From positions 124,001 through 188,000 of the forward strand of contig NZ_RSAA01000008.1 of NCBI RefSeq assembly GCF_003931915.1: a DNA stretch of 64,000 nucleotides, in the 5' to 3' direction. A program made the translations under genes and the position numbers. This stretch comes from Saccharopolyspora rhizosphaerae. Its GTDB lineage: Bacteria; Actinomycetota; Actinomycetes; Mycobacteriales; Pseudonocardiaceae. Under the pieces are notes generated by a model. That model was not told the DNA's origin. It saw only the letters and a program-made list of their open reading frames with translations, and searched no databases. This document shows positions 1 to 64,000 of this stretch, piece after piece; the stretch's first letter is position 1; every line of letters begins with the position of its first letter.

Positions 1-1
1 C

Positions 2-70
2 GAGGAACTGGCCCTGGTCCGCGACCGGATCGACCCGAAGTCGTTGCGGGACAAGGAGGTCCCGGCGTGA
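2..70 (+). CDS. ipdB: C-terminus of IpdB-like CoA-transferase family subunit (partial)
   Basis: Last 22 codons of a gene that begins before the window, ending in LRDKEVPA and a TGA. The stop overlaps the GTG of the next gene (GTGA), the usual arrangement in an operon. The fragment is too short to identify by itself. The name rests on context: in Mycobacterium and Rhodococcus, ipdA-ipdB directly precede ipdC, and IpdAB is the hydrolase that opens ring C of the steroid nucleus (COCHEA-CoA hydrolase). Seen: reading frame and overlap. Inferred: identity. Confidence 0.55.
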   Translation, partial: EELALVRDRIDPKSLRDKEVPA

Positions 71-1134
71 TCGAGCAACAGCTGCGCACGCCGCTGTGCG
101 ACCTGACCGGCGTGCGCCACCCGGTCGTGCAGACCGGCATGGGCTGGGTCGCCGGGCCGAGCCTGGTCTCGGCGACCGCCAACGCGGGCGGGCTCGGTGT
201 GCTCGCCTCGGCGACGATGACGCTGGAGCAGCTCACCGACGCGGTCCGCGAGGTCAAGGAGCGCACCGGCGAGCCGTTCGGGGTGAACCTGCGCGCCGAC
301 GCCGGTGACGCCGAGGAGCGTGTCGACCTGCTCATCCGCGAGGGCGTGAAGGTGGCCTCGTTCGCCCTGGCACCCTCGCAACGGCTGATCGGCAAGCTCA
401 AGGACGCCGGAGTCGTGGTGGTGCCGTCCATCGGCGCTCGACGGCACGCCGAGAAGGTCGCCGCGTGGGGTGCCGACGCGGTGCTGGTGCAGGGCGGCGA
501 GGGCGGTGGGCACACCGGGGCGGTAGCGACCACGTTGCTGGTCCCGCAGGTGGTGGACGCGGTGGACATCCCGGTGATCGCCGCGGGCGGCTTCTTCGAC
601 GGCCGCGGGCTGGCCGCCGCGCTGTGCTACGGCGCGGCCGGCGTGGCGATGGGCACCCGCTTCCTGCTCACCACCGACAGCCGCGTTCCCGACGAGGTCA
701 AGCAGTCCTACCTGCGCGCGCAGGTCGGCGACACGGTCGTGACGTCCAAGGTGGACGGTCTTCCGCACCGGATGCTGCGCACCGAGCTCACCGAGTCCAC
801 CGAGTCCCAGGGCCTGCTCCGGCGGCTTCCCCAGGCGCTGCGGCGAGCGGTCGCGTTCAAGGCGCTCACCGGGATGAGCTGGCGGCAGCTCATCGCCGAC
901 GGCCTCGCCATGCGCAAGGCGCAGCAGCTCCCGCTCCACCGGGTCCTGCTGGCCGCCAACACCCCGATGCTCATCAAGTCGGCCCTCGTCGAAGGCCACC
1001 CCGAGGCGGGCGTCCTCCCGGCGGGCCAGGTCGTCGGCATGATCGACGAGCTCCCGAGCTGCGAGAAGCTCATCGACACCCTCGTCACCGAAGCCCGCGA
1101 CACCCTCCGCAGAACAAGCTCCCTCACACCCTGA
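67..1134 (+). CDS. ipdC: IpdC-like flavin oxidoreductase of steroid C/D-ring degradation
   Basis: 355 residues, the same length as Mycobacterium tuberculosis IpdC (Rv3553). Nitronate monooxygenase-type TIM barrel: substrate loop QTGMGWVAGP near residue 22, glycine-rich FMN phosphate-binding segments VQGGEGGGHTG (about 140-150) and IAAGGFFDGRG (about 172-182). The IpdC family oxidises a hydroxy-indane-carboxyl-CoA intermediate (5-OH-HIC-CoA) before ring opening by EchA20 and IpdAB. The GTG start overlaps the upstream stop by four bases, so the pair is translationally coupled. KstR2, its expected regulator, is encoded nearby on the other strand. A generic nitronate monooxygenase is the alternative, but length and synteny favour IpdC. 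Confidence 0.88.
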   Translation: MIEQQLRTPLCDLTGVRHPVVQTGMGWVAGPSLVSATANAGGLGVLASATMTLEQLTDAVREVKERTGEPFGVNLRADAGDAEERVDLLIREGVKVASFALAPSQRLIGKLKDAGVVVVPSIGARRHAEKVAAWGADAVLVQGGEGGGHTGAVATTLLVPQVVDAVDIPVIAAGGFFDGRGLAAALCYGAAGVAMGTRFLLTTDSRVPDEVKQSYLRAQVGDTVVTSKVDGLPHRMLRTELTESTESQGLLRRLPQALRRAVAFKALTGMSWRQLIADGLAMRKAQQLPLHRVLLAANTPMLIKSALVEGHPEAGVLPAGQVVGMIDELPSCEKLIDTLVTEARDTLRRTSSLTP

Positions 1135-1138
1135 CCCC

Positions 1139-1569
1139 AACTCCGCGCGAAGTCCGACCCCCGAGCCCCGAGCCCCCGGCCGAGAGGCGCGAGGTTTCGG
1201 GCCGGGGGCTCTCGGCCGGCTGCGAGGCGAGGCCCAGCCCCGCGACAAGGCCGGCCCGAGGCCCACCCGAGCACCAGGCTCGTCATGAAGGCGAGCACGC
1301 CGAGCCCGCTCGGAGGCACCTTCCCACTTCGCGCGAAGTTCAACGCTCGAGGTTCAGGCTCCCACTTCGCGCGAAGTTCGACGTGCGAAGTGGGGGCGTG
1401 GACTTCGGACTCGAACCTCGCGCGGAGTTCGAGGCACCCCCCGCCAGGGCGATCACGGAGCACACCCGCCCGACCGGAGCGGGCACAGCACGCTCGGGTG
1501 AAGAATTCGAACTTCGCGCGAGATTCGACCTCCGAAGTCTCCCCTCGAACCTCGCGCGACATGGGAACT
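1139..1569. repeat. Scattered copies of a TTCGCGCGAAGTT palindromic motif
   Basis: Six degenerate copies of a motif with core ACTTCGCGCGAAGTTCGAC. They are centred near 1148, 1334, 1372, 1422, 1517 and 1555. The two best copies (1323-1341 and 1361-1379) share CCCACTTCGCGCGAAGTTC exactly. The core is nearly self-complementary (GAACTTCGCGCGAAGTTC), so each copy could form a hairpin or bind a dimeric protein. Spacing is irregular, at about 38, 50, 95 and 38 bases between the last five. Confidence 0.7.
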
Positions 1570-1587
1570 CCTCCCACCCAGCCCGGC

Positions 1588-1736
1588 GAGTCGGGACTCC
1601 CGTCACCTGGGGGGAAGCGTCGGGGCTCTCCTCGCCTGGCGGCTCGGCGCGTCGGAACTGCCCCATGTCGCGGGGGCGAGCTGGGAGTCCCGCGGCCTCA
1701 CCCGTTGAGTCGGAACTCCCCATGTGACCCGGGGTC
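1588..1736. repeat. Imperfect tandem array, units of about 30 bp
   Basis: Five degenerate units beginning at 1588, 1617, 1649, 1678 and 1707 (intervals 29, 32, 29, 29). Consensus is roughly GAGTCGGGACTCCCC followed by a C/T-rich part and a G run. Units 3 and 5 share TCGGAACT and CCCCATGT. Related text (ACATGGGAACTCC) occurs just before the array at 1559-1571. The copies are too divergent for a CRISPR, and no repeat is separated by a unique spacer. Confidence 0.55.
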
Positions 1737-1873
1737 TCGTTTCCGAGGCGGCCAGGTGCGTGTGGGACTGGTTCAGGTGAGCGGGTGTGCCCACGTGGTT
1801 CCCGAGGGGACGGGGTGGTGAACGCTTCAGGCGCCGGGTGCTCGTCGAACTCCCCGCCGCAGGCGGGGGCGGG

Positions 1874-2500
1874 TCAGCGGGTGACGATGCCGTCGCAGAG
1901 GATGTTGATGTACTGGTCCGCGATGGACTTGATGCTGAGCTTCCCGTTCGGGTTGTACCAGTGGACGGTCGTCCAGACCGTGTCGCGGATGAAGCGGTAG
2001 GTGAGCTTGAGGTTGAGGTCCTCGCGGAACACCCCGGTCTTCTGCCCTTCCTGCAGCACGCGCAACCACGTCTTCTCGAACTCGTCGGCCACGCCGGGCA
2101 GGTAGTCGAAGCGTTCGAACTGGGCCAGGTAGTTGGCCTCGTTCTGGAAGATCGCGATCGCGGCCGGGTGCTTGCGCAGTGCCGCGTACGAGCGCTTGAT
2201 CAGTTCGGTGAGCGCGGTGCGCGGGTCCGGAGCCTCCTCGATGATCTTGGCGTTGGCCTGCCGCTGGTCGTCGAGGAACTCGCGCAGGATCTCGTCCACC
2301 ATCGCCTCCTTGGAGTCGAAGTGGTGGTAGAGGCTGCCCGAGAGGATGCCGGCCGCCTCGGCGATGTCGCGGACCGTGGTCGCCAGGAACCCACGGGTGG
2401 CGAACAGCTCACCGGCGATGGCGAGCAGTTCGGCACGGCGTTCGGAGCCGTTCTCCCGCGGCGAGCGGGTGCGTGCGGACAAGCGCTTGGTCGAGACCAC
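1874..2500 (-). CDS. kstR2: KstR2, TetR-family repressor of HIP catabolism
   Basis: 208 residues. N-terminal TetR helix-turn-helix at about residues 24-70, with the family signature VRDIAEAAGILSGSLYHHF. The C-terminal ligand domain contains YRFIRDTVWTTVHWYNP, closely matching my memory of mycobacterial KstR2 (YRFIRDTTWVSVRWY). KstR2 represses the steroid C/D-ring genes and is released by HIP-CoA. It is the third gene of fadE30-ipdF-kstR2, 45 bases after ipdF, so it should be autoregulated through the operator at 4544-4557. The identification is strong because that operator matches the published consensus in the expected place. Confidence 0.93.
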   Translation of the reverse strand: MVSTKRLSARTRSPRENGSERRAELLAIAGELFATRGFLATTVRDIAEAAGILSGSLYHHFDSKEAMVDEILREFLDDQRQANAKIIEEAPDPRTALTELIKRSYAALRKHPAAIAIFQNEANYLAQFERFDYLPGVADEFEKTWLRVLQEGQKTGVFREDLNLKLTYRFIRDTVWTTVHWYNPNGKLSIKSIADQYINILCDGIVTR

Positions 2501-2545
2501 GGGGCCATCCTCTCAAAGCCGCTCCGGCGGCGCGCGCCGGAGGGT

Positions 2546-3319
2546 TCACGGGTGCTGGTTGGAGACCGAGATGACCTCGCCGGTGAGGTACGTCGAGTAG
2601 TCCGAGGCCAGGAAGACGATCACGTTGGCGATCTCCCACGGCTCGGCGGAGCGGCCGAACGCCTCGCGTTCGGTGAGGGTGGCCAGCAGGTCGTCGGAGG
2701 TGACCTTGGCCAGGTTCTCGTGCATCACCAGGCTCGGGGCCACGGCGTTGATCCGGACACCGAGCTCAGCGGCGTCCATCGCGGCGCACCGGGTCAACGC
2801 CATGACGCCGGCCTTGGCCGCGGCGTAGTGGGACTGCCCGGCCTGGGCCCGCCAGCCCACCACGGAGGCGTTGTTGACCACGACGCCCGGGTTGCCCTGC
2901 TCGCGGAAGAGCCGGGTGGCGGCGCGGGTGCAGCGGAAGGTGCCGCCGAGGGTGACGTCGACGACCTTGTCCCACTGCTCGTCGGTCATCTCCAAGATCG
3001 AGGCCGTGCCGCCCAGGCCCGCGTTATTGACCACCACGTCGACCTGACCGAAGGTGCTGGTGGCGGTGTCGAACATCCGCTGCACCTGGGACTCGTCGGT
3101 CACGTCGCAGGCCACCGAGGCGACCTCGGCACCGGGCAGCTCGGCGAGTTCGGCGCGGGTCTCGCCGAGCCGGCGCTCGTGCCGGTCGCTGATGAGCACC
3201 CGGGCGCCTTCCTCGAGCATCCGGCGCGCCACGGCGGAGCCGATCCCGGTTCCCGCGGCCGCGGTGACGACCGCGGTCTTGCCGTTGAGCAGTCCGTGCG
3301 CGGGCGGTGCCTGGGTCAT
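2546..3319 (-). CDS. ipdF: IpdF-like short-chain dehydrogenase/reductase
   Basis: 257 residues. Rossmann nucleotide-binding segment TAAAGTGIGSAVARR near residue 19, NNAG at about 92, and catalytic Ser with the YxxxK motif (YAAAKAG) at about 155-165. IpdF (Rv3559c) acts on the 5-hydroxyl of HIP-derived CoA esters in steroid ring degradation. The start at 3319 follows a strong AGGAGGG site and overlaps the fadE30 stop as ATGA. A longer frame runs upstream through fadE30 but has no supporting start. Gene order fadE30-ipdF-kstR2 supports the assignment over a generic SDR. Confidence 0.85.
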   Translation of the reverse strand: MTQAPPAHGLLNGKTAVVTAAAGTGIGSAVARRMLEEGARVLISDRHERRLGETRAELAELPGAEVASVACDVTDESQVQRMFDTATSTFGQVDVVVNNAGLGGTASILEMTDEQWDKVVDVTLGGTFRCTRAATRLFREQGNPGVVVNNASVVGWRAQAGQSHYAAAKAGVMALTRCAAMDAAELGVRINAVAPSLVMHENLAKVTSDDLLATLTEREAFGRSAEPWEIANVIVFLASDYSTYLTGEVISVSNQHP

Positions 3320-4506
3320 CGGGAGCCCTCCTGGGGTCGGGGTTCGCGCGGCAGGCCGAGCACCCGCTCGGCGATGATGTTGCGCTGGATCTCGTTGGAG
3401 CCGCCGTAGATCGTGTCGGCGCGGGTGAACAGGAACAGCCGCTGCCGGCTGTCGAGGTCGTAGGGCTCGCCCTGGGCGACGAGGCCGTCGGCACCGGCCA
3501 CCGCCATGGCGAGCTCGCCGAGGTCGCGGTGGAAGTTCGACCACAGCAGCTTGACCACGGAGGACTCGGGACCGGGCGGGCCGTCGGCGCCGAGCAGCCG
3601 GAAGACGGTGCAGCGCAGCGCTTCCAGGTCGGTCCACGCGCGGGCGATGCGATCGCGCAGCAGCGGGTCGTCGATCGCGCCGTTGGCGCGGGCCTGCTCG
3701 GTGATCTCGGCGAGTTCCCGGCGGAAGACGACCTGCTGGTCGACGGTGCCGATGCCGCGCTCGAAGCCGAGCGTGCCCATCGCGACCTTCCAGCCCTGCC
3801 CGACCTCACCGACGACGTGCCCGGTCGCGGTGCGGGCGTCGTCGAAGAACACCTCGTTGAACTCCGAGGTGCCGGTGAGCTGCGTGATCGGCCGCACCCG
3901 GACGCCGGGCTGGTCCATCGGCACCAGGAAGTAGGACAACCCCTGGTGGCGACGCTGGTCGGGGTCGGTGCGGGCGAGCACGAAGCACCAGTCGGCGACG
4001 TGCGCCATCGACGTCCACACCTTCTGCCCGTTGAGCACCCACTCGTCGCCCTCCAGGCGCGCGGTGGTGGCGACGTTGGCGAGGTCGGAACCGGCTCCGG
4101 GTTCGGAGTAGCCCTGGCACCACAGCTCGCGCGCGCCGACGATCTCGGGCAGGAACCGCTTCTGCTGCTCGGGAGTGCCGAACGCCATCAGGGTCGGCCC
4201 GAGCAGTTCCTCGCCGATGTGGCCGACCCGTACCGGGGCCTGGGCGCGGGCGTACTCCTCGTGGAAGACGACCTGCTGCTGGACGGAGGCGTCGCGCCCG
4301 CCGAACTCCGCAGGCCACCCGAGGCAGGTCCAGCCGTGCTCGGCGAGCAACCTGTCCCAGGCCAGCCGCACGTCGAAGCCCTCGTGCTCCCGTCCCGGCC
4401 CGCCGAGCCCCCGAGCTTCGGCGAACTCGCCGGTCAGGTGCTCGGACAACCACTGCCGGACTTCGCGGCGGAAGGCCGCTTCCTCGGCGCTGTCGGTGAG
4501 GTCCAC
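3316..4506 (-). CDS. fadE30: FadE30-like acyl-CoA dehydrogenase
   Basis: 396 residues, complete ACAD fold: N-terminal helical domain, beta domain with CQGYSEPGAGSDLA and VWTSMAH at about 138-175, C-terminal helical domain ending in IYGGSNEIQRNIIAERVLG. The position of the usual catalytic Glu in the Y-E-G segment is Gly here (YGG), so the base must come from elsewhere or from a partner. FadE30 dehydrogenates 5-OH-HIP-CoA on the propionyl side chain. First gene of a three-gene operon, reading away from the KstR2 box that starts 37 bases upstream. In M. tuberculosis fadE30 (Rv3560c) is also divergent from the fadE31-33 group. Confidence 0.88.
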   Translation of the reverse strand: MDLTDSAEEAAFRREVRQWLSEHLTGEFAEARGLGGPGREHEGFDVRLAWDRLLAEHGWTCLGWPAEFGGRDASVQQQVVFHEEYARAQAPVRVGHIGEELLGPTLMAFGTPEQQKRFLPEIVGARELWCQGYSEPGAGSDLANVATTARLEGDEWVLNGQKVWTSMAHVADWCFVLARTDPDQRRHQGLSYFLVPMDQPGVRVRPITQLTGTSEFNEVFFDDARTATGHVVGEVGQGWKVAMGTLGFERGIGTVDQQVVFRRELAEITEQARANGAIDDPLLRDRIARAWTDLEALRCTVFRLLGADGPPGPESSVVKLLWSNFHRDLGELAMAVAGADGLVAQGEPYDLDSRQRLFLFTRADTIYGGSNEIQRNIIAERVLGLPREPRPQEGSR

Positions 4507-4543
4507 AACCGCCTCCTCGGCGTCGTTCCCGCGCGCTCACTCT

Positions 4544-4557
4544 ACCAAGCACTTGCT
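4544..4557. promoter_or_regulatory. KstR2 operator between divergent operons
   Basis: ACCAAGCACTTGCT is a perfect match to the reported KstR2 palindrome AnCAAGnnCTTGnT. It lies between fadE30 (start 4506, minus) and the crotonase gene (start 4611, plus), so one site can control both operons. Confidence 0.92.
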
Positions 4558-4610
4558 TGTTCGGCTAACCTCGACGTGCCGTGATCGCAAGGCCGAGCTA
4601 GGAGCGCCCG

Positions 4611-5465
4611 ATGGCAGCAGAACGAGCGGTCGTCACCTACGAAGTCCAGGACCAGGTCGCCGTGGTGACGATGAACCGGCCCGACTACCGCAACGCCCAG
4701 AACTCGGTGATGACCTACGCGCTCGACGACGCGTTCTACCGCGCGTGCGAGGACGGCCAGGTCAAGGTCATCGTGCTGGCGGGCGAGGGCAAGCACTTCT
4801 CCGCCGGGCACGACATCGGCTCCCCCGAGCGCGACATCGACGTCAGCTACCCGCGCCGGGCGGGGTTGTGGTGGGACCACACCAAGCACGCCGGCGGCGA
4901 GTCCCGCTTCGCCCGCGAGCAGGAGGTCTACCTGGGCATGTGCCGCCGGTGGCGGGAGATGCCCAAGCCCGTGATCGCCTCGGTGCAGGGCGCCTGCGTG
5001 GCCGGTGGCCTGATGCTGGCCTGGGTGTGCGACCTGATCGTGGCCAGCGAGGACGCGTTCTTCGCCGACCCCGTGGTGAAGATGGGCATCCCGGGCGTGG
5101 AGTACTTCGCGCACCCGTGGGTGCTGGGTCCCCGCATCGCCAAGGAGTTCCTGTTCACCGGCAAGCGGATGAGCGCCCAGCGCGCCTACGAGATCGGCAT
5201 GGTCAACCAGGTCGTGCCACGCGAGGACCTCTCCGAAGCCACCACGCAGCTGGCCCGCAGCGTGGCGGAGATGCCGCTGTTCGGGCTGTCGCTGACCAAG
5301 AAGGCCATCAACCAGGCCGAGGACCTGATGGGCATGCAGAGCGGGATGGATTCGGCTTTCGGCCTGCACCACTTCGCCCACGCCCACAACGCCGAGGTCG
5401 GGAAGGACTCGTTGGCGGGCATGGACGCACGCAGCATGAAGAAGTCCAACGAGGAGCGTGGGTGA
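4611..5465 (+). CDS. Crotonase-family protein lacking the two usual catalytic glutamates
   Basis: 284 residues, enoyl-CoA hydratase/isomerase fold. Oxyanion-hole segments are HFSAGHDI (63-70) and ACVAGGL (128-134). Where canonical hydratases have Glu144 and Glu164 (rat numbering), this protein has Met135 (AGGLML) and Val155 (DPVV), so simple hydration by that mechanism looks unlikely. Glu164 in the next loop (GVEYF) might substitute. The insertion at about 75-105 is longer than in most crotonases. First gene of the plus-strand operon under the KstR2 box, a position held by fadD3 in M. tuberculosis. Not EchA20, which belongs with ipdAB. It may process a ring intermediate; the reaction is unknown to me. 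Confidence 0.8.
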   Translation: MAAERAVVTYEVQDQVAVVTMNRPDYRNAQNSVMTYALDDAFYRACEDGQVKVIVLAGEGKHFSAGHDIGSPERDIDVSYPRRAGLWWDHTKHAGGESRFAREQEVYLGMCRRWREMPKPVIASVQGACVAGGLMLAWVCDLIVASEDAFFADPVVKMGIPGVEYFAHPWVLGPRIAKEFLFTGKRMSAQRAYEIGMVNQVVPREDLSEATTQLARSVAEMPLFGLSLTKKAINQAEDLMGMQSGMDSAFGLHHFAHAHNAEVGKDSLAGMDARSMKKSNEERG

Positions 5466-5468
5466 GCC

Positions 5469-6584
5469 GTGGATCTGTCGTTCTCGGACTCCGACCTGGC
5501 CTTCCGCGACGAGGTGAGGGCGTGGCTGCGCGAGCACGTGCCCGCTGAACCGCTGCCGTCGCTGGAGACCGCGGAGGGTTTCGCCGCACACCGGGAGTGG
5601 GAGGCGCTGCTGCACTCGGCCGGGCTGTCGGTGGTGTCGTGGCCGGAGGAGTTCGGCGGTCGCGGTGCCTCGCTGCTGCAGTGGGTCCTCTTCGAGGAGG
5701 AGTACTACGCGGCCGGCGCACCGGGCCGGGTCAGCCAGAACGGCATCTTCCTGCTGGCACCCACGCTCTTCGAGCACGGCACGCCCGAGCAGAAGCAGCG
5801 CTACCTGCCGAGGATGGCCGCCGCCGAGGACATCTGGGCGCAGGCGTGGTCCGAACCCGAAGCGGGCAGCGACCTCGCGAGCATCCGCTCGACCGCGCGG
5901 CGGGTCGACGGCGGCTGGCTGCTCAGCGGGAACAAGACGTGGAGCTCGCGCGCGGCGTTCGCCGACCTCGCCTTCGGCCTGTTCCGCAGCGACCCCGACG
6001 CGCCCCGGCACAAGGGGCTGACCTACTTCCTGTTCCCGCTGGACGCGCCCGGTGTGACGGTGCGGCCGATCCAGCGCATCGACGGCAAACCGGCGTTCGC
6101 GGAGCTGTTCCTCGACGAGGTCTTCGTGCCCGACGAGGACGTGCTGGGCGGTGTCGGCGACGGCTGGCGGGTCGCGATGAGCACCGCCAGCAACGAACGC
6201 GGCCTCACGCTGCGCAGCCCCGGCCGCTTCCTGGCCACCGCACGGCGGCTCCTCGACGTCCCCGGGGCGCTGGAGGACGACCGGGTGGTGGACTCCTGGG
6301 TGTCCGCGCAGGCCTACCGGCTGGCGACCTTCGAGACGGTCACGAAGGTCCTCGACGGCGCAGGACTGGGCGCGGAGGCGAGCCTGAACAAGGTCTTCTG
6401 GTCCGAACTGGACACCACCCTGCACGAAACCGCTTGGGACCTGCTGGGCCCGGCGGCGGAGAGCAGTGCGTGGGTCGAGGGCTACTTGTTCTCGCTGGCC
6501 GGGCCGATCTACGCCGGGACCAACGAGATCCAGCGCAACATCGCCGCCGAGCGCGTGCTCGGCCTGCCGAGGGGGTCGCGATGA
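5469..6584 (+). CDS. fadE31: FadE31-like acyl-CoA dehydrogenase subunit
   Basis: 371 residues, close to FadE31 (377). ACAD signatures AWSEPEAGSDLA at about 133 and KTWSSRAAFADLA at about 156, ending IYAGTNEIQRNIAAERVLG. The usual catalytic Glu in that last segment is Ala (YAG), typical of a subunit that works in an alpha2beta2 complex with a partner. FadE31 pairs with FadE32 or FadE33 and acts late in HIP breakdown on 4-methyl-5-oxo-octanedioyl-CoA. GTG start three bases after the crotonase stop; its own stop overlaps the next start by four bases. Confidence 0.8.
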   Translation: MDLSFSDSDLAFRDEVRAWLREHVPAEPLPSLETAEGFAAHREWEALLHSAGLSVVSWPEEFGGRGASLLQWVLFEEEYYAAGAPGRVSQNGIFLLAPTLFEHGTPEQKQRYLPRMAAAEDIWAQAWSEPEAGSDLASIRSTARRVDGGWLLSGNKTWSSRAAFADLAFGLFRSDPDAPRHKGLTYFLFPLDAPGVTVRPIQRIDGKPAFAELFLDEVFVPDEDVLGGVGDGWRVAMSTASNERGLTLRSPGRFLATARRLLDVPGALEDDRVVDSWVSAQAYRLATFETVTKVLDGAGLGAEASLNKVFWSELDTTLHETAWDLLGPAAESSAWVEGYLFSLAGPIYAGTNEIQRNIAAERVLGLPRGSR

Positions 6585-7555
6585 GGTTCGTCCTCGAAGC
6601 CGAGCAGCAGGACATGGCCGACACGCTGCGCTCGCTGCTCACCACCGCCGACGTGCCGGCCATCGCCCGCTCCTGGGTCGACGGCGACGGCGAGGAGTGG
6701 CGGAAGCTGTGGCAGAGCCTGGGCGACCTCGGCGTCACCGGCCTCACCCTGCCCGAGGAACGCGGCGGTCTCGGGCTCGGCACCGTGGAGCTGACCGTCT
6801 GCCTCCAGGAGTTCGGCTACGCCGGGCTGCCGGGTCCGGTGGTCGAGTCGCTCGCACTGCTGCCCGCGCTGCTGCCCGACCTCACCGCCGACACGGTGGT
6901 GCGCACGGCCGTGGTGGAGCCGCACGTGCCCTGCGCGCTCGACGCCGACCTCGCCGACGAGGTCTACGCCTGCGGGCCAGGGGCGAGCCGACGGCTCACC
7001 GGGCTCTCGTTGCAGCGCACGGACTCCTTCGACCCCGCGCGGCGGCTGTTCGAGGTGGCGGCCGCCGGAGGCGAAGACGTCCCCGGCGCAGACTTCGAGC
7101 GGGGCTTCGACCTCGCGGTGCTGGGATGCGCGGCGTACCTGCTCGGGCTCGGACACCGGATGCTCGACCTGGCCACCGAGCACGTCACGCACCGGCAGCA
7201 GTTCGGCCGACCGGTCGGTGAGTTCCAGGCGGTCAAGCACCACCTCGCCAACGCCCTGCTCAAGCTGGAGTTCGCGCGGCCCCTCATCCGGGGCGCGGCG
7301 CTGGCGGCCGACACCGCCCACGCCGGCCGGGACGCCTCGGCGGCCAAGCTCGCCGCGGGTGAAGCGGCCCACCTCACCGCCCGCACCGCGCTGCAGGTCC
7401 ACGGCGCCATCGGCTACACCGCCGAGCACGACCTGCACCGCTTCTTGACCAAGACCGCCGCCCTGCGCCAGTCCTGGGGCACTCCCGCCTGGCACCGCCG
7501 GCGGATCGCGGCAGCCCTGTCCACCGACCCGGAGACGCCCATCGGAAGCCCCTGA
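6581..7555 (+). CDS. FadE32/FadE33-like short acyl-CoA dehydrogenase subunit
   Basis: 324 residues, the length of FadE32 and FadE33 (about 319). The middle beta domain is much reduced, as in the beta subunits of actinobacterial heterotetrameric ACADs. C-terminal helical domain is intact: THRQQFGRPVGEFQAVKH at about 205-222 and the FAD-contact segment QVHGAIGYTAEHDLHR at about 275. Overlaps the FadE31-like gene by four bases, so the two subunits are probably coupled and assemble together. Whether it equals FadE32 or FadE33 cannot be settled without alignment, so no symbol is given. Confidence 0.8.
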   Translation: MRFVLEAEQQDMADTLRSLLTTADVPAIARSWVDGDGEEWRKLWQSLGDLGVTGLTLPEERGGLGLGTVELTVCLQEFGYAGLPGPVVESLALLPALLPDLTADTVVRTAVVEPHVPCALDADLADEVYACGPGASRRLTGLSLQRTDSFDPARRLFEVAAAGGEDVPGADFERGFDLAVLGCAAYLLGLGHRMLDLATEHVTHRQQFGRPVGEFQAVKHHLANALLKLEFARPLIRGAALAADTAHAGRDASAAKLAAGEAAHLTARTALQVHGAIGYTAEHDLHRFLTKTAALRQSWGTPAWHRRRIAAALSTDPETPIGSP

Positions 7556-7600
7556 CCGCGCGCACGTCAACGGGTGGTACTTCGGCACTGGGAGGTTGTT

Positions 7601-8677
7601 GTGCGGTTCGCGTTCACCGAGGAGCAGGAAGAGCTCCGCAGCGTCGTGCGGCGGTTGGTCGATCGTCGCGGTGGGCCCGAGGTCCACGAGCCCGACGCCG
7701 TGCTGGAGGGGTTCGACCGGCAGGTGTGGTCGCAGCTCGCCGAGCAGGTGGGGGCGCACTCGCTGGGCATCCCCGAGGAGTGCGGCGGCGGCGGGTTCAG
7801 CCTGCTCGAGACGTTGATCGTGGTGGAGGAGCTCGGTCGGCGGCTGTCGGACATCCCCTTCCTGGGCAGCGTGGTCCTCGCCGCCGAGGCGGTGCTGGCC
7901 GCCGGCGACCGGGCGGCGTCCGAACGGCTCCTCCCGGGCATCGCCTCCGGCGAGCGGGTGGTCTCGCTCGCGTGGGCCGAGCCGGAGATCGGGTGGGAGT
8001 GCGGCGATCTGCGCACCACCGCCCGCCGCGACGGTGACGCGTGGTCGCTCAACGGCCGCAAGGTGCACGTGCTCGACGGCGCCCAGGCCGACGCGGTGCT
8101 GGTGCTGGCCACCGCGGAGGGGCGGCCAGCCCTGTTCGAGGTGGAGGCACCCGAGGTCGTCCCGGCCGCACCGCTGGACTTGACCCGGCGGATGGCCGAG
8201 GTCCGCCTGGACCGCACCCCCGCGCGGCTGCTGGGCACGCCGTCGGTGCAGCGCATCGTCGACGTCGCCGCGGCCGCGGTGGCGGCAGAGTCGGTGGGCG
8301 CCGCGCAGCGGTGGCTGCACGAGACGGTGGAGTACACCAAGGTGCGCACCCAGTTCGGCCGCCCGATCGGCTCGTTCCAAGCGCTCAAGCACCGGCTGGC
8401 CGACTGCTACGTGGCCGTGGAAGCCGCCCGCTCGCTGTCCTACGCCGCATCCTGGGCGGTGTCCACTCAGGACGAGCGGGCGAGCGGACTTGCGGCGATG
8501 GCGAAATCGGCGTGCACCGAGGCCTACCGCGCGATCGCCGCCGAAGGGATCCAGCTGCACGGTGGCATCGGGATCACCTGGGAGCACGAAGCGCACCTGC
8601 ACCTCAAACGCGCCCACGCCAACACCCAGCTGTTCGGCACCCCCAGGAACCACCGCGCGACGCTCCTGACCGCCTAG
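7601..8677 (+). CDS. Acyl-CoA dehydrogenase subunit (FadE33-like position)
   Basis: 358 residues from the GTG at 7601, chosen because GGAGG lies five bases upstream; an in-frame GTG at 7574 has no such site. Helical domain PEECGGGGFSLLE, a reduced beta domain, and C-terminal TKVRTQFGRPIGSFQALKH and QLHGGIGITWEHEAHLHLK. Like its neighbour it resembles the beta partner of heterotetrameric ACADs. Third dehydrogenase in the operon, matching the fadE31-32-33 trio, and separated from the second by 45 bases. Ends before the long palindrome at 8759. Confidence 0.78.
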   Translation: MRFAFTEEQEELRSVVRRLVDRRGGPEVHEPDAVLEGFDRQVWSQLAEQVGAHSLGIPEECGGGGFSLLETLIVVEELGRRLSDIPFLGSVVLAAEAVLAAGDRAASERLLPGIASGERVVSLAWAEPEIGWECGDLRTTARRDGDAWSLNGRKVHVLDGAQADAVLVLATAEGRPALFEVEAPEVVPAAPLDLTRRMAEVRLDRTPARLLGTPSVQRIVDVAAAAVAAESVGAAQRWLHETVEYTKVRTQFGRPIGSFQALKHRLADCYVAVEAARSLSYAASWAVSTQDERASGLAAMAKSACTEAYRAIAAEGIQLHGGIGITWEHEAHLHLKRAHANTQLFGTPRNHRATLLTA

Positions 8678-8758
8678 GCAGCCGCTCCGCACGCAGCGGG
8701 GAACGAGCGGCACCTCGTGCACCGCTCGTGGCGCACGCCTAGCGCACGGCACCCCGAG

Positions 8759-8820
8759 TCACCCGATCAGGCGGGGGCTGACATGTCGCGCGACATGTCA
8801 GCCCCCGCCTGATCGGGTGA
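8759..8820. terminator. 62-bp perfect palindrome between convergent operons
   Basis: Two 31-base halves are exact reverse complements with no spacer, centred at 8789/8790 around GACATGTCGCGCGACATGTC, with arms ending TCACCCG and CGGGTGA. It lies between a plus-strand fadE and a minus-strand MaoC gene, the expected place for a bidirectional terminator. There is no T run. A diverged relative of the same length occurs at 45059-45120. Confidence 0.75.
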
Positions 8821-8956
8821 GAAGGCCGGCTGAACTCCCCTGCCGCACACGGCGCCGGATCCTGGGCTTTTTCCCTCGACAGCGCGGAAGAAGACGCAGC
8901 GGCGCAGCCGAGGTCCTGCGCGGGACCTCGCCTGCGCCGCTGGACGTCGACGAGCT

Positions 8957-9391
8957 CTAGGACAGCCTGACGACTGCCCTTGCTTGCGCCAGGACGTCTG
9001 CGCCGGCGGAGGTGGCCGAGAGTTCCACGACCGCGCGGTGGTCGTCGAGCTTCTCGGTGACCCGGCCGGCGACCTCGACCTCGACGCCGGTGTCGTCGTC
9101 AGGCACGACGACCGGTTTCGCGAACCGCACGCCGTACTCCTCGACCGCACCGGGGTCACCGACCCAGTCGGTGACCAGCCGAGCGGCTTCGGCCATGGTG
9201 AGCATGCCGTGCGCGATGACGTCCGGCAGCCCCGCGGACTTGGCGATCCGCTCGTTCCAGTGGATCTGGTTGAAATCGCCCGACGCCCCGCAGTAGCGCA
9301 CCAGCGTCAAGCGCTGGATCGGATAGCGCTGCGCGGGGATCTCGGTGCCCACCTCGACCTGGTCGAACGCCACGCTCGCGGCCACGATCAC
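8957..9391 (-). CDS. MaoC-like (HadB-type) enoyl-CoA hydratase/dehydratase subunit
   Basis: 144 residues, single hotdog domain. Hydratase-2 motif at about 37-60: YCGASGDFNQIHW then AHGMLTMAEAARL, with the Asp/His catalytic pair (GDFNQIH). This is the catalytic partner in HadAB-type heterodimers. It overlaps the HadA-like gene by four bases (ATGA) and follows fadA6 in the same operon, so it probably hydrates an unsaturated CoA ester rather than serving mycolate or FAS-II synthesis. R-specific hydration is expected from the family. The substrate is inferred from context only. Confidence 0.82.
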   Translation of the reverse strand: MIVAASVAFDQVEVGTEIPAQRYPIQRLTLVRYCGASGDFNQIHWNERIAKSAGLPDVIAHGMLTMAEAARLVTDWVGDPGAVEEYGVRFAKPVVVPDDDTGVEVEVAGRVTEKLDDHRAVVELSATSAGADVLAQARAVVRLS

Positions 9392-9849
9392 TGCCCTCCC
9401 TCTGCGGTCCCGCGCGAGATGATCGTGTTCACCGCGGTCCCGACCAGGTCACCGTCGGCGTCGACGATCTCGGTCTCGATGCGCACCAGCTCGTTGCGCC
9501 CGGCGTCGCGGATCTCCACGATCCGGCCCTTGGTGCTGAGCACGTCCCCGGCGCGGATCGGGCGCCGGTAGCTGAACTTCTGCTCGCCGTGCACCACCAT
9601 CCGGTAGTTCAGCCCGAAGTCCGGGCGCAGGATCGGGTTCTTCTCCGACGCGGCTCCGGTGGCCACGATGGCGAAGGTCGGCGGCGCGATCACGTCCGGG
9701 TGCCCGAGCTCGCGAGCCGCGGCCGGGTCCCGGTACGCGGGGTTCGGATCACCGACGGCGTCGGCGAACTCCCGGATCTTGCCGCGGCTGACCTCGTAGG
9801 CCTCGTCGGAGGTGAACTCGAAACCGGTGTAGTCCCTGTTGATCGCCAC
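9388..9849 (-). CDS. HadA-type non-catalytic MaoC-fold subunit
   Basis: 153 residues from the GTG at 9849, which has GGTGGAGG about six bases upstream. FAS1-like dehydratase region (MaoC_dehydrat_N): FADAVGDPNPAYRDPAAARE at about 27-46 and APPTFAI, with hotdog strands and QKFSYRRPIRAGD. In HadAB-type complexes this subunit holds the acyl chain while the partner carries the catalytic residues. Only 11 bases separate it from the fadA6 stop, placing both hydratase genes in the fadA6 transcript under the KstR2-like box at 11086. Confidence 0.82.
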   Translation of the reverse strand: MAINRDYTGFEFTSDEAYEVSRGKIREFADAVGDPNPAYRDPAAARELGHPDVIAPPTFAIVATGAASEKNPILRPDFGLNYRMVVHGEQKFSYRRPIRAGDVLSTKGRIVEIRDAGRNELVRIETEIVDADGDLVGTAVNTIISRGTAEGGQ

Positions 9850-9860
9850 GTCGCCTCCAC

Positions 9861-11021
9861 CTAGAGCCGCTCGATGATCGTCACGTTGGCGGTGCCGCCG
9901 CCTTCGCACATGGTCTGCAGGCCGTAACGGCCGCCGGTGCGCTCGAGCTCGTTGAGCATCGTGGTCATCAGCTTGGCTCCGGTGGCGCCCAGCGGGTGAC
10001 CGAGGGCGATGGCGCCGCCGTTGGGGTTGACCCTGGCCGGGTCGATGTCGACCTCCTTCTGCCAGGACAGGACGACGCTGGCGAAGGCCTCGTTGATCTC
10101 CACGACGTCGATGTCGGAGGACTTGAGACCGGTCTTGTCCAAGGCGTGCTTGGTCGCAGGGATCGGCGCGGTCAGCATCTTCACCGGGTCGTCGCCGCGC
10201 ACGCTCATGTGGTGCACGCGGGCGCGCGGCGTGAGGCCGAGCCGCTGGACCGCCTGCTCGGAGGCGACCAGCAGCGCCGCCGACCCGTCGGAGATCTGGC
10301 TGGCGACACCCGCGGTGAGCCGTCCGCCGTCGCTGAGCGTCTTGAGCGAGGCGAGCTTGTCCCTGTCGGTGTCGCGCCGCGGGCCTTCGTCGTGCTCAAC
10401 GCCCGCGAGGGGCGCGACCTCCCGGTCGAAGTGCCCGCCGTCGATGGCGGCGATCGCGCGGAGGTGGCTGGCGAGCGCGAACTCCTCCATCTCGGCGCGG
10501 GAGATGTCCCACTGCTCGGCGATGAGCTCCGCTCCCCGGAACTGCGTGACGACCTCGTCGCCGTAGCGCTTGGCCCAGCCCTCCGATCCGCATCCCGGCC
10601 CGTAGGCGCGGGGGAACCCGAGGTCGTCGGAGCCGCGCAACGAGCTCCCGATCGGGATCGCGGACATGTTCTGCACGCCGCCGGCGACGACCAGGTCGTT
10701 GGTCCCGGACATCACCGCTTGGGCGGCGAAGTGCACGGCCTGCTGCGAAGAACCGCACTGCCGGTCCACGGTGACACCCGGGACGTGCTCGGGGTAGCCG
10801 GCGGCGAGCCAGCCGGTGCGGCCGATGTTGCCGGCTTGCCCGCCGACGGTGTCGACGCAGCCCCAGACCACGTCGTCGACCTCCGCCGGGTCGATTCCGG
10901 TGCGGTCCACCAGGTTCTGCAGCACGTGCGCGGACAGGTCCGCGGGGTGGATCCCGCTGAGCCCGCCGCCGCGCTTGCCGACCGGCGTGCGCACCGCGTC
11001 GATGATGTAAGCCTCCGCCAT
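9861..11021 (-). CDS. fadA6: FadA6, thiolase of steroid C/D-ring catabolism
   Basis: 386 residues, exactly the length of M. tuberculosis FadA6 (Rv3556c). Thiolase signatures: nucleophilic Cys in VDRQCGSSQQAVHFA (about residue 91), GGVQNMSAIPIG, NEAFASVV at about 325, GGAIALGHPLGATGAK with catalytic His at about 347, and the second Cys in TMCEGGG at about 377. FadA6 cleaves the beta-keto CoA ester produced after ring opening (6-methyl-3,7-dioxodecanedioyl-CoA). ATG at 11021 with GGAAGGGA upstream. A KstR2-like box lies 65 bases before the start. Confidence 0.92.
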   Translation of the reverse strand: MAEAYIIDAVRTPVGKRGGGLSGIHPADLSAHVLQNLVDRTGIDPAEVDDVVWGCVDTVGGQAGNIGRTGWLAAGYPEHVPGVTVDRQCGSSQQAVHFAAQAVMSGTNDLVVAGGVQNMSAIPIGSSLRGSDDLGFPRAYGPGCGSEGWAKRYGDEVVTQFRGAELIAEQWDISRAEMEEFALASHLRAIAAIDGGHFDREVAPLAGVEHDEGPRRDTDRDKLASLKTLSDGGRLTAGVASQISDGSAALLVASEQAVQRLGLTPRARVHHMSVRGDDPVKMLTAPIPATKHALDKTGLKSSDIDVVEINEAFASVVLSWQKEVDIDPARVNPNGGAIALGHPLGATGAKLMTTMLNELERTGGRYGLQTMCEGGGTANVTIIERL

Positions 11022-11085
11022 GAGGAGTCCCTTCCGTCGCCACCAGTGGCCGGTCCAGAGTAGTCCCGGCGGCAGGCCTGAAACA

Positions 11086-11099
11086 AGCAAGCGTTTGGT
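11086..11099. promoter_or_regulatory. KstR2-like operator upstream of fadA6
   Basis: AGCAAGCGTTTGGT matches AnCAAGnnCTTGnT at all fixed positions but one (T for C). It lies between fadA6 (minus, start 11021) and the small gene at 11246 (plus), so it probably controls the fadA6-hadA-hadB-like operon. Confidence 0.75.
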
Positions 11100-11245
11100 C
11101 AGATCGAGCCGAAAAACGTTCGCAGGGCGAACGCCTCATGCACTCACTCGCTGTGATCGACTGGTTGCTCTCCGCTGTGCTAAGGTCTGGCCCCTGCACG
11201 TGCAGGTGCCGATGATCTGCGACGGAAGAATCTGGGGGGCTGCAG

Positions 11246-11560
11246 ATGCTCTCGTCAGAAAACGCGGGTGAACCCGACCCGAGCATGTGGCTGCGCAAGC
11301 TGGTGCTGCGGGGCTTCCAACTCATGCCGCCGGTGCGCGACGGCGCCGGTGAGCTGGAGGCGCTGATCTACGTGCGCCCGCACGGCGATGTCATCGACAT
11401 CGTCGAAGTCCTGGCCGAGGACACCGTTCGCGCCGCGCGCGTTCCCCGCCGCGGCGAGATCCGCACCGACACGCACGCAGCCTACTGGCGCATCACCGGC
11501 GGCGTCATCGACGTCGTCGACCAGGTCCTGGCTCTGCCGGAGACCTTGATCCGAGCCTGA
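11246..11560 (+). CDS. Small protein of unknown function
   Basis: 104 residues; I do not recognise the family. No signal peptide or membrane segment. Hydrophobic and charged residues alternate in the middle (EALIYVRPHGDVIDIVEVL), suggesting a small alpha/beta fold. The ATG follows CTGGGGGG at a suitable distance. The gene is divergent from fadA6 and ends one base before the end of the convergent TPR gene (TGA-A-TCA), so no terminator fits between them. Codon use looks genuine, with G/C in most third positions. Confidence 0.7.
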   Translation: MLSSENAGEPDPSMWLRKLVLRGFQLMPPVRDGAGELEALIYVRPHGDVIDIVEVLAEDTVRAARVPRRGEIRTDTHAAYWRITGGVIDVVDQVLALPETLIRA

Positions 11561-11561
11561 A

Positions 11562-14500
11562 TCAGCGCGTTTCCCGGCTCACCACCGGAGTTTCGTCCGC
11601 GCGCAGCGCGTCGAGCCGGTAGTGCGCTCGGGCCGCGAGGTGGTCTTCGGCGCCCAGCACGCGTTCGTACGCCTGGCGGGCACCGGCGAGATCACCTCGC
11701 CGGTGCAGCGCCTCACCCAGCGACAGCACCGCCTCCGGGCCGGGTTCGGGCGCGCCGATCTCCACCGCGCAGCGCAGGTACACCAGCGCCGATTCCACGT
11801 CGTCCGCGGCCAGCAAGGCCGAACCCGCCTCCTGCGCCCACTCGGCGACGTGTTCCTCGGGCACCACCGCGGTCATCCGGCGCAGCGTGTCGGTGGCCTC
11901 CAGGTGATCGCCGTGACCGCGCTGCTCGTCGAGGACGACGCGCACGTTGTTCAGCGCGTCCTCCCCCAGCTCCTCTTCGGGCACGTGCCCGGCGGCCCTG
12001 ACGAACGCGGACACCGCGCCTGGCAGGTCACCGGCTTCGTAGCGGATCAGGCCGATGCCGAACTCGCCGCGCGCGGCGATCCCCGGGTCCTCGCAGCTGC
12101 TCACCCGCTCGAAGTGGCGCCGCGCGGCGTCCTCGTCACCGTCCTCGAGCAACAGCTCGCCCAGTCGGCTGCGGGCGAAGTCGGAGCCCACCGGAACGCC
12201 CAGCTCGACCGCGCTCTCCAACCAGCGCACCCGCTCGGCGCGTTCCTCGGCCCGGTCGGCGAGCAGCAGGTACGCCTGGACCGCGGCCGAGGTGTCAGCC
12301 GATCCGGCCGCGCGCAGCAGCATGTCCGCTGACTCCGGTGCGTTCTCGCCGACCGCCCTGATCCGCCGCCACAACGCCGCGCCGAAGTCCTCGGCGGACC
12401 CGGCGGCCTGCTCCGTCTCGTCCCAGGTCTGCGCAGCCGCAGCGGCTTCGCCGATCCAGTGCTGCAGGTGCCCCAGCAGCACGCCGGCCTCCACCGCGGC
12501 GGGCCCGGCCCCCTCGACCCGGGCGTGGCGGGCGACGGCGATGGCGCCGTTGAGGTCGTGCACCCGGACCAGGAGCTGGGCCATGAGCACCCCGGCGCGC
12601 GCGGTGGCCGTCGGCTCGCCGGTGCGGATCGCACGGCGGTACCAGCTCAGAGCGAGGGCGTTCTCGCCTCGCTCGTCGGCGAGCTCGCCCAGCGCGGTCC
12701 GTGCCTCGGCCAGCGTGGTGCGGTGACCGTGGTCGGCGACCAGGCGGAAGAAGGCGGGTGCGTCCGGGCTGCCGGCGGCTCGTGCGCGGCGGCCGAACTC
12801 CAGGCCCAGCCGGGAGCAGGTCCGGGCGTCCTCCTCGGACGCACCGGTCAGCACGCGGGCGGCGACCGACAGGTCCGTCCAGGCCGCGACCCAGAAGTCG
12901 GCGACCGGCTCGGAGCAGTGGTGCTCGGCGATCACGGCCCGTGTGCCCTCGAGGTCGCCCTGGCGCAGCAACCGGTGCGCGCGCTCGTCGGGTGACTCCT
13001 CCTGCGCCGCAGGGGTTTCCTCCTCTGGCGCGGCGGGTCGGACCTCGGCGAGGCGGGCGGCGGCCCGCTCCGAGCTGCCGACTCCCGCAGCCGCGACCTC
13101 GGCGAAGAGCTCCGCCGCGTGCTCGGCACGGTCGAGGCGCAGCAGCAGCTCGGCTGTGCTGACCTTGGCGGTGGCGGCGTCCTCGGCATCGGCGCCCTCG
13201 GCCGCACCGCGCCAGGCCTCCAGCGCACCGTCGGTGTCACCGTGCTCCTCGCGCGTGGCCCCCAGGAGCAGCAGCCCCTGCTGGCGGAGTTCGGCGTGCC
13301 CGGCCTCGGCGACCAGCCGCAGCGCCCAGTCGGTGAACGCCGGGACTCCGCGCCGCAGGTAGCGGTGCGCGAGCGTGAGGCACAGCTGGGTGGCCGTGAA
13401 GTGGTCGTCGGCCTCGTCGGCCAGCAGCAGGAAGCTGGCGCGCGCCGGTTCGAGCTCCTGGCGCAGCGCGCGCATCGCGAACACCGCGACCGACGCGGCG
13501 CTCGACGACGATCCGGCCGCGCGGGTGAACAGCTCCAGAGCTTGGTCGAGGCGGTCCTCGTCGACGTGGTGCTCACCCAGCAAGAAGGCCGCCCGCGGCC
13601 CGTGCTCCGGGTGTCCGCTGGCAGCGGTGCGCTGGTAGAGGTCGATCAACGCCTCGTCGCGTCCGATCGTGCGGTAGATCAGCGAGAGCTTGCCGAAGAC
13701 CTCGCCGACGACGGCCGGGTGCCGCGTGGCCAGCGCGGTCTCGTACGCGGCGATGGTCCCGTCCGGCTCCCCGCGCTCCATGAGCAGCTCGCCGATCCTG
13801 CAGGCGGTCCACGGCCGCAGCACGGGGTGGCCTTCCGCGACGACGCGCTGCAACAGCCTGCGCGCCTCCTCGGGCTCGTCGCGGCGCAGCAGGTCTTCGG
13901 CCAGTTCGGCGCGCGCGGCCGTGGCGACGAGGGAGTTCGGCGACTCGGCGAGCCGGGTGAGGTCGGCGGCCGGTGCTTGACCGGTGCGCACGGCGCGGGC
14001 GGCTTCGGCGAGTTCGCGCGCCGCGGGCTCGGCGCCGGCGAGCACCGCCTCCACTTCGGACTCGTCGTCGCGCTGCATCCGCAGCAGCACCGGCAGCGCG
14101 CCGCGCGCGGCCGGTTCGTCGAGCAGCGCGTCGAGGAACTGGGCGCAGCGGGCGTCCGGTCCGGCCTCGGCGGCAGTGCCGCGCAGCAGTTGCCGGGCGC
14201 GAGCGGGGTCGCCGAGCGCGGCCTCGGCGAGGGCGAGGGAGATCTGCGTGCGCGCGCGGGAGTCGGGTTCGGACTCGATGAGCGCCTGGTACGCCTCGCG
14301 CGTCACCGCGATGTCACCGGAGGCGGCGGCCTGCTGAGCGCGGCGCCGCAGTTCGTCGGGGTGGGGCGGTTCGGCCTGCTCGGCAGGTTCAGCGGGTGCG
14401 GCCGGTTCAGCGTGCTCGGGTTCGACGGGCTGAACGGACAGCTGCGCGGTGTCCTCCACGCCGGGCGCCTCGACGTCCATCGTGGACAGCGCTAACTCGG

Positions 14501-15644
14501 CCTCGTGCGCGACGTTGGTGTCTTCGGCCTGCGCGGCCAGCCGGAACGCCTCCGCGGCGGCGACTTGGTCGCCCTGCTCGTAGCGCAGGACGCCGACGTG
14601 GTAGGCGGCGCGCGGCGCCTTGTCGGGATGTCCGGAGCCCACCACCAGGCCGAACGTGGCGATCGCGGCCTCGACGTCACCGGTGTCGCGTTGCAGCTCG
14701 GCGAGCACGCCCAGCGCTTCCAGGCTGAAGCGCGGGTGGCGGCTGTCGATGACGCGTTGCAGCGTCGCGCGGGCCTGCGGGACCTGGTCCATCCGGCGCT
14801 GCTGCAGGCTCAGCTGGATGAGCGCGTGCAGCCGCACGCTGGGGCGCGGGTCCTGCGCGGCGCGCTCGTAGGCCTGCGCGGCCGCGGCCGGGTCGCCCAG
14901 CGCGACCTGGACGCCGCCGAAGAGCACGTGCCCCCAGGCGAGGTGCTCGGGGTGGCCCAGCTCGATGATCTGCTCGGCCAGGCTCCGGGTGACGTCGGTG
15001 TCGTCGATGTGCAGCGCGTAGAGCTTGCCCGCGCCGAGCGAGCCGTAGTGCGGGTGCCCGCTGTCGAGGAGCTTGCGCAGCAGCGGTTCGGCGTCGTGGT
15101 CGCGCCCCTGCTCCAGCATGGCCAGCGCTCGCTGGTAGGCGATCTGCAGGAACTCGGTGCCCTCGGTGCGCTCGGGCGGCAGGGTCAGCTGTTGCGCGGC
15201 TTCGACGACGGCGGGGTCGCCGCAGCTCAGCGCGCGGGTGCGGGCCTCGCGGGCGCCACCGGCGTCGCCGAGCTGCTGGAGCACCTGGGCCAGCAGGACG
15301 TCGGCGCGTCCGGCCTCGTCGGGTTCGGCGCCTTCGGTGGCGAAGCGCAGCAGCACCTGGGCGGTGGGCAGTTCCCCGGTGTTGAGCAGCAGGTGACCGA
15401 GGGCGAGGGCGGCGGCTTGGGCGTGCACGGGGTGACCGGAGTCGATCACCCGCTGGTAGACGTCGCGGGCCGCGACGAGGTCGTCGTTCTCGGTGAGGAT
15501 CGCGCCGAGCATGAGGCCGGCCTGGGCGGCGGCTTCGTAGTCGCCTTCGTCCAGCACGGTGCGTAACAGCTGGGCCGCAGCATCGTGATCACTGTCGAGC
15601 AGCAACTGCCTCGCTCGGGTGACCTCTTGCTCCCACCGTGACAT
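11562..15644 (-). CDS. Very long tetratricopeptide-repeat protein
   Basis: 1360 residues from the ATG at 15644, chosen for the GGAGGG site about ten bases upstream. The open frame extends further, but that part is not TPR-like. Almost the whole protein is TPR-like repeats of about 34-36 residues, with a recurring DSGHP or ASGHP at helix ends and G-D-x-x-x-A-x-x-x-Y/F turns. Acidic, Ala/Pro-rich linkers occur around residues 500-535 and 985-1000. No signal peptide, membrane segment or catalytic domain, so it should be a cytoplasmic scaffold. Partners are unknown, and no operon partner is evident. The downstream end abuts the convergent small gene. Confidence 0.85.
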   Translation of the reverse strand: MSRWEQEVTRARQLLLDSDHDAAAQLLRTVLDEGDYEAAAQAGLMLGAILTENDDLVAARDVYQRVIDSGHPVHAQAAALALGHLLLNTGELPTAQVLLRFATEGAEPDEAGRADVLLAQVLQQLGDAGGAREARTRALSCGDPAVVEAAQQLTLPPERTEGTEFLQIAYQRALAMLEQGRDHDAEPLLRKLLDSGHPHYGSLGAGKLYALHIDDTDVTRSLAEQIIELGHPEHLAWGHVLFGGVQVALGDPAAAAQAYERAAQDPRPSVRLHALIQLSLQQRRMDQVPQARATLQRVIDSRHPRFSLEALGVLAELQRDTGDVEAAIATFGLVVGSGHPDKAPRAAYHVGVLRYEQGDQVAAAEAFRLAAQAEDTNVAHEAELALSTMDVEAPGVEDTAQLSVQPVEPEHAEPAAPAEPAEQAEPPHPDELRRRAQQAAASGDIAVTREAYQALIESEPDSRARTQISLALAEAALGDPARARQLLRGTAAEAGPDARCAQFLDALLDEPAARGALPVLLRMQRDDESEVEAVLAGAEPAARELAEAARAVRTGQAPAADLTRLAESPNSLVATAARAELAEDLLRRDEPEEARRLLQRVVAEGHPVLRPWTACRIGELLMERGEPDGTIAAYETALATRHPAVVGEVFGKLSLIYRTIGRDEALIDLYQRTAASGHPEHGPRAAFLLGEHHVDEDRLDQALELFTRAAGSSSSAASVAVFAMRALRQELEPARASFLLLADEADDHFTATQLCLTLAHRYLRRGVPAFTDWALRLVAEAGHAELRQQGLLLLGATREEHGDTDGALEAWRGAAEGADAEDAATAKVSTAELLLRLDRAEHAAELFAEVAAAGVGSSERAAARLAEVRPAAPEEETPAAQEESPDERAHRLLRQGDLEGTRAVIAEHHCSEPVADFWVAAWTDLSVAARVLTGASEEDARTCSRLGLEFGRRARAAGSPDAPAFFRLVADHGHRTTLAEARTALGELADERGENALALSWYRRAIRTGEPTATARAGVLMAQLLVRVHDLNGAIAVARHARVEGAGPAAVEAGVLLGHLQHWIGEAAAAAQTWDETEQAAGSAEDFGAALWRRIRAVGENAPESADMLLRAAGSADTSAAVQAYLLLADRAEERAERVRWLESAVELGVPVGSDFARSRLGELLLEDGDEDAARRHFERVSSCEDPGIAARGEFGIGLIRYEAGDLPGAVSAFVRAAGHVPEEELGEDALNNVRVVLDEQRGHGDHLEATDTLRRMTAVVPEEHVAEWAQEAGSALLAADDVESALVYLRCAVEIGAPEPGPEAVLSLGEALHRRGDLAGARQAYERVLGAEDHLAARAHYRLDALRADETPVVSRETR

Positions 15645-15742
15645 TCCGCTGCGCCCTCCGATCGGGTGATCGCCGACGACGAGAATATCGTCATCGAGGC
15701 GCGTGCAGACCGGCCGCGGCCACCTTTCCCCCGCACGCGCGA

Positions 15743-15779
15743 AGGAGCGGGCCGCCCATGCGATGGACGACCCGCTCCT
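15743..15779. terminator. Hairpin after the GH25 gene
   Basis: AGGAGCGGG (15743-15751) pairs with CCCGCTCCT (15771-15779), with an inner CCAT-GCG-ATGG hairpin in the loop. It lies downstream of the minus-strand muramidase gene. Confidence 0.6.
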
Positions 15780-15796
15780 CGAGGTGCAGCTCTCGG

Positions 15797-16909
15797 TCAG
15801 CTGGCGAGCTGCTTGAGGCGCTCGAAGCCTTCCCGGAACTGGTTGATGTCGGTGCTCCCGCTGATGCCGGGAACCTTGCCCTTGTCGGTGTACTGCCAGA
15901 AGTCCCAGTCCTGGAAGCCCTTGGGCACCGTGGGGCTGTCGACCTCGTAGGCGGCCAGCCACAGCTCGTGGTCCTTGAAGGCGTCAGTGCCGCCCATGCA
16001 CTGCTTCCAGAAGGACGGGTTGGCGTAGATGATCGGGTCCTTGCCGGTCCGCTGCTTGACCGTGTCGTTGAACGACTTGGTCCACTGGTTCATCTCGTTG
16101 ACGCTCTTGCCGTAGCAGCTACCGCCGCTGGGGTCGACCTCGAGGTCGAGGACCGGGGGCAGGGTCTTGCCGTCGTTCTTGTAGTCGATGATGTCCAGGA
16201 AGCGGTTGGCCTGGGTCGCGCCGTCCGACTCGTCGGGCCGTGCGAAGTGGTAGGCGCCGGCGATCAGACCCGCGTCCTTGGCACCGTGGTACTGCTCGGA
16301 GTACTTCGGGCTCTTGAAGTTGGTGCCGTCACTGGCCAGCACGAAGGTGAACTTCTTGCCGTCGGCGGCGACCTTCTTCCAGTCGACGTTGCCGTTGTGG
16401 TTGGACACATCGATGCCCTCGACGGGCGGGCCCACCGGAGCCTCCTGCTTCGGCTGCTCACCCTTGGCTTCGGTCTTGGTCTCCGCACGGGTCTGCGGCG
16501 GGTCGGCCTTCTTGTGCTCGCCCTGCGAGGCGGCCATCGGGGCGGCCACGGCGGCTTCCGCGACGTCGTGCTCGTCGTCACCGCCGGCGACGCCGCCGAT
16601 GATCAGGCCGACGACGCCCACGGCGGCCAGCCCGGCACCCACCTGCACCGAGCGCTGCCGGGAGGCACTCCGGACGGACTCGGGGACGTGCGGCGCGACC
16701 CTCTCCCGGACGCGCCGAACCATCGGGGACAGCCACTGCTCGACACGCCCCGACGCCGTGCGGGGAGCGTCGGCCTGGGCGTGCCACCCACGCTCGGTGG
16801 ACTCGTGCTTCGGGGTCGAGACGGAATCGTTGTTCTCGGGGAACTTGCTGTGGTCGGGGGTTTCGGGTTTCACGAGCCCCACACTCCGCGACGGAGCGTG
16901 CTCTGCCAT
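15797..16909 (-). CDS. Membrane-anchored GH25 muramidase
   Basis: 370 residues. A basic cytoplasmic part (1-87) is followed by one membrane segment (88-110), an Ala/Lys/Glu-rich linker (111-162) and a GH25 lysozyme domain (163-370). The domain has GIDVSNHNG at 165-173, catalytic pair Asp255/Glu257 in VLDLEVD, and FWQYTDKGKVPG near the end. GH25 enzymes cleave the MurNAc-GlcNAc bond of peptidoglycan. The topology (short N-terminal part inside, enzyme outside and tethered) differs from the usual secreted GH25 enzyme and suggests local wall remodelling rather than defence. A sequence-diverse 87-residue cytoplasmic tail leaves room for intracellular control. Monocistronic as far as can be seen. 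Confidence 0.9.
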   Translation of the reverse strand: MAEHAPSRSVGLVKPETPDHSKFPENNDSVSTPKHESTERGWHAQADAPRTASGRVEQWLSPMVRRVRERVAPHVPESVRSASRQRSVQVGAGLAAVGVVGLIIGGVAGGDDEHDVAEAAVAAPMAASQGEHKKADPPQTRAETKTEAKGEQPKQEAPVGPPVEGIDVSNHNGNVDWKKVAADGKKFTFVLASDGTNFKSPKYSEQYHGAKDAGLIAGAYHFARPDESDGATQANRFLDIIDYKNDGKTLPPVLDLEVDPSGGSCYGKSVNEMNQWTKSFNDTVKQRTGKDPIIYANPSFWKQCMGGTDAFKDHELWLAAYEVDSPTVPKGFQDWDFWQYTDKGKVPGISGSTDINQFREGFERLKQLAS

Positions 16910-17075
16910 CGAGGTTTATACGTAGGCGACTACCTAGTTTAACCCCATCGGGTATCGAGATCCTCATGTTCGCTCACGCAGCGTGAAACCACCCGGTGGC
17001 TCGGGGAATCCTAACGGCGCTTCCACGCCATCGTCACCGCCCCACTCCCCTGCTGGGCCGGAGCGGCCGCCCGCG

Positions 17076-18581
17076 TCAGGGCGTTCGCGCCGGTGCGCGG
17101 CTCCCCCGGCGACGCAGCGGAGCGGCGACGGCCAGCAGCAGCGCCACCACCGCCACGGACCAGAGGGTGGTGCTGAGCGGACCGGAGACGAGGATCGAGA
17201 GGTCGCCCTCGGAGATCGTCAGAGCGCGACGGAGCTGCTGCTCGGCGATCGGCCCGAGGATGAGCCCGACCACGGCCGGGGCCACCGGGATGTCCGCCTG
17301 GCGCATCAGCAGCCCCACCAGCCCCAGCACGCACAGGACCACCAGGTCTCCGGTCGTGCCGCCGGCGGCGTAGGTGCCCAGCGCCGCGAAGACCAGCACC
17401 CCGGCGTAGATGCTGTGCGCGGGCATCGTCAGCAGCTTGGCCCACATCCGCACCAGCGGGAGGTTGAGCACCAGCAGCACCAGGTTGCCGATGTAGAGGC
17501 TGGCGATGAGCGTCCACACCAGCGGCCCGGACTCCTCGAACAGCTCGGGGCCGGGCTGCAGCCCGTAGGACTGGAACGCCGTGAGGATGACCGCGGCCGT
17601 CGCCGAGGTCGGCAGGCCGAGGGTCAGCAGCGGCACCAGCACGCCCGCCGAGGCCGCGTTGTTGGCCGCCTCCGGCCCGGCGACCCCCTCGATCGCGCCG
17701 TGCCCGAACTCCTCCGGGTGCTTGGTGAGCTTGCGCTCGACGCTGTAGCTCAGGAACGTCGGCACCTCGGCCCCACCGGCGGGCAGGCTGCCGATCGGGA
17801 ACCCCAGCAGCGTCCCCCGCAGCCACGCCGGCCAGGAGCGCCGCAGGTCGGAGCGCGAGAGCACGACGCGCTCGCGCAGCGGCTGCACGGTCGAGGCGCC
17901 GGTGCCACTGAGCAGGTGTCCGAAGGACTCGGTGAGCGCGAACAGCGCGATCACCACGATGACCACGTCGATGCCGTCCAGCAGCGAGTCCACGCCGAAG
18001 GTCAGCCGGGGCTGCCCCGTCTGCGAGTCGATGCCCACCAGACCGACGGCGACTCCGACCAGCAGGCTCGCGACACCTTTGAGCAGGTCGGGGCCGAGCA
18101 GGGCGCTGACGGTCACGAACGCCACCGCCATCAGCGCCACGTACTCGGGCGGACCGAAGCTGGTGGCGAAGCCGGCCACCACCGGCGCGAGGAACGTCAG
18201 CCCGAGCGTGCCGATGGTCCCGGCCACGAAGCTGCCGAGCGCTGCCGTGGCCAGGGCGGCCGCGGCCCGCCCCGCCCGCGCCATCTTGTTGCCCTCCAGC
18301 GCCGAGACCATCGAGGCGCTCTCACCAGGGGTGTTGAGCAGGATCGAGGTCGTCGACCCGCCGTACATGCCGCCGTAGTAGATGCCGGCGAACATGATCA
18401 GCGCGCTGGAAGCGTCCAGCCGGAAGGTGATCGGCAGCAGCAGCGCCACGGTCAGCGCGGGCCCGATGCCGGGCAGCACGCCGACGGCGGTGCCGATGGT
18501 CACGCCCACCAGCGCCCACAGCAGGTGGGCCGGCGTGAGGGCCGCGGCGAAGCCGTCGAGCAGCAGTCCTACCTGTTCCAC
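17076..18581 (-). CDS. tctA: TctA large membrane subunit, tripartite tricarboxylate transporter (copy 1)
   Basis: 501 residues with about eleven hydrophobic segments. Family signatures [20 protein letters not shown] at about 29-48, [20 protein letters not shown] at about 68-87 and the related inverted-half motif [16 protein letters not shown] at about 255. TctA forms the substrate channel and works with TctB and the extracytoplasmic binding protein TctC; substrates in the family include citrate, other carboxylates and terephthalate. GTG at 18581 overlaps the last base of the tctB stop (TAGTG). Its stop lies in a 17-base string that recurs at 44993-45009. Confidence 0.9.
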
Positions 18582-19051
18582 TAGAAACCCCACGGTCCGC
18601 TGGGCAGGCTCAGCCCGATGAGCCGGTCGAAGACGAAGAACACCGCCGTGGCCAACGCCCACCCGTAGGCGAGCAGCACCCAGCGGCGAGGAGCGCCGAG
18701 CAGCAGCGCGGCCGCCACGAACAACCCGGTGGCGGTGGCGACGTAGCCGAGCAGCGGCAGCAGCACGGCGAAGGCCAGCAGGGCACCGACCAGCGCGGCC
18801 ACCCGCCACGCGGCCCCGGAGCGCGGGACTGCCTCCGCTGTGCGGAGCCGGAGGCCGGACTGCACCAGCAGCCCGAGGCCGACCCCGCCGAGCAGCACGG
18901 CGACGAGCACCGGCATCACGGCGGGTCCCATCGCCGAGCCCAGGCCGGGCAACCGCATCGCGTCGGCGACGATCACCACCGCACCCAGCAGCATCAACGC
19001 CCCGAACAGCCCGGTGGCGAGCGCGGTTCGACGGTCGTGCACGGAGCTCAC
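18581..19051 (-). CDS. tctB: TctB small membrane subunit (copy 1)
   Basis: 156 residues with four predicted membrane helices (about 10-30, 40-60, 80-115 as a long or double span, and 120-145), the layout of the DUF1468/TctB family. The GTG at 19051 overlaps the TctC stop (GTGA), and its stop overlaps the start of tctA. TctB sequences are poorly conserved, so assignment rests mainly on size, hydrophobicity and position between tctC and tctA. Confidence 0.85.
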
Positions 19052-20046
19052 CCCAACCCGATCTTGCCGAGCACGTCGGACACCCGGTCCTGCTCGCGTC
19101 GCAGGAACGCCTCGAACTCCGGGCCGCCCGAGGTCGCGTCGCCCCAGCCCTGCTCGGCCAGGGTCTCCCGCCACTGGGGCGACCGGGTCATCTCCAGCAG
19201 TGCCTGCTCCAGAGCGCTCTCCTGCTCCGGGGAAATCCCGGCGGGAGCGACGACACCGCGCCAGTTGTCCAGCTCGACGTCGAGGCCGCTCTCCTCGAGC
19301 GTGGGCACCTCGGGCAGCGTCGGCGCCCGCTGCGCGCTGGAGACCGCCAGCGCCCGCATCTGCCCGGCGGTGATCTGCGGTTCGAGCTCGGAGACCCCGG
19401 AGATCGCGATGGTGGCCCGCCCGGACAGCGCGGTGCTGAGCAGTTCGCCGCCTCCGGAGTGCGCGACGTAGGAGAGCTGCGCGGGGTCGGCACCGACGGC
19501 TTGGGCGAGCAGCCCGGCCAGGATGTGCTCGGCGCCGCCGGCGGACCCACCGGCGATGGACACCGCGCGCAGGTCCTGCCGCATCCGGGCGTTGAGGTCC
19601 GAGAGCGAGCGGATCGGCGAATCCGCAGGCACCGCGATGACCTCGGCGTCGGTCGTCAACCGGATCAACGGGGTGGTGTCGTCGAGCGAGACCGGTGAGT
19701 CGTTCGCCCGGACAGCCCCGACCATGATCAGCCCGGTGACCATCAGCTGCGTCGGGTCACCCTGGTAGCGGACGAACTGGCTGAGCCCGATGGTCCCGCC
19801 GGCGCCGGTCACGTTGTAGACCTCGGTGCGCCCGGCCTTGTCCTGCAGCGCGTTCTGCATCTCGCGGGCGGTCTGGTCCCAGCCGCCGCCGGGCGCTGCC
19901 GGTGCCATCAGCCGCAGTTGCCGGTCGCCGAGCACCTGCGCGACCGGGCTGCCCTGCCGCTGGTCGTCGGGAGCGGTGGCGACGACGGCGCCCGTGAGCA
20001 GCACCGCCACCACCCAGGGGATCGCTTTCACCGGAGCACGCCGCAT
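19048..20046 (-). CDS. tctC: TctC-type solute-binding protein (copy 1)
   Basis: 332 residues. N-terminal export signal (basic MRRAPVK then a hydrophobic stretch to about residue 26), without a clear lipobox. TctC family fold: [12 protein letters not shown] at about 51-62 is the carboxylate-binding loop, then [24 protein letters not shown] and a C-terminal helical part. Chosen start is the ATG at 20046. First gene of tctC-tctB-tctA, each overlapping the next. A near-perfect palindrome lies 24 bases upstream. No two-component pair adjoins this copy, unlike copy 2. Confidence 0.9.
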
Positions 20047-20069
20047 GGATCGCCTCGTTCCGCGCTGAC

Positions 20070-20095
20070 GGACTGTCCACAGCTGTGTACAGTCC
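20070..20095. promoter_or_regulatory. 26-bp palindrome upstream of tctC (copy 1)
   Basis: Palindrome with half GGACTGTcCACAG, symmetric except for one mismatched pair, beginning 24 bases before the tctC start and within the tctC/tex divergent region. Its position suggests an operator or response-regulator site. The regulator is unknown. Confidence 0.6.
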
Positions 20096-20272
20096 CGCAC
20101 TCCGCTGAGACAAGGGTCACAGCGCCCCGAACTCGGCCCGCACCAACGGATCGCCGAGGCCCCCGGCCGCGCCGACACGCCGAGCCGACTGGCACGGTTG
20201 CGCTGGTGACCCGTCGGGCACAATGCTCGACCGGATCTGGCGAAGATCGCAGAGAAGGCGGAACCAGGAAAC

Positions 20273-22648
<2,376 letters not shown>

Positions 22649-22658
22649 GCTGAAGCAA

Positions 22659-22700
22659 GCGAAGGGCTCCTCCGGTTCACCCACCGGAGGAGCCCTTCGC
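22659..22700. terminator. Bidirectional terminator after tex
   Basis: Perfect 18-bp stem, GCGAAGGGCTCCTCCGGT paired with its complement, around a TCACCC loop. It lies between the end of tex (22648) and the end of the convergent DUF397-like gene (22707). Confidence 0.85.
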
Positions 22701-22706
22701 GTTCCC

Positions 22707-22895
22707 TCACCGGTCGAACCGTCCGGTCTTGACCACAGCCACGAACGCCTGCCACTGCTCGGCGGAAGTGGTGATGCAGCTTCGACGGGACACGTCCCGC
22801 ACGATGGCTCCGCTCCTCGAGGGGAGCACCTCGATGCGGGAACCCGACTCCCGAGACCGCGACGGGGTTCGCCCTCCGGCCGGTTCCGCTGTCAT
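22707..22895 (-). CDS. Short DUF397-like protein
   Basis: 62 residues. The second half fits the DUF397 pattern: IEVLPSRSGAIVRD, then a W-x-A-F segment (EQWQAFVAVVKTGRFD) at the C-terminus. The N-terminal W-x-K-S-S-x-S block normal for this family is missing, replaced by a Ser/Arg-rich stretch, so the gene is shortened or diverged. DUF397 proteins usually accompany an Xre regulator with a DUF5753 domain; none is intact here. Start ATG 22895 with AGGAGGTG upstream. It may be a relic of such a pair, since the region upstream looks decayed. Confidence 0.6.
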   Translation of the reverse strand: MTAEPAGGRTPSRSRESGSRIEVLPSRSGAIVRDVSRRSCITTSAEQWQAFVAVVKTGRFDR

Positions 22896-23550
22896 CTCCT
22901 CGCACCTCCTGGGTCTGGAGGACGTCCGCGAGCACTCTCGCCTCCAGGGACTGTCCAAAATCGGCGCACCGCATCCTCATCGACCGCGTGAGGCGCTGGC
23001 CCGCCGCGGGCTCTGAACGCTTTCGTGGCGAGTACGCCGGGACGCCGTGCACGGACATACATCGGAGCGGCGCACGGAGTCCACGGAGGCGCTGCGCTCG
23101 CCCGTCGGGAGTCTCCGCTACCCGCACCGCCAAGCGGATCGATCCTTCAGCAGCTCCTGGCAGACGACCACTCCTCCCGTCGGCCGGACGTCCTGCGGTT
23201 CAGCGCACTCCAGCACTCCCTCGCACCGGTCGACCCGGACCATGCTCGGAGGGAGAACGAGTGCCGGACAACGACTTCAGAGTGTGCTCCGCAGAGCAGG
23301 TTCCCTCCGGTCAACGAGCGAACACGTGCAGGCGCGCGTCCACACAGGACGGAGAAGAGTGACCTCCTTGCCGGTGCGCTCGGAGTGCTCCTCCGCGAGC
23401 TCGACGTAGATCAGCGCGTGCACGTCGATCAGGTCGGCAGTTCGACGAAGAGCGGCTGCACATCCCGTTCACCGAGCTCCGCACTGGCCGAGGTCCTCGG
23501 CGGTCGCCCATCACTGAGAACGCGAAGCCGGTTCGCAGCGGGGGTCCGGC
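22896..23550. other. Gene-poor stretch with a dispersed repeat and possible gene remnants
   Basis: About 650 bases without a convincing gene. It includes the dispersed repeat copy at 23012-23137. On the minus strand, short stretches such as RDVQPLFVELPT (ending at 23429) and a frame reading DVHALIYVELAEEHSERTGK (about 23365-23425) look protein-like but are in different frames and broken by stops. This may be a decayed gene. I see no transposase or RNA gene. Confidence 0.45.
23012..23137 (+). repeat. Dispersed intergenic repeat, copy A
   Basis: Shares with 54691-54807 three exact blocks in the same order and orientation: TTCGTGGCGAGTACGCCG, GGAGCGGCGCACGGAG and ACCCGCACCGCCAAGCGGA, with variable spacers between. 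Both copies sit in intergenic DNA upstream of a minus-strand regulator gene or downstream of a divergent one. The middle block can pair with a downstream GCGCTC-type segment in each copy. Confidence 0.7.
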
Positions 23551-24312
23551 TCAGCTGTTGGCCTTCTCCCGGCCGCCGTCCGGAGCCTCCCTCTGGGACA
23601 TGACCTCTGCCATGCGCTCGCCGACGACCGAGGGGATGAGGCGTTCGGCGGAGCGGATCGCGGCCGCCTGCAACGCGTTGAACACCAGCGGACGCATCCG
23701 GTCGATGACGTCGGCCAGGAACGGGGTGACGTCCTCCGCGCACGAGGTGCGGGTGACCACGTGCTGCTTCACCAGGTCCGCGAGGTCGTCGCCGAGCGAG
23801 TCGACCTTCTGCAGCAGCTCTTCGGCGATCGTCAGCGTGTCGCTGAGCGGGATGCCGAGAGCGACCATCTCCACGGCCGCGTCGTAGAGCAGCGGAGACG
23901 TGGTCACGAAACCACGTCCGCGACGTTCCAGGACCCCCAGGTCGATGACGCGCTTGATCGTTCCCGGGGTGACCTGCGCGCCGAAGTTCTCCCGCAACTC
24001 CCCGAGCGTCACCGCGCGTGGGGATTCCACGGCCCACGTGCGGTCGGCGACGGTTTCCTCCAGACCGAGCACGTCCCCGAGGCTGCGGCCCGACTCCCAG
24101 GCACCGATCATCTCCTTGATCTGCGCGAACGCGTACCCGCGCTCCAACATGCTGATGATCAGCTTGAGCCGCGTCAGGTGCGCGTCGGAGTAGATCGCCG
24201 CACGGCCTTCCTTGCGCGGTGGCGGCAAGAGCTCGCGGTCCTGGTAGACGCGCACGTTGCGCACAGTCGTCCCCGCGGCCCGGGCAAGGTCGTCGATCCG
24301 GTAGTCCACCAC
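23551..24312 (-). CDS. MerR-family transcriptional regulator
   Basis: 253 residues. N-terminal MerR winged helix: YRIDDLARAAGTTVRNVRVY at about 3-22, DRELLPPPRK and YSDAHLTRLKLI, then a coiled dimerisation helix and a 150-residue effector domain of unknown ligand. Only one Cys in that domain, so it is not a classical metal sensor. GTG at 24312 chosen because a TACACT hexamer lies seven bases upstream, which fits a leaderless transcript. It follows tctA copy 2 on the same strand but is separated by a terminator hairpin, so it is probably expressed on its own. Target unknown. Confidence 0.85.
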   Translation of the reverse strand: MVDYRIDDLARAAGTTVRNVRVYQDRELLPPPRKEGRAAIYSDAHLTRLKLIISMLERGYAFAQIKEMIGAWESGRSLGDVLGLEETVADRTWAVESPRAVTLGELRENFGAQVTPGTIKRVIDLGVLERRGRGFVTTSPLLYDAAVEMVALGIPLSDTLTIAEELLQKVDSLGDDLADLVKQHVVTRTSCAEDVTPFLADVIDRMRPLVFNALQAAAIRSAERLIPSVVGERMAEVMSQREAPDGGREKANS

Positions 24313-24405
24313 TCGGAACAGTGTAGTTTCCCCGCGCAAGGCGCGCCGATCATGTGCGCTGCTCACGTTTTCGGCCCCGCAGCGCGAAAACGCCCGCCGC
24401 GCAGG

Positions 24406-24446
24406 GAAGCGGCCCGGTCGGACAGGGGCTTCGACCGGGCCGCTTC
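24406..24446. terminator. Terminator after tctA (copy 2)
   Basis: Perfect 15-bp stem GAAGCGGCCCGGTCG with its complement and an 11-base loop, just downstream of the minus-strand tctA stop at 24468. Confidence 0.8.
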
Positions 24447-24467
24447 GACGGGTGGACGCTCCGGGGC

Positions 24468-25994
24468 TCAGGCGTCCACCCGCTCCCCCTCCTGGGGGTC
24501 TTCCTGCTCGGCCTTGCGGCCGCGCAGCAGCACGGCCAGCAGCGGCCACACCAGGATCAGCGCAACGACGCAGTACACGGTGAGGGAGAACGGCGTGTTG
24601 ACCAGCCCGCTCAGACTGCCGTCGCTGATCTGCAGGGCGCGGCGCATCTGCTGCTCCGACGTCGGCCCGAGGATCACCGCGATGATCGCCGGCAGGATCG
24701 GCAACCCGTAGCGGCGCATGGCGAAACCGATGACGCCGATCACGAACAGCAGCACCAGGTCCAGCGGCTCACCGCCGACCGCGTACGCACCGACGCTGGC
24801 GAAGAACAGGATGCCCGCGTACAGGTACGGCCGCGGGATCTGCAGCAGCTTGGCCCACACCGGCGCCAGCGGCAGGTTCAGCACCAGCAGCAGCACCGAG
24901 CCGATGAACATGCTGGCGATCAACGCCCACACCATCTCGGACTCGCGCGCGAACAGCAGCGGACCGGGCTGGATGCCGTACTGCTGGAACGCCGCGAGCA
25001 TCACCGCGGCGACCGCCGTGGTCGGCAGGCCCAGCGTCAGCATCGACACCATGGTGCCCGCTGCCGACGCGCTCGCCGCCGCCTCCGGGCCGGCCACGCC
25101 TTCGATGGCGCCCTTGCCGAACTCCTCGCGGTGCCGGGACAACCGGCGCTCGGTCACGTAGGACAGGAACGTGGGGATCTCCGCGCCACCGGCGGGAACC
25201 GCGCCGAAGGGGAATCCGATGAACGGCCCCCGCAGCCACGGCTTCCAGGTGCGGCGCACGTCGGACCCGCTCAACAGCGCGCGGCCGACCGGGATCGGCT
25301 CGGCCTTGCTGCGCCGCAGGTGCGCGGCGACCCACAGCGACTCGCCGATGGCGAAGAGCCCGACCGCCACGATGACGACGTCGACGCCGTCGGACAGGTG
25401 CAGCAGGCCGAACGTCAGCCGCTGCTGACCGGTCATCTCGTCCAGGCCGATGATCCCGATGGTCAGGCCGATCAGCAGCGAGGCGAAGCCGCGGACCCGG
25501 GACTTGCCGAGCACGGAGGTGATCGCGATGAACGCCAGGACGGTGATCGCCAGGTAGTCCGGCGCTCCGATGTCCACGGCCAGCGACGCCACCGTCGGCG
25601 CCAGCAGCACCAGCAGGGTCAACCCGATGATCGCGCCGATGAAGTGCCCGACCGCCGCGGTCGCCAGCGCCTGCGCGCCACGACCCTTGCGGGCCATCGG
25701 GTTCCCCTCCAGCGCGGCGATCACCGAGAAGCTCTCCCCCGGCGTGTTCAGCAGGATCGACGTCGTCGACCCGCCGAACATGCCGCCGAAGTAGATGCCG
25801 GCGAACATGATGAACGCGCTGGTGGGCTCGAGCGCGTAGGTGACGGGCAGCAGCAGTGCCACCGCCATCGCCGGCCCGATGCCGGGAAGCACGCCGATCG
25901 CGGTGCCCAGCAGCACGCCGAGCGCCGCCCACACCAGGTTCATCGGTGTCAGCGCGGTGGCGAAACCGTCGAGCAGCAGGTTCAGCGATTCCAT
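24468..25994 (-). CDS. tctA: TctA large membrane subunit (copy 2)
   Basis: 508 residues, many hydrophobic helices. Same signatures as copy 1 with clear differences: [20 protein letters not shown] at about 29-48, [20 protein letters not shown] at about 68-87 and [16 protein letters not shown] at about 255. Divergence between the two copies suggests different substrates rather than a recent duplication. ATG at 25994, three bases after the tctB stop. Last gene of tctC-tctB-tctA, followed by a terminator. Confidence 0.92.
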
Positions 25995-25997
25995 CTG

Positions 25998-26534
25998 TTA
26001 CAGCACCCCCATCAGCGGGCCGCCGGGCAGGGGGACACCGAGCAGGTTGTTGAACACGAAGTACGTCAGCACCGACAGCACCGCCGCCAGCAGCGGGTCC
26101 CGCACGGTGTGGCGGCTGCCCAGCGCGTAGGCGCAGCCCCAGAAGAGGATCATCCCGGACAGCGGGAACCCGACGATGCCGATGAGCACCGCGTTGGCCA
26201 GGAACGAGGCCGACAGCAGCAGCACCGTGCGCCAGTCGCTGGGTGCCGAGAGGTCGACGTCCTCGCCCGTCTCGGACTCACCGTGCCCGCCGCGCAGCAC
26301 GTCGCGGGCCAGCAGCACCGAGACGAGCAGCAGCAGACCTCCCACGAGGAACGGCACGGTCTTGGGTCCGACCGGACCGCGCTGGGTGAAGTCGGTCGAG
26401 ATCGCCGCGGCGTCGCTGAGCACCAAGACGCCCAGCAGCGCCAGCAGCGCGCAGATGCCGAGCTCGGAGTGCTCGCGCAGCCAACTGCGCTGGGGCTCGG
26501 GGTTTTCCGGCGCCCGTGTCGTGGTTTCGGTCAT
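25998..26534 (-). CDS. tctB: TctB small membrane subunit (copy 2)
   Basis: 178 residues. A polar N-terminal tail of about 20 residues precedes four predicted membrane helices (about 25-45, 62-80, 105-140 and 145-165), consistent with the DUF1468/TctB family. ATG at 26534 overlaps the tctC stop by four bases. A Glu/Asp-rich cytoplasmic loop lies at about 85-100. Assigned chiefly by topology and gene order. Confidence 0.87.
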   Translation of the reverse strand: MTETTTRAPENPEPQRSWLREHSELGICALLALLGVLVLSDAAAISTDFTQRGPVGPKTVPFLVGGLLLLVSVLLARDVLRGGHGESETGEDVDLSAPSDWRTVLLLSASFLANAVLIGIVGFPLSGMILFWGCAYALGSRHTVRDPLLAAVLSVLTYFVFNNLLGVPLPGGPLMGVL

Positions 26535-27517
26535 GCCAGCCCCAACTCCTCGAGAACCGTGGCCACGCGGTCGTTCTCCTGCGCCAGGAACTCACCGAAC
26601 TGCGGACCCGGCTGGAACGCTTCGGTCCAGCCGTTGCGCTGCAGCGCTTCCCGCCACTCCGGGGAACCGTTGAGGCGCTCGAACAGCGACACGAGCTTGG
26701 CGCGGTCGCGCTCGTCCATCCCCGGCGGGGCGACGACGCCGCGCCAGTTGGTGAAGTTGACGTCCACACCGGACTCGAGCAGCGTCGGCGCGTCCACACC
26801 GGGCAGCCGCTCCGGACCGGTCACGGCCAGGACCCGCAGCTCCCCCGCCTCGATCTGGTCCCGGTACTCGCCGATGCCGGAGACGCCGAAGGCGACCTTG
26901 CCGCCGAGCACCGAGGCGAGCAGTTCGCCACCGCCGTCGAAGGGCACGTAGTTGACCTGCTTGGGCGAGAGCCCGATGGCCTTGGCCATGAGCATCGGTG
27001 CCAGGTGGTCGGGTCCGCCCGGGGAGGAACCGCCGCCGACCGGAACGTCACCGGGGCGGGCCTTCCAGTCGGCGATGAGCTGGTCGAGGTCCTGGTAGGG
27101 CGAATCCTTGCCGACCACGATGACGTCGGACTCCTCGACGAGCTTGGCGATCGGCGTGGTGTCCTGCAGGGAGACCGGCGAGTGGTTGGTGTAGACGCTG
27201 CCGACGACGCCCAGGCCCATCGACATGGCCAGCTTGCCGTTGCCGCGCTCGTTGACCACGCGTCCCAGGCCGACGGTGCCGCCGGCTCCGGGGAGGTTGA
27301 ACACCTCGGTGCCGCTCTGCAGCCCGGCGTCCTCCATCGCCTTGACCGCGGTGCGCGCGGTGATGTCGTACCCGCCACCGGGCGAGTTGGGAACCAGCAC
27401 CCGCAGGCCCCGGATCTGCGCTTCGGCACTGCTGTCACTGCTGGTGCTGATCAGTGGTGGCACCAGGAGCACCAGCAGCACGGCTGCGATCACAGCCATC
27501 GTGCTGCGTAGCCGCAC
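26531..27517 (-). CDS. tctC: TctC-type solute-binding protein (copy 2)
   Basis: 328 residues from GTG at 27517. Signal peptide: MRLRSTM then a hydrophobic core to about residue 24, no lipobox. TctC fold with PGGGYDITARTAVKAM at about 46-61, [25 protein letters not shown] at about 235 and a helical C-terminus. Reads away from a CitA/CitB-like two-component system whose first gene starts at 27721. In other actinobacteria and proteobacteria such pairs sense the carboxylate and switch on tctCBA, so that is the likely control here. Confidence 0.92.
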   Translation of the reverse strand: MRLRSTMAVIAAVLLVLLVPPLISTSSDSSAEAQIRGLRVLVPNSPGGGYDITARTAVKAMEDAGLQSGTEVFNLPGAGGTVGLGRVVNERGNGKLAMSMGLGVVGSVYTNHSPVSLQDTTPIAKLVEESDVIVVGKDSPYQDLDQLIADWKARPGDVPVGGGSSPGGPDHLAPMLMAKAIGLSPKQVNYVPFDGGGELLASVLGGKVAFGVSGIGEYRDQIEAGELRVLAVTGPERLPGVDAPTLLESGVDVNFTNWRGVVAPPGMDERDRAKLVSLFERLNGSPEWREALQRNGWTEAFQPGPQFGEFLAQENDRVATVLEELGLA

Positions 27518-27582
27518 GGGCGATCCCGCCTCTCCATCGTGGTCGGAACGTGAGCCGGCTCATGCTGCACTCCCGCACTGCG

Positions 27583-27603
27583 ACGTGTCTCGCTTAGACA
27601 CGT
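27583..27603. promoter_or_regulatory. Inverted repeat in the tctC/sensor-kinase divergent promoter
   Basis: ACGTGTCT-CGCTT-AGACACGT, two perfect 8-base arms with a 5-base spacer, between tctC copy 2 (start 27517) and the kinase gene (start 27721). A candidate binding site for the CitB-like response regulator. Confidence 0.6.
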
Positions 27604-27720
27604 AACGACACTTCCGGAACTTCTGTAACCGGTGCCCCGTTCCGGGCCGAGGCGGGACGACCAGGTGCTTCACCGACGCGGGGCGGCTGCGGGTTAACGT
27701 TCCCGGCGAGGAGGTGCGCG

Positions 27721-29283
27721 GTGTTGCGTGTGCAGGGGAGCCTGTCGCGGCAGCTGCTGAGCTGGCAGCTGCTGATCATCCTCGTGCTCCTCGGCACGGT
27801 CGCCGTGTACTCGGTGGTGCAGAGCGACGCCGCGTTCCGCGCGACCGAGGGGCGCAAGGTGCTCTCGGTCGCCGAGGACCTCGCCGCCACCGAAACCGTG
27901 CGCGCGAACCTGCAGGACCCGTACCGGCGGGACGCGCTGCCGATCCTCGCCGAGAGCGCGCGCAGCCTCTCCGGTGCCGACCAGGTGATCATCGCTGACG
28001 CCCGGGGTGTCGTGCTGACCTCCCCCGACCCCGGGCAGCGGGGTCAACCGCTGCCGCTGGGCGACTCCACGGTGCTGCGCGGCAGGGCGTGGGTGGGTGA
28101 GGTCGACTCCGACGGCACCGACACGCTGGTCGCCCACGTGCCGGTGATCGCCAGCGACGCGCGGATCGTCGGCGTGGTCTCGGCCGGCCGCGACACCCCC
28201 GACCTGCTGCAGGGTCTGCGGGCCTCGCCGGAGAGCCCGCTGGCGTTGCTGGCCTTCGCCGCGTTCCTGGGCATCGCCGGGTCCGTGCTGCTGGCCCGCC
28301 GGGTCAAGCGCCAGACGCTGGGGCTGGAGCCGCAGGAGATCACGCGGCTCGTCGAGCACCGCGAGGCGCTGCTGCACGGGGTGCGCGAAGGCGTGGTCGG
28401 CGTCGACGAGCAGAACCGGATCACGCTGGTCAACGACCAGGCGATGCGGTTGTTGACGCTGCCGGAGGACTGCCTCGGCCGCGGTATCGACTCCCTCGAA
28501 CTCGGTGACCGGCTGCGGGACGTGCTCACCGGCCGATCCGACGGGGTCGACCAGATCGTGCTGCGGCGCGGCCGCGTCGTCGTGCTCAACCGGATGCCGA
28601 TCTCCTCGGTCGGCGCGGTGGTGACCATGCGCGACCGCACCGAGCTGGTCGACCTCCAGCGGGAGCTGGCGGTGCACCGCGACACCACCGACACGCTGCG
28701 CGCCCAGGCCCACGAGTTCTCCAACCGGCTGCACACCATCTCCGGGCTGGTGGAGCTGGGCGAGCACGAGGAGCTGCAGCGCTACGTGCAGCGCATCTCC
28801 CGGCACAGCGAGCAGTGGCACGCCGAGGTGACCGCGCGCGTGCACGACCCGGCCACGGCGGCGCTGCTGATCGCCAAGTCCAGCCTCGCGGCCGAGCGCG
28901 GTGTGGGGTTGCGGCTCGACGAAGGCGGTTCCCTCGGCGCTCTCGACGAGGAGGTCTCCGCCGACCTGGTGACGGTGCTGGGCAACCTCATCGACAACGC
29001 GCTGGACGCGCTGGAGTCCACGAAGGACGCGTGGATCGAGGTCGAGCTGCGGCACAGCGACGAGATCACCGTGGTGGTCCGCGATTCCGGCCCGGGCGTG
29101 GCGCCGGAGATCGTCGAGGAGGTCTTCCAGCACGGTTTCACCACCAAGGCCGCGCGCGGTGGTGAGCGCGGGCTCGGCCTGGCGTTGACCAGGCAGATCT
29201 GCCGCAGGCGCGGCGGATCGGTGGAGGTGCACAACGCCGACGGCGCGGTGTTCACCGCGCGGCTGCCGTGGGAGGGGGCATGA
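27721..29283 (+). CDS. CitA/DcuS-like sensor histidine kinase
   Basis: 520 residues. Membrane helix at about 10-33, an extracytoplasmic sensor domain (about 34-175, the PDC-like fold of CitA/DcuS), second helix at about 177-198, a cytoplasmic PAS domain (about 212-300, GVREGVVGVDEQNRITLVN), a dimerisation helix with HEFSNRLHTISG (phosphorylated His near 331), and an ATPase domain with NLIDNALDAL, DSGPGV and GLGLAL. This kinase type senses citrate or C4-dicarboxylates. GTG at 27721 with GAGGAGG upstream. Divergent from tctCBA copy 2 and coupled to the regulator by an ATGA overlap. Confidence 0.92.
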   Translation: MLRVQGSLSRQLLSWQLLIILVLLGTVAVYSVVQSDAAFRATEGRKVLSVAEDLAATETVRANLQDPYRRDALPILAESARSLSGADQVIIADARGVVLTSPDPGQRGQPLPLGDSTVLRGRAWVGEVDSDGTDTLVAHVPVIASDARIVGVVSAGRDTPDLLQGLRASPESPLALLAFAAFLGIAGSVLLARRVKRQTLGLEPQEITRLVEHREALLHGVREGVVGVDEQNRITLVNDQAMRLLTLPEDCLGRGIDSLELGDRLRDVLTGRSDGVDQIVLRRGRVVVLNRMPISSVGAVVTMRDRTELVDLQRELAVHRDTTDTLRAQAHEFSNRLHTISGLVELGEHEELQRYVQRISRHSEQWHAEVTARVHDPATAALLIAKSSLAAERGVGLRLDEGGSLGALDEEVSADLVTVLGNLIDNALDALESTKDAWIEVELRHSDEITVVVRDSGPGVAPEIVEEVFQHGFTTKAARGGERGLGLALTRQICRRRGGSVEVHNADGAVFTARLPWEGA

Positions 29284-29963
29284 TCCGAGTTCTGGTGGTC
29301 GACGACGACTTCATGGTCGCCAAGGTCCACAGCGGGTACGTCTCGCGGGTGGAGGGCTTCGAGGTCGTCGGTGTCGCGCACACCGGTGCCGACGCCGTGG
29401 TGGCCGTCGACGAGCTGCGACCGGACCTGGTGCTGCTCGACATCTACCTGCCCGACATCGACGGCCTGTCGGTGCTGCGGCAGCTGCGCGGCCGACCTGC
29501 GGCCGATCCGGACGTCATCGTCATCACCGCCGCGCGCGACCTGGACACCGTCCGAGGCGCGGTCCACGGCGGTGCGCTGCACTACCTGATCAAGCCGTTC
29601 ACCTACGAGGCGCTGCGGGAGCGGCTGGAGAGCTTCCGCGCGGTCCACCGCGCCCTCGCCGAGATCCCGGGTGACGCCCCGACCGCCCAGCAGGACGTCG
29701 ACCGGCTCTTCGGCACCCGCGCCCGAGGCATCGCTCCGCCGAAGGGCCTGTCGGCCGAAACCGCCCGCACCGTCGAGGAGACCGTGCGCGAGCACTCGAG
29801 CGACGGCGGCGACCTCTCCGCCGCCGAGTGCGCCGACGCCATCGAGATCTCCCGCGTCAGCGCCCGCAAGTACCTGGAGCACTTCGTCGAGTCCGGCAAG
29901 GCCGAGGTGCGCCTCCGCTACGGAGGCACCGGCCGCCCCGAACGCCGTTACCGCTGGCTCTGA
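29280..29963 (+). CDS. CitB/DcuR-like response regulator
   Basis: 227 residues. Receiver domain (1-120) with DDD at 9-11, phosphorylated Asp in LLDIYLPDIDG at about 57, Thr in VITAA, and Lys in YLIKPF. A linker is followed by a C-terminal helix-turn-helix at about 165-225 (LSAAECADAIEISRVSARKY), typical of the CitB family rather than OmpR or NarL. ATG overlaps the kinase stop. It probably activates the divergent tctCBA operon through the inverted repeat at 27583-27603. Confidence 0.92.
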   Translation: MIRVLVVDDDFMVAKVHSGYVSRVEGFEVVGVAHTGADAVVAVDELRPDLVLLDIYLPDIDGLSVLRQLRGRPAADPDVIVITAARDLDTVRGAVHGGALHYLIKPFTYEALRERLESFRAVHRALAEIPGDAPTAQQDVDRLFGTRARGIAPPKGLSAETARTVEETVREHSSDGGDLSAAECADAIEISRVSARKYLEHFVESGKAEVRLRYGGTGRPERRYRWL

Positions 29964-30004
29964 CGTCACGCGGAGGTGTTTCCACGGCAGGCGTTTCCGC
30001 GTGG

Positions 30005-31207
30005 TCAGTGCGGCGAGAAGGTGACCGGCAGCGAGGTGAGCCCGCGCATCAGCACCGAGGGACGCCAGGTGAGGTCCCCAGGCTCGACGTCCAAGGTGGT
30101 GTCGGGCAGCCGGTCCAGCAGGACTTCGATCCCCGTGGTGGTGATCGTCCTGGCGATCTCCTGAGCGGCGTGGGGACACCCGTGCTCGCCGTGGCTGAAG
30201 GCTAGGTGGGCGTGGTTGCCGGTGGCGCCCTCGTGTCCGCGCGGGCGGACCTGCGGGTCGGCGTTGGCCGCGGCCAAGCACAGGACCAGCAGGTCGCCCC
30301 GGCGGACGGTCTGTCCGCCGAGCTGGACGTCTCGGGTGGCCCAGCGACCCACGTGGTTCTGGGTCGGGGTGTCCTCCCACAGGACCTCGTTGAGCGCGTG
30401 CGCCACGCTGCTGCGGCCCCCCGCGAGGCCGAGCGCGAAGCGCGGTTCGGTGAGCATCAGCCGCAACGCGTTGCCCATCCAGTCCGATGTGGTCAGGTGC
30501 GCCCTGCCGAGGACGAGGAACAGGTCGGTGGCGACCTCCTCGTCGGCGAAGCCGACCGGGTGCTGCACCAGGTTCGACACCAGGTCTTCGGCGGGGTCCT
30601 CGCGGCGCTCGCGGACCAGGCGCAGCATGCGAGCGACGGTGCGCTCGTGCGCGCGCACCGCCTCCTCCCCCTCCTGCCCGGTCAGCGCCACGTCGTGGGT
30701 GAGCATCGGCGCGTCGTCGTCGGGAAGACCGTAGACCTGGGCCATCGCCAGCAGCGGGACCTGGTGGGTGTACTCGACGACCAAGTCGGCGGAGCCGCGT
30801 GCGGCGAACCGGTCGATGAGCGTGTCGCTGATCCGCTCCACCGCGGCGGCGAGCTCGACCAGGTCCACAGTGGCCAGTGCTTCGCGCACCACGTGACCGC
30901 GAGCGCGGTGGTCCTCCCCATCGGACAACAGCGCGGAGGGGCGGGGTTCGACGTAGGGGCGCAGCGACCAGCACTCCGGGACGCGGTGCCAGCGGTTCCA
31001 CCGCCGCGGGTCGCGGCTGAACAACTCGGGGTTGCCGACCACGTGGTGCACCTCGCGGTAGCCCAGCACGCACCAGGCGGTGACGCCGCCTTCCAGCTGG
31101 ACCGGGGCCACCGGACCGTGGTCGTGGCGCAACCGCCGGTAGACCGCGGCCGGGTCGCGGTGGAAGCGCTCGCCGAAGAACGGGGTCGCCCGCACCTGCG
31201 GGTCCAT
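30005..31207 (-). CDS. cvnE: CvnE, conservon cytochrome P450 (CYP157-like) without EXXR
   Basis: 400 residues. Haem-ligand loop FSHGEHGCPH with Cys344. The K-helix motif that is ExxR in nearly all P450s reads NEVLW (273-277), with Trp where the Arg should be. The I-helix (about 229-245, VLGRAHLTTSDW) also lacks the usual acid-Thr pair. CYP157 enzymes of Streptomyces conservons are known to lack EXXR (EQSLW in CYP157C1), so this fits the family rather than being a sequencing error. Its start overlaps the cvnD stop by one base (TGATG). Function in the complex is unknown; monooxygenase activity cannot be assumed. Confidence 0.9.
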   Translation of the reverse strand: MDPQVRATPFFGERFHRDPAAVYRRLRHDHGPVAPVQLEGGVTAWCVLGYREVHHVVGNPELFSRDPRRWNRWHRVPECWSLRPYVEPRPSALLSDGEDHRARGHVVREALATVDLVELAAAVERISDTLIDRFAARGSADLVVEYTHQVPLLAMAQVYGLPDDDAPMLTHDVALTGQEGEEAVRAHERTVARMLRLVRERREDPAEDLVSNLVQHPVGFADEEVATDLFLVLGRAHLTTSDWMGNALRLMLTEPRFALGLAGGRSSVAHALNEVLWEDTPTQNHVGRWATRDVQLGGQTVRRGDLLVLCLAAANADPQVRPRGHEGATGNHAHLAFSHGEHGCPHAAQEIARTITTTGIEVLLDRLPDTTLDVEPGDLTWRPSVLMRGLTSLPVTFSPH

Positions 31208-31800
31208 CACCGCCCCCGCGCCGAGGACATCGCGTGCAGGTGCTCCACCAGGCGCACCAGCACCGCCTTGCTGGACTCGCGGTCGCGGGCGTCGCAGTCG
31301 AGCACCGGCACCTCGTCGGACAGGTCCAGCGCCTTCCGCACCTGGGCCAAGCTGTGCCGGGGCACGCCGAAGTTGTTGCGCGCCACGACGAAGGGCGTGC
31401 CCTGCTCCTCGAGGCGGTCGAGGGCGTACCAGCAGTCGGTGATGCGACGCGAGTCCACCAGCACGACCGCGCCGAGGCAACCGGCGAAGAGCTGGTCCCA
31501 GAGGAACCAGAAGCGCTCCTGGCCCGGGGCGCCGAACAGGTACAGCACCATCCGGTCGTCGAGCGTGATGCGCCCGAAGTCGAAGGCCACCGTGGTCGTG
31601 GTCTTGCCCCCGACACCGGCGGTGGAGTCCACTCCCACACTGGCCGCGGTCATGGTCTCCTCGGTGTTCAGCGGTCGGATCTCGCTGACCGAGCCCACCA
31701 GGGTGGTCTTGCCGACCGCGAAGCCCCCGATGACGACGATCTTGAGGCCGTCGGAGGCGCTGTGGCGCAACGGGACCCGGTCAGATGTTGCGAAGTCCAA
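31207..31800 (-). CDS. cvnD: CvnD, conservon small GTPase
   Basis: 197 residues. P-loop GGFAVGKTT at about 25-33, a Thr-containing switch region (EETMTAASVGVD), G3-type LFGAPGQERF at about 88-97, and an ARNNF segment in place of NKxD near 141. Belongs to the ATP/GTP-binding family encoded only in actinobacterial conservons, where CvnD works like a small G protein with the CvnB roadblock protein and CvnA kinase-like protein. The apparent start is a TTG at 31800, 20 bases inside cvnC. No better in-frame ATG or GTG precedes the P-loop. Confidence 0.9.
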   Translation of the reverse strand: MDFATSDRVPLRHSASDGLKIVVIGGFAVGKTTLVGSVSEIRPLNTEETMTAASVGVDSTAGVGGKTTTTVAFDFGRITLDDRMVLYLFGAPGQERFWFLWDQLFAGCLGAVVLVDSRRITDCWYALDRLEEQGTPFVVARNNFGVPRHSLAQVRKALDLSDEVPVLDCDARDRESSKAVLVRLVEHLHAMSSARGR

Positions 31801-32140
31801 CGAGCACCTGCTGAAGGAAGTCGGGAGTCGGGACCTCCGCCGGGTCCCGCCGGGCCGAGGGGGGCCTGGCGGTGATCTTGCCCCTCGCGTGGAGGTCGTC
31901 GAGCAGGACGCGCACCACGCTCACCGGGAGCCGCAGTGCGGCGGCGAGCTCCACCACGGAGACCGGTTCGCGACTGAGGCGCAGGATGACGGCGGGCTCG
32001 GACTGCATGCCCGGGCTCGGTTCCCCCTCGGCGACCACCAGGGTCACCGGGTCGAAGGTGTCGTCGGCGGGACGGGTGCGGCCGCCGGTGACGACGTAGA
32101 GCCGGTCCGGGTCCTCGTCGTCGAGCAGCCGCCGCGTCAT
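31781..32140 (-). CDS. cvnC: CvnC, DUF742 protein
   Basis: 119 residues, DUF742 family. Pattern includes RLYVVTGGRTRP at about 13-24, a winged-helix-like part (VVELAAALRLPVSVVRVLL) and the typical ending LQQVLVGLRNI. In conservons this protein accompanies the kinase-like CvnA and roadblock CvnB at the membrane. ATG at 32140 overlaps the cvnB stop (ATGA); its own end overlaps the start of cvnD. Confidence 0.92.
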   Translation of the reverse strand: MTRRLLDDEDPDRLYVVTGGRTRPADDTFDPVTLVVAEGEPSPGMQSEPAVILRLSREPVSVVELAAALRLPVSVVRVLLDDLHARGKITARPPSARRDPAEVPTPDFLQQVLVGLRNI

Positions 32141-32541
32141 GGGACTTCGACCCGGTGCGGACTGCGCAGGTGCTCGCCGATCTGCTCGACGAGCTCGTTC
32201 ATGTTGTGGCCGACGACGCCCACGTCGGCCTCGTCGGAGGCCAGCACCGCCAGGTGCGCGCCGAACCCGGCCTCGACGATGCACAGCACACCGCCGTAGA
32301 ACTCGGTCATCGACTGCCGCACTCCCCCGCTGCCGTCGCCGAACTCCACCGAGGCGCCGTAGGAGAGGCTCTGGATGCCGGAGGCGATCGCCGAGAGCTG
32401 GTCGGCCTGGTCGGACGTGAGGCCTGCGGTGTGGCAGAGCTTGAGGCCGTCCTTGGACAGCACCAGGGCATGTCTGCTGCCGGGGGTGCTCTGCAACAGG
32501 TTCTCCAGCATCCAGTCGAGTTCGCGGGTGTCGATGGTCAT
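32137..32541 (-). CDS. cvnB: CvnB, roadblock/LC7 protein
   Basis: 134 residues, roadblock/LC7 fold (HALVLSKDGLKLCHTAGL at about 23-40, LSYGASVEFGDG, LAVLASDEADVGVVGHNMNE). Roadblock proteins bind small GTPases; here the partner should be CvnD. It lies 67 bases downstream of cvnA and overlaps cvnC. ATG at 32541. Confidence 0.93.
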   Translation of the reverse strand: MTIDTRELDWMLENLLQSTPGSRHALVLSKDGLKLCHTAGLTSDQADQLSAIASGIQSLSYGASVEFGDGSGGVRQSMTEFYGGVLCIVEAGFGAHLAVLASDEADVGVVGHNMNELVEQIGEHLRSPHRVEVP

Positions 32542-32608
32542 CGCGGCGTCGGGACGGCGGGCGGGGCGACCCGCGGTCCCACACCTCCAATCGGGGTCGT
32601 CGGGGGTT

Positions 32609-33943
32609 TCATCGGGTGTCGTCGTCCGACGTGGACGATCCGTCGCGACGGGACCGGGAGAAGGCGCCGAAGCGCGCTCCCGCGTCCGACCGCTCGTCGT
32701 CGGCCCGCCTGGGTGCGGGGGCCGAGCGCGCCGCGGTGAGGGTCCGGCCGCGGCGATGCCGGGGCAGTTCGCCGGGCTCGGCCTCCGAGGCGGGGTCGGT
32801 GTGCCGGTCCAGTGTCGGGCTGGCCGGTCCGCCCGGGGCGGGCGGTTCGGCCTCGGGACGCGGCTCGGTGATGAGCTTCTGCGGGACCACCACCTCCACA
32901 CCGGTGCCGCCGCGCGCGGAAGCGCGGAAGGACACCGACAGCTCGTGCTTGCGGGCCAGGCACCCGACGACGGCGAGGCCGAGACGGGCACCGGAGACCT
33001 CGGCGAGGTCGAGCGGGGCGTCCGACACCGCTCGTTCCGCGCGAGCACGGGCCGCGTCGCTCAGCGCCAGCCCGCTGTCCTCGACGGTGATGACCACGCC
33101 GCTGTGCACCTCGTCGACGTGGACGTGCACCTCTTCGGTGGGTGGGGAGAACTTGGTGGCGTTGTCCATGACCTCGGCCAGGACGTGCATGACGCCTTCG
33201 GCCGCGTAGCCGACGACGGCGGCGGTGCTGGTGGAGTGCAGCCGGATCCGCTGGTAGGCGCTGATCCGGCCCATCGCGCCGCGCAGGACGCTCTCCACCA
33301 CGATCGGCTTGGTCCAGCGGCGTCCGCTGCGCGCGCCGGTGAGCACCGCGATGCTGTCGGCGAGCCGCCCGGCCTGCGCGGTGGCGTGGTCGAGCTTGAG
33401 CAGGTCGGCCAGCACGTCCTCGGAGTCGTGGCGCGACTCCACCTCGCGGAGGTCGGCGAGCATGCCGGTGGTCAGCGCCTGGACCCGGCCGGCCGCGTGG
33501 GCGCAGGTGGACAGCGCCGCAGCGCGCCTCTTCTCGCTGGCGGCCAGCTCCCGGGACAGGACCTTGAGGACGCGCCGGTGCGGAACGCCGTAGTCGTGGG
33601 TGATCCCCTTCACCGCCTCCTCGGCGGTGGCGCCGCCGCGCAGCCGCTCGGCCAGGTCGGGCAGCGCGTCGTCGGCCAGCCGCACCACGTCGCTGTTCAG
33701 GCCGGCGGCGGCGGTGCGGTAGTGACGGGTCCACTGCACGCTGCGGACGACCGCGCCGACGGCGGCGGACAGGGCGAGCACGAGCAGCACTCCGACCCCG
33801 GTGATCGGGGCGCCGATCGGTGACCGCAGGAATGCCCAGGAAAGGAGCGCACCGGACAGGAGGAACGCGATCGCGGAACCGACGACCACCGGGTACCAGT
33901 CGGGGAACTCTCCGCGCCGTGGCACGTGGTCATCGCTCGACAT
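32609..33943 (-). CDS. cvnA: CvnA, conservon sensor-kinase-like membrane protein
   Basis: 444 residues. Two N-terminal membrane helices (about 17-38 and 46-67), a helical region replacing the normal His-phosphotransfer domain (no HExxN motif visible at about 140-180), an ATPase domain with EVMDNATKFSPP (N-box, about 258) and VEDSGLAL, GARLGLAVVG (G-boxes), and a long Pro/Arg/Ser-rich tail from about 355. As in Streptomyces CvnA, it resembles a histidine kinase but may not phosphorylate a response regulator; none is nearby. First gene of cvnA-E. A TACTAT hexamer at 33997-34002 (minus) is a good -10. Confidence 0.92.
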   Translation of the reverse strand: MSSDDHVPRRGEFPDWYPVVVGSAIAFLLSGALLSWAFLRSPIGAPITGVGVLLVLALSAAVGAVVRSVQWTRHYRTAAAGLNSDVVRLADDALPDLAERLRGGATAEEAVKGITHDYGVPHRRVLKVLSRELAASEKRRAAALSTCAHAAGRVQALTTGMLADLREVESRHDSEDVLADLLKLDHATAQAGRLADSIAVLTGARSGRRWTKPIVVESVLRGAMGRISAYQRIRLHSTSTAAVVGYAAEGVMHVLAEVMDNATKFSPPTEEVHVHVDEVHSGVVITVEDSGLALSDAARARAERAVSDAPLDLAEVSGARLGLAVVGCLARKHELSVSFRASARGGTGVEVVVPQKLITEPRPEAEPPAPGGPASPTLDRHTDPASEAEPGELPRHRRGRTLTAARSAPAPRRADDERSDAGARFGAFSRSRRDGSSTSDDDTR

Positions 33944-34317
33944 CTACGGTTCCTCATCGCCGGACGGGGTGGGGCTCGCTCGGGTCACGCGAGGCAGATA
34001 GTAACGGAGAGCATACAGATGAATGCTCCCTTTTGGGTGATGCTCGCCTCACCGCGAGAACCCGCCACTCATTCGATCTTGAATCCGGAGTCGAGGCCAC
34101 CAGATCCGGGCGGAGTTCTTTCGGTTTTTCACAGAACTGAAAACGCAATTTCCCCTCTCTCCCGGAGATCGCCGGGCCCGTTGGCAGATCTTCCGCGCTA
34201 CTCCATCGAGGTGACGCTGCGTCACTGCGCTGCTGATTTTTCACCTGATCAGTACCGCTGACCATCACTACGCTTCGCAGCAGGAAAGTCACTCGCAGAC
34301 ACCTTGGCGGCCGACCG
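33944..34317. promoter_or_regulatory. AT-richer divergent promoter region, conservon and methyltransferase
   Basis: 374 bases, noticeably less GC-rich than its surroundings, between cvnA (minus) and the methyltransferase gene (plus). For cvnA, TACTAT at 33997-34002 (minus) is a plausible -10, and GAGCAT-8-ATGCTC (34009-34028) lies where a -35 or operator would be. No gene is seen in it. Confidence 0.55.
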
Positions 34318-35142
34318 ATGATCACCAGGAGCCTCGACCTGGACCGTCCGAGCGACGCTCGTGTTCACGACTACTTCCTCGGTGGCGGCAGCAACTTCGC
34401 CGCCGACCGCGCGCTGGCTCGTCGCGTCCTCTCCGCCGCACCCGACGCCCGGATCGAGACGCTGGCACACCGCGCCTGCCTGGGACGCATGATGCGCACC
34501 TGCCTCGACCTGGGTGTCCGCCAGTTCCTGGACCTCGGCTCGGGCATCCCGACCGCCGGCAGCCCGCACGAGATCGCCGCGGAGGCGGACCCGGCCGCGC
34601 GGGTGGTCCACGTCGACAACGACCAGATCGCCGCCACCCAGGGGCAGCTGGTGCTCGCCCGCTGCGACAACGCTGCGGTGCTGCACGCCGACGTGCGCGA
34701 CCCGGACTCCGTGCTGGCCGCGGAGCAGACGCGACGGTTGCTCGACTTCCAGCAGCCGGTGGCGGTGCTGATGTTCGGCGTGCTGCACACCTTCGGGGAG
34801 CACCACGACCCGGCGCAGGTGATCCGCCGCTACACCGAGGCGGTGGCACCCGGATCGTTCCTCGCGCTGTCGCACTTCACCGGCGAGTTCGCCCCGGAGC
34901 GGGCGCGCGAGGTCCTCCGCGTGCTGGACGGCAGCTGCCCACGGCCCGCGCTGCGCGACCGCGAGACGGTGCGCTCCTTCCTGGACGGCCTCGACCTCGT
35001 CGATCCCGGCGCGGTCCCCGCGGCCGACTGGCGGCCCGGTCCGGCCGACGCCGACCTGCGCAGCCCGGAGCCGCTGGGCTTCGCGCTGCTGGCGCGCACC
35101 ACGCCGGCGACCCGATCTCGGCCGGACGGCGCAAGCGCTTAG
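34318..35142 (+). CDS. DUF574-type SAM-dependent methyltransferase
   Basis: 274 residues, PF04672 (S-adenosyl methyltransferase, DUF574) pattern: PSDARVHDYFLGGGSNFAAD at about 11-30, the SAM motif FLDLGSGIPTAGS at about 68-80, VVHVDNDQIA at about 98, and LMFGVLHTF at about 148. This actinobacterial family is large and its substrates are mostly unknown. The YFLGG motif is diagnostic. ATG at 34318. The next gene is 64 bases downstream on the same strand and could be cotranscribed. Confidence 0.88.
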   Translation: MITRSLDLDRPSDARVHDYFLGGGSNFAADRALARRVLSAAPDARIETLAHRACLGRMMRTCLDLGVRQFLDLGSGIPTAGSPHEIAAEADPAARVVHVDNDQIAATQGQLVLARCDNAAVLHADVRDPDSVLAAEQTRRLLDFQQPVAVLMFGVLHTFGEHHDPAQVIRRYTEAVAPGSFLALSHFTGEFAPERAREVLRVLDGSCPRPALRDRETVRSFLDGLDLVDPGAVPAADWRPGPADADLRSPEPLGFALLARTTPATRSRPDGASA

Positions 35143-35206
35143 ACTGTGCGCCAGGACCCCTCTCACCAGCAAGATCCCCGGCCACACGACCCCCGAGGTA
35201 GCGAGC

Positions 35207-36319
35207 GTGCACGACCTGTCCGCAACTCGCTCTGGCCGCGCTCCGCAGAAGAGGAGCACCCGGAAGGTCAGCTGGGACGCCGTGCGCGCCGGCTGCGTGG
35301 TGCTGGTGATGATCTACCACGCGACGCACATGAGCCGCGTGACGCACCCGGAGCTGACGCCACGACTGGTCGTCTTCCCGTTCCAGGTCGGCGCGAGCCT
35401 GCTGCTGGTGATCTCGGCGTACTTCGCCGCGGCCACCATCGGACGCGGCAGCCTCCGGCGCTACTGGTGGAAGCGCATGGCGCGGCTCGTGCCGCCCTTC
35501 GTCGGCGCGGTGGTGCTGATCTGGCTCGTCCTGCGGTTCCTGAGACCGCCTTCGTGGCAGGAACCGTCCGGGTGGGACCTCGCGCACCACCTGCTGATGC
35601 TGTGGAACTGGAAGCCGGCGGAGTACGCCTTCCTGGACGGGTCACATTGGACGGTCCCGCTGCAGCTGATGGGCTTCACCTTCGCCGCCGCCCTGTTCGC
35701 CACCCGGTGGGGGCACGGGAACAAGATCGTCTGGGTGCTGTGGGCGGCCGTGCTGCTGCCGCTGGCCCAGTGGCACCTGCGCATCACCGCAGCGCCGGAG
35801 ACCTACCGGATGCTGGTGGACGGGTTCGGCGTGCACCGCTGGCACCTGTTCGTGGCCGGGGTGGCGATCTGGATGGTCTCCACCCGGCGCCTCGGTCGCG
35901 TCCACTTCGCGGTCCTGCTGGCGTCCTGCATGGCCGCCCAAGCGCTGCACAACTACGTCCGGCTGCCCGACGGGCAGCTCGACTGCGACTGGGGCTCCAC
36001 CACCGCCGTGTGGATCGGCATGCTCGTGCTCACCTCAGTGGCCTGCGGACCGGACTGGAAGCTCCCGCCCGCGCTCGCGCGCGGCCTGACCTGGTTCGCG
36101 GGGATCTCCTACTGCGTGTTCCTCACCCACCAGACGGTCGGCTACATCCTGCTGCACTACCTCGACACCAACGGTGTGCCACCGGTGCTGCAGACCTTGG
36201 CGATGCTGACCACCGGCACGCTCCTCGGCTGGGCGCTGACCAGAGCGGTCGAGCGCCCGGCCCACGACTCGCTGCTGCGGCTCTACGACCGGCTGGCCGC
36301 ACGTCGTCAGAGCGGGTGA
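35207..36319 (+). CDS. Acyltransferase-3 family membrane protein
   Basis: 370 residues with about ten membrane helices. Near the N-terminus, DAVRAGCVVLVMIYHATHM carries the conserved His of this family. RRYWWKRMARLVPPF (about 84-98) is the R-x-x-R-x-x-P block typical of OafA/WecH-like O-acyltransferases. Acts in the membrane, transferring acetyl or succinyl groups to glycans or lipids; acceptor unknown. GTG at 35207 after GAGG. The last 13 bases overlap the end of the convergent peptidase gene. Confidence 0.85.
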   Translation: MHDLSATRSGRAPQKRSTRKVSWDAVRAGCVVLVMIYHATHMSRVTHPELTPRLVVFPFQVGASLLLVISAYFAAATIGRGSLRRYWWKRMARLVPPFVGAVVLIWLVLRFLRPPSWQEPSGWDLAHHLLMLWNWKPAEYAFLDGSHWTVPLQLMGFTFAAALFATRWGHGNKIVWVLWAAVLLPLAQWHLRITAAPETYRMLVDGFGVHRWHLFVAGVAIWMVSTRRLGRVHFAVLLASCMAAQALHNYVRLPDGQLDCDWGSTTAVWIGMLVLTSVACGPDWKLPPALARGLTWFAGISYCVFLTHQTVGYILLHYLDTNGVPPVLQTLAMLTTGTLLGWALTRAVERPAHDSLLRLYDRLAARRQSG

Positions 36320-37668
36320 CGCTCCAGCGGCAGCTGGTCGAGGCGGGTCGTGCGCAGCGGCGGGACCTCGACGCCGGCCCAGCGGAGGACGGTGGCTTCG
36401 GCCTCGCCGCGCTGATCGACGGGCAACCCGGTGAGGGTCGCGCCGTGGTTGGCACCCGGCACCAGGTAGGAGTGCGAATCCCACCGGCTCGGCGCGAACG
36501 GCTCGGCGCTCCACGGGTCGTTCTCACCGTTGACGAACATCAGCTCTGAACCGCGGTTGCGGACCCAGGAGTCCACCCGGCGCATCGCGCCCGGCCCGAA
36601 CTCCACCGGGATGTCGCGCGGCACCAGGTTGCGCGGCCGGCTCAGCTCGCGGTGGTGCAGCAGGTCGGCCAGGTGCTCGTCGGAGACGTCGGGCCAGCCC
36701 AGCTGGGTTCCGGCCTGGTAGTAGTACGGCGTGTAGGGCTCGATGCCCTGGTCGGTGTAGAAGGCGAACTCGACGGTCTCGTCGAGGAAGCGGTAGATCT
36801 CATCGGTGCTCGCCGTCGGAGCCGGGACCTGACCGCAGTCCTGCTGGCCCCGGTACTGCCAGAAGGCCCACGGCGCGTCGAGCACGACCAGCTCGAGACC
36901 TCGGTCGACGTCGCCGATGATCCGGTCGAAGGTCCGCCCCTGCGAGTCCGCGAAGGCTTGGAAGGCGGCGAGCATCTCCGGCCGGCGCAGCAACGCCTCC
37001 CGCTGCACCGCGGCCAGCGCCTCGCGGCAGGCTGGATCGGTACCGACCGACGAGAGGAACCCGTCGTAGGCGTCCCGTCCGTTGTCCACGTCGTTCGGTG
37101 CGACGTACGCAACGGTCCCGTCCACGTCGTCCGGGTAGAAGTGGCGGTGGTACACCGCCGTCATGCCGCCCTTGCTGGCACCGGTGGTGAGCCACCGCTG
37201 CTCGTAGACGCTCCGCAGCGCCGAGATCACCGCGTGCTCGTCGGTGGCGGCCTGCCAGATGTCGAGGTCGTTCCAGTCGGCGGGTTCGGGCCGCGACGGG
37301 GTGAAGAAGCGGTGCTCCAGGTCCACCTGGTTGCCGTCGACGAGCCGCGTGGGCTCGGCGCGGCTCGCCTGGGACGGCAGCCCGTACCCGGTGGTGCGGA
37401 GGACCGTCGGGCGGGACAGGTCGCGGTGCAGCAGGGTCAGCCGCTGCTCGAAGGAACCCGCTCCCGGGTGGCGGTGGTCGGCCGGCTGGGTGAAGGTCAG
37501 GTCGAACAGCCGGAAACCCGGTTCGGTGGGCCGCTCGCCCACCACGGTCAGCCCCGGCACCTCCGCCAACCGCTGCGCGACGTCCTCCTGCGGTGCCGCT
37601 CCCACGGGCATCCCGACCAGCGTCAACGCGCAGGTCACCGCGATGGTCGCCCATCCGCGCCAGTTCAT
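36307..37668 (-). CDS. Secreted S37-family (tripeptidyl aminopeptidase-type) peptidase
   Basis: 453 residues. Signal peptide: MNWRGWATIAVTCALTLVG..., cleavage near AAP at about 24-26. S37 family: alpha/beta hydrolase with nucleophile in TTGASKGGMTAVYHRHFYPD (about 163-182), a Trp/Tyr-rich substrate region (WAFWQYRGQQDCG) and C-terminal HGATL His at about 416. S37 enzymes of actinomycetes (Streptomyces PS-10 type) release tripeptides outside the cell. ATG at 37668 follows AGGAGG. An in-frame extension further upstream was rejected because it lacks such a site and would bury the signal peptide. Confidence 0.9.
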   Translation of the reverse strand: MNWRGWATIAVTCALTLVGMPVGAAPQEDVAQRLAEVPGLTVVGERPTEPGFRLFDLTFTQPADHRHPGAGSFEQRLTLLHRDLSRPTVLRTTGYGLPSQASRAEPTRLVDGNQVDLEHRFFTPSRPEPADWNDLDIWQAATDEHAVISALRSVYEQRWLTTGASKGGMTAVYHRHFYPDDVDGTVAYVAPNDVDNGRDAYDGFLSSVGTDPACREALAAVQREALLRRPEMLAAFQAFADSQGRTFDRIIGDVDRGLELVVLDAPWAFWQYRGQQDCGQVPAPTASTDEIYRFLDETVEFAFYTDQGIEPYTPYYYQAGTQLGWPDVSDEHLADLLHHRELSRPRNLVPRDIPVEFGPGAMRRVDSWVRNRGSELMFVNGENDPWSAEPFAPSRWDSHSYLVPGANHGATLTGLPVDQRGEAEATVLRWAGVEVPPLRTTRLDQLPLERHPL

Positions 37669-37805
37669 CCGACCTCCTGGTGAGCACGACGGTCGGAGCA
37701 ATCTAGCCAGACGGACGACCCACCGGACAGCGCGAGGCGAGTTCACGACACGTCCCCCACGCGCAGCAACGGGCCGCCCACCGCGCGTTCGGCGAGCGGC
37801 CTCGC

Positions 37806-37843
37806 GTCACCCGTGGTGCGCGACGTTGCGCACCCCGGGTGAC
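37806..37843. terminator. Long hairpin after the DivIVA-like gene
   Basis: GTCACCCG-T-GGTGCGC pairs with GCGCACC-C-CGGGTGAC around loop GACGTT, with a single T/C mismatch, ten bases past the minus-strand stop. The outer arms (TCACCCG/CGGGTGA) match those of the palindromes at 8759 and 45059. Confidence 0.8.
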
Positions 37844-37852
37844 ACCGTTGCC

Positions 37853-38788
37853 TCAGACGGTGGCTTCGGCCTCCTGCGGCAGCGGCTCTTCGTCGCGCTG
37901 CTTCGGGACGTCGACGTCGGAGTCTCCCTTGTGGACGGTCCCGGCCACGTAGGCGTCCGAAGCCTCCGTGTCCGAACCGGTCTCGGTGGCCACCAGGAAC
38001 GGCTCCGCGTTGCCCAGGATCCGCTGGGCGGTGCGCACCTGCTCGGCGAGCTGCTGACGGGTCGTGAGCATCGTCGCCGCGTACTCGTCGGAGCGCCGGA
38101 CACGGCGCTCGCCCTCACGCGTGGCCTCGCGGACGCGGCGCTGCGCCTCCTCGCGGCTGGCCTGCTCGCGCTCGGCGAGGATGCGCATGGCCTCCTCGCG
38201 GCGGGCGGACATGGACACCTCGAAGTCGTGCTCGACCTGGACGCGGCGCTCTTCGGCCTCGGCGTCGAGCTGCCTGCGCTGCCGCTCGGCCTCCTTGGCC
38301 ATCTCCTGCACCTCGGCACGGGTGCGGGCGATGAGCTCGTTGCGCTGCTGCTCGGACTGGCGACGCCACTCATCGGCCTCGGCGACCAGCTTCTCGTAGC
38401 GGTTGCGCAGTTCGGCGGCGGCCTGCTCGGAGCGGGCCCACTCGTGCTCGGAGGCGGCCTGGGCGCTGGCGACGATCTCGCGGGCCTCGTCCTGGGCCAA
38501 CCGGACCATGCGACGCATCCGGTCGGACAGCGCGTCCATCGAGATGGGTTCCTGCGCCTGGGCGTCGAGCTCGCTCTTGAGCTCCTCGACCTGGGCACGG
38601 GCCTGGTCGAGCTGCGCGGACAGTTCGTTGACCTGGCTCAACGCCGAATCCCTGTCCTCGGTGACCAGCCGCAGCTCGGCCTCGGTCTGCTGGATGTAGA
38701 ACTTCACCTGCGATCGGCGGTACCCGTACCAGACGGTGTCGAAATCGGCCTTCAGCGGTACCAGTTCGCGGTCTTCGTTGTGCCCCAC
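37853..38788 (-). CDS. DivIVA-like coiled-coil protein
   Basis: 311 residues from GTG 38788. N-terminal segment KADFDTVWYGYRRSQVKFYI at about 13-32 resembles the membrane-binding DivIVA N-domain (F-x-x-x-x-x-G-Y-x-x-x-x-V). Then comes an almost continuous coiled coil (about 35-260) rich in Glu, Arg and Ala with EAER/EEAR heptads, and an acidic disordered tail. Such proteins organise polar growth or septation in mycelial actinobacteria and resemble FilP/Scy relatives. No signal peptide or TM segment. Monocistronic, with its own terminator. It could also be a filament-forming scaffold outside DivIVA proper. Confidence 0.8.
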   Translation of the reverse strand: MGHNEDRELVPLKADFDTVWYGYRRSQVKFYIQQTEAELRLVTEDRDSALSQVNELSAQLDQARAQVEELKSELDAQAQEPISMDALSDRMRRMVRLAQDEAREIVASAQAASEHEWARSEQAAAELRNRYEKLVAEADEWRRQSEQQRNELIARTRAEVQEMAKEAERQRRQLDAEAEERRVQVEHDFEVSMSARREEAMRILAEREQASREEAQRRVREATREGERRVRRSDEYAATMLTTRQQLAEQVRTAQRILGNAEPFLVATETGSDTEASDAYVAGTVHKGDSDVDVPKQRDEEPLPQEAEATV

Positions 38789-39054
38789 GGTCTCACCCCA
38801 CCTGAGTTGATCAATTTGCTGGGAGCGAGCCACGCCCCGACGCGGCAAGTCCGTGCCACCCCGGTGATTCCTCCGCCGATGCGCCCGTCGAGCCGAAACC
38901 GACAACTACGACATCACCGAACACCGGTGCCACGGATCGCTGTGCCTCCATCTTCCTCGCGGAAGCTGTTGAGATCAACTGCTTGGTTTCGGTGCGGTGC
39001 AACGGACATCCGATGTTGATCCACCGGACACCCTCGCTGAAATGCCTGTTGGAA

Positions 39055-39630
39055 TCAGGTTTTCGCACCCGGTTGCAGCATCCGCCGAAAAGTCATCTCG
39101 ATTTCGTCTCGGCTCGGCACCGATTCTCGGACGATGCCCTGGAGCAGCCAACCGCAGAACAGCACCGACAACGCGCGTCCCGTCTGCGCGTCGGTGTAGG
39201 AGGCGAACAGGTCGGCGAGCGCGGTGTCCCACTCCTGGCTCACCTGGCGCAACGCGGGCTTGTGCAGTGCGGCGATGTAGAGCTGGTGCTCGACGGCGGT
39301 CTGCGCGCGGGCGGGCCCGAGGTAGTGCAGCACCAGGTCGGTCAGCGCATCGGCGAGGTCGCGACCGGATTCCAGCTCGGCGGCCCACTGCCGCATGTGC
39401 TCGACGTCGTCCTCGGCGGCCTGCCGCAGGGCACTCGCGAGCAGGTCGTCGAGGGTGGAGAAGTAGTAGGTGGTCGACCCGAGCGGAACACCCGCTGCAG
39501 CCGCGACGCTGCGGTGCGTGAGCTTCTCGACACCGCGTTCGGCGACCACGTCGATCGCGGCGCGCGCGATGCGCTCCCGACGGTCGGGGTCCTTGCGGCG
39601 AGCGGGCGGCGCGGGCTGGGTGGTCGACAT
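39055..39630 (-). CDS. TetR-family regulator of the choline operon
   Basis: 191 residues. TetR helix-turn-helix at about 20-65 (ERIARAAIDVVAERGVEKLT, then VPLGSTTYYFSTLDDLLASA), followed by a helical ligand domain. The TTYYF recognition helix is typical of the TetR_C_6/BetI neighbourhood. Divergent from the aldehyde dehydrogenase-permease-oxidase operon with 516 bases between, so it is the obvious candidate repressor, perhaps sensing choline or betaine aldehyde. The TGTACA repeat at 39830-39843 is a possible binding site. Confidence 0.85.
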   Translation of the reverse strand: MSTTQPAPPARRKDPDRRERIARAAIDVVAERGVEKLTHRSVAAAAGVPLGSTTYYFSTLDDLLASALRQAAEDDVEHMRQWAAELESGRDLADALTDLVLHYLGPARAQTAVEHQLYIAALHKPALRQVSQEWDTALADLFASYTDAQTGRALSVLFCGWLLQGIVRESVPSRDEIEMTFRRMLQPGAKT

Positions 39631-39829
39631 GCGCTCGGTGTTCCTCCCCTGTCACGGCGCGTGAGCGGATTCGGCATCCGGGTGGCGGGCGGGGGGCGAT
39701 GGGCCCATCCGGAGATCCAGCATGCCAGGTCAAGGGCAGATCCCGATGCGGTCCACATCACCGGCCAGGCGTTTCGCCTGTTCACAGCGCATTTTTCGAC
39801 GAGCTCCGGATGACGTCCTCGGCCGATGA

Positions 39830-39859
39830 TGTACAGATGTACACGTGTGGTGTTAGGGT
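39830..39859 (+). promoter_or_regulatory. Promoter and paired TGTACA boxes of the choline operon
   Basis: Two TGTACA boxes separated by GA (39830-39843) lie upstream of TAGGGT (39854-39859), a usual actinobacterial -10. With the first box in the -35 place the spacing is 18. Transcripts from here would carry a leader of about 280 bases before the first gene at 40147. Confidence 0.5.
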
Positions 39860-40146
39860 CCTCTCCCGGCACCGCAGCCAATGACCCTGCGCGATGGGAT
39901 TTTCGTCGCGCGGAATTGGACCAAGAACGCGCCGCAGAGCCACCGAATGGACCACCAGGAGGTGAATTCGGAACCGGAGGTCGCCGAACAACGGCACCAT
40001 TCGGCGAATTGCTCCGCATCACCCGGTGCGGATTCGCGTGGCGACGAATCGGCGTCCGCCGCATTCTGAACTCGCCGCCTCGGGTGAAGCGTGTTCATCG
40101 GGATCGCGGACGCGGACACACCAGCGATGGAAAACGGGGAAGATCC
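39860..40146 (+). other. Long leader region before the aldehyde dehydrogenase gene
   Basis: About 287 bases between the presumed promoter and the first start codon, without an assigned gene. A 62-codon frame (39881-40069) opens with ATG but has no ribosome-binding site and no resemblance I recognise. The DNA is slightly less GC-rich than the flanking coding DNA. I could not match it to a known riboswitch class. Confidence 0.4.
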
Positions 40147-41640
40147 ATGCCGCAAGCAGACAATTCGGCAGCCACGCTGCTCATCGACGGAGAATGGGTG
40201 CCGGCCGCCGACGGCCGCACCCGGCAGATCCACTGCCCCGCCGACGGACAGCTGGTCGCCACCGTCTCCGAGGGCGGTCGCGCCGATGCCGAGCGGGCCA
40301 TCGCCGCCGCTCGACGCGCTTTCGACGAGGGCGGGTGGTCCACCAGCTCCGCGTGGGAACGCGGTGACCTGCTGCTGCGCGTCGCCGACATCCTCGTCCG
40401 CGACAAGGACGAGTTCGCCCGCGCCGAATCGCTCGACACCGGCAAGCGCCTGGTGGAGAGCGAGTACGACATGGACGACATCGCCGCCTGCTTCCGCTAC
40501 TTCGGCAAGATCGCCGGCACGGACGCGGGCAAGCTCGTCGACACCGGTTCTCCGGACGCCATCAGCCGCGTGCAGTACGAGCCGGTCGGCGTCTGCGGCA
40601 TGATCACACCCTGGAACTTCCCGCTGCTGCAGGTCGCGTGGAAGGTCGCTCCCGCCATCGCCGCGGGCGACACCTTCATCCTCAAGCCCAGCGAGCTGAC
40701 CCCCTCCACCGCTGTCCTGCTGATGCGCGCGCTCGTGGAGGCTGGACTGCCCGCCGGTGTCGGAAACCTGGTGCTGGGCACCGGGTCCGAGGTCGGCTCG
40801 GTGCTCTCCGAGCACCCCGCCGTCGACCTCATCTCGTTCACCGGTGGGTTGCACACCGGCCGCACGATCTCCGCGATGGCAGCGCCGACGGTCAAGAAGG
40901 TCGCCCTGGAGCTGGGTGGCAAGAACCCCAACGTGGTCTTCGCCGACGCCGACTTCGACACCGCCGTGGACTTCGCGCTCACCGCGATCTTCCTGCACTC
41001 GGGCCAGGTCTGCTCCGCAGGCGCCCGGCTCGTCGTGCAGGACGAGGTGCACGACGCGCTGGTCGCCGAGATCGTGCGCCGCGCCGAGAAGATCCGCATC
41101 GGCGGCCCGTTCGACGAAGACGCCGAGACCGGTCCGCTGATCTCCGCCGCGCACCTGCAGAAGGTCGACGACTACGTCAAGGAGGCCGTCTCGGAGGGCG
41201 CGGTGCTGCGCACCGGCGGCAAGCGTCCCGAGGGCGAGCGCTACGCCACCGGGCACTACTACCTGCCCACGGTCCTCGACGAGGTGAAGCAGGGCAGCTA
41301 CGCGGTGACCGAGGAGTCGTTCGGCCCGGTGCTGACCGTCGAGCGCTTCACCGACGAGGACGACGCCGTCCGCATCGCCAACGACACGCACTACGGCCTG
41401 GCGGGCGCGGTGTTCACCAGCGACCCGGCCAAGGCGCAGCGGGTGGCCAACCGGCTGCGGCACGGCACCGTCTGGATCAACGACTTCCACCCGTACCTCC
41501 CGCAAGCCGAGTGGGGCGGGTTCAAGCAGTCCGGCATCGGACGCGAGCTCGGCCGCGCCGGGCTCGGCGAGTACCAGGAGGCCAAGCACGTCTACCAGAA
41601 CCTGCGGCCCGGTCCGCAGAACTGGTTCTCCGCGGAGTAA
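40147..41640 (+). CDS. betB: Betaine-aldehyde-dehydrogenase-like ALDH
   Basis: 497 residues, full-length ALDH. NAD-binding PWNFPLLQVAWKVAPA at about 157, KPSE at about 181, glycine motif FTGGLHTGR at about 237, catalytic Glu in LELGGKNPNVVF at about 257, catalytic Cys in GQVCSAGARL at about 291, and ESFGPVL near 385. Next to a choline oxidase-like enzyme the expected reaction is betaine aldehyde to glycine betaine. It could also accept other amino-aldehydes. First gene of the operon, with transporter and oxidase following at gaps of 156 and 18 bases. Start ATG 40147; upstream in-frame codons lack a ribosome-binding site. Confidence 0.85.
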   Translation: MPQADNSAATLLIDGEWVPAADGRTRQIHCPADGQLVATVSEGGRADAERAIAAARRAFDEGGWSTSSAWERGDLLLRVADILVRDKDEFARAESLDTGKRLVESEYDMDDIAACFRYFGKIAGTDAGKLVDTGSPDAISRVQYEPVGVCGMITPWNFPLLQVAWKVAPAIAAGDTFILKPSELTPSTAVLLMRALVEAGLPAGVGNLVLGTGSEVGSVLSEHPAVDLISFTGGLHTGRTISAMAAPTVKKVALELGGKNPNVVFADADFDTAVDFALTAIFLHSGQVCSAGARLVVQDEVHDALVAEIVRRAEKIRIGGPFDEDAETGPLISAAHLQKVDDYVKEAVSEGAVLRTGGKRPEGERYATGHYYLPTVLDEVKQGSYAVTEESFGPVLTVERFTDEDDAVRIANDTHYGLAGAVFTSDPAKAQRVANRLRHGTVWINDFHPYLPQAEWGGFKQSGIGRELGRAGLGEYQEAKHVYQNLRPGPQNWFSAE

Positions 41641-41796
41641 GGAGAGGAATCTTGTGTTCGGCGCGGCAGCCGGAGTGCGGCAGCGCCGCCCGCACGACAT
41701 CGCGGGAAGCGGGATTTCGCGCTGAGCAAACAACCAACCCGCGTCGTCGCCCCTGCCACCCGGCGGAGGCGGTCGGCCGGGGAAGGAGTTCGGGGC

Positions 41797-43344
41797 ATGA
41801 GCGCGCCCACCACGAGTCACGACGCCGGGCTCAACGAGTTCGGCTACACCAACAAACTGAAGAGGAGCCTCGGCAGCTTCCACACGTTCGCCGCAGGCAT
41901 CAGCTACATCTCGGTGCTCACCGGCACCTTCCAACTGTCCTACTTCGGCATGGGGTTCGGCGGACCCGCCTACGTGTGGTCCTGGCCCATCGTGTTCGTC
42001 GGCCAGTTGCTGGTGGCGTTGAGTTTCGCCGAGCTGGCGTCGCGTTATCCGATCGCCGGTTCCGTCTACAACTGGGCCAAGAAGCTCGGTGGCCCGCACG
42101 TCGGCTGGTTGGCCGGCTGGATGATGCTGCTGGCATCGATCGTCTCCATCTCGGCCACCGCGCTGGCCTACCAGAACACCCTCCCGCAGATCTGGTCCGG
42201 CTTCCAGCTGATCGGTGACGGGTCCGACGCCACCGATTCCGCGGTGAACGCGGTGCTGCTGGCGCTGGTGTTGATCCTGTTCACCACGCTGGTCAACGCC
42301 TACGGCGTGAAGCTGATGGCGCAGATCAACTCCACGGGTGTGTTCATCGAGCTGGCCGCGGCGGTCCTGCTGATCATCGCGCTGCTGCTGGTCGTGGTGA
42401 ACCCGCCGACGGTCGTCCTCGACACCAACGGCACCGAGGCCGCGTACGGCGGCAGCTACCTGAGCGCCTTCCTGGTGGCCGGCATCGCCTCCTCCTACGT
42501 CATGTACGGCTTCGACACCGCCGCCTCGCTGGGCGAGGAGTCGATCGACCCGCACAAGAACGCGCCGCGCGCCATCCTGCGCGCGCTGATCGCCTCGTTC
42601 GTCCTCGGTGGTCTCATCCTGCTGTTCGGCATGATGGCCACCCGCAACTTCGACGACCCGCAGCTGGCGGAGAACGGTCTGCAGTACGTCCTCAGCGACG
42701 CGCTCGGCCCGTTCGTCGGCCGCCTGTTCCTGCTGGCCATCTTCGTCGCGATCACCGTGTGCGTGCTGGCCGTGCACACCGCCGCGATCCGCATCATGTT
42801 CGCCATGGCTCGCGACAACGCGCTGCCCGCGGGCAAGTTGCTGGCCCGGGTGAGCCCGCGCTTCCAGACCCCGGTCCTTCCGGCGGTGTTCATCGGTGTC
42901 GTGGCGATCGTGCTGCTCCTGGTCAACATCGGACAGCCGCAGATCTTCACCGCGATCACCTCGCTGGCGATCATCCTGATCTACATCTCCTACCTGCTGG
43001 TGACCATCCCGATGCTGATCGCGCGCCTGCGCGGCAAGTGGAAGCCGGTCAAGGAGGAAGGCCGTTTCAGCCTGGGCAAGCTCGGCCTGCCGGTCAACGT
43101 CCTCGCGGTGCTGTGGGGCCTGGGCATGTCGGTGAACCTCGCGTGGCCGCGCCCCGAGGTCTACAACGCCGAGCCGCCGTACCACTGGTACCTGCAGTAC
43201 AGCTCGGTGCTGTTCGTCGGCATCGCAGCCGCGGCGGGTTTCGCCTACTACTGGTTCGTGCAGCGGCACAAGGTGGGTGTGCTCTCCGACCACGCGGCGT
43301 CCGCAGTGGACTCCGCCCGCGACGAGAAGGCCCCCTCCGTCTGA
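41797..43344 (+). CDS. APC-family amino acid/amine permease
   Basis: 515 residues with about twelve membrane helices. APC signatures SFHTFAAGISYISVLTG at about 28-44 and SRYPIAGSVYNWAKKLGGP at about 82-100, the first-helix pattern of GABA/amine permeases. Polar N- and C-termini are cytoplasmic. Placed between the aldehyde dehydrogenase and the choline oxidase-like gene, it probably imports choline or a related amine. That is unusual, since choline uptake normally uses BCCT or ABC systems. Preceded by GGAAGGAG. A different amino acid or ethanolamine substrate is possible. Confidence 0.82.
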   Translation: MSAPTTSHDAGLNEFGYTNKLKRSLGSFHTFAAGISYISVLTGTFQLSYFGMGFGGPAYVWSWPIVFVGQLLVALSFAELASRYPIAGSVYNWAKKLGGPHVGWLAGWMMLLASIVSISATALAYQNTLPQIWSGFQLIGDGSDATDSAVNAVLLALVLILFTTLVNAYGVKLMAQINSTGVFIELAAAVLLIIALLLVVVNPPTVVLDTNGTEAAYGGSYLSAFLVAGIASSYVMYGFDTAASLGEESIDPHKNAPRAILRALIASFVLGGLILLFGMMATRNFDDPQLAENGLQYVLSDALGPFVGRLFLLAIFVAITVCVLAVHTAAIRIMFAMARDNALPAGKLLARVSPRFQTPVLPAVFIGVVAIVLLLVNIGQPQIFTAITSLAIILIYISYLLVTIPMLIARLRGKWKPVKEEGRFSLGKLGLPVNVLAVLWGLGMSVNLAWPRPEVYNAEPPYHWYLQYSSVLFVGIAAAAGFAYYWFVQRHKVGVLSDHAASAVDSARDEKAPSV

Positions 43345-43362
43345 GTTCTGAAAGGAATGACC

Positions 43363-44916
43363 ATGACCGATCAGTTCGACTACGTCGTGGTGGGCGGTGG
43401 CAGCGCGGGTGCCGCGGTCGCGGCCCGGCTGTCGGAGGACCCCGACACCACCGTGTGCCTGCTCGAAGCCGGCCCCTCCGACGTCGGTGACAGCAACGTC
43501 CTCGAGCTCAAGAAGTGGATGGCGCTGCTGGAGTCCGGCTACGACTGGGACTACCTCATCGAGCCGCAGGAGAACGGCAACTCCTTCATGCGGCACGCCC
43601 GTGCCCGCGTGCTCGGCGGCTGCTCCTCGCACAACTCCTGCATCGCGTTCTGGGCTCCCGCCGAGGACCTCGACGAGTGGGAGTCGACGGGCCTGCCCGG
43701 CTGGGGCTCCAAGGACATGTTCCCGCTGTACAAGCGGCTGGAGACCAACGACGGCCCGGGTGACCACCACGGCCGCAGCGGCCCGGTGACCATCCGCTCG
43801 GTCCCGCCGAAGGACCCGACCGGCGTGGCGCTGCTGGAGGCTTGCGAGCAGCAGGGCATCCCGACCACCGAGTTCAACTCGGGCACGACCGTCACCCACG
43901 GCGCGAACTGGTTCCAGATCAACGCCAAGGAGGACGGCACCCGCTCCTCCTCGTCGGTCTCCTACCTGCACCCGGTCCTGGACCGGCCGAACCTGGAGAT
44001 CCGCACCAACGCCTGGGCCAAGGAGGTCACCTTCGACGGGACCCGCGCCACCGGTGTGGAGTACCTCAGCGACGACCTGATCCACTCGCGGACGGTCACC
44101 GCCCGCAAGGAGGTCGTGCTGTCCACCGGCGCGATCGACACCCCGAAGCTGCTGATGCTCTCCGGCATCGGACCGGCCGAGCACCTGCGCGAGTTCGGCA
44201 TCGACGTGCTGGTCGACTCCCCCGGCGTCGGCTCCACCCTGGAAGACCACCCCGAGGGCGTGATCAGCTGGGAGGCCAAGAAGCCGATGGTGCAGGACTC
44301 CACCCAGTGGTGGGAGATCGGCATCTTCACCCAGACCCAGGAGGGCCTGGACCGGCCGGACCTGATGTTCCACTACGGTTCGGTGCCCTTCGACATGCAC
44401 ACCGTGCGGCAGGGCTACCCGACCTCGGAAAACGCCTTCTGCCTGACCCCGAACGTCACCCGCGCGCGGTCCACCGGCACGGTCCGGTTGCGCAGCAAGG
44501 ACTTCCGGGACAAGGCCAAGGTCGACCCGAAGTACTTCACCGACCCGGAAGGTCACGACATCCGCGTCATGACCGAGGGCATCAAGCTGGCCCGCAAGAT
44601 CGTCTCGCAATCGCCGATGCAGGAGTGGGCCGGCACGGAGCTCTTCCCGGGCAAGGACGTGCAGACCGACGACGAGATCGCCGACTACATCAAGCGCACC
44701 CACAACACCGTCTACCACCCCGCGGGTTCGGTGAAGATGGGCGCCGTCGACGACGGGTCGAAGCCGCTCGACCCGCGGCTGCGCGTCAAGGGCGTGCAGG
44801 GCCTGCGCGTCGCCGACGCATCGGTGATGCCGTTCCTGGTCGCGGTGAACCCCAACATCACCACGATGGCCATCGGCGAGAAGTGCTCCGACATGCTCAA
44901 GCAGGACAACGCCTGA
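43363..44916 (+). CDS. codA: Choline oxidase-like GMC oxidoreductase
   Basis: 517 residues. Dinucleotide motif VVVGGGSAGAAVAARL at about 7-22. The sequence RVLGGCSSHNSC around His90 matches the His99 site that carries covalent FAD in Arthrobacter globiformis choline oxidase. VYHPAGSVKMG (His452) and NPNITTMAIGEKC (Asn496) match its catalytic His466/Asn510 pair. GMC signature 2 is GAIDTPKLLMLSGIGP. Choline oxidase makes glycine betaine and two H2O2, which fits the ALDH and permease genes. ATG at 43363 is preferred over the ATG six bases earlier because AAAGGA is then correctly spaced. Followed by terminator hairpins. Confidence 0.87.
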   Translation: MTDQFDYVVVGGGSAGAAVAARLSEDPDTTVCLLEAGPSDVGDSNVLELKKWMALLESGYDWDYLIEPQENGNSFMRHARARVLGGCSSHNSCIAFWAPAEDLDEWESTGLPGWGSKDMFPLYKRLETNDGPGDHHGRSGPVTIRSVPPKDPTGVALLEACEQQGIPTTEFNSGTTVTHGANWFQINAKEDGTRSSSSVSYLHPVLDRPNLEIRTNAWAKEVTFDGTRATGVEYLSDDLIHSRTVTARKEVVLSTGAIDTPKLLMLSGIGPAEHLREFGIDVLVDSPGVGSTLEDHPEGVISWEAKKPMVQDSTQWWEIGIFTQTQEGLDRPDLMFHYGSVPFDMHTVRQGYPTSENAFCLTPNVTRARSTGTVRLRSKDFRDKAKVDPKYFTDPEGHDIRVMTEGIKLARKIVSQSPMQEWAGTELFPGKDVQTDDEIADYIKRTHNTVYHPAGSVKMGAVDDGSKPLDPRLRVKGVQGLRVADASVMPFLVAVNPNITTMAIGEKCSDMLKQDNA

Positions 44917-44930
44917 GCACGAGCTGAACG

Positions 44931-44968
44931 GCGGGTGTCCTCCCCCACGCCACGACGGGGACACCCGC
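44931..44968. terminator. Hairpin after the choline oxidase gene
   Basis: GCGGGTGTCC (44931-44940) pairs with GGACACCCGC (44959-44968), 14 bases after the oxidase stop. Confidence 0.7.
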
Positions 44969-45013
44969 CCCTGGACCCCTGACCGCCCCGAACGCGTCAG
45001 GGCGTTCGCCCCA

Positions 45014-45050
45014 GAAGAGCCCTCCGGTCCCCCGTCCCGGAGGGCTCTTC
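45014..45050. terminator. Second hairpin downstream of the choline operon
   Basis: GAAGAGCCCTCCGG (45014-45027) pairs perfectly with CCGGAGGGCTCTTC (45037-45050). Confidence 0.7.
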
Positions 45051-45058
45051 GCATGTCC

Positions 45059-45120
45059 TCACCCGATCGGGTGGGGGCTGACATTGCGCGCACCATGTCG
45101 GCCCCACCCGGTCGGGTGTC
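45059..45120. repeat. Diverged relative of the 62-bp palindrome at 8759
   Basis: Aligns without gaps to 8759-8820: same outer arm TCACCCGATC, same GGGGGCTGACAT, and a right arm with GGCCCCACCC and GGTCGGGTG. The halves still pair but with a few mismatches and G-U pairs, so the hairpin has been kept while the sequence drifted. Confidence 0.7.
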
Positions 45121-45388
45121 CAGGCGGTGTGTCGGGATCTGCCGTGGTTCTGCGTGGGCGGTGGGGGTTGGCAGTGCGGCGGTCGGCTGCGTGGCTGCCG
45201 TGGACATCGTTGCCACGCCGTGCGGAGGACTTGCCCGTTGTGGCTGGTCGACGCGGTGATGGGCCTGGTGGCCGGCGGATGGGGGCGCGGCTGCGGGGGT
45301 CCGGGAAGACGTGGTGCTCCGCCCCCGGAGTGGGGACGGAGCACCGTGGAGCCCGAGTGGCGGGGACATCGCCCCCGCCGAGGCCCGG
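45121..45388. other. Non-coding region with a terminator-like hairpin
   Basis: 268 bases between the palindrome and the secreted-protein gene; no gene seen. GGTGCTCCG (45313-45321) pairs with CGGAGCACC (45337-45345), with CCCC/GGGG continuing inside. This is probably the terminator of the minus-strand gene ending at 45389. Confidence 0.55.
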
Positions 45389-46024
45389 TCAGCTGATCGT
45401 GGTCGTGGTGAGCGTGGGGTTGGGGTTCGGGAAGCAGGCCGACGGGACGTCGACGTCGCCGACCAGCGAGGACACGACCGCGGTGAAGGTCAGACCCGGG
45501 TCCTCGTAGCTGGTGCCGGCCAGCTTGGTCTCGATGGTGCCCGACTCACCGGCGGTCAGGTGCACGGTGATGGTGGGCAGCTCGAACTCGGCGCCCCCGG
45601 CGATCGGGCCGTCGAGGTGCAGCGTGGCCATGCCGTTCTCGACGTTGAGGGTCGGCGGGTTCGGGCCCAAGCCCGAACCACCGGCCAGGTCGGCCGAGAC
45701 GTAGGTGGAGTTCGCCGGGATCGGGATCTTCAGGTCGAACCCGCCGACCTCCTTGACGGTGTTGCCGTTGACCTCACCGGGGATGGTGTTCACCGCCGGG
45801 TCCACGACGACGTCGAAAGCCGCTCCGGGGGCGACGGTTTCGGGTGCTGTGACGTCGGTGGTCTGCTGCAGGCTGAACTCCTGGGCTCCCAGCGGGGAGT
45901 CACCGGAGCAGTCGAAGTTGACGTCGAAAGGAGCCGCCACCGCCTGCGGGGCGACGGCGAGCGCTGCGGTTGCGGCGAAAGCGGCAGCGATAGCGGCGCG
46001 CTTTCCACTGAGGACGGACTTCAT
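45389..46024 (-). CDS. Secreted beta-rich protein of unknown function
   Basis: 211 residues. Clear signal peptide: MKSVLSGKRAAIAAAFAATA then cleavage near AVAA-PF at about 30. The mature part has one Cys pair (CSGD near 39 and SACF near 197), many Gly, Pro, Thr and Val, and little helix, suggesting a beta-sandwich. It resembles small exported proteins of mycobacteria and relatives, but I cannot name the family. Monocistronic with its own promoter region of about 345 bases upstream. A surface or matrix protein is likely. Confidence 0.75.
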   Translation of the reverse strand: MKSVLSGKRAAIAAAFAATAALAVAPQAVAAPFDVNFDCSGDSPLGAQEFSLQQTTDVTAPETVAPGAAFDVVVDPAVNTIPGEVNGNTVKEVGGFDLKIPIPANSTYVSADLAGGSGLGPNPPTLNVENGMATLHLDGPIAGGAEFELPTITVHLTAGESGTIETKLAGTSYEDPGLTFTAVVSSLVGDVDVPSACFPNPNPTLTTTTIS

Positions 46025-46343
46025 CGGCCTCTCCTGCGTGTTTTGAGGGATACGAGAAGTGCTGCCCGCGCGGCGATCTGAAAACTACCGACGAGTAAAC
46101 AACTGGTCAACGGCGTTGTTTTTGCCGGACTTACCACCTGTGACGCACCGTCACCGCGCTGAGCCGACCGGGTCCGCACCACCGCCGTCCCAGCGAGAAC
46201 CGCTCCGCCGGCCGCATCCGGACGATCCGGACGAACCCGGCGCACCGGCACCGATCGTGATCGCCCGGCCACCCGTTCGGCCGTCCCGACATCACCCCGG
46301 GCTCGTCCCCCTCCGGTTCCCGGAGTTGGGGCTAGCGCGACAT
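46025..46343. promoter_or_regulatory. Divergent promoter region, secreted protein and HAD operon
   Basis: About 320 bases without a gene. The part next to the secreted-protein gene is AT-richer (46080-46140). The other end runs into the TetR operator at 46344. Confidence 0.4.
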
Positions 46344-46357
46344 ACCGTCTAGTCGGT
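46344..46357. promoter_or_regulatory. TetR-type operator in front of the HAD-APH-ACAD operon
   Basis: ACCGTCTAGTCGGT, flanked by T and A to make TACCGTCTAGTCGGTA, ends 12 bases before the ATG at 46370. It differs by one arm position from the perfect ACCGACCAGTCGGT at 58714-58727. The probable repressor is the TetR protein at 54825-55442. Confidence 0.7.
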
Positions 46358-46369
46358 ACGGTCCTGTCC

Positions 46370-47053
46370 ATGGGTTCCAGTGCTGCCGGCCCGACCGTGC
46401 GCGCGGTCGTCTTCGACTACGGAGGTGTGCTCACCACGCCCACGCGCGACTCGATCAACGCGTGGCTGGCCGAAGAGCGGATCCGCCCCGAGCTGTTCTC
46501 CGCGACGCTCAAGGAGTGGCTCTCGCGCAACGCACCCGCGGGCACCCCCGTGCACCTGCTGGAGACCGGGGAGCTCGACGCCGACGGGTTCAACAAGGCC
46601 ATGGCCGCCCGGTTGCGCACCGTCGACGACGAGCCCGTCGCCCCCGATGACCTGCTCGGACGGCTCTTCGGGCGGATGGGTCCGGAACCGGCCATGCTGA
46701 CGCTGGTGCGGGACCTGCGCGAGCGCGGGATCCGCACCGCACTGCTGTCCAACAGCTGGGGGAACATCGACGCCTACCCGTGGGAGCAGCTGGCGGGGTT
46801 GTTCGACTCCACCGTCCTCTCCGGTGAGGTGGGGCTGCGCAAGCCGGACCCGCGCATCTACCAGATGAGCCTCAACGCGCTCGGCCTTCCCGCCGAGCAG
46901 ACCGCCTTCGTCGACGACGGTGCGCCCAACGTCGACGCCGCCCGCGACCTGGGCATGCACGCCGTGCTGCACACCGGTCCGGCGGAGACCCGAACCCGGC
47001 TGGCCGAACTGCTGCCCGCCGGATCCGTACCGCAAGACGAGGAGACCAGGTGA
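46370..47053 (+). CDS. HAD-superfamily hydrolase, ACAD10 N-domain-like
   Basis: 227 residues. HAD motif I is VVFDYGGVLTTP at about 14-25: the nucleophile Asp is present but the usual second Asp two residues later is Gly (DYG), as in the HAD part of animal ACAD10. Motif II LLSNSWGN, motif III Lys in GLRKPDPRIY at about 158, motif IV FVDDGAPNVDAA. First of three genes that correspond in order to the HAD, kinase-like and dehydrogenase domains of ACAD10. Its stop overlaps the GTG of the next gene. Phosphatase activity is uncertain because of the missing acid. Confidence 0.82.
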   Translation: MGSSAAGPTVRAVVFDYGGVLTTPTRDSINAWLAEERIRPELFSATLKEWLSRNAPAGTPVHLLETGELDADGFNKAMAARLRTVDDEPVAPDDLLGRLFGRMGPEPAMLTLVRDLRERGIRTALLSNSWGNIDAYPWEQLAGLFDSTVLSGEVGLRKPDPRIYQMSLNALGLPAEQTAFVDDGAPNVDAARDLGMHAVLHTGPAETRTRLAELLPAGSVPQDEETR

Positions 47054-48087
47054 ACGCACCCGAGCCCGACGAGCTCCCCGGCCTCGACCTGCAACGGTTG
47101 CGGGCCTGCCTCGACGTCGAGATGCCCGGCATGGTCACCGGCGAACTCACCGGTCAGCTGGTGCAGGGCGGCCGCTCGAACCTGACCTACATCGTCAGCG
47201 ACGGCACCGAGCAGTGGGTGGTGCGCCGTCCGCCGCTGGGTCACGTGCTGGCCACGGCGCACGACATGAGTCGCGAGCACCGGATGCTCACCGCCCTGGC
47301 GGGCACCCGCGTGCCGGTGCCGCGCGCGGAGCTGCTGTGCCAGGACGAGGAGGTCCTCGGCGCGCCGTTCTACGTCATGGAGTACGTGCCCGGCACCGTC
47401 TTCCGCACGCCCGAGCAGACCGAAGCGCTCACCGAGCAGCAGCGGTACGACCTCTCCTACCAGCTGATGGACGTGCTCGCCGACCTGCACTCGATCGAAC
47501 CCGCCTCGGTGGGACTGGCCGAGTTCGGCCGCCCGGAAGGGTTCCTCGAGCGCCAGGTCCGCCGGTGGACCAAGCAGCTCAAGGCCTCCCACAGCCGCGA
47601 GGTCGAGGGCATCGACGAGCTCTCGCAGAAGCTGGCGGCCTCGGTCCCGACGGGTGGACCGGTCGGCATCGTGCACGGCGACTACCGCCTGGACAACGTC
47701 ATCGTGGGCGCCGACCAGCAGATCAAGGCCGTGCTGGACTGGGAGATGGCCACCATCGGCGACCCGCTCACCGACCTCGGCCTGCTGGCCGTCTACTGGG
47801 AGGGCTTCAGCGGGCTGGACAACAACCCGATCGCCAAGGGCGTCGGCCCGGAGTTCGGTTTCCCCAGCGCCGAGCAGCTCTTCCAGCGCTACGCCGAGCG
47901 CAGCGAGCTGGACCTGTCCGACCTGGACTGGTACTTGGCCTTCGGCTACTTCAAGATCGCCGTGATCTTGGAGGGCATCCACTACCGCTTCATCCACGGC
48001 CAGACCGTCGGCGAGGGCTTCGAGCACGTCGGTGGTCTGGTGGCTCCGCTCGTCGCGCAGGGCCTGGCGACCCTCAAGGAGGCATGA
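47050..48087 (+). CDS. APH-family phosphotransferase, ACAD11 N-domain-like
   Basis: 345 residues, aminoglycoside-phosphotransferase/choline-kinase fold: GRSNLTYIVS nucleotide loop at about 40, catalytic loop IVHGDYRLDNVIVG (Brenner motif, about 207-220) and metal Asp in LDWEMATIGDPLTDLG at about 233. The same domain heads animal ACAD11, where phosphorylation of a 4-hydroxyacyl-CoA prepares it for elimination. An antibiotic-resistance role is unlikely given the operon. GTG start overlaps the HAD stop by four bases, and the dehydrogenase gene starts three bases after its stop. Confidence 0.85.
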   Translation: MNAPEPDELPGLDLQRLRACLDVEMPGMVTGELTGQLVQGGRSNLTYIVSDGTEQWVVRRPPLGHVLATAHDMSREHRMLTALAGTRVPVPRAELLCQDEEVLGAPFYVMEYVPGTVFRTPEQTEALTEQQRYDLSYQLMDVLADLHSIEPASVGLAEFGRPEGFLERQVRRWTKQLKASHSREVEGIDELSQKLAASVPTGGPVGIVHGDYRLDNVIVGADQQIKAVLDWEMATIGDPLTDLGLLAVYWEGFSGLDNNPIAKGVGPEFGFPSAEQLFQRYAERSELDLSDLDWYLAFGYFKIAVILEGIHYRFIHGQTVGEGFEHVGGLVAPLVAQGLATLKEA

Positions 48088-48090
48088 GAG

Positions 48091-49308
48091 ATGGATTTCG
48101 CGTTCGACGCCCAGACTCAGGAGCTGCAGGGCGAGCTGCTGGAGTTCATGGACTCGCACATCTACCCGGCCGAGCCGGTGTTCGCCCAGCAGCTCAACGA
48201 GGCGCCGGACCGCTGGTCGGCCCACCCACCGATCATGGAGGAGCTCAAGGCCGCGGCGCGCAAGCGCGGTCTGTGGAACCTCTTCCTGCCCGGTGACCAC
48301 GGCGCGGGCCTGACCAACCTGCAGTACGCGCCGCTCGCGGAGATCATGGGCCGTTCCGGTGCGCTGGCCCCGGAAGCGACCAACTGCGCCGCACCGGACA
48401 CCGGGAACATCGAGGTGCTGACCCAGTTCGGCACCGAGGCCCAGCAGAAGCAGTGGCTGCAGCCGCTGCTGGAGGGCGAGATCCGCTCGGCGTTCTGCAT
48501 GACCGAGCCGGACGTCGCCTCCTCCGACGCGACCAACATCGGCACCCGGATCACCCGCGACGGCGACCACTACGTCATCAACGGCCGGAAGTGGTTCTCC
48601 TCGGGTGCGATGAGCCCGCGCTGCAAGGTCCTGATCGTGATGGGCAAGACCGACCCGTCCGCCGAGCGGCACCGCCAGCAGAGCCAGGTGCTGGTGCCCA
48701 AGGACACCCCGGGCATCGAGATCAAGCGCAGCATGAACGTCTTCGGCTACGACGACGCCGACCACGGCGGTCACGCCGAGATCGTGTTCAACGACGTGCG
48801 CGTTCCCGTCGAGAACGTCATCTCCGGTGAGGGCGAAGGTTTCGCGATCGCCCAGGCCCGGCTCGGGCCGGGCCGCATCCACCACTGCATGCGCGCCATC
48901 GGCATGGCCGAGCGGGCGCTGGAGCTGATGTGCCGGCGCACCACCGACCGCGTCGCCTTCGGCAAGCCGCTGGCCGAGCAGGGCGTGGTGCAGCACTGGA
49001 TCGCCGAGTCCCGCGTCAAGATCGAGCAGGCCCGGCTGCTGGTGCTCAAGACGGCGTGGCTGATGGACACCGTCGGCAACCAGGGCGCGCACACCGAGAT
49101 CCAGGCCATCAAGGTCGCGGTCCCGGAGATGACGACCTGGGTCATCGACCGCGCCATCCAGGCGCACGGCGGAGGCGGCGTCTCCCAGGAGTTCCCGCTG
49201 GCCTCGCTCTACGCCCACGCCCGCACGCTGCACCTGGTCGACGGGCCGGACGAGGTCCACCGCCGCTCCCTGGCGCGCCGCGAGCTCCGCAAGTACAAGA
49301 CGAAGTAA
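48091..49308 (+). CDS. Acyl-CoA dehydrogenase, ACAD10/ACAD11-like
   Basis: 405 residues, full [23 protein letters not shown] at about 136, [15 protein letters not shown] at about 169, C-terminal [20 protein letters not shown] and [16 protein letters not shown] at about 355. Near the end, [19 protein letters not shown] has Asp (DGPDE) where typical ACADs use a catalytic Glu, which is the ACAD10/11 pattern. Together with the HAD and APH genes it makes a three-gene version of what animals encode as one polypeptide. Probable substrate is a medium- or long-chain, possibly 4-hydroxylated, CoA ester. Followed by a strong hairpin. Confidence 0.87.
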
Positions 49309-49343
49309 CCCACCACCGCCCTCCCCCGTTACCCCTGACGGAA

Positions 49344-49379
49344 CCCCCGCCCCGGGTGCTCGGCCACCCGGGGCGGGGG
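49344..49379. terminator. Hairpin between the ACAD11-like gene and the SDR gene
   Basis: Perfect 15-bp stem CCCCCGCCCCGGGTG with its complement around CTCGGC. It splits the plus-strand gene cluster into two likely transcription units or attenuates the second. Confidence 0.7.
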
Positions 49380-49413
49380 AGGTTCACAAGCACAGAACAG
49401 CGAGGAGTTGTCC

Positions 49414-50169
49414 ATGGCTGAGAGGCGTGTCGCGATCGTCACCGGTGCCGCTCGCGGGATCGGCGCCGCCACCGCGAAGAGGCTGGCAGAAGACGGCTTC
49501 GCCGTCGGTGTCGTCGACCTCGACGAGAAGCAGTGCGCTGAAACGGTTTCGGCGATCGAGTCCGGCGGCGGCAAGGCGCTGGCCGTGGGGGCCAACGTCG
49601 CCGACGCCGAGCAGGTGCAGGCCGCCGTCGACAGGATCGCCTCCGAGCTGGGCGCACCGACCGTGCTGGTCAACAACGCCGGCGTGCTGCGCGACAACAT
49701 GCTGTTCAAGATGTCCGAGGACGACTGGGACACCGTGATGAACGTGCACCTGCGCGGCTCGTTCCTGATGGCCCGCGCGGTGCAGAAGCACATGGTCGAG
49801 GCCAAGTGGGGCCGGATCATCAACCTGTCGTCGACCTCGGCGCTGGGCAACCGCGGCCAGGCCAACTACTCCACCGCCAAGGCCGGTCTGCAGGGCCTGA
49901 CCAAGACCCTCGCGATCGAGCTGGGCAAGTTCGGCATCACCGCCAACGCCATCGCCCCGGGCTTCATCGCCACCGACATGACCAAGGCGACCGCCGAGCG
50001 CGTCGGCATGTCCTTCGAGGACTTCACCACCGCCGCGATCTCCCAGATCCCGGTGGGACGGGCCGGCAAGCCCGAGGACATCGCCAACACGGTCTCCTTC
50101 TTCGTCGACGAGCGTTCCGGCTTCGTCTCCGGCCAGGTCGTCTACGTGGCCGGCGGACCGAAGGCGTGA
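49414..50169 (+). CDS. FabG-like short-chain dehydrogenase/reductase
   Basis: 251 residues from ATG 49414, six bases after GAGGAG; a TTG two codons earlier is less likely. Rossmann loop TGAARGIGAATAKRL at about 9-23, NNAG at about 88, catalytic Ser in LSSTSAL and YxxxK in YSTAKAG at about 153. C-terminal GQVVYVAGGP. Closest in style to beta-ketoacyl-CoA/ACP reductases. In this setting it should oxidise a 3-hydroxyacyl-CoA. It overlaps the next dehydrogenase gene as GTGA. Confidence 0.85.
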   Translation: MAERRVAIVTGAARGIGAATAKRLAEDGFAVGVVDLDEKQCAETVSAIESGGGKALAVGANVADAEQVQAAVDRIASELGAPTVLVNNAGVLRDNMLFKMSEDDWDTVMNVHLRGSFLMARAVQKHMVEAKWGRIINLSSTSALGNRGQANYSTAKAGLQGLTKTLAIELGKFGITANAIAPGFIATDMTKATAERVGMSFEDFTTAAISQIPVGRAGKPEDIANTVSFFVDERSGFVSGQVVYVAGGPKA

Positions 50170-51353
50170 CCGCCGTGGACGCCACCGAGCTGCGCGGCCG
50201 GGTCCAGGAGTTCCTGGCCGCGCACGACCCGAAGAGCACCGACCGGCTGGAGTTCCTGCGCGCCCGGTTCGACGCCGGGCTCGCGTGGGTGCACTTCCCG
50301 GAGGGGCTGGGCGGCCTGGGCGCGGCCCGCGAGCTGCAGGCCGAGGTCGACGCCGCGTTCGCCGAGGCGGGCGCGCCCGACAACCAGCCGCAGACCAACG
50401 TCATCGGCCTGGGCATGGCCGCCCCGACGATCCTGCGGTTCGGCGACGACGAGCAGCGCCGCCGCTACCTCCGCCCGCTGTGGACCGGCGAGGAGATCTG
50501 GTGCCAGCTGTTCAGCGAGCCGGGCGCGGGCTCGGACCTCGCTGCGCTGTCCACCCGTGCGGTCCGGGACGGCGACGAGTGGGTCGTCGACGGGCAGAAG
50601 GTGTGGACCTCGCTGGCGCACAAGGCCCGCTGGGCGATCCTGGTGACCCGCTCGGACCCGGACCAGCCCAAGCACAAGGGGCTGACGTACTTCATCTGCG
50701 ACATGACCGCCCCGGGCGTGGAAGTCCGCCCGCTGCGGCAGATCACGGGTGAGGCCGAGTTCAACGAGGTCTTCCTGAGCGGGGTGCGCATCCCCGACTC
50801 GCAGCGGCTCGGCGAGGTCGGCCAGGGCTGGTCGGTCGCGCTGGGCACGTTGATGAACGAGCGGGTCGCGATCGGTGGCCGCACTCCCCCGCGCGAGAGC
50901 GGTCTCATCGGCGCCGCCGCCGAGCAGTGGCGCGAGCACCCTGAGAAGCGCACTCCCGGCCTGCACGACCGGTTGCTGGAGCTGTGGGTGGAGGCCGAGG
51001 CCGTGCGGCTGTCCAGCATCCGGCTGCGCCAGCAGATGGCCGTCGGCGAACCCGGGCCGGAGGGGTCGGCGATCAAGTCGGCCTTCGCCGAGCTCAACCA
51101 GCGGATCACCGGCTACCAGCTGGAGCTGCTGGGCGAGGAGGGCCTGGAGTACGACGACTGGACGTTCCGCCAGCCCGAGTACACCGACTTCACCAAGCGG
51201 GGTCCCGGTTTCCGCTACCTGCGGGCCCGGGGCAACACGATCGAGGGCGGGACGACGGAGGTCCTGCGCAACGTCATCGCCGAGCGGGTCCTCGGGTTGC
51301 CACCGGAGATCCGGACCGACAAGGACAAGCCGTGGAAGGAGCTGCCGCGATGA
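50166..51353 (+). CDS. Acyl-CoA dehydrogenase, large-type subunit
   Basis: 395 residues. N-terminal domain is short; LFSEPGAGSDLAALSTRAV at about 117 and KVWTSLAHKARWAIL at about 144 mark the FAD-binding beta domain. The C-terminal NTIEGGTTEVLRNVIAERVL keeps the Glu (IEGG) expected for a catalytic base, in contrast to FadE30 and FadE31. An insertion at about 325-345 (LEYDDWTFRQPEYTDF) is typical of the actinobacterial alpha subunits that pair with a short partner, here the next gene, with which it overlaps by four bases. Confidence 0.85.
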   Translation: MTAVDATELRGRVQEFLAAHDPKSTDRLEFLRARFDAGLAWVHFPEGLGGLGAARELQAEVDAAFAEAGAPDNQPQTNVIGLGMAAPTILRFGDDEQRRRYLRPLWTGEEIWCQLFSEPGAGSDLAALSTRAVRDGDEWVVDGQKVWTSLAHKARWAILVTRSDPDQPKHKGLTYFICDMTAPGVEVRPLRQITGEAEFNEVFLSGVRIPDSQRLGEVGQGWSVALGTLMNERVAIGGRTPPRESGLIGAAAEQWREHPEKRTPGLHDRLLELWVEAEAVRLSSIRLRQQMAVGEPGPEGSAIKSAFAELNQRITGYQLELLGEEGLEYDDWTFRQPEYTDFTKRGPGFRYLRARGNTIEGGTTEVLRNVIAERVLGLPPEIRTDKDKPWKELPR

Positions 51354-52447
51354 CGGACCTGCTCTACACCGAGGTCGAGGAGGACCTGCGCTCCGGCGTG
51401 CGCCGGGTGCTGCGGGACCGCTGCGACTGGACGGCCGTCCTAGCCCGCGTCGAGACCGACGAGCCCTACGACCTGGAGCTGTGGCGCTCGCTGGCCGGTG
51501 AGATGGGGCTGGCGGGCCTGCTGGTCCCGGAGGAGCTGGGCGGCGCCGGTGCCACGGCGCGGGAGCTGTCGGTGGTGGCCGAGGAGATCGGCCGCGCGGT
51601 CGCCCCGGTCCCGTTCCTGAGCACCGTGCTGGCGACCACCGCGTTGGCGGGCTGCGGGGAGACGTCCGTGCTCCCGCAGCTGGTGGAGGGCTCGAAGGTG
51701 GGCACGGTCGCCGTCGGCCTGACCACGGTCCCGCACGCGCCGTTCCCGCAAGCGGTGAAGGCCGAGGGCTCGGCGCTGACCGGCACGGTGTCGGCAGTGG
51801 TCGACCTCGAGGTGGCCGACCACGTGGTCGTCCCGGCCGTGGACACCGACGGCTCGGCACTGTACCTCGTGGAGGCCGCCGCGGCGACGCGCACGCCGAC
51901 GACTCCGCTGGACCTGACCCGGCGCCTCGGCGTGCTGAGCCTCGACGGCACTCCCGGCGAGCGCATCGCCTCCGGCGCGGAGGCGGAGCGCGTTCTGCGC
52001 CGAGCGCTGGTCACGGCGGCGGGGACGCTGGCCGCCGAACAGGTCGGGCTCGCCCAGCACTGCCTGGACACCACCGTCGAGTACGGCAAGACCCGCTACC
52101 AGTTCGGCAGGCAGATCGGGTCGTTCCAGGCCGTCAAGCACCGCTTGGCCGACCTGTGGACGAAGATCAGCATGGCGCGTGCGGTCTCCCGCAACGCCTC
52201 CGACGCGCTGGCCTCGGGCAGCGAGGAGGAGCTGGCGGTGGCGCTGGCCCAGGCCTACACCTCCGACCTCGTGGTCCGCGCGGCCGAGGAGCACTTGCAG
52301 CTGCACGGTGGCATCGGCATGACCTGGGAGCACCCCGCGCACCTGTACCTCGGCCGCGCGAAGAGCTCCCAGCTCACCTTCGGCATCGCCGAGGCACACC
52401 GCGCCCGGATCGCCGAACTCGTCGACCTTCCCGGAGGAAGCGCATGA
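51350..52447 (+). CDS. Acyl-CoA dehydrogenase, small-type partner subunit
   Basis: 365 residues. Reduced beta domain, with conserved helical blocks PEELGGAGATARELSVVAEE at about 58, TRYQFGRQIGSFQAVKHR at about 244 and QLHGGIGMTWEHPAHLYLGR at about 317. Same architecture as the fadE gene at 7601. Probably forms an alpha2beta2 enzyme with the preceding gene. Start and stop both overlap neighbours by four bases, so expression is tightly coupled with the ACAD before and the MaoC hydratase after. Confidence 0.84.
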   Translation: MTDLLYTEVEEDLRSGVRRVLRDRCDWTAVLARVETDEPYDLELWRSLAGEMGLAGLLVPEELGGAGATARELSVVAEEIGRAVAPVPFLSTVLATTALAGCGETSVLPQLVEGSKVGTVAVGLTTVPHAPFPQAVKAEGSALTGTVSAVVDLEVADHVVVPAVDTDGSALYLVEAAAATRTPTTPLDLTRRLGVLSLDGTPGERIASGAEAERVLRRALVTAAGTLAAEQVGLAQHCLDTTVEYGKTRYQFGRQIGSFQAVKHRLADLWTKISMARAVSRNASDALASGSEEELAVALAQAYTSDLVVRAAEEHLQLHGGIGMTWEHPAHLYLGRAKSSQLTFGIAEAHRARIAELVDLPGGSA

Positions 52448-52896
52448 AGGTTTTCACCAGCAAGGAAGAGATCCTCGCCGCCAAGGGTGAGCAGCTGGGC
52501 ACCAGCGAGTGGCTGACCATCACCCAGGAGCAGGTCAACACCTTCGCCGACGCGACCCACGACCACCAGTGGATCCACGTCGACGTCGAGAAGGCCCAGA
52601 GCGGTCCGTTCGGCGGGCCGATCGCCCACGGCTTCCTGACCTTGAGCCTGCTGCCCAAGCTGAACTCGGAGACCTTCCGGGTCGAGAACGTCAAGATGGG
52701 CATCAACTACGGTCTGAACAAGGTCCGGTTCCCCTCGCCGGTGCCGGTCGGTTCCCGGGTGCGCTCGACGACCGAGCTCGTCGACGCCACCGAGATCGAG
52801 GGCGGCCTCCAGCTCGCGGTGAAGTCCACTGTGGAGATCGAGGGTGCCGACAAGCCCGCCTGCGTCGCGGAGTTCCTGACCCGCGTCCTGCTCTGA
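52444..52896 (+). CDS. MaoC-family enoyl-CoA hydratase (HtdZ/Rv0130-like)
   Basis: 150 residues, complete single-domain R-hydratase: WLTITQEQVNTFADATHDHQ at about 23, with catalytic Asp/His in ATHDHQWIHVD, then GPIAHGFLTLSLLPKL. Length and motif agree with the Rv0130/HtdZ group, active as homodimers. It completes a beta-oxidation set (dehydrogenase, hydratase, SDR) in this cluster; a thiolase is missing locally. Ends 21 bases before a perfect terminator stem. Confidence 0.88.
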   Translation: MKVFTSKEEILAAKGEQLGTSEWLTITQEQVNTFADATHDHQWIHVDVEKAQSGPFGGPIAHGFLTLSLLPKLNSETFRVENVKMGINYGLNKVRFPSPVPVGSRVRSTTELVDATEIEGGLQLAVKSTVEIEGADKPACVAEFLTRVLL

Positions 52897-52917
52897 GCGC
52901 AGGTCCCGTCGTTCCAC

Positions 52918-52955
52918 CGAGGTGGGGAAGTTCCCGCGGGAACTTCCCCACCTCG
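52918..52955. terminator. Perfect 18-bp terminator stem between convergent genes
   Basis: CGAGGTGGGGAAGTTCCC pairs perfectly with its complement, with GC at the tip. It is flanked by TCTTCT and serves the MaoC gene (plus) and AbgT gene (minus). Confidence 0.87.
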
Positions 52956-52960
52956 TCTTC

Positions 52961-54517
52961 TCACGGCTGGACGTGGATACCCATGCCCGGACCGAGCGGG
53001 ATGTCGGCGAAGTAGAAGACCGTCATGACCAGCGCCCACAGCAGCCAGAACGGGACCACGAAGGGCACCATCCGGGCCACCAGGGTGCCGATCCCGGCGT
53101 GCGGTTCGTAGCGGCGCAGGTAACCCAGGATGATGATCATGTACGGGTTCAGCGGCGTCATGATCTGGGTCGCGGAGTCACCGACGCGGAATGCCGCCTG
53201 CGCGAAGCCGGGTTCGAACCCCAGCAGCGCGAACATCGGCACGAACACCGCCGCCATCAACGTCCACAGGCTCGACCCGGAGATGATGAACAGGTTCAGC
53301 AGCGAGGCGAGCAGCATGAACCCGAGGAACGCCGGGTAGCCGTCCAGGTGCAGCGACTGCAGCAGGTCCGCCCCGGAAACCGCCACCAGCGCACCGAGGT
53401 TCGTCCAGTTGAACAGCGCGATGAACTGCCCGAGCATGAACGCCAGCACCAGGAACCCGGTCAGCTCGCGCAGCGACAGCGCCATCAGCCGGGGCACGTC
53501 GGCGGGCTTGGTGATCGACCCCGCCTTGGCGCCGTAGGCGATCGCCGGCACGGCGAAGCCGAGGAAGATCAGCGTGGTCACCGAGTCCATCAGCGGCGAG
53601 TCCGGCAGGAAACCGCCCTCGTCGTTGGCCAGCGGCGAGTCCGGCCAGAACACCAGCAGCAGCACCAGCGCGGTCGTGACCAGGAACGAGATCCCGGCCC
53701 ACACCAGGCCCCGGCGCTCGGCCGGTTCCAGCGCGACCTTGAGGTCACCCTCCGGCTCGCCGTCGACGACCTCGCGCGCGACCCCGTTGCGGACCAGGCG
53801 CGGCTCGACGAGCCGGTCGATGAGGAACCCGGCCAGCAGCCCCAGCAGCACGGCCGAGACCGCGTTGAAGTAGTAGTTCGACACCGGGGTGACCAGCGTG
53901 CCCGGGTTCGGCAACGTCTCGGCCACCGTGTTGCTGATCCCGGAGAACAGCGCGTCCAGGCTGGTGACCACGATCGACGTCGAGTAGCCGGCTCCGGTCG
54001 CGGCGAAGCCGCCGAGCAGACCGGCGACCGGGTGCCGCCCAGCGGCTTTGAACACCAGCGCCGCCAGCGGCGGGATGATGATCATCGCCGAGTCGGCCAT
54101 CACGCTGGCGCTGACCCCGACCAAGCCCACCGCGTAGGGCAGCACCGCGCCGCGCGCGCTGCCGAACGACGACCTGATCAGCGCGGTCAGCAGGCCGGTC
54201 CGCTCGGCGAGCCCGACCGCCAGCATGATCGTGACGACCGTTTCCAGCGGCGGGAACCCGATGAAGTTCTCCGCCATCTTCGTGAACAGGAACTCCAGGC
54301 CCTCACCGGTGAACGCGCCGCGGATCGGCGTCGCCTTCTCGGCACCGGGGAGGGTGACCGTGACCCCGAACGCCGAGATCGCCGTCGAGACGACGGCCAC
54401 CACCAGGAACAGCAGTCCGAACAGGATGAACGGTTCGGGGAGCTTGTTGCCGATCCGCTCGATGAGGTTGAGGACGCGGTCCAGGCGCGGTGAACGCGCC
54501 ACTTCGGTCTCGCTCAA
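52961..54517 (-). CDS. AbgT-family transporter
   Basis: 518 residues with about eleven membrane helices. AbgT hallmarks: IGNKLPEPFILFGLLFLVV at about 22-40, a hairpin with GLVGVSASVMADSAMIIIPP at about 133-152 and SLWTLMAAVFVPMFALLG at about 418-435. PTxxN-type NPYMI near 466. Family members (AbgT, MtrF, YdaH) move p-aminobenzoyl-glutamate or export sulfonamides and related drugs with H+ exchange. Start appears to be TTG at 54517 with GGAG nearby. Not obviously linked to either neighbouring operon. Confidence 0.9.
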   Translation of the reverse strand: MSETEVARSPRLDRVLNLIERIGNKLPEPFILFGLLFLVVAVVSTAISAFGVTVTLPGAEKATPIRGAFTGEGLEFLFTKMAENFIGFPPLETVVTIMLAVGLAERTGLLTALIRSSFGSARGAVLPYAVGLVGVSASVMADSAMIIIPPLAALVFKAAGRHPVAGLLGGFAATGAGYSTSIVVTSLDALFSGISNTVAETLPNPGTLVTPVSNYYFNAVSAVLLGLLAGFLIDRLVEPRLVRNGVAREVVDGEPEGDLKVALEPAERRGLVWAGISFLVTTALVLLLVFWPDSPLANDEGGFLPDSPLMDSVTTLIFLGFAVPAIAYGAKAGSITKPADVPRLMALSLRELTGFLVLAFMLGQFIALFNWTNLGALVAVSGADLLQSLHLDGYPAFLGFMLLASLLNLFIISGSSLWTLMAAVFVPMFALLGFEPGFAQAAFRVGDSATQIMTPLNPYMIIILGYLRRYEPHAGIGTLVARMVPFVVPFWLLWALVMTVFYFADIPLGPGMGIHVQP

Positions 54518-54690
54518 AAGTCACTCCAACGGCCGCGTGACAGGGCAGCGGGTAGCTGAACCCGCCGCACGGGCCGTGCACAAGCCCCACAGCAAGAACG
54601 CAACCTGACGGAAACTGCGTACTCTCGGTACTGGCGGTGCTCGGGGGTGCGGGTGGCAGCCGCAGCTCCAGGTGCGGGAACACCGTCGCA

Positions 54691-54807
54691 GGTTCTGAGT
54701 GGCTTCGTGGCGAGTACGCCGTGACGCCGCGTGGGGAGACATGCTCGAGGAGCGGCGCACGGAGCCACGGATCCGCTCAGGTCCTGCCACCCGCACCGCC
54801 AAGCGGA
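54691..54807 (+). repeat. Dispersed intergenic repeat, copy B
   Basis: Same three blocks, order and orientation as 23012-23137: TTCGTGGCGAGTACGCCG (one base differs at its end), GGAGCGGCGCACGGAG and ACCCGCACCGCCAAGCGGA. In this copy GAGCGG of the middle block is exactly complementary to CCGCTC 18 bases further on. Lies between the AbgT and TetR genes. Confidence 0.7.
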
Positions 54808-54824
54808 GCACTGTGGCGACAGGC

Positions 54825-55442
54825 TCAGGGCCGCAGGGAGTCGAGCAGGAGGTCTGCGAAGTGCTCTCCTACTTCTTGGCCCGAGAGCTTGCCGTCTTCG
54901 CGGAACCAGGTGCCGAGGTGGTGCACAGCGCCGAAGAAGAAGTCCACCACCAGGTCCGCCGACTTGTCGGTGCGGAACACCCCGGTGGCCTGGCCCTCTT
55001 CGATCAGGCCGCGCACCCGCTCGTGGTACCGGCGCCGCTCGGCGCGCACCTCCGCCTGCTTGTCCGGGTGCAGCAGGTGCATCGACCGGAAGAAGATGAT
55101 CGTGTCCTCGAGGTTGGCCGCAGTGGTGGCCACGACGTCGGAAGCCGCCGAGTGCAGCCGTTCCTGGACCGGGGAGTCGCTGTCGGCCGCGCTCTCCAGC
55201 CGCGCTTGCTGGTCCCGCAGCACCCGGGCGTAGATCTCGTAGAGCAGGTCGTCCTTGGAGCCGAAGTAGTGGTACATCGCGCCCTTGGTGACGCCCGCGG
55301 CGTCGACGATCTGCTGCACCGAGGTGGCTTCGAAGCCCTGCTCGGCGAACAACCGGGTGGCTACGGCCAGCAACCGCTGCGGAACCGGTTCGGTGCCCGC
55401 CTCCCCGTCGGTGGACGTGCGTGCGTTGGCCGACCGCGCCAT
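54825..55442 (-). CDS. TetR-family regulator of the fadD and HAD operons
   Basis: 205 residues. TetR helix-turn-helix at about 22-68 (LFAEQGFEATSVQQIVDAAG, then GAMYHYFGSKDDLLYEIY), with a ligand domain of the TetR_C_33/KstR2-like helical type (VRGLIEEGQATGVFRTD, VVDFFFGAVHHLGTWF). Such regulators generally bind acyl-CoA. Last gene of fadD-SDR-SDR-tetR, so probably autoregulated through the operator at 58714. The matching operator at 46344 makes it the likely controller of the HAD operon too. ATG 55442 preceded by GGGAGGA. Confidence 0.85.
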   Translation of the reverse strand: MARSANARTSTDGEAGTEPVPQRLLAVATRLFAEQGFEATSVQQIVDAAGVTKGAMYHYFGSKDDLLYEIYARVLRDQQARLESAADSDSPVQERLHSAASDVVATTAANLEDTIIFFRSMHLLHPDKQAEVRAERRRYHERVRGLIEEGQATGVFRTDKSADLVVDFFFGAVHHLGTWFREDGKLSGQEVGEHFADLLLDSLRP

Positions 55443-55474
55443 CGTTCCTCCCTCGTCGATGCCCTCCCGCAAGC

Positions 55475-56251
55475 CTAGACGGGCCGTTGTTCGACCTTGC
55501 GCTGCAGCTTGCGCATGCCCGCCTGCCAGCGCTCCGGCTGGGCCGCCCGCAACGCGTAGTAGTCGGCGACCTCCGGGTGCGGCAGGATCAAGAACTCCTC
55601 GCCACCCAGTTTCTCCGCCACCGCTTCGGCGACGTCGGAGGGCTCGATGGCGCTGTCGGCCATGAGGAACTGACCGGTCTCGCCGGTGGACTCCAGCAGT
55701 TGGGTCCGCACGCCCTGCGGGCACAGCGCCTGAGCCGTGACGCCCTTGGCCGCGTAGGTGATGTTGAGGTACTCGGCGAAGGCCACCGCGGCGTGCTTGG
55801 TCACCGAGTACGGCGCGGACCCGAGCATCGTCAGCAGCCCGGCCGCCGAAGCGGTGCCGAGGAAGTGCCCCTGACCGCGCTCGAGCCAGTGCGGCAGCAC
55901 CGCCCGGGCCGCGCGCACGTGGGACATCACGTTGACCTCCCACGACGCGGCCCAGGCGTCCTCGTCCGCTTCCGGTCCGCCGTCGCGGCCGATACCGGCG
56001 TTGGCGCAGAACACGTCGATCCGGCCGTGCTCACCCATCGCGGCGTCGACGAGCTCGGCCACGCCCTGCTCACTGGCGACGTCCCCGGGCACGGCGATGC
56101 CGCCGACCTCGCCGGCGACCCGGCGGACCGCGTCCGAATCGAGGTCGCCGAGCACGGTCTTGGCGCCGAGCGCGGCGAACTTGTGGGCCATCGCGGCACC
56201 GATGCCGTTGCCGGCACCGGTGATGATCACGACCGAATCGGCCAGGTTCAC
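55475..56251 (-). CDS. Short-chain dehydrogenase/reductase
   Basis: 258 residues. TGAGNGIGAAMAHKF at about 11, CANAG (for NNAG) at about 83, catalytic Ser in GTASAAGL and YxxxK in YSVTKHA at about 149. GTG at 56251 begins one base after the stop of the preceding SDR, so both are in one transcript. The extended C-terminus (about 210-258, Arg/Gln-rich) is longer than in FabG-type reductases. Substrate not evident. Its operon (fadD, two SDRs, tetR) suggests oxidation of a hydroxyacyl-CoA or a hydroxy acid. Confidence 0.82.
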   Translation of the reverse strand: MNLADSVVIITGAGNGIGAAMAHKFAALGAKTVLGDLDSDAVRRVAGEVGGIAVPGDVASEQGVAELVDAAMGEHGRIDVFCANAGIGRDGGPEADEDAWAASWEVNVMSHVRAARAVLPHWLERGQGHFLGTASAAGLLTMLGSAPYSVTKHAAVAFAEYLNITYAAKGVTAQALCPQGVRTQLLESTGETGQFLMADSAIEPSDVAEAVAEKLGGEEFLILPHPEVADYYALRAAQPERWQAGMRKLQRKVEQRPV

Positions 56252-56252
56252 G

Positions 56253-57005
56253 TCACATACCGCCCTTCAGGGTCGAGCCGCCGTCGAGGACCAGGACCTG
56301 CCCGGTGATCCAGGAGGCCTCCTCGGAGAGCAGGAACGCCGCCGCACCGGAGATGTCCGACGGGATGCCCAAGCGCCCCAACGGGTACCCCGCGGCCACC
56401 TCGGCCTCGTTGTCGGCGTAGAGCGCGGTGGCGAACTTGGTCTTCACCACGGCCGGTGCGATCGCGTTGACCCGCACCTGCGGGGCCAGCTCCACCGCGA
56501 GCTCCTGGGTCATGTGCGCCAGCATCGCCTTGGTGGCGCCGTAGAAACCGATGCCGGGCGCGGGGTTCAGACCGGCCACAGAGGACACGTTGAGCACCGA
56601 ACCGCCGTGCTCGGCCATCCCCGCGCGGAAGACCTGCTGAGTCCACGACAGCGCGGCGAGCACGTTGACCTGGAAGGTCTTCTGCGCCACGCCGTGGTCC
56701 AGCTCGATCATCGGCCCGAAGGCGGGGTTGATGCCGGTGTTGTTGACCAGCACGTCGACCCGGCCGAAGGCCTCGGTGGTCTTGGCGACGACCTCCGCCT
56801 GGTGGTCGACGTCGTCGGCCTTGCCCGCGATGCCCAGCGCGTTGTCCTTGCCGAGGCTCTCCACGGCTTCGGCCAGCGGTTCCGGCTTGCGGGCGGTGAT
56901 GGTGACCTTGGCGCCCTCGGCGACGAGGCGCTCGGCGATGGCCAGTCCGATTCCCCGGCTGGCACCGGTCACGATCGCCACTCGCCCGTCGAAACGCTTG
57001 CTCAC
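56253..57005 (-). CDS. Short-chain dehydrogenase/reductase
   Basis: 250 residues from GTG 57005 after an AAGGA site. TGASRGIGLAIAERL at about 12, NNTG (for NNAG) at about 87, Ser in VSSVAG and YxxxK in YGATKAM at about 154. C-terminal WITGQVLVLDGGSTLKGGM is typical of FabG-like 3-oxoacyl reductases. It starts 17 bases after the fadD stop. Redundancy with the next SDR suggests two oxidation steps or two chain lengths. Confidence 0.84.
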   Translation of the reverse strand: MSKRFDGRVAIVTGASRGIGLAIAERLVAEGAKVTITARKPEPLAEAVESLGKDNALGIAGKADDVDHQAEVVAKTTEAFGRVDVLVNNTGINPAFGPMIELDHGVAQKTFQVNVLAALSWTQQVFRAGMAEHGGSVLNVSSVAGLNPAPGIGFYGATKAMLAHMTQELAVELAPQVRVNAIAPAVVKTKFATALYADNEAEVAAGYPLGRLGIPSDISGAAAFLLSEEASWITGQVLVLDGGSTLKGGM

Positions 57006-57022
57006 TGTTTCATCCTTCCGTG

Positions 57023-58693
57023 TCACTCGCCGGCTCGTGCTTCCTCGCGCAGTTGCCGGCGCAAGATCTTTCCGGTCGCGGTTTTCGGGAGTTCGTCGAG
57101 GACTTCGACGCTCCGCGGGTACTTGTAGGCGGCGAGCTGCTTCCTGCAGTGCTCGACGAGCTCCTCGCCGGTGGCGGTGCTGCCGTGGGAGAGGCTGATG
57201 AAGGCCTTCACGGTCTCACCGCGGTAGGCGTCGGGGACGCCGACGACGGCGGCTTCGCGCACCGCGGGGTGTCCGTAGAGGACGTCTTCGACCTCGCGCG
57301 GCCACACCTTGAAGCCCGAGGCGTTGATCATGTCCTTCTTCCGGTCCACGACGTAGAACCAGCCCTGCTCGTCCATGAACCCGACGTCGCCGGTGTGCAA
57401 CCGCCCGTCGCGGATGGCCGCTTCGGTCTCCTCCGGCTTGTTCCAGTAGGACGGGACCACCATCGGGCCTTCGATGACGATCTCACCGATCTCGCCGACA
57501 GGCAGGTCGGCACCGTTCTCGTCGACCACCCGCAGCACGGTGTTGTAGGTGGGCACGCCGACGGCGAGGGTGCCGGAGGCGGCGTCGACCGGCGCTTCCG
57601 CGCCGAGCGGGACGGAGGTCGCGGTCGCGGTGGTCTCGGTGAGCCCGTAGCCGTTGCGGATGTAGAGGCCGAAGCGCTCGCGGAAGGCCTCGACCACCGC
57701 CGAGGGCAGCGGCGCTCCACCGGAGTGGACCATCCTCAGCGAGGCGAAGTGCTCCGGCGTGACCTCGGGGTGGTTCATCAGCGCCATGTAGGCGGTCGAC
57801 GGGCCGACCATGAACGCGGGCCGGTGCTCGGCGAGCGCGTCGAGCACGACGCCGGGCTCGAAGCGGTAGGCCAGGTCCAGCTGCCGACCGGCGGCCAGCG
57901 CAGCGGCGAACTGCACGACGAGCCCCGTGATGTGGAACAGCGGCGCGAGCGCGAAGATCCCGCCCGGGGTGTCGTCGGTCAGCCGCAGGGCCGTTCCCTC
58001 GGCGTTGAACACGACGTTGCCGTGGGTGTTGGTGGCGCCCTTGGGGACGCCGCTGGTGCCCGAGGTGTAGACCAGCAGCGCGACGTCCGACGCGGCCGGT
58101 GAGACCGCGGGCGGGCACTCGCCGGCGTGCGCGCGGGCCACGGCGAGCAGGTCGGCGCACCCGGCGGCGGGACGGCGCTCGGTGCGGGCGAACAACCGCT
58201 GGTCGTGCCGGGTCTGCAGGTCGAGCTCGCTGGTGGTGATCGCGGTACCGATCTCCAGCGCCTGCGCGACGCCGCCCACGACCTCGTGCCAGCCCTGCTC
58301 GGAGGAGATCACGGCCGCCGGCCGGGCGTCGCCGAGGATCTTGGTGAGCTCGTGGGTGCGGTACATCGGGTTGAGCGGGACGACGATCGCGCCGGCCTTC
58401 CAGCCGGCGAGCACGGCGATGGCGAACTGCGGGACGTTCTGCAGGTAGACGGCGATCCGGTCGCCCTGCGCGACGCCGCTCTCCACCAGGTGGCAGGCCA
58501 GGCCGTTGCTGAGCTCGTCGAGCTCGGCGAAGGTCAGCCGCCCGTCGAAGTAGGTGAGCGCGATCTCGTCGGCGTGCTCCCGGACGGTCTCCGCGAACAG
58601 CTCGACCAGGTTGGCGTGCCGCGGCTCGATCTCGGCCGGGAGATCGCCCTCGTAGAGACCCAGCCACGGCCGTTCGTCGTACACGCTGCCCAA
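57023..58693 (-). CDS. FadD-like acyl-CoA synthetase
   Basis: 556 residues, adenylate-forming superfamily. P-loop-like YTSGTSGVPKGATNTHGN at about 202-219, NGYGLTETTA at about 339, adenylate motif GRLHTGDVGFMDEQGWFYVVD at about 416, RKKDMINASGFKVWPREVE at about 438 and the catalytic Lys in PKTATGKILRR near 541. It activates fatty or related acids to CoA thioesters at the start of its operon. TTG at 58693 seven bases after GGAGG is favoured over the GTG nine bases later. Longer than FadD3 (503), so not assigned as the HIP-CoA synthetase. A perfect palindromic operator lies 21 bases upstream. Confidence 0.88.
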   Translation of the reverse strand: MGSVYDERPWLGLYEGDLPAEIEPRHANLVELFAETVREHADEIALTYFDGRLTFAELDELSNGLACHLVESGVAQGDRIAVYLQNVPQFAIAVLAGWKAGAIVVPLNPMYRTHELTKILGDARPAAVISSEQGWHEVVGGVAQALEIGTAITTSELDLQTRHDQRLFARTERRPAAGCADLLAVARAHAGECPPAVSPAASDVALLVYTSGTSGVPKGATNTHGNVVFNAEGTALRLTDDTPGGIFALAPLFHITGLVVQFAAALAAGRQLDLAYRFEPGVVLDALAEHRPAFMVGPSTAYMALMNHPEVTPEHFASLRMVHSGGAPLPSAVVEAFRERFGLYIRNGYGLTETTATATSVPLGAEAPVDAASGTLAVGVPTYNTVLRVVDENGADLPVGEIGEIVIEGPMVVPSYWNKPEETEAAIRDGRLHTGDVGFMDEQGWFYVVDRKKDMINASGFKVWPREVEDVLYGHPAVREAAVVGVPDAYRGETVKAFISLSHGSTATGEELVEHCRKQLAAYKYPRSVEVLDELPKTATGKILRRQLREEARAGE

Positions 58694-58713
58694 CGCCCTA
58701 CCTCCACTGTGAG

Positions 58714-58727
58714 ACCGACCAGTCGGT
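58714..58727. promoter_or_regulatory. TetR-type operator upstream of fadD
   Basis: ACCGACCAGTCGGT, a perfect 6-2-6 palindrome (extended by GTA on one side), 21 bases before the fadD start. The related site at 46344-46357 fronts the HAD-APH-ACAD operon. Confidence 0.75.
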
Positions 58728-58910
58728 ACGGCCAGTCAACGATCGATCGGCGCTCCCGTCAAGAGGCGATCCGCCGACACTTCGAAGTCGTCGGCACCCG
58801 CCTGCCGGGCGACCGGGCACACGGACGCCGCAGGAGGAGGAATCCGGTCAGAGCAGCCACTCCGTCACCATCCGCAACATCGGTACTGCAGAGGGTGACT
58901 TCTCGTTGCC

Positions 58911-58930
58911 TCGCGCACGTTCGCGCACGC
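58911..58930 (+). promoter_or_regulatory. Direct repeats upstream of the Xre/RES pair
   Basis: TCGCGCACG occurs at 58911-58919 and 58921-58929, ten bases (one helical turn) apart. TATCCT at 58949-58954 is a plausible -10, with the ATG six bases further, so the transcript may be leaderless. Candidate autoregulatory site for the antitoxin. Confidence 0.45.
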
Positions 58931-58960
58931 ATTTCGTTCGCTCTGCGGTATCCTGGTCCC

Positions 58961-59545
58961 ATGTCAGCCGCGCTGGAGACCGTGTTGGCCCGGGCCGGGT
59001 TGAAGGTCACCGCCAACGAGTTCCTCAACCTCGTCGAGGACGCAGCCAAGAAGCTCACCTCGCCACAGGTCGACCCGGCTGCGCACTTCTCCGAGGCGGA
59101 GCGCGACGCCCTCAGCGGCACCGGGCTGGACCTCCGCCCCCTGGGCGAGGGCGAGGGAGATCCCCGCGCCCGCACCGTCGCCGAGCAGACCGTGCTGCGC
59201 GACACCGCCCTCTCCGTCGGCCAGGCCGCCGCCCGCATCGGCGTCGACACCAGCCGCATCCGCCACCGCATCGGCGAACGCCGCCTGATCGGCTGGAAGG
59301 ACCGCGGCGGCTGGCGGCTGCCCGCGTGGCAGTTCAGCGATGCCGACGCGCTCCCGGGCCTGGAGGTCGTGCTCGCCTGGATGCCCGTCGACCAACCGGC
59401 GCTCGTGCTGGCCAACTTCATGACCACCCCCCAGGAAGACCTGGAGATCCACGGCAGACCGGTGAGCCCGCGAGAGTGGCTGCTGGCAGGTGGTGACCCG
59501 CAGCGGGTCGCCGAGCTCGCCGCCTCCATCGGCACCCCCGCCTGA
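58961..59545 (+). CDS. Xre/MbcA-like antitoxin
   Basis: 194 residues. Central helix-turn-helix at about 83-113 (TALSVGQAAARIGVDTSRIR) followed by RGGWRLPAWQF, then a C-terminal toxin-binding part (about 140-190) with EDLEIHGRPVSPREWLLAGG, the DUF2384-type pattern of antitoxins that pair with RES toxins (as MbcA with MbcT in M. tuberculosis). The N-terminal 70 residues are an extra, unassigned region. Stop is 33 bases before the toxin start. Probably represses its own promoter through the direct repeats upstream. Confidence 0.82.
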   Translation: MSAALETVLARAGLKVTANEFLNLVEDAAKKLTSPQVDPAAHFSEAERDALSGTGLDLRPLGEGEGDPRARTVAEQTVLRDTALSVGQAAARIGVDTSRIRHRIGERRLIGWKDRGGWRLPAWQFSDADALPGLEVVLAWMPVDQPALVLANFMTTPQEDLEIHGRPVSPREWLLAGGDPQRVAELAASIGTPA

Positions 59546-59578
59546 CCAGCCCCGTCGCGACCACCACCGGGACCACCA

Positions 59579-60235
59579 TTGGCACGGCTACCGCAGCCGC
59601 CTGCTCCTGCCGCGCTGCAGGCGATCCTCCGCCGCACCGAGGACGTGATCGCGGTGCCCGCGGGCACCCGGCTCGCGCGCGTGTTCACCTCCGGCGGCAA
59701 CCACCCGCAGCAGTGGAACAGCTTCCGCTACGCCGGTCCGCTGCCGCACGCGCGGTTCGACCCGCACCTGCCCAACTCGCAGGGCGGGCCGACGATCACC
59801 CGTGAGCACGGGGTCCTCTACTTCTCGCTGTCGGTGCAGACGTGCATCGCCGAGGTCTTCCAGGCGACCTCCACAGTGGACCGACGCACCCGCAGTCCGC
59901 ACCTGGTGCTGTTCCGCCCTCGCCGGACGCTGCGGCTGCTCGACCTCACCGGGCTCTGGCCCACCCGGGCCGGAGCCTCGCAAGCGATCAGCAGCGGGCC
60001 GAAGTCCCGCACCCAGGCGTGGGCGCGGGCGATCCGCGCGTCCTACCCGGAGCTCGACGGGCTCTGGTACCGGTCGGCGATGGACTCCGGCAAGCCGTCG
60101 GTGTGCCTCTGGGACCCGCCGGCGGACACGGCGCTGCCGGACACACCGGACGTGCTGCTGCCGTTGAGCCACCCCGGGCTCGACGTCCCCCTGGGACGCG
60201 TCTGCCAGGAGCTCAGCTACACGCTGCTGGACTGA
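59579..60235 (+). CDS. RES-domain toxin (NAD-degrading family)
   Basis: 218 residues from TTG 59579; no ATG or GTG fits before the conserved part. RES-domain features: early Arg in AGTRLARVFTSGG at about 28-40, HARFDPHLP and LYFSLSVQTCIAEVFQ with the conserved Glu at about 95, and a C-terminal conserved Ser region (LLPLSHPG). RES toxins such as MbcT cleave NAD+ by phosphorolysis or hydrolysis. Paired with the DUF2384-type antitoxin just upstream, the usual order. Longer at the N-terminus than many RES proteins. Confidence 0.84.
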   Translation: MARLPQPPAPAALQAILRRTEDVIAVPAGTRLARVFTSGGNHPQQWNSFRYAGPLPHARFDPHLPNSQGGPTITREHGVLYFSLSVQTCIAEVFQATSTVDRRTRSPHLVLFRPRRTLRLLDLTGLWPTRAGASQAISSGPKSRTQAWARAIRASYPELDGLWYRSAMDSGKPSVCLWDPPADTALPDTPDVLLPLSHPGLDVPLGRVCQELSYTLLD

Positions 60236-60261
60236 ACCGGGTGCACTGACCCGCACCCGGA

Positions 60262-60308
60262 AACGCGGAAGTCCCCTCCGGACCGGATCCGGAGGGGACT
60301 TCCGCGTT
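60262..60308. terminator. 21-bp perfect hairpin between RES and terC
   Basis: Two 21-base arms, 60262-60282 and 60288-60308, are exact complements around CCGGA. Located between converging genes; acts for both. Confidence 0.87.
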
Positions 60309-60317
60309 CAGAGGACG

Positions 60318-61349
60318 TCAGCCGCGGTTCGTCTCGGCCTCCGCCTCGGCGGCGTCCCGCTTGGACTTGGCGAGGCTCGCCCAAGTGGTGATCCCGAGGG
60401 TCAGGACGATGAAGCCCAGCGACATCCAGTTGTTGATCTCCGCCCACTCGGGCACCAGGTGGTACTCGTGGAAGGCGTGCAGGATCAGCTTCAGGCCGAT
60501 GAAGCCGAGGATGACCGCCAGCCCGATCGACAGGTACACCAGCTTGTCCACCAGGCCACCGAGCAGGAAGTAGAGCTGCCGCAGACCCATCAGCGCGAAC
60601 GCGTTGGCGGTGAACACCAGGAACGGGTCCTGGGTGATGCCGAAGATCGCCGGGATCGAGTCGACCGCGAACAGCAGGTCGGCACTGCCGATGGCCACGA
60701 TGACCACGAACATCGGCGTGAGGTACCGCTTGCCGTCGACCTTCACGGTCGACTTGGCCTCGTGGTAGTCGTCGGTCACCGGGAAGAGCTTGCGGACCCA
60801 GCGGACGAGCGCGTTCTCCTTGTACTCCTCTTCCTCGTCCTTCTTGCGGACCATGCTGACCGCGGTCCAGATGAGGAACGCGCCGAAGATGAAGAAGATC
60901 CAGACGAACTGCGCGATCAGAGCCGCACCGATAGCGATGAAAGCGCCGCGCATCACCAGTGCGAGCAGGATGCCGATCAGCAGCACCTTGTGCTGGTGGA
61001 TGGACGGCACCGCGAAGCTGGACATGATCACCATGAAGATGAACAGGTTGTCCACGCTCAGCGAGTACTCGGTGATGTAACCGGTGAAGTACTCGATGGC
61101 GAAGTGCTGATCACCGAAGATCCAGACACCGATGCCGAAGACGATCGCGCAGCCGATGTAGAAGGTGACCCACTTCGCGGCTTCGCCGGTGGTCACCTCG
61201 TGCGGCTTGCGGTCGACGATCACCAGGTCGAGCAGCAAGAGCAGGGCGAGTCCGCCCAGCGTGGCTGCCCACACCCACCAGTGCACGTTCATCGTGTCGA
61301 CTGCGGGCTGCTGCGCAGGGACCGCGCGCAGCATCAGGTCGGCACCCAT
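60318..61349 (-). CDS. TerC/Alx-family membrane protein, probable Mn exporter
   Basis: 343 residues with about nine membrane helices. Two TerC signature segments: GYITEYSLSVDNLFIFMVIM at about 90-109 and GSADLLFAVDSIPAIFGITQ at about 211-230, which contain the acidic residues that bind metal in Alx/MntY-type proteins. A charged cytoplasmic loop (KKDEEEEYKENALVRWVRK) lies at about 165-183. ATG at 61349 is chosen because GGAGG is six bases upstream. A yybP-ykoY-type element precedes it, so manganese control and export are the likely role rather than tellurite resistance. Confidence 0.9.
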   Translation of the reverse strand: MGADLMLRAVPAQQPAVDTMNVHWWVWAATLGGLALLLLLDLVIVDRKPHEVTTGEAAKWVTFYIGCAIVFGIGVWIFGDQHFAIEYFTGYITEYSLSVDNLFIFMVIMSSFAVPSIHQHKVLLIGILLALVMRGAFIAIGAALIAQFVWIFFIFGAFLIWTAVSMVRKKDEEEEYKENALVRWVRKLFPVTDDYHEAKSTVKVDGKRYLTPMFVVIVAIGSADLLFAVDSIPAIFGITQDPFLVFTANAFALMGLRQLYFLLGGLVDKLVYLSIGLAVILGFIGLKLILHAFHEYHLVPEWAEINNWMSLGFIVLTLGITTWASLAKSKRDAAEAEAETNRG

Positions 61350-61382
61350 CAATCACCTCCGGTTCAGGGCGAACACGTCCGG

Positions 61383-61500
61383 GACCGGAGGTCTCTTCCA
61401 CCGATCTGCTTCATCGGCCGACGGCACCGGGCTTGACCAGGCAAGTTCCGTGATGACGACACCGTCGCGAAGGAATACTCCCCTCCACCACTCGCCAAGA
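61383..61500 (-). promoter_or_regulatory. yybP-ykoY (manganese) riboswitch upstream of terC
   Basis: On the minus strand the leader reads GGAGGGGAGTATTCCTTCGC, then CGTCATCACGGAAC, and ends with GGTGGAAGAGACCTCCGG. GGGGAGTA and the GAGACC segment are hallmarks of the yybP-ykoY element, which senses Mn2+ and often precedes alx/terC genes. The aptamer ends about 35 bases before the terC start. A 68-codon frame across it is probably not a gene. Confidence 0.85.
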
Positions 61501-61823
61501 TTGTCACGTATGCCGGGGTCATCGCACCAGGCGGGGTGACAGCTCGCATCGCACGTCACAGATCGAACCTAGGCGGCACCGCCGGACGGGGCAATGCGAG
61601 TGGCCGGTGCTGGGCGGACCGGAGGCGTTGATCCGCGCCCGCGGTGGTTACGATCACGGCGGCCCGACCACTCGGGCGCCGCACGCGGGGATGCGGCCGA
61701 GACCACACTTCAGCGGGCACGACGAGGTGTCCGATTGCGCTTTGGTCTCCAGTTCATAGCGTCTTGCCTTCCCCACGCGTCTGGATGAAACCGGTGCCGC
61801 TCCGTTCACCTACTGTCAAGGGC

Positions 61824-64000
61824 GTGTCCGCCTCCCCTCGTCGCCGCACCGGCCTCGCCCTGCTCGCGATCCCCTGCGTCCTGCTGGTCGTGGTGGGCGC
61901 GTTCCTGTGGTCCGGGCAGGTCCAACCGCTGCAGCCGGCAGCCCCACCCCCGGCGCCGCGCGAGGCCATGGTCGACGTGCTCGACGGTCCGGGCGGCACC
62001 GAACGCGTGCAGATCGACGTGACGCTGCACTCCCCGGTCGACACCCCGGCTCCCGCGGTCCTGCTGGCGCACGGCTTCGGCGGCAGCAAGGCCGACACCG
62101 AGGAGCAGGCCCGCGAACTCGTCCAGCGCGGCTTCACCGTGCTGACCTACTCGGCGCGCGGTTTCGGCCGCAGCACCGGGCAGATCGCGCTGAACTCGCC
62201 CGACTACGAGGTCAGCGACGCCCGGCAGCTGCTGGACTGGCTGGCCCGCCAGCCCGAGGTGCTGCGCGACCGCGACGGTGACCCGAGGGTCGGTGTCACC
62301 GGCGCCTCCTACGGCGGGGCCCTGTCGCTGATGCTGGCGGGCACCGACCCGCGGGTGGACGCTGTCTCGCCGGTGATGACCTACAACGACCTCGGCCAGG
62401 CCCTGCTGCCGAACAACGCCCGCCAGGAGCACATCGGCGGCACGACACCGGCGGCCGGCTCCGCCAACCCCGAGGGCGTGTTCAAGCAGGCCTGGACGGG
62501 ACTGCTGTTCTCCGCAGGCGGCGCTCCGCGACCGGGCTCGTCTCCGACCTGCGGGAACTTCATCCCCGCGGTGTGCGCGGCCTACACCGAGGTGGCCCAG
62601 CACGGCCGGGCGAGCCAGCCGACGCTGGACCTGCTGGCCCGGTCCTCGCCCAAGACCTACAACTCGAAGGTCACCCAGCCGACACTGCTGGTGCAGGGCC
62701 AGCGCGACACGTTGTTCGGGCTGGACCAGGCCGACGCCAACGCGCGGCAGATCACCGCGGCCGGCGGTGAGGTCAAGACCATCTGGTTCGCCGGCGGCCA
62801 CGACGGCAACCCGCCCGGTCCGGAGGTGCGCGGACGCATCGCCGACTGGTTCGCCTTCCACCTCGGCGGTGTGCCGCCGGTGCCCGACCCCGGCACGGGT
62901 TTCCAGTTCGACATCGCCGGACGGCCGCAACGGGACGGCGACATCCCGGTGCGCACGATGACCGCGCCGAGCTACCCGGGCCTGCAGGGCTCGCGGACCC
63001 CGCGCTTCTCGCTACCGCTGGAGGGGCCGCCCACGCCGGTGGTCAACCCGCCCGGCGGCTCGCCCGCGGCCACGACCTCGTTACCCGGAGCCGGGCAGGT
63101 GCTCGACGCGGCGGGCAGCCTCGGCGCGTCCTTGGAACGCGATCTGCCCGGCCAGGTGGCGGTGTTCCGCACCCAGCCGCTGGAGGAGCAGACGCTGATC
63201 TCGGGCACGCCGCGCACGCGGCTGGCGATCGCCTCGGTACCCGGGCAGCCGCAGCCGACCGAGGCGGTGCTGTTCGCCAAGCTCTACGACGTCGGACCGG
63301 ACGGGCAGCGCCAGCTGCTCGGCAACGCCGTGTCGCCGATGCACCTGACCGACGTGCCGCCGGACGGCCGCCCGGTCGAGGTCGACGTGGCGCTGCCCGG
63401 CATCGTGCACCCGGTGGAGACCGGTCACCGCGTCGAACTCGCCGTGGCCACCACCGACCAGGCCTACTCGCTGCCTCGGGAACCGTCGGTGCACCTGGTG
63501 TCGCTGGCCGGCGACGGTGCCGTGTCGATCCCCTCGGTGCGCGCCACGTCCTCCAACGCCGGATCGGTGCCGGTCGGCCCGCTGGTGGGCATCGGCCTGG
63601 TGTTCGTGCTGTCGCTGCTGCTGTGGGGGATCTCGGCGGTCCGCCGGAAGTTCCACGACGCCCCGGACCCGCGGCTGGCCGACACTCCGCTGGTGATCTC
63701 CGGGCTGACCAAGTCCTACCCGGGCAAGAAGGCCGCGGTCGCGGACCTGACGACCCAGGTCGAACGCGGCCAGATCGTCGGCCTGCTCGGCCCCAACGGG
63801 GCGGGCAAGACCACGACGCTGCGCATGCTGCTGGGGTTGCTGCGGCCCACCCGCGGTGAGGTCCGGATCTTCGGGCACCGGCTGCACGCGGGCGCTCCGG
63901 TGCTCTCGCGGGTGGGTGCGCTGGTGGAGTCGCCGGGCTTCCTGCCGCACCTGTCCGGTCTGGACAACCTGCGGCACTACTGGGCCGCGACCGGCCGTCC
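61824..64000 (+). CDS. Alpha/beta hydrolase fused to an ABC transporter ATPase (partial, runs off the window)
   Basis: At least 725 codons, no stop before the window ends. N-terminal signal/anchor helix at about 10-32. Extracellular S15/CocE-like alpha/beta hydrolase at about 45-370 (oxyanion HGFGGSKAD, nucleophile GASYGG near 160, His in GGHDGNPPG near 325), then a beta-rich galactose-binding-like domain at about 370-575. Membrane helix at about 582-605. ABC ATPase from about 620 with Walker A GLLGPNGAGKTTT near 655. The hydrolase would be outside and the ATPase inside, joined through the membrane. Start GTG 61824; an in-frame ATG at 61785 is possible. A permease should follow beyond the edge. 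Confidence 0.85.
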   Translation, partial: MSASPRRRTGLALLAIPCVLLVVVGAFLWSGQVQPLQPAAPPPAPREAMVDVLDGPGGTERVQIDVTLHSPVDTPAPAVLLAHGFGGSKADTEEQARELVQRGFTVLTYSARGFGRSTGQIALNSPDYEVSDARQLLDWLARQPEVLRDRDGDPRVGVTGASYGGALSLMLAGTDPRVDAVSPVMTYNDLGQALLPNNARQEHIGGTTPAAGSANPEGVFKQAWTGLLFSAGGAPRPGSSPTCGNFIPAVCAAYTEVAQHGRASQPTLDLLARSSPKTYNSKVTQPTLLVQGQRDTLFGLDQADANARQITAAGGEVKTIWFAGGHDGNPPGPEVRGRIADWFAFHLGGVPPVPDPGTGFQFDIAGRPQRDGDIPVRTMTAPSYPGLQGSRTPRFSLPLEGPPTPVVNPPGGSPAATTSLPGAGQVLDAAGSLGASLERDLPGQVAVFRTQPLEEQTLISGTPRTRLAIASVPGQPQPTEAVLFAKLYDVGPDGQRQLLGNAVSPMHLTDVPPDGRPVEVDVALPGIVHPVETGHRVELAVATTDQAYSLPREPSVHLVSLAGDGAVSIPSVRATSSNAGSVPVGPLVGIGLVFVLSLLLWGISAVRRKFHDAPDPRLADTPLVISGLTKSYPGKKAAVADLTTQVERGQIVGLLGPNGAGKTTTLRMLLGLLRPTRGEVRIFGHRLHAGAPVLSRVGALVESPGFLPHLSGLDNLRHYWAATGR

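Follow-up and report, generated by a model that had tools for sequence, protein, structure and literature searches.

What does a bacterium do with the parts of animal ACAD10 when they come as separate proteins, and what is the HAD part for? The three parts fused in animal ACAD10, namely a HAD protein, an APH-fold kinase and an acyl-CoA dehydrogenase (ACAD), are separate adjacent genes in the soil bacterium Saccharopolyspora rhizosphaerae. Coordinates (Table 1) refer to the window, i.e. the whole 64,000-nt stretch analysed (contig NZ_RSAA01000008.1, positions 124,001-188,000).

The three ORFs all lie on the + strand, are tightly packed, contain the expected Pfam domains and display the high third-position G+C typical of coding sequence. 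They had been described as consecutive overlapping genes: the HAD and APH genes do overlap by 4 nt (GTGA, 47050-47053), whereas the APH and ACAD genes are 3 nt apart. The motifs named in the original prediction are in place (DYGGV at residue 16 of the HAD, HGDYRLDN at 209 and LDWE at 229 of the kinase, DGPDE at 384 of the ACAD), and domain searches recovered the hydratase, the SDR and the two further ACADs that it had placed downstream. In ACAD2, the alignment shows IEGGTTEV near the catalytic column, with the Glu shifted by one column. A pattern search of 45900-53100 revealed neither a T-run terminator nor a sigma70-like promoter.

For comparison between genomes, we used 80 named ACAD loci, which are the best 80 of more than 595 stretches matching two peptide patterns (one containing DGPDEVH) and come mostly from actinobacteria, many of them related Streptomyces. 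The AbgT transporter has no above-threshold relative in these best 80 loci.

Table 1. Features of the locus. Relatives are counted in the named ACAD loci (best 80 of more than 595).
Feature	Coordinates	Strand	Details
TetR-type operator-like palindrome TACCGTCTAGTCGGTA	46343..46358		11 bp before HAD start codon; seen by eye
HAD protein, 227 aa	46370..47053	+	D16 nucleophile, Gly18 replacing second Asp, S127, K158, D182/D183
APH-fold kinase, 345 aa	47050..48087	+	PF01636 187 bits; D211, N216, R168
LvaC/ACAD10-11-type acyl-CoA dehydrogenase	48091..49308	+	R257, R262, H265, C266, M267, R268, catalytic Asp384
G+C-rich strong stem-loop without T run, ACAD/SDR intergenic	49344..49379	+	-38.6 kcal/mol for 49338-49384
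SDR_A, FabG-like short-chain dehydrogenase	49414..50169	+	start ATG 49414 or TTG 49408
ACAD2, PimC-like ACAD	50166..51353	+	possible GTG start 50166 overlaps SDR_A stop
ACAD3, PimD/IpdE2-like ACAD	51350..52447	+	Phe at catalytic column
MaoC-type enoyl-CoA hydratase	52444..52896	+	PF01575 104 bits
AbgT-family transporter, between both operons	52961..54517	-	PF03806 485 bits
TetR regulator (TetR_N, TetR_C_24)	54825..55442	-	relatives in 31/80
SDR_B	55475..56251	-	relatives in 35/80
SDR_C	56253..57026	-	PF13561; relatives in 10/80
AMP-dependent acyl-CoA ligase	57023..58693	-	PF00501 276 bits; relatives in 22/80
Second operator-like copy	58713..58728		19 nt upstream of ligase ORF; 2 mismatches to TACCGACTAGTCGGTA

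Kinase and dehydrogenase

In a PDB sequence search, the best matches of the window ACAD were mouse ACAD11 (8v3u, 475 bits, E 1.6e-141) and one uncharacterised homologue, versus at most 169 bits for ordinary ACADs. The residues that distinguish ACAD10, ACAD11 and LvaC (R257, H265, C266, M267, R268 and Asp384) are all present: HCMR at 265-268, the upstream R257, which is the equivalent of ACAD11 R626, and D384, which aligns with D753 of mouse ACAD11, an Asp replacing the catalytic Glu. Within DGPDE, the catalytic residue is the first Asp, since the ACAD11 D753N structure (8v3v) has NGPDE there; the Asp claimed at the usual Glu position was confirmed by this alignment. The window ACAD thus contains the phosphate-binding residues and the catalytic Asp known from published work. 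Among the fetched loci, the full residue set was found in 98 of 99 distinct ACADs scoring at least 450 bits (the remaining one is cut short) and in none of four weak-scoring ACADs; the Asp share of the former count is biased, since one of the patterns that yielded the 80 named loci itself contains DGPDEVH.

The structures matched by the kinase are 9o56 (216 bits), 3dxp (183-184 bits) and ACAD11 (175-179 bits, about 1e-51), whereas 25-hydroxysteroid kinase (25-HSK) reached only 49 bits. Judged by its sequence, the window kinase belongs with the ACAD11 kinase. The catalytic Asp and Asn of the ACAD11 kinase (D220, N225) and its R176 correspond in the alignment to D211, N216 and R168 (the paper number being the chain index plus 1 at these positions). 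For the published R86, located beside the alpha-C Glu, the numbering gave no Arg; the window kinase has an Arg-Glu pair, R75-E76. An APH gene is present at 61 of the named ACAD loci (best 80 of more than 595). The best solved relatives and the active-site residues together uphold the assignment of the kinase and the ACAD to the ACAD10/11 type, which is also the LvaA/LvaC type.

The trio resembles animal ACAD10 in its domains and their order (HAD-kinase-ACAD), in the DxGG motif of the HAD and the HGD motif of the kinase, and in the R....R..HCMR motif and catalytic Asp of the ACAD; identity to ACAD10 of three animals is 57-58% for the ACAD, 34-36% for the APH and 27-30% for the HAD. It differs from ACAD10 in consisting of three separate genes, which lie beside ligase, SDR and MaoC genes. 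ACAD11 (8v3u, 8v3v) has the same kinase type, ACAD type and active-site residues, but it is without a HAD, and the window encodes separate polypeptides.

The best reading of the trio, on these similarities, is kinase-plus-elimination of a 4-hydroxyl: it would probably strip the hydroxyl from 4-hydroxy fatty acids, as an ACAD10-like set. The whole route is not new: published work describes kinase-plus-elimination both in the bacterial lva operon and in ACAD10/11. The kinase and the ACAD could instead use another hydroxylated CoA ester or alcohol (e.g. a branched or ring-derived acid), in which case the PimC/PimD-like ACAD pair and MaoC would serve a special carbon source. 25-HSK is likewise an APH-fold kinase that readies a hydroxyl for elimination, but its substrate is a steroid and the similarity is weak. 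We consider another substrate unlikely, given that the kinase scores 179 bits with ACAD11 and only 49 with 25-HSK and that the phosphate-binding residues of the ACAD fit a 4-phospho site.

A second operon and operator-like sites

The minus-strand operon (AMP ligase, two SDRs and TetR; 54825-58693) and the HAD operon have an operator-like site in common. Both this linked operon and the common site had been missed by the original prediction. The search pattern was the site at 46343..46358 made symmetric; the match there is therefore by construction, and that at 58713..58728 is the independent one, with 0.04 sites expected in the window. We found 30 operator-like sites in 88 chosen loci, whereas three Markov copies gave 0, 0 and 1; 29 of the 30 lie within 173 bp before a system gene. 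A whole-genome search gave numbers close to those of the reversed-pattern control (7+6 versus 5+2) and carries no weight here. Elsewhere, relatives of the AMP ligase and of one SDR lie next to APH kinases of this type or are fused to them: SDR_B shares 47-56% identity with the SDR portion of the SDR-APH fusions P0001-P0003 and P0019, and the AMP ligase 52.6% with the ligase portion of the ligase-APH fusion P0004.

Compared by description, the Pseudomonas putida lva operon (LvaA, LvaC, LvaD, LvaE) likewise clusters a kinase, an Asp-type ACAD, an SDR and an AMP ligase; the window adds the HAD, MaoC, SDR_A and the ACAD pair. The described lva regulator is the sigma54-dependent LvaR, whereas the window cluster has a TetR gene, and no LvaR-type sigma54-dependent regulator was found among its scanned neighbouring genes.

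The HAD protein and its linkage to the kinase

Motif I of the window HAD lacks a complete DxD (DYGGV). The second Asp is a Gly in all 16 rows of an alignment that holds 15 of 18 order-level relatives (L033, L035 and L037 left out) and in at least 90% of the 61 rows of a larger one; the latter shows no variation at D16, K158 or D182/D183 and at least 90% conservation at S127. We rejected DYGG as proof of a dead HAD: Escherichia coli YihX carries the identical Asp-to-Gly change (DLGN) and is reported to be a working glucose-1-phosphate phosphatase (PMC4251788), a substrate that sets it apart from the proposed system. The phosphatase domain of soluble epoxide hydrolase differs in that it retains DLDG.

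The top family of the window HAD is TIGR02247 (95.6 bits), under the curated cut-off of 125.4, which three ACAD10 HADs pass with 165-268 bits. Pairwise BLAST gave 68 bits with YihX and 63-80 bits with the three ACAD10 HADs; by these scores, the window HAD appears about equally near to both. A separate origin of the bacterial and ACAD10 HADs is not sustained as a tree result: the free tree (75 rows), in which ACAD10 HADs group with soluble epoxide hydrolase and other HADs, suggests it, but a joint clade of ACAD10 and actinobacterial HADs was not rejected by the AU test (p 0.289) on a 72-row tree, i.e. the same tree minus the long or doubtful rows L194, P0006 and L144.

Genome-search counts are lower bounds, because only part of the candidates was scored in most genomes (up to 12, 7 or 24 in the different searches). 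An APH gene lies within 300 bp of the HAD gene, on the same strand, in 19 of 41 phylum-wide HAD matches and 4 of 18 in the order. The HAD gene comes first in the window, L024-L027, L054 and L072, and the APH gene first at 19 phylum loci. The two are also fused (HAD-APH) in P0006, P0008, P0009 and P0011, which are mutually 85-87% identical and thus represent one lineage; a model of the fusion (pLDDT 81.7, pTM 0.60) is too weak to place an interface. P0022 and P0023, predicted proteins with APH followed by HAD and an unlike stretch between, were excluded from the clean fusions. Five of the named ACAD loci (best 80 of more than 595) have a HAD, near in four of them; the Streptomyces stretches that were fetched have none. 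The HAD recurs as a partner of the kinase and is an optional member of the system.

A HAD gene present in the operon by chance would be in keeping with its absence from 75 of the best 80 (of more than 595) ACAD loci and with the 18 of 41 phylum matches, some at contig ends, that lack both an APH gene within 300 bp and an LvaC-type ACAD within 6 kb. Such a bystander is nonetheless very improbable: HAD and kinase genes are linked in both orders, a family of HAD-APH fusions exists, and in the window, L024, L025, L026 and L054 the operator-like site immediately precedes the HAD gene. Moreover, control HADs were unlinked. Seven lower-scoring HADs from that phylum set, two of which lie at short contig ends, showed no linkage, and none of 13 in the phylum of a Rhodospirillaceae genome had an APH or an LvaC-type ACAD nearby.

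Proposed route and role of the HAD protein

The best explanation of the locus, to which we give a probability of about 0.7, would be TetR-controlled catabolism of acids oxygenated at carbon 4, with the HAD as dedicated kinase partner. From the observed genes, residues, conservation, linkage and common operator-like site we infer the following route; its individual reactions are all putative, as are the substrate, the target of the regulator and the action of the HAD. The AMP ligase would form the CoA ester, and an SDR may turn a 4-oxo group into a 4-hydroxyl by reduction (the weakest step); the ligase and SDR roles are assigned from neighbourhood and fusions only. The 4-hydroxyl would then be phosphorylated by the APH kinase. 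Asp384 of the ACAD would take the alpha proton, with hydride passing to FAD; expulsion of the phosphate, held by R257, H265 and R268, and return of the hydride would yield the 2-enoyl-CoA, which MaoC would hydrate and SDR_A oxidise. ACAD2 and ACAD3 may serve ordinary rounds of beta-oxidation.

The HAD would limit 4-phosphoacyl-CoA build-up. It probably either restrains the kinase, as in ACAD10, in which mutation of the HAD nucleophile is reported to raise kinase output, or dephosphorylates the kinase product by hydrolysing the phosphoester. The same pathway could run with the HAD as an ordinary active phosphatase, not a regulator, which removes surplus or wrong-isomer 4-phosphoacyl-CoA. The conserved catalytic residues of the 61 HADs, unlike those of a decayed enzyme, and the activity reported for YihX point that way, as does the lva cluster of Pseudomonas citronellolis LA18T, where, according to passages of PMC6692424, a phosphatase-family gene (histidine phosphatase, not HAD as in the window) adjoins the lvaA homologue and the region has no lvaB. 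However, the ACAD10 HAD is described as negligibly active on 4-phosphohydroxyhexanoyl-CoA (authors' data not shown), and its phosphatase activity as too small for the mutant's effect. We regard an ordinary phosphatase as a serious candidate whose odds are clearly short of even.

Our literature search, which included passages or sections of PMC12440821, PMC11342911 and PMC6692424, turned up no description of a HAD as partner to this kinase in bacteria. That the free-standing HAD recurs across actinobacteria as a brake dedicated to the 4-hydroxyacyl-CoA kinase, in a partnership made more than once, is a tentative proposal, not far below even odds. If true, the partnership arose as operons in either order, as a HAD-APH fusion and, separately, in animal ACAD10, and the HAD domain of ACAD10, with its puzzling regulatory role, would reflect a general need to limit 4-phosphoacyl-CoA. 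Since several actinobacterial lineages encode HAD and kinase as separate, freely mixable proteins, with the genes in either order, the question of the HAD becomes directly testable. The locus would also mark a regulated 4-hydroxy acid route in actinobacteria, and its residue signature and operator-like site may help to find more.

The kinase and dehydrogenase genes

The original prediction placed HAD, APH and ACAD genes in succession, and all three lie there, on the plus strand, with the corresponding domains. They were also said to overlap consecutively: this holds for the HAD and APH genes, which share GTGA (47050-47053), but not for the APH and ACAD genes, which stand 3 nt apart.

Features of the window
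Feature	Position	Strand	Basis
Aldehyde dehydrogenase, amino-acid permease and GMC oxidoreductase genes in a row	39826-44916		
HAD	46370-47053	+	
APH-type kinase	47050-48087	+	
LvaC-type ACAD	48091-49308	+	
Very stable intra-operon stem-loop, in the ACAD-SDR gap	49344-49379		
Very stable stem-loop after MaoC, between convergent operons	52918-52955		
TetR, two SDRs, AMP ligase	54825-58693	-	domain scan
RES-domain protein directly past the ligase operon	59579-60235		

Neither stem-loop is followed by a T run in a pattern scan. The gene row at 39826-44916 is of the kind known from choline or betaine oxidation; a minus-strand gene stands between it and the HAD operon.

By sequence, the dehydrogenase belongs with ACAD10/11 and LvaC. 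The top PDB matches for it are ACAD11 structures (8v3u, 475 bits; 8v3v, 473 bits; 2wbi, 472 bits), the uncharacterised homologue 4hr3 scores 457 bits, and the first ordinary ACAD in the list only 169 bits. The special features of mouse ACAD11 named by Rashan and co-workers (R626, the HCMR motif and the catalytic D753; PMC12440821) are all found, as R257, H265, C266, M267, R268 and D384, and R262 occupies the generally conserved R631 position (at these places, the paper's number is the chain index plus 1). Among the 109 distinct ACAD matches in the inspected loci, the residue set R, R, H, C or A, R, D occurs in 98 of the 99 scoring at least 450 bits (the remaining sequence is incomplete), in all six of the 250-450 bit class and in none of the four weaker ones; the Asp share of this count is biased, one pattern used to find the 80 named loci containing DGPDEVH, and the R..HCMR share is free of that bias. 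The catalytic D384, the phosphate-site residues and the difference in score thus bear out the proposed Asp-type ACAD resembling ACAD10/11.

The window kinase matches 9o56 (216 bits), 3dxp (184 bits) and ACAD11 (179 bits), after which scores drop to 49 bits for 9fsg, a 25-hydroxysteroid kinase. Its D211, N216 and R168 correspond to D220, N225 and R176 in the numbering of PMC12440821; R86 of that paper could not be placed on the window kinase. Judged from these comparisons, kinase and ACAD are beyond reasonable doubt homologous to parts of ACAD10/11, and the PDB matches back their description as counterparts of those domains.

Elsewhere in the window's genome, on contig C7, a locus (L023) carries two further genes for APH kinases, which score 252 and 69 bits against that of the window, beside an ACAD of 161 bits, and is perhaps another hydroxyl-kinase cluster. 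A Rhodospirillaceae MAG (L106:6001-8421) has a tandem pair of LvaC-type ACAD genes, directly followed by an APH gene on the minus strand.

Linkage and descent of the HAD

The HAD is an optional yet repeatedly linked partner, as follows from its linkage in the order, in the phylum and among the named ACAD loci. At E 1e-25 or better, it occurs in at least 19 of 121 genomes of the order, the window's included. Ten of the 18 other loci have an LvaC-type ACAD within 6 kb, four of them also an APH gene within 300 bp; eight have neither, including L029 (a 4.5 kb contig) and L013 (neighbourhood read only in part).

Across 246 genomes of the phylum, the HAD was found in at least 36 and an LvaC-type ACAD in at least 86, both lower bounds, as 12 HAD and 7 ACAD candidates were scored per genome. 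Besides the window's, there are 41 HAD matches: 19 with a same-strand APH gene within 300 bp, six with an LvaC-type ACAD within 6 kb, 23 with one or the other, and 18 with neither (some at contig ends). In all 19 of these APH-linked loci APH lies upstream of the HAD, opposite to the order in the window. Six of them (L131, L135, L138, L202, L203 and L210) also contain a second class of ACAD, likewise with the catalytic Asp and sharing the phosphate-binding pattern. This class, adjoining APH-HAD pairs, is distant (250-282 bits to the window ACAD), with DGPSE or DGASE and R....R..H[CA]MR. Linkage was absent from the seven lower-scoring phylum HADs (140-160 bits; two at short contig ends).

In the phylum of a Rhodospirillaceae genome (taken as Pseudomonadota), the same threshold gave the HAD in at least 13 of 249 genomes, with APH or LvaC-type ACAD near none of the 13. 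Among the best 80 named ACAD loci, APH is present in 61 and HAD in five, four of them near (L054, L072, L112, L120). HAD-APH fusions form one family (P0006, P0008, P0009, P0011; 85-87% mutual identity; one named Actinomycetota).

The window HAD is 94% identical to a protein from Saccharopolyspora mangrovi. Against TIGR02247, whose cut-off is 125.4, three animal ACAD10 HADs score 165-268 bits and so pass, while four bacterial HADs of the window's group (window, P0006, L039, L133) stay below it at 81-115. An unrooted tree groups ACAD10 HADs with sEH domains and other-phylum HADs (99/97), apart from actinobacterial HADs; forcing ACAD10 HADs together with the actinobacterial ones (p 0.289) or with sEH (p 0.542) was not rejected.

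A second operon and an operator-like site

The system is larger than originally proposed. Relatives of the neighbouring genes recur in the best 80 named ACAD loci, at score thresholds that we set: SDR_B in 35, TetR in 31, ligase in 22, MaoC in 16, ACAD2 and ACAD3 in 12 each, SDR_C in 10, SDR_A in nine and AbgT in none. The kinase is fused to an SDR_B relative in P0001-P0003 and P0019, and in P0004 to a ligase 52.6% identical to the window's; in the ligase-APH fusions P0005, P0007 and P0041 the ligase is only 26-30% identical. Precomputed Pfam domains in P0004, P0005, P0007, P0013 and P0016 show APH fused to acyl-CoA ligases, thiolase, or crotonase plus hydroxyacyl-CoA dehydrogenase.

An operator-like palindrome lies 11 bp before the HAD gene, with another copy 19 nt before the ligase ORF. 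With the first site made symmetric as search pattern, 0.04 second sites were expected in the window at up to 3 mismatches, and 0 of 100 shuffles had two. In 88 chosen loci (1.10 Mb: the 80 named plus L024-L028, L040, L121 and L191; many are related Streptomyces), 30 sites at up to 2 mismatches are spread over 25 loci, where three Markov copies gave 0, 0 and 1. All but one of the 30 precede a system gene, at no more than 173 bp from its aligned start. TetR_C_24 proteins use such operator sites in acyl-CoA regulons, and we infer that the local TetR binds these.

Proposed function

According to Paquay and co-workers (PMC11342911), ACAD10 phosphorylates 4-hydroxyacyl-CoA and then eliminates the phosphate, its kinase and ACAD domains are replaceable by bacterial orthologues, and mutation of D48 in its HAD raises kinase output, phosphatase activity being negligible. 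In Pseudomonas putida, levulinate is converted to 3-hydroxyvaleryl-CoA via LvaE, LvaD, LvaA with LvaB, and LvaC; P. citronellolis has a gene of the histidine phosphatase family next to its lvaA homologue, in a region without detected lvaB (PMC6692424). The same scheme fits the window, with the HAD as kinase partner. The kinase-elimination core, taken alone, is very probable; the action of the HAD may be restraint of the kinase or that of a phosphatase, and we are divided between the two. As a whole, with a probability of about 0.72, the system would serve TetR-controlled catabolism of C4-oxygenated acids by kinase and phosphate elimination, the HAD acting as kinase partner.
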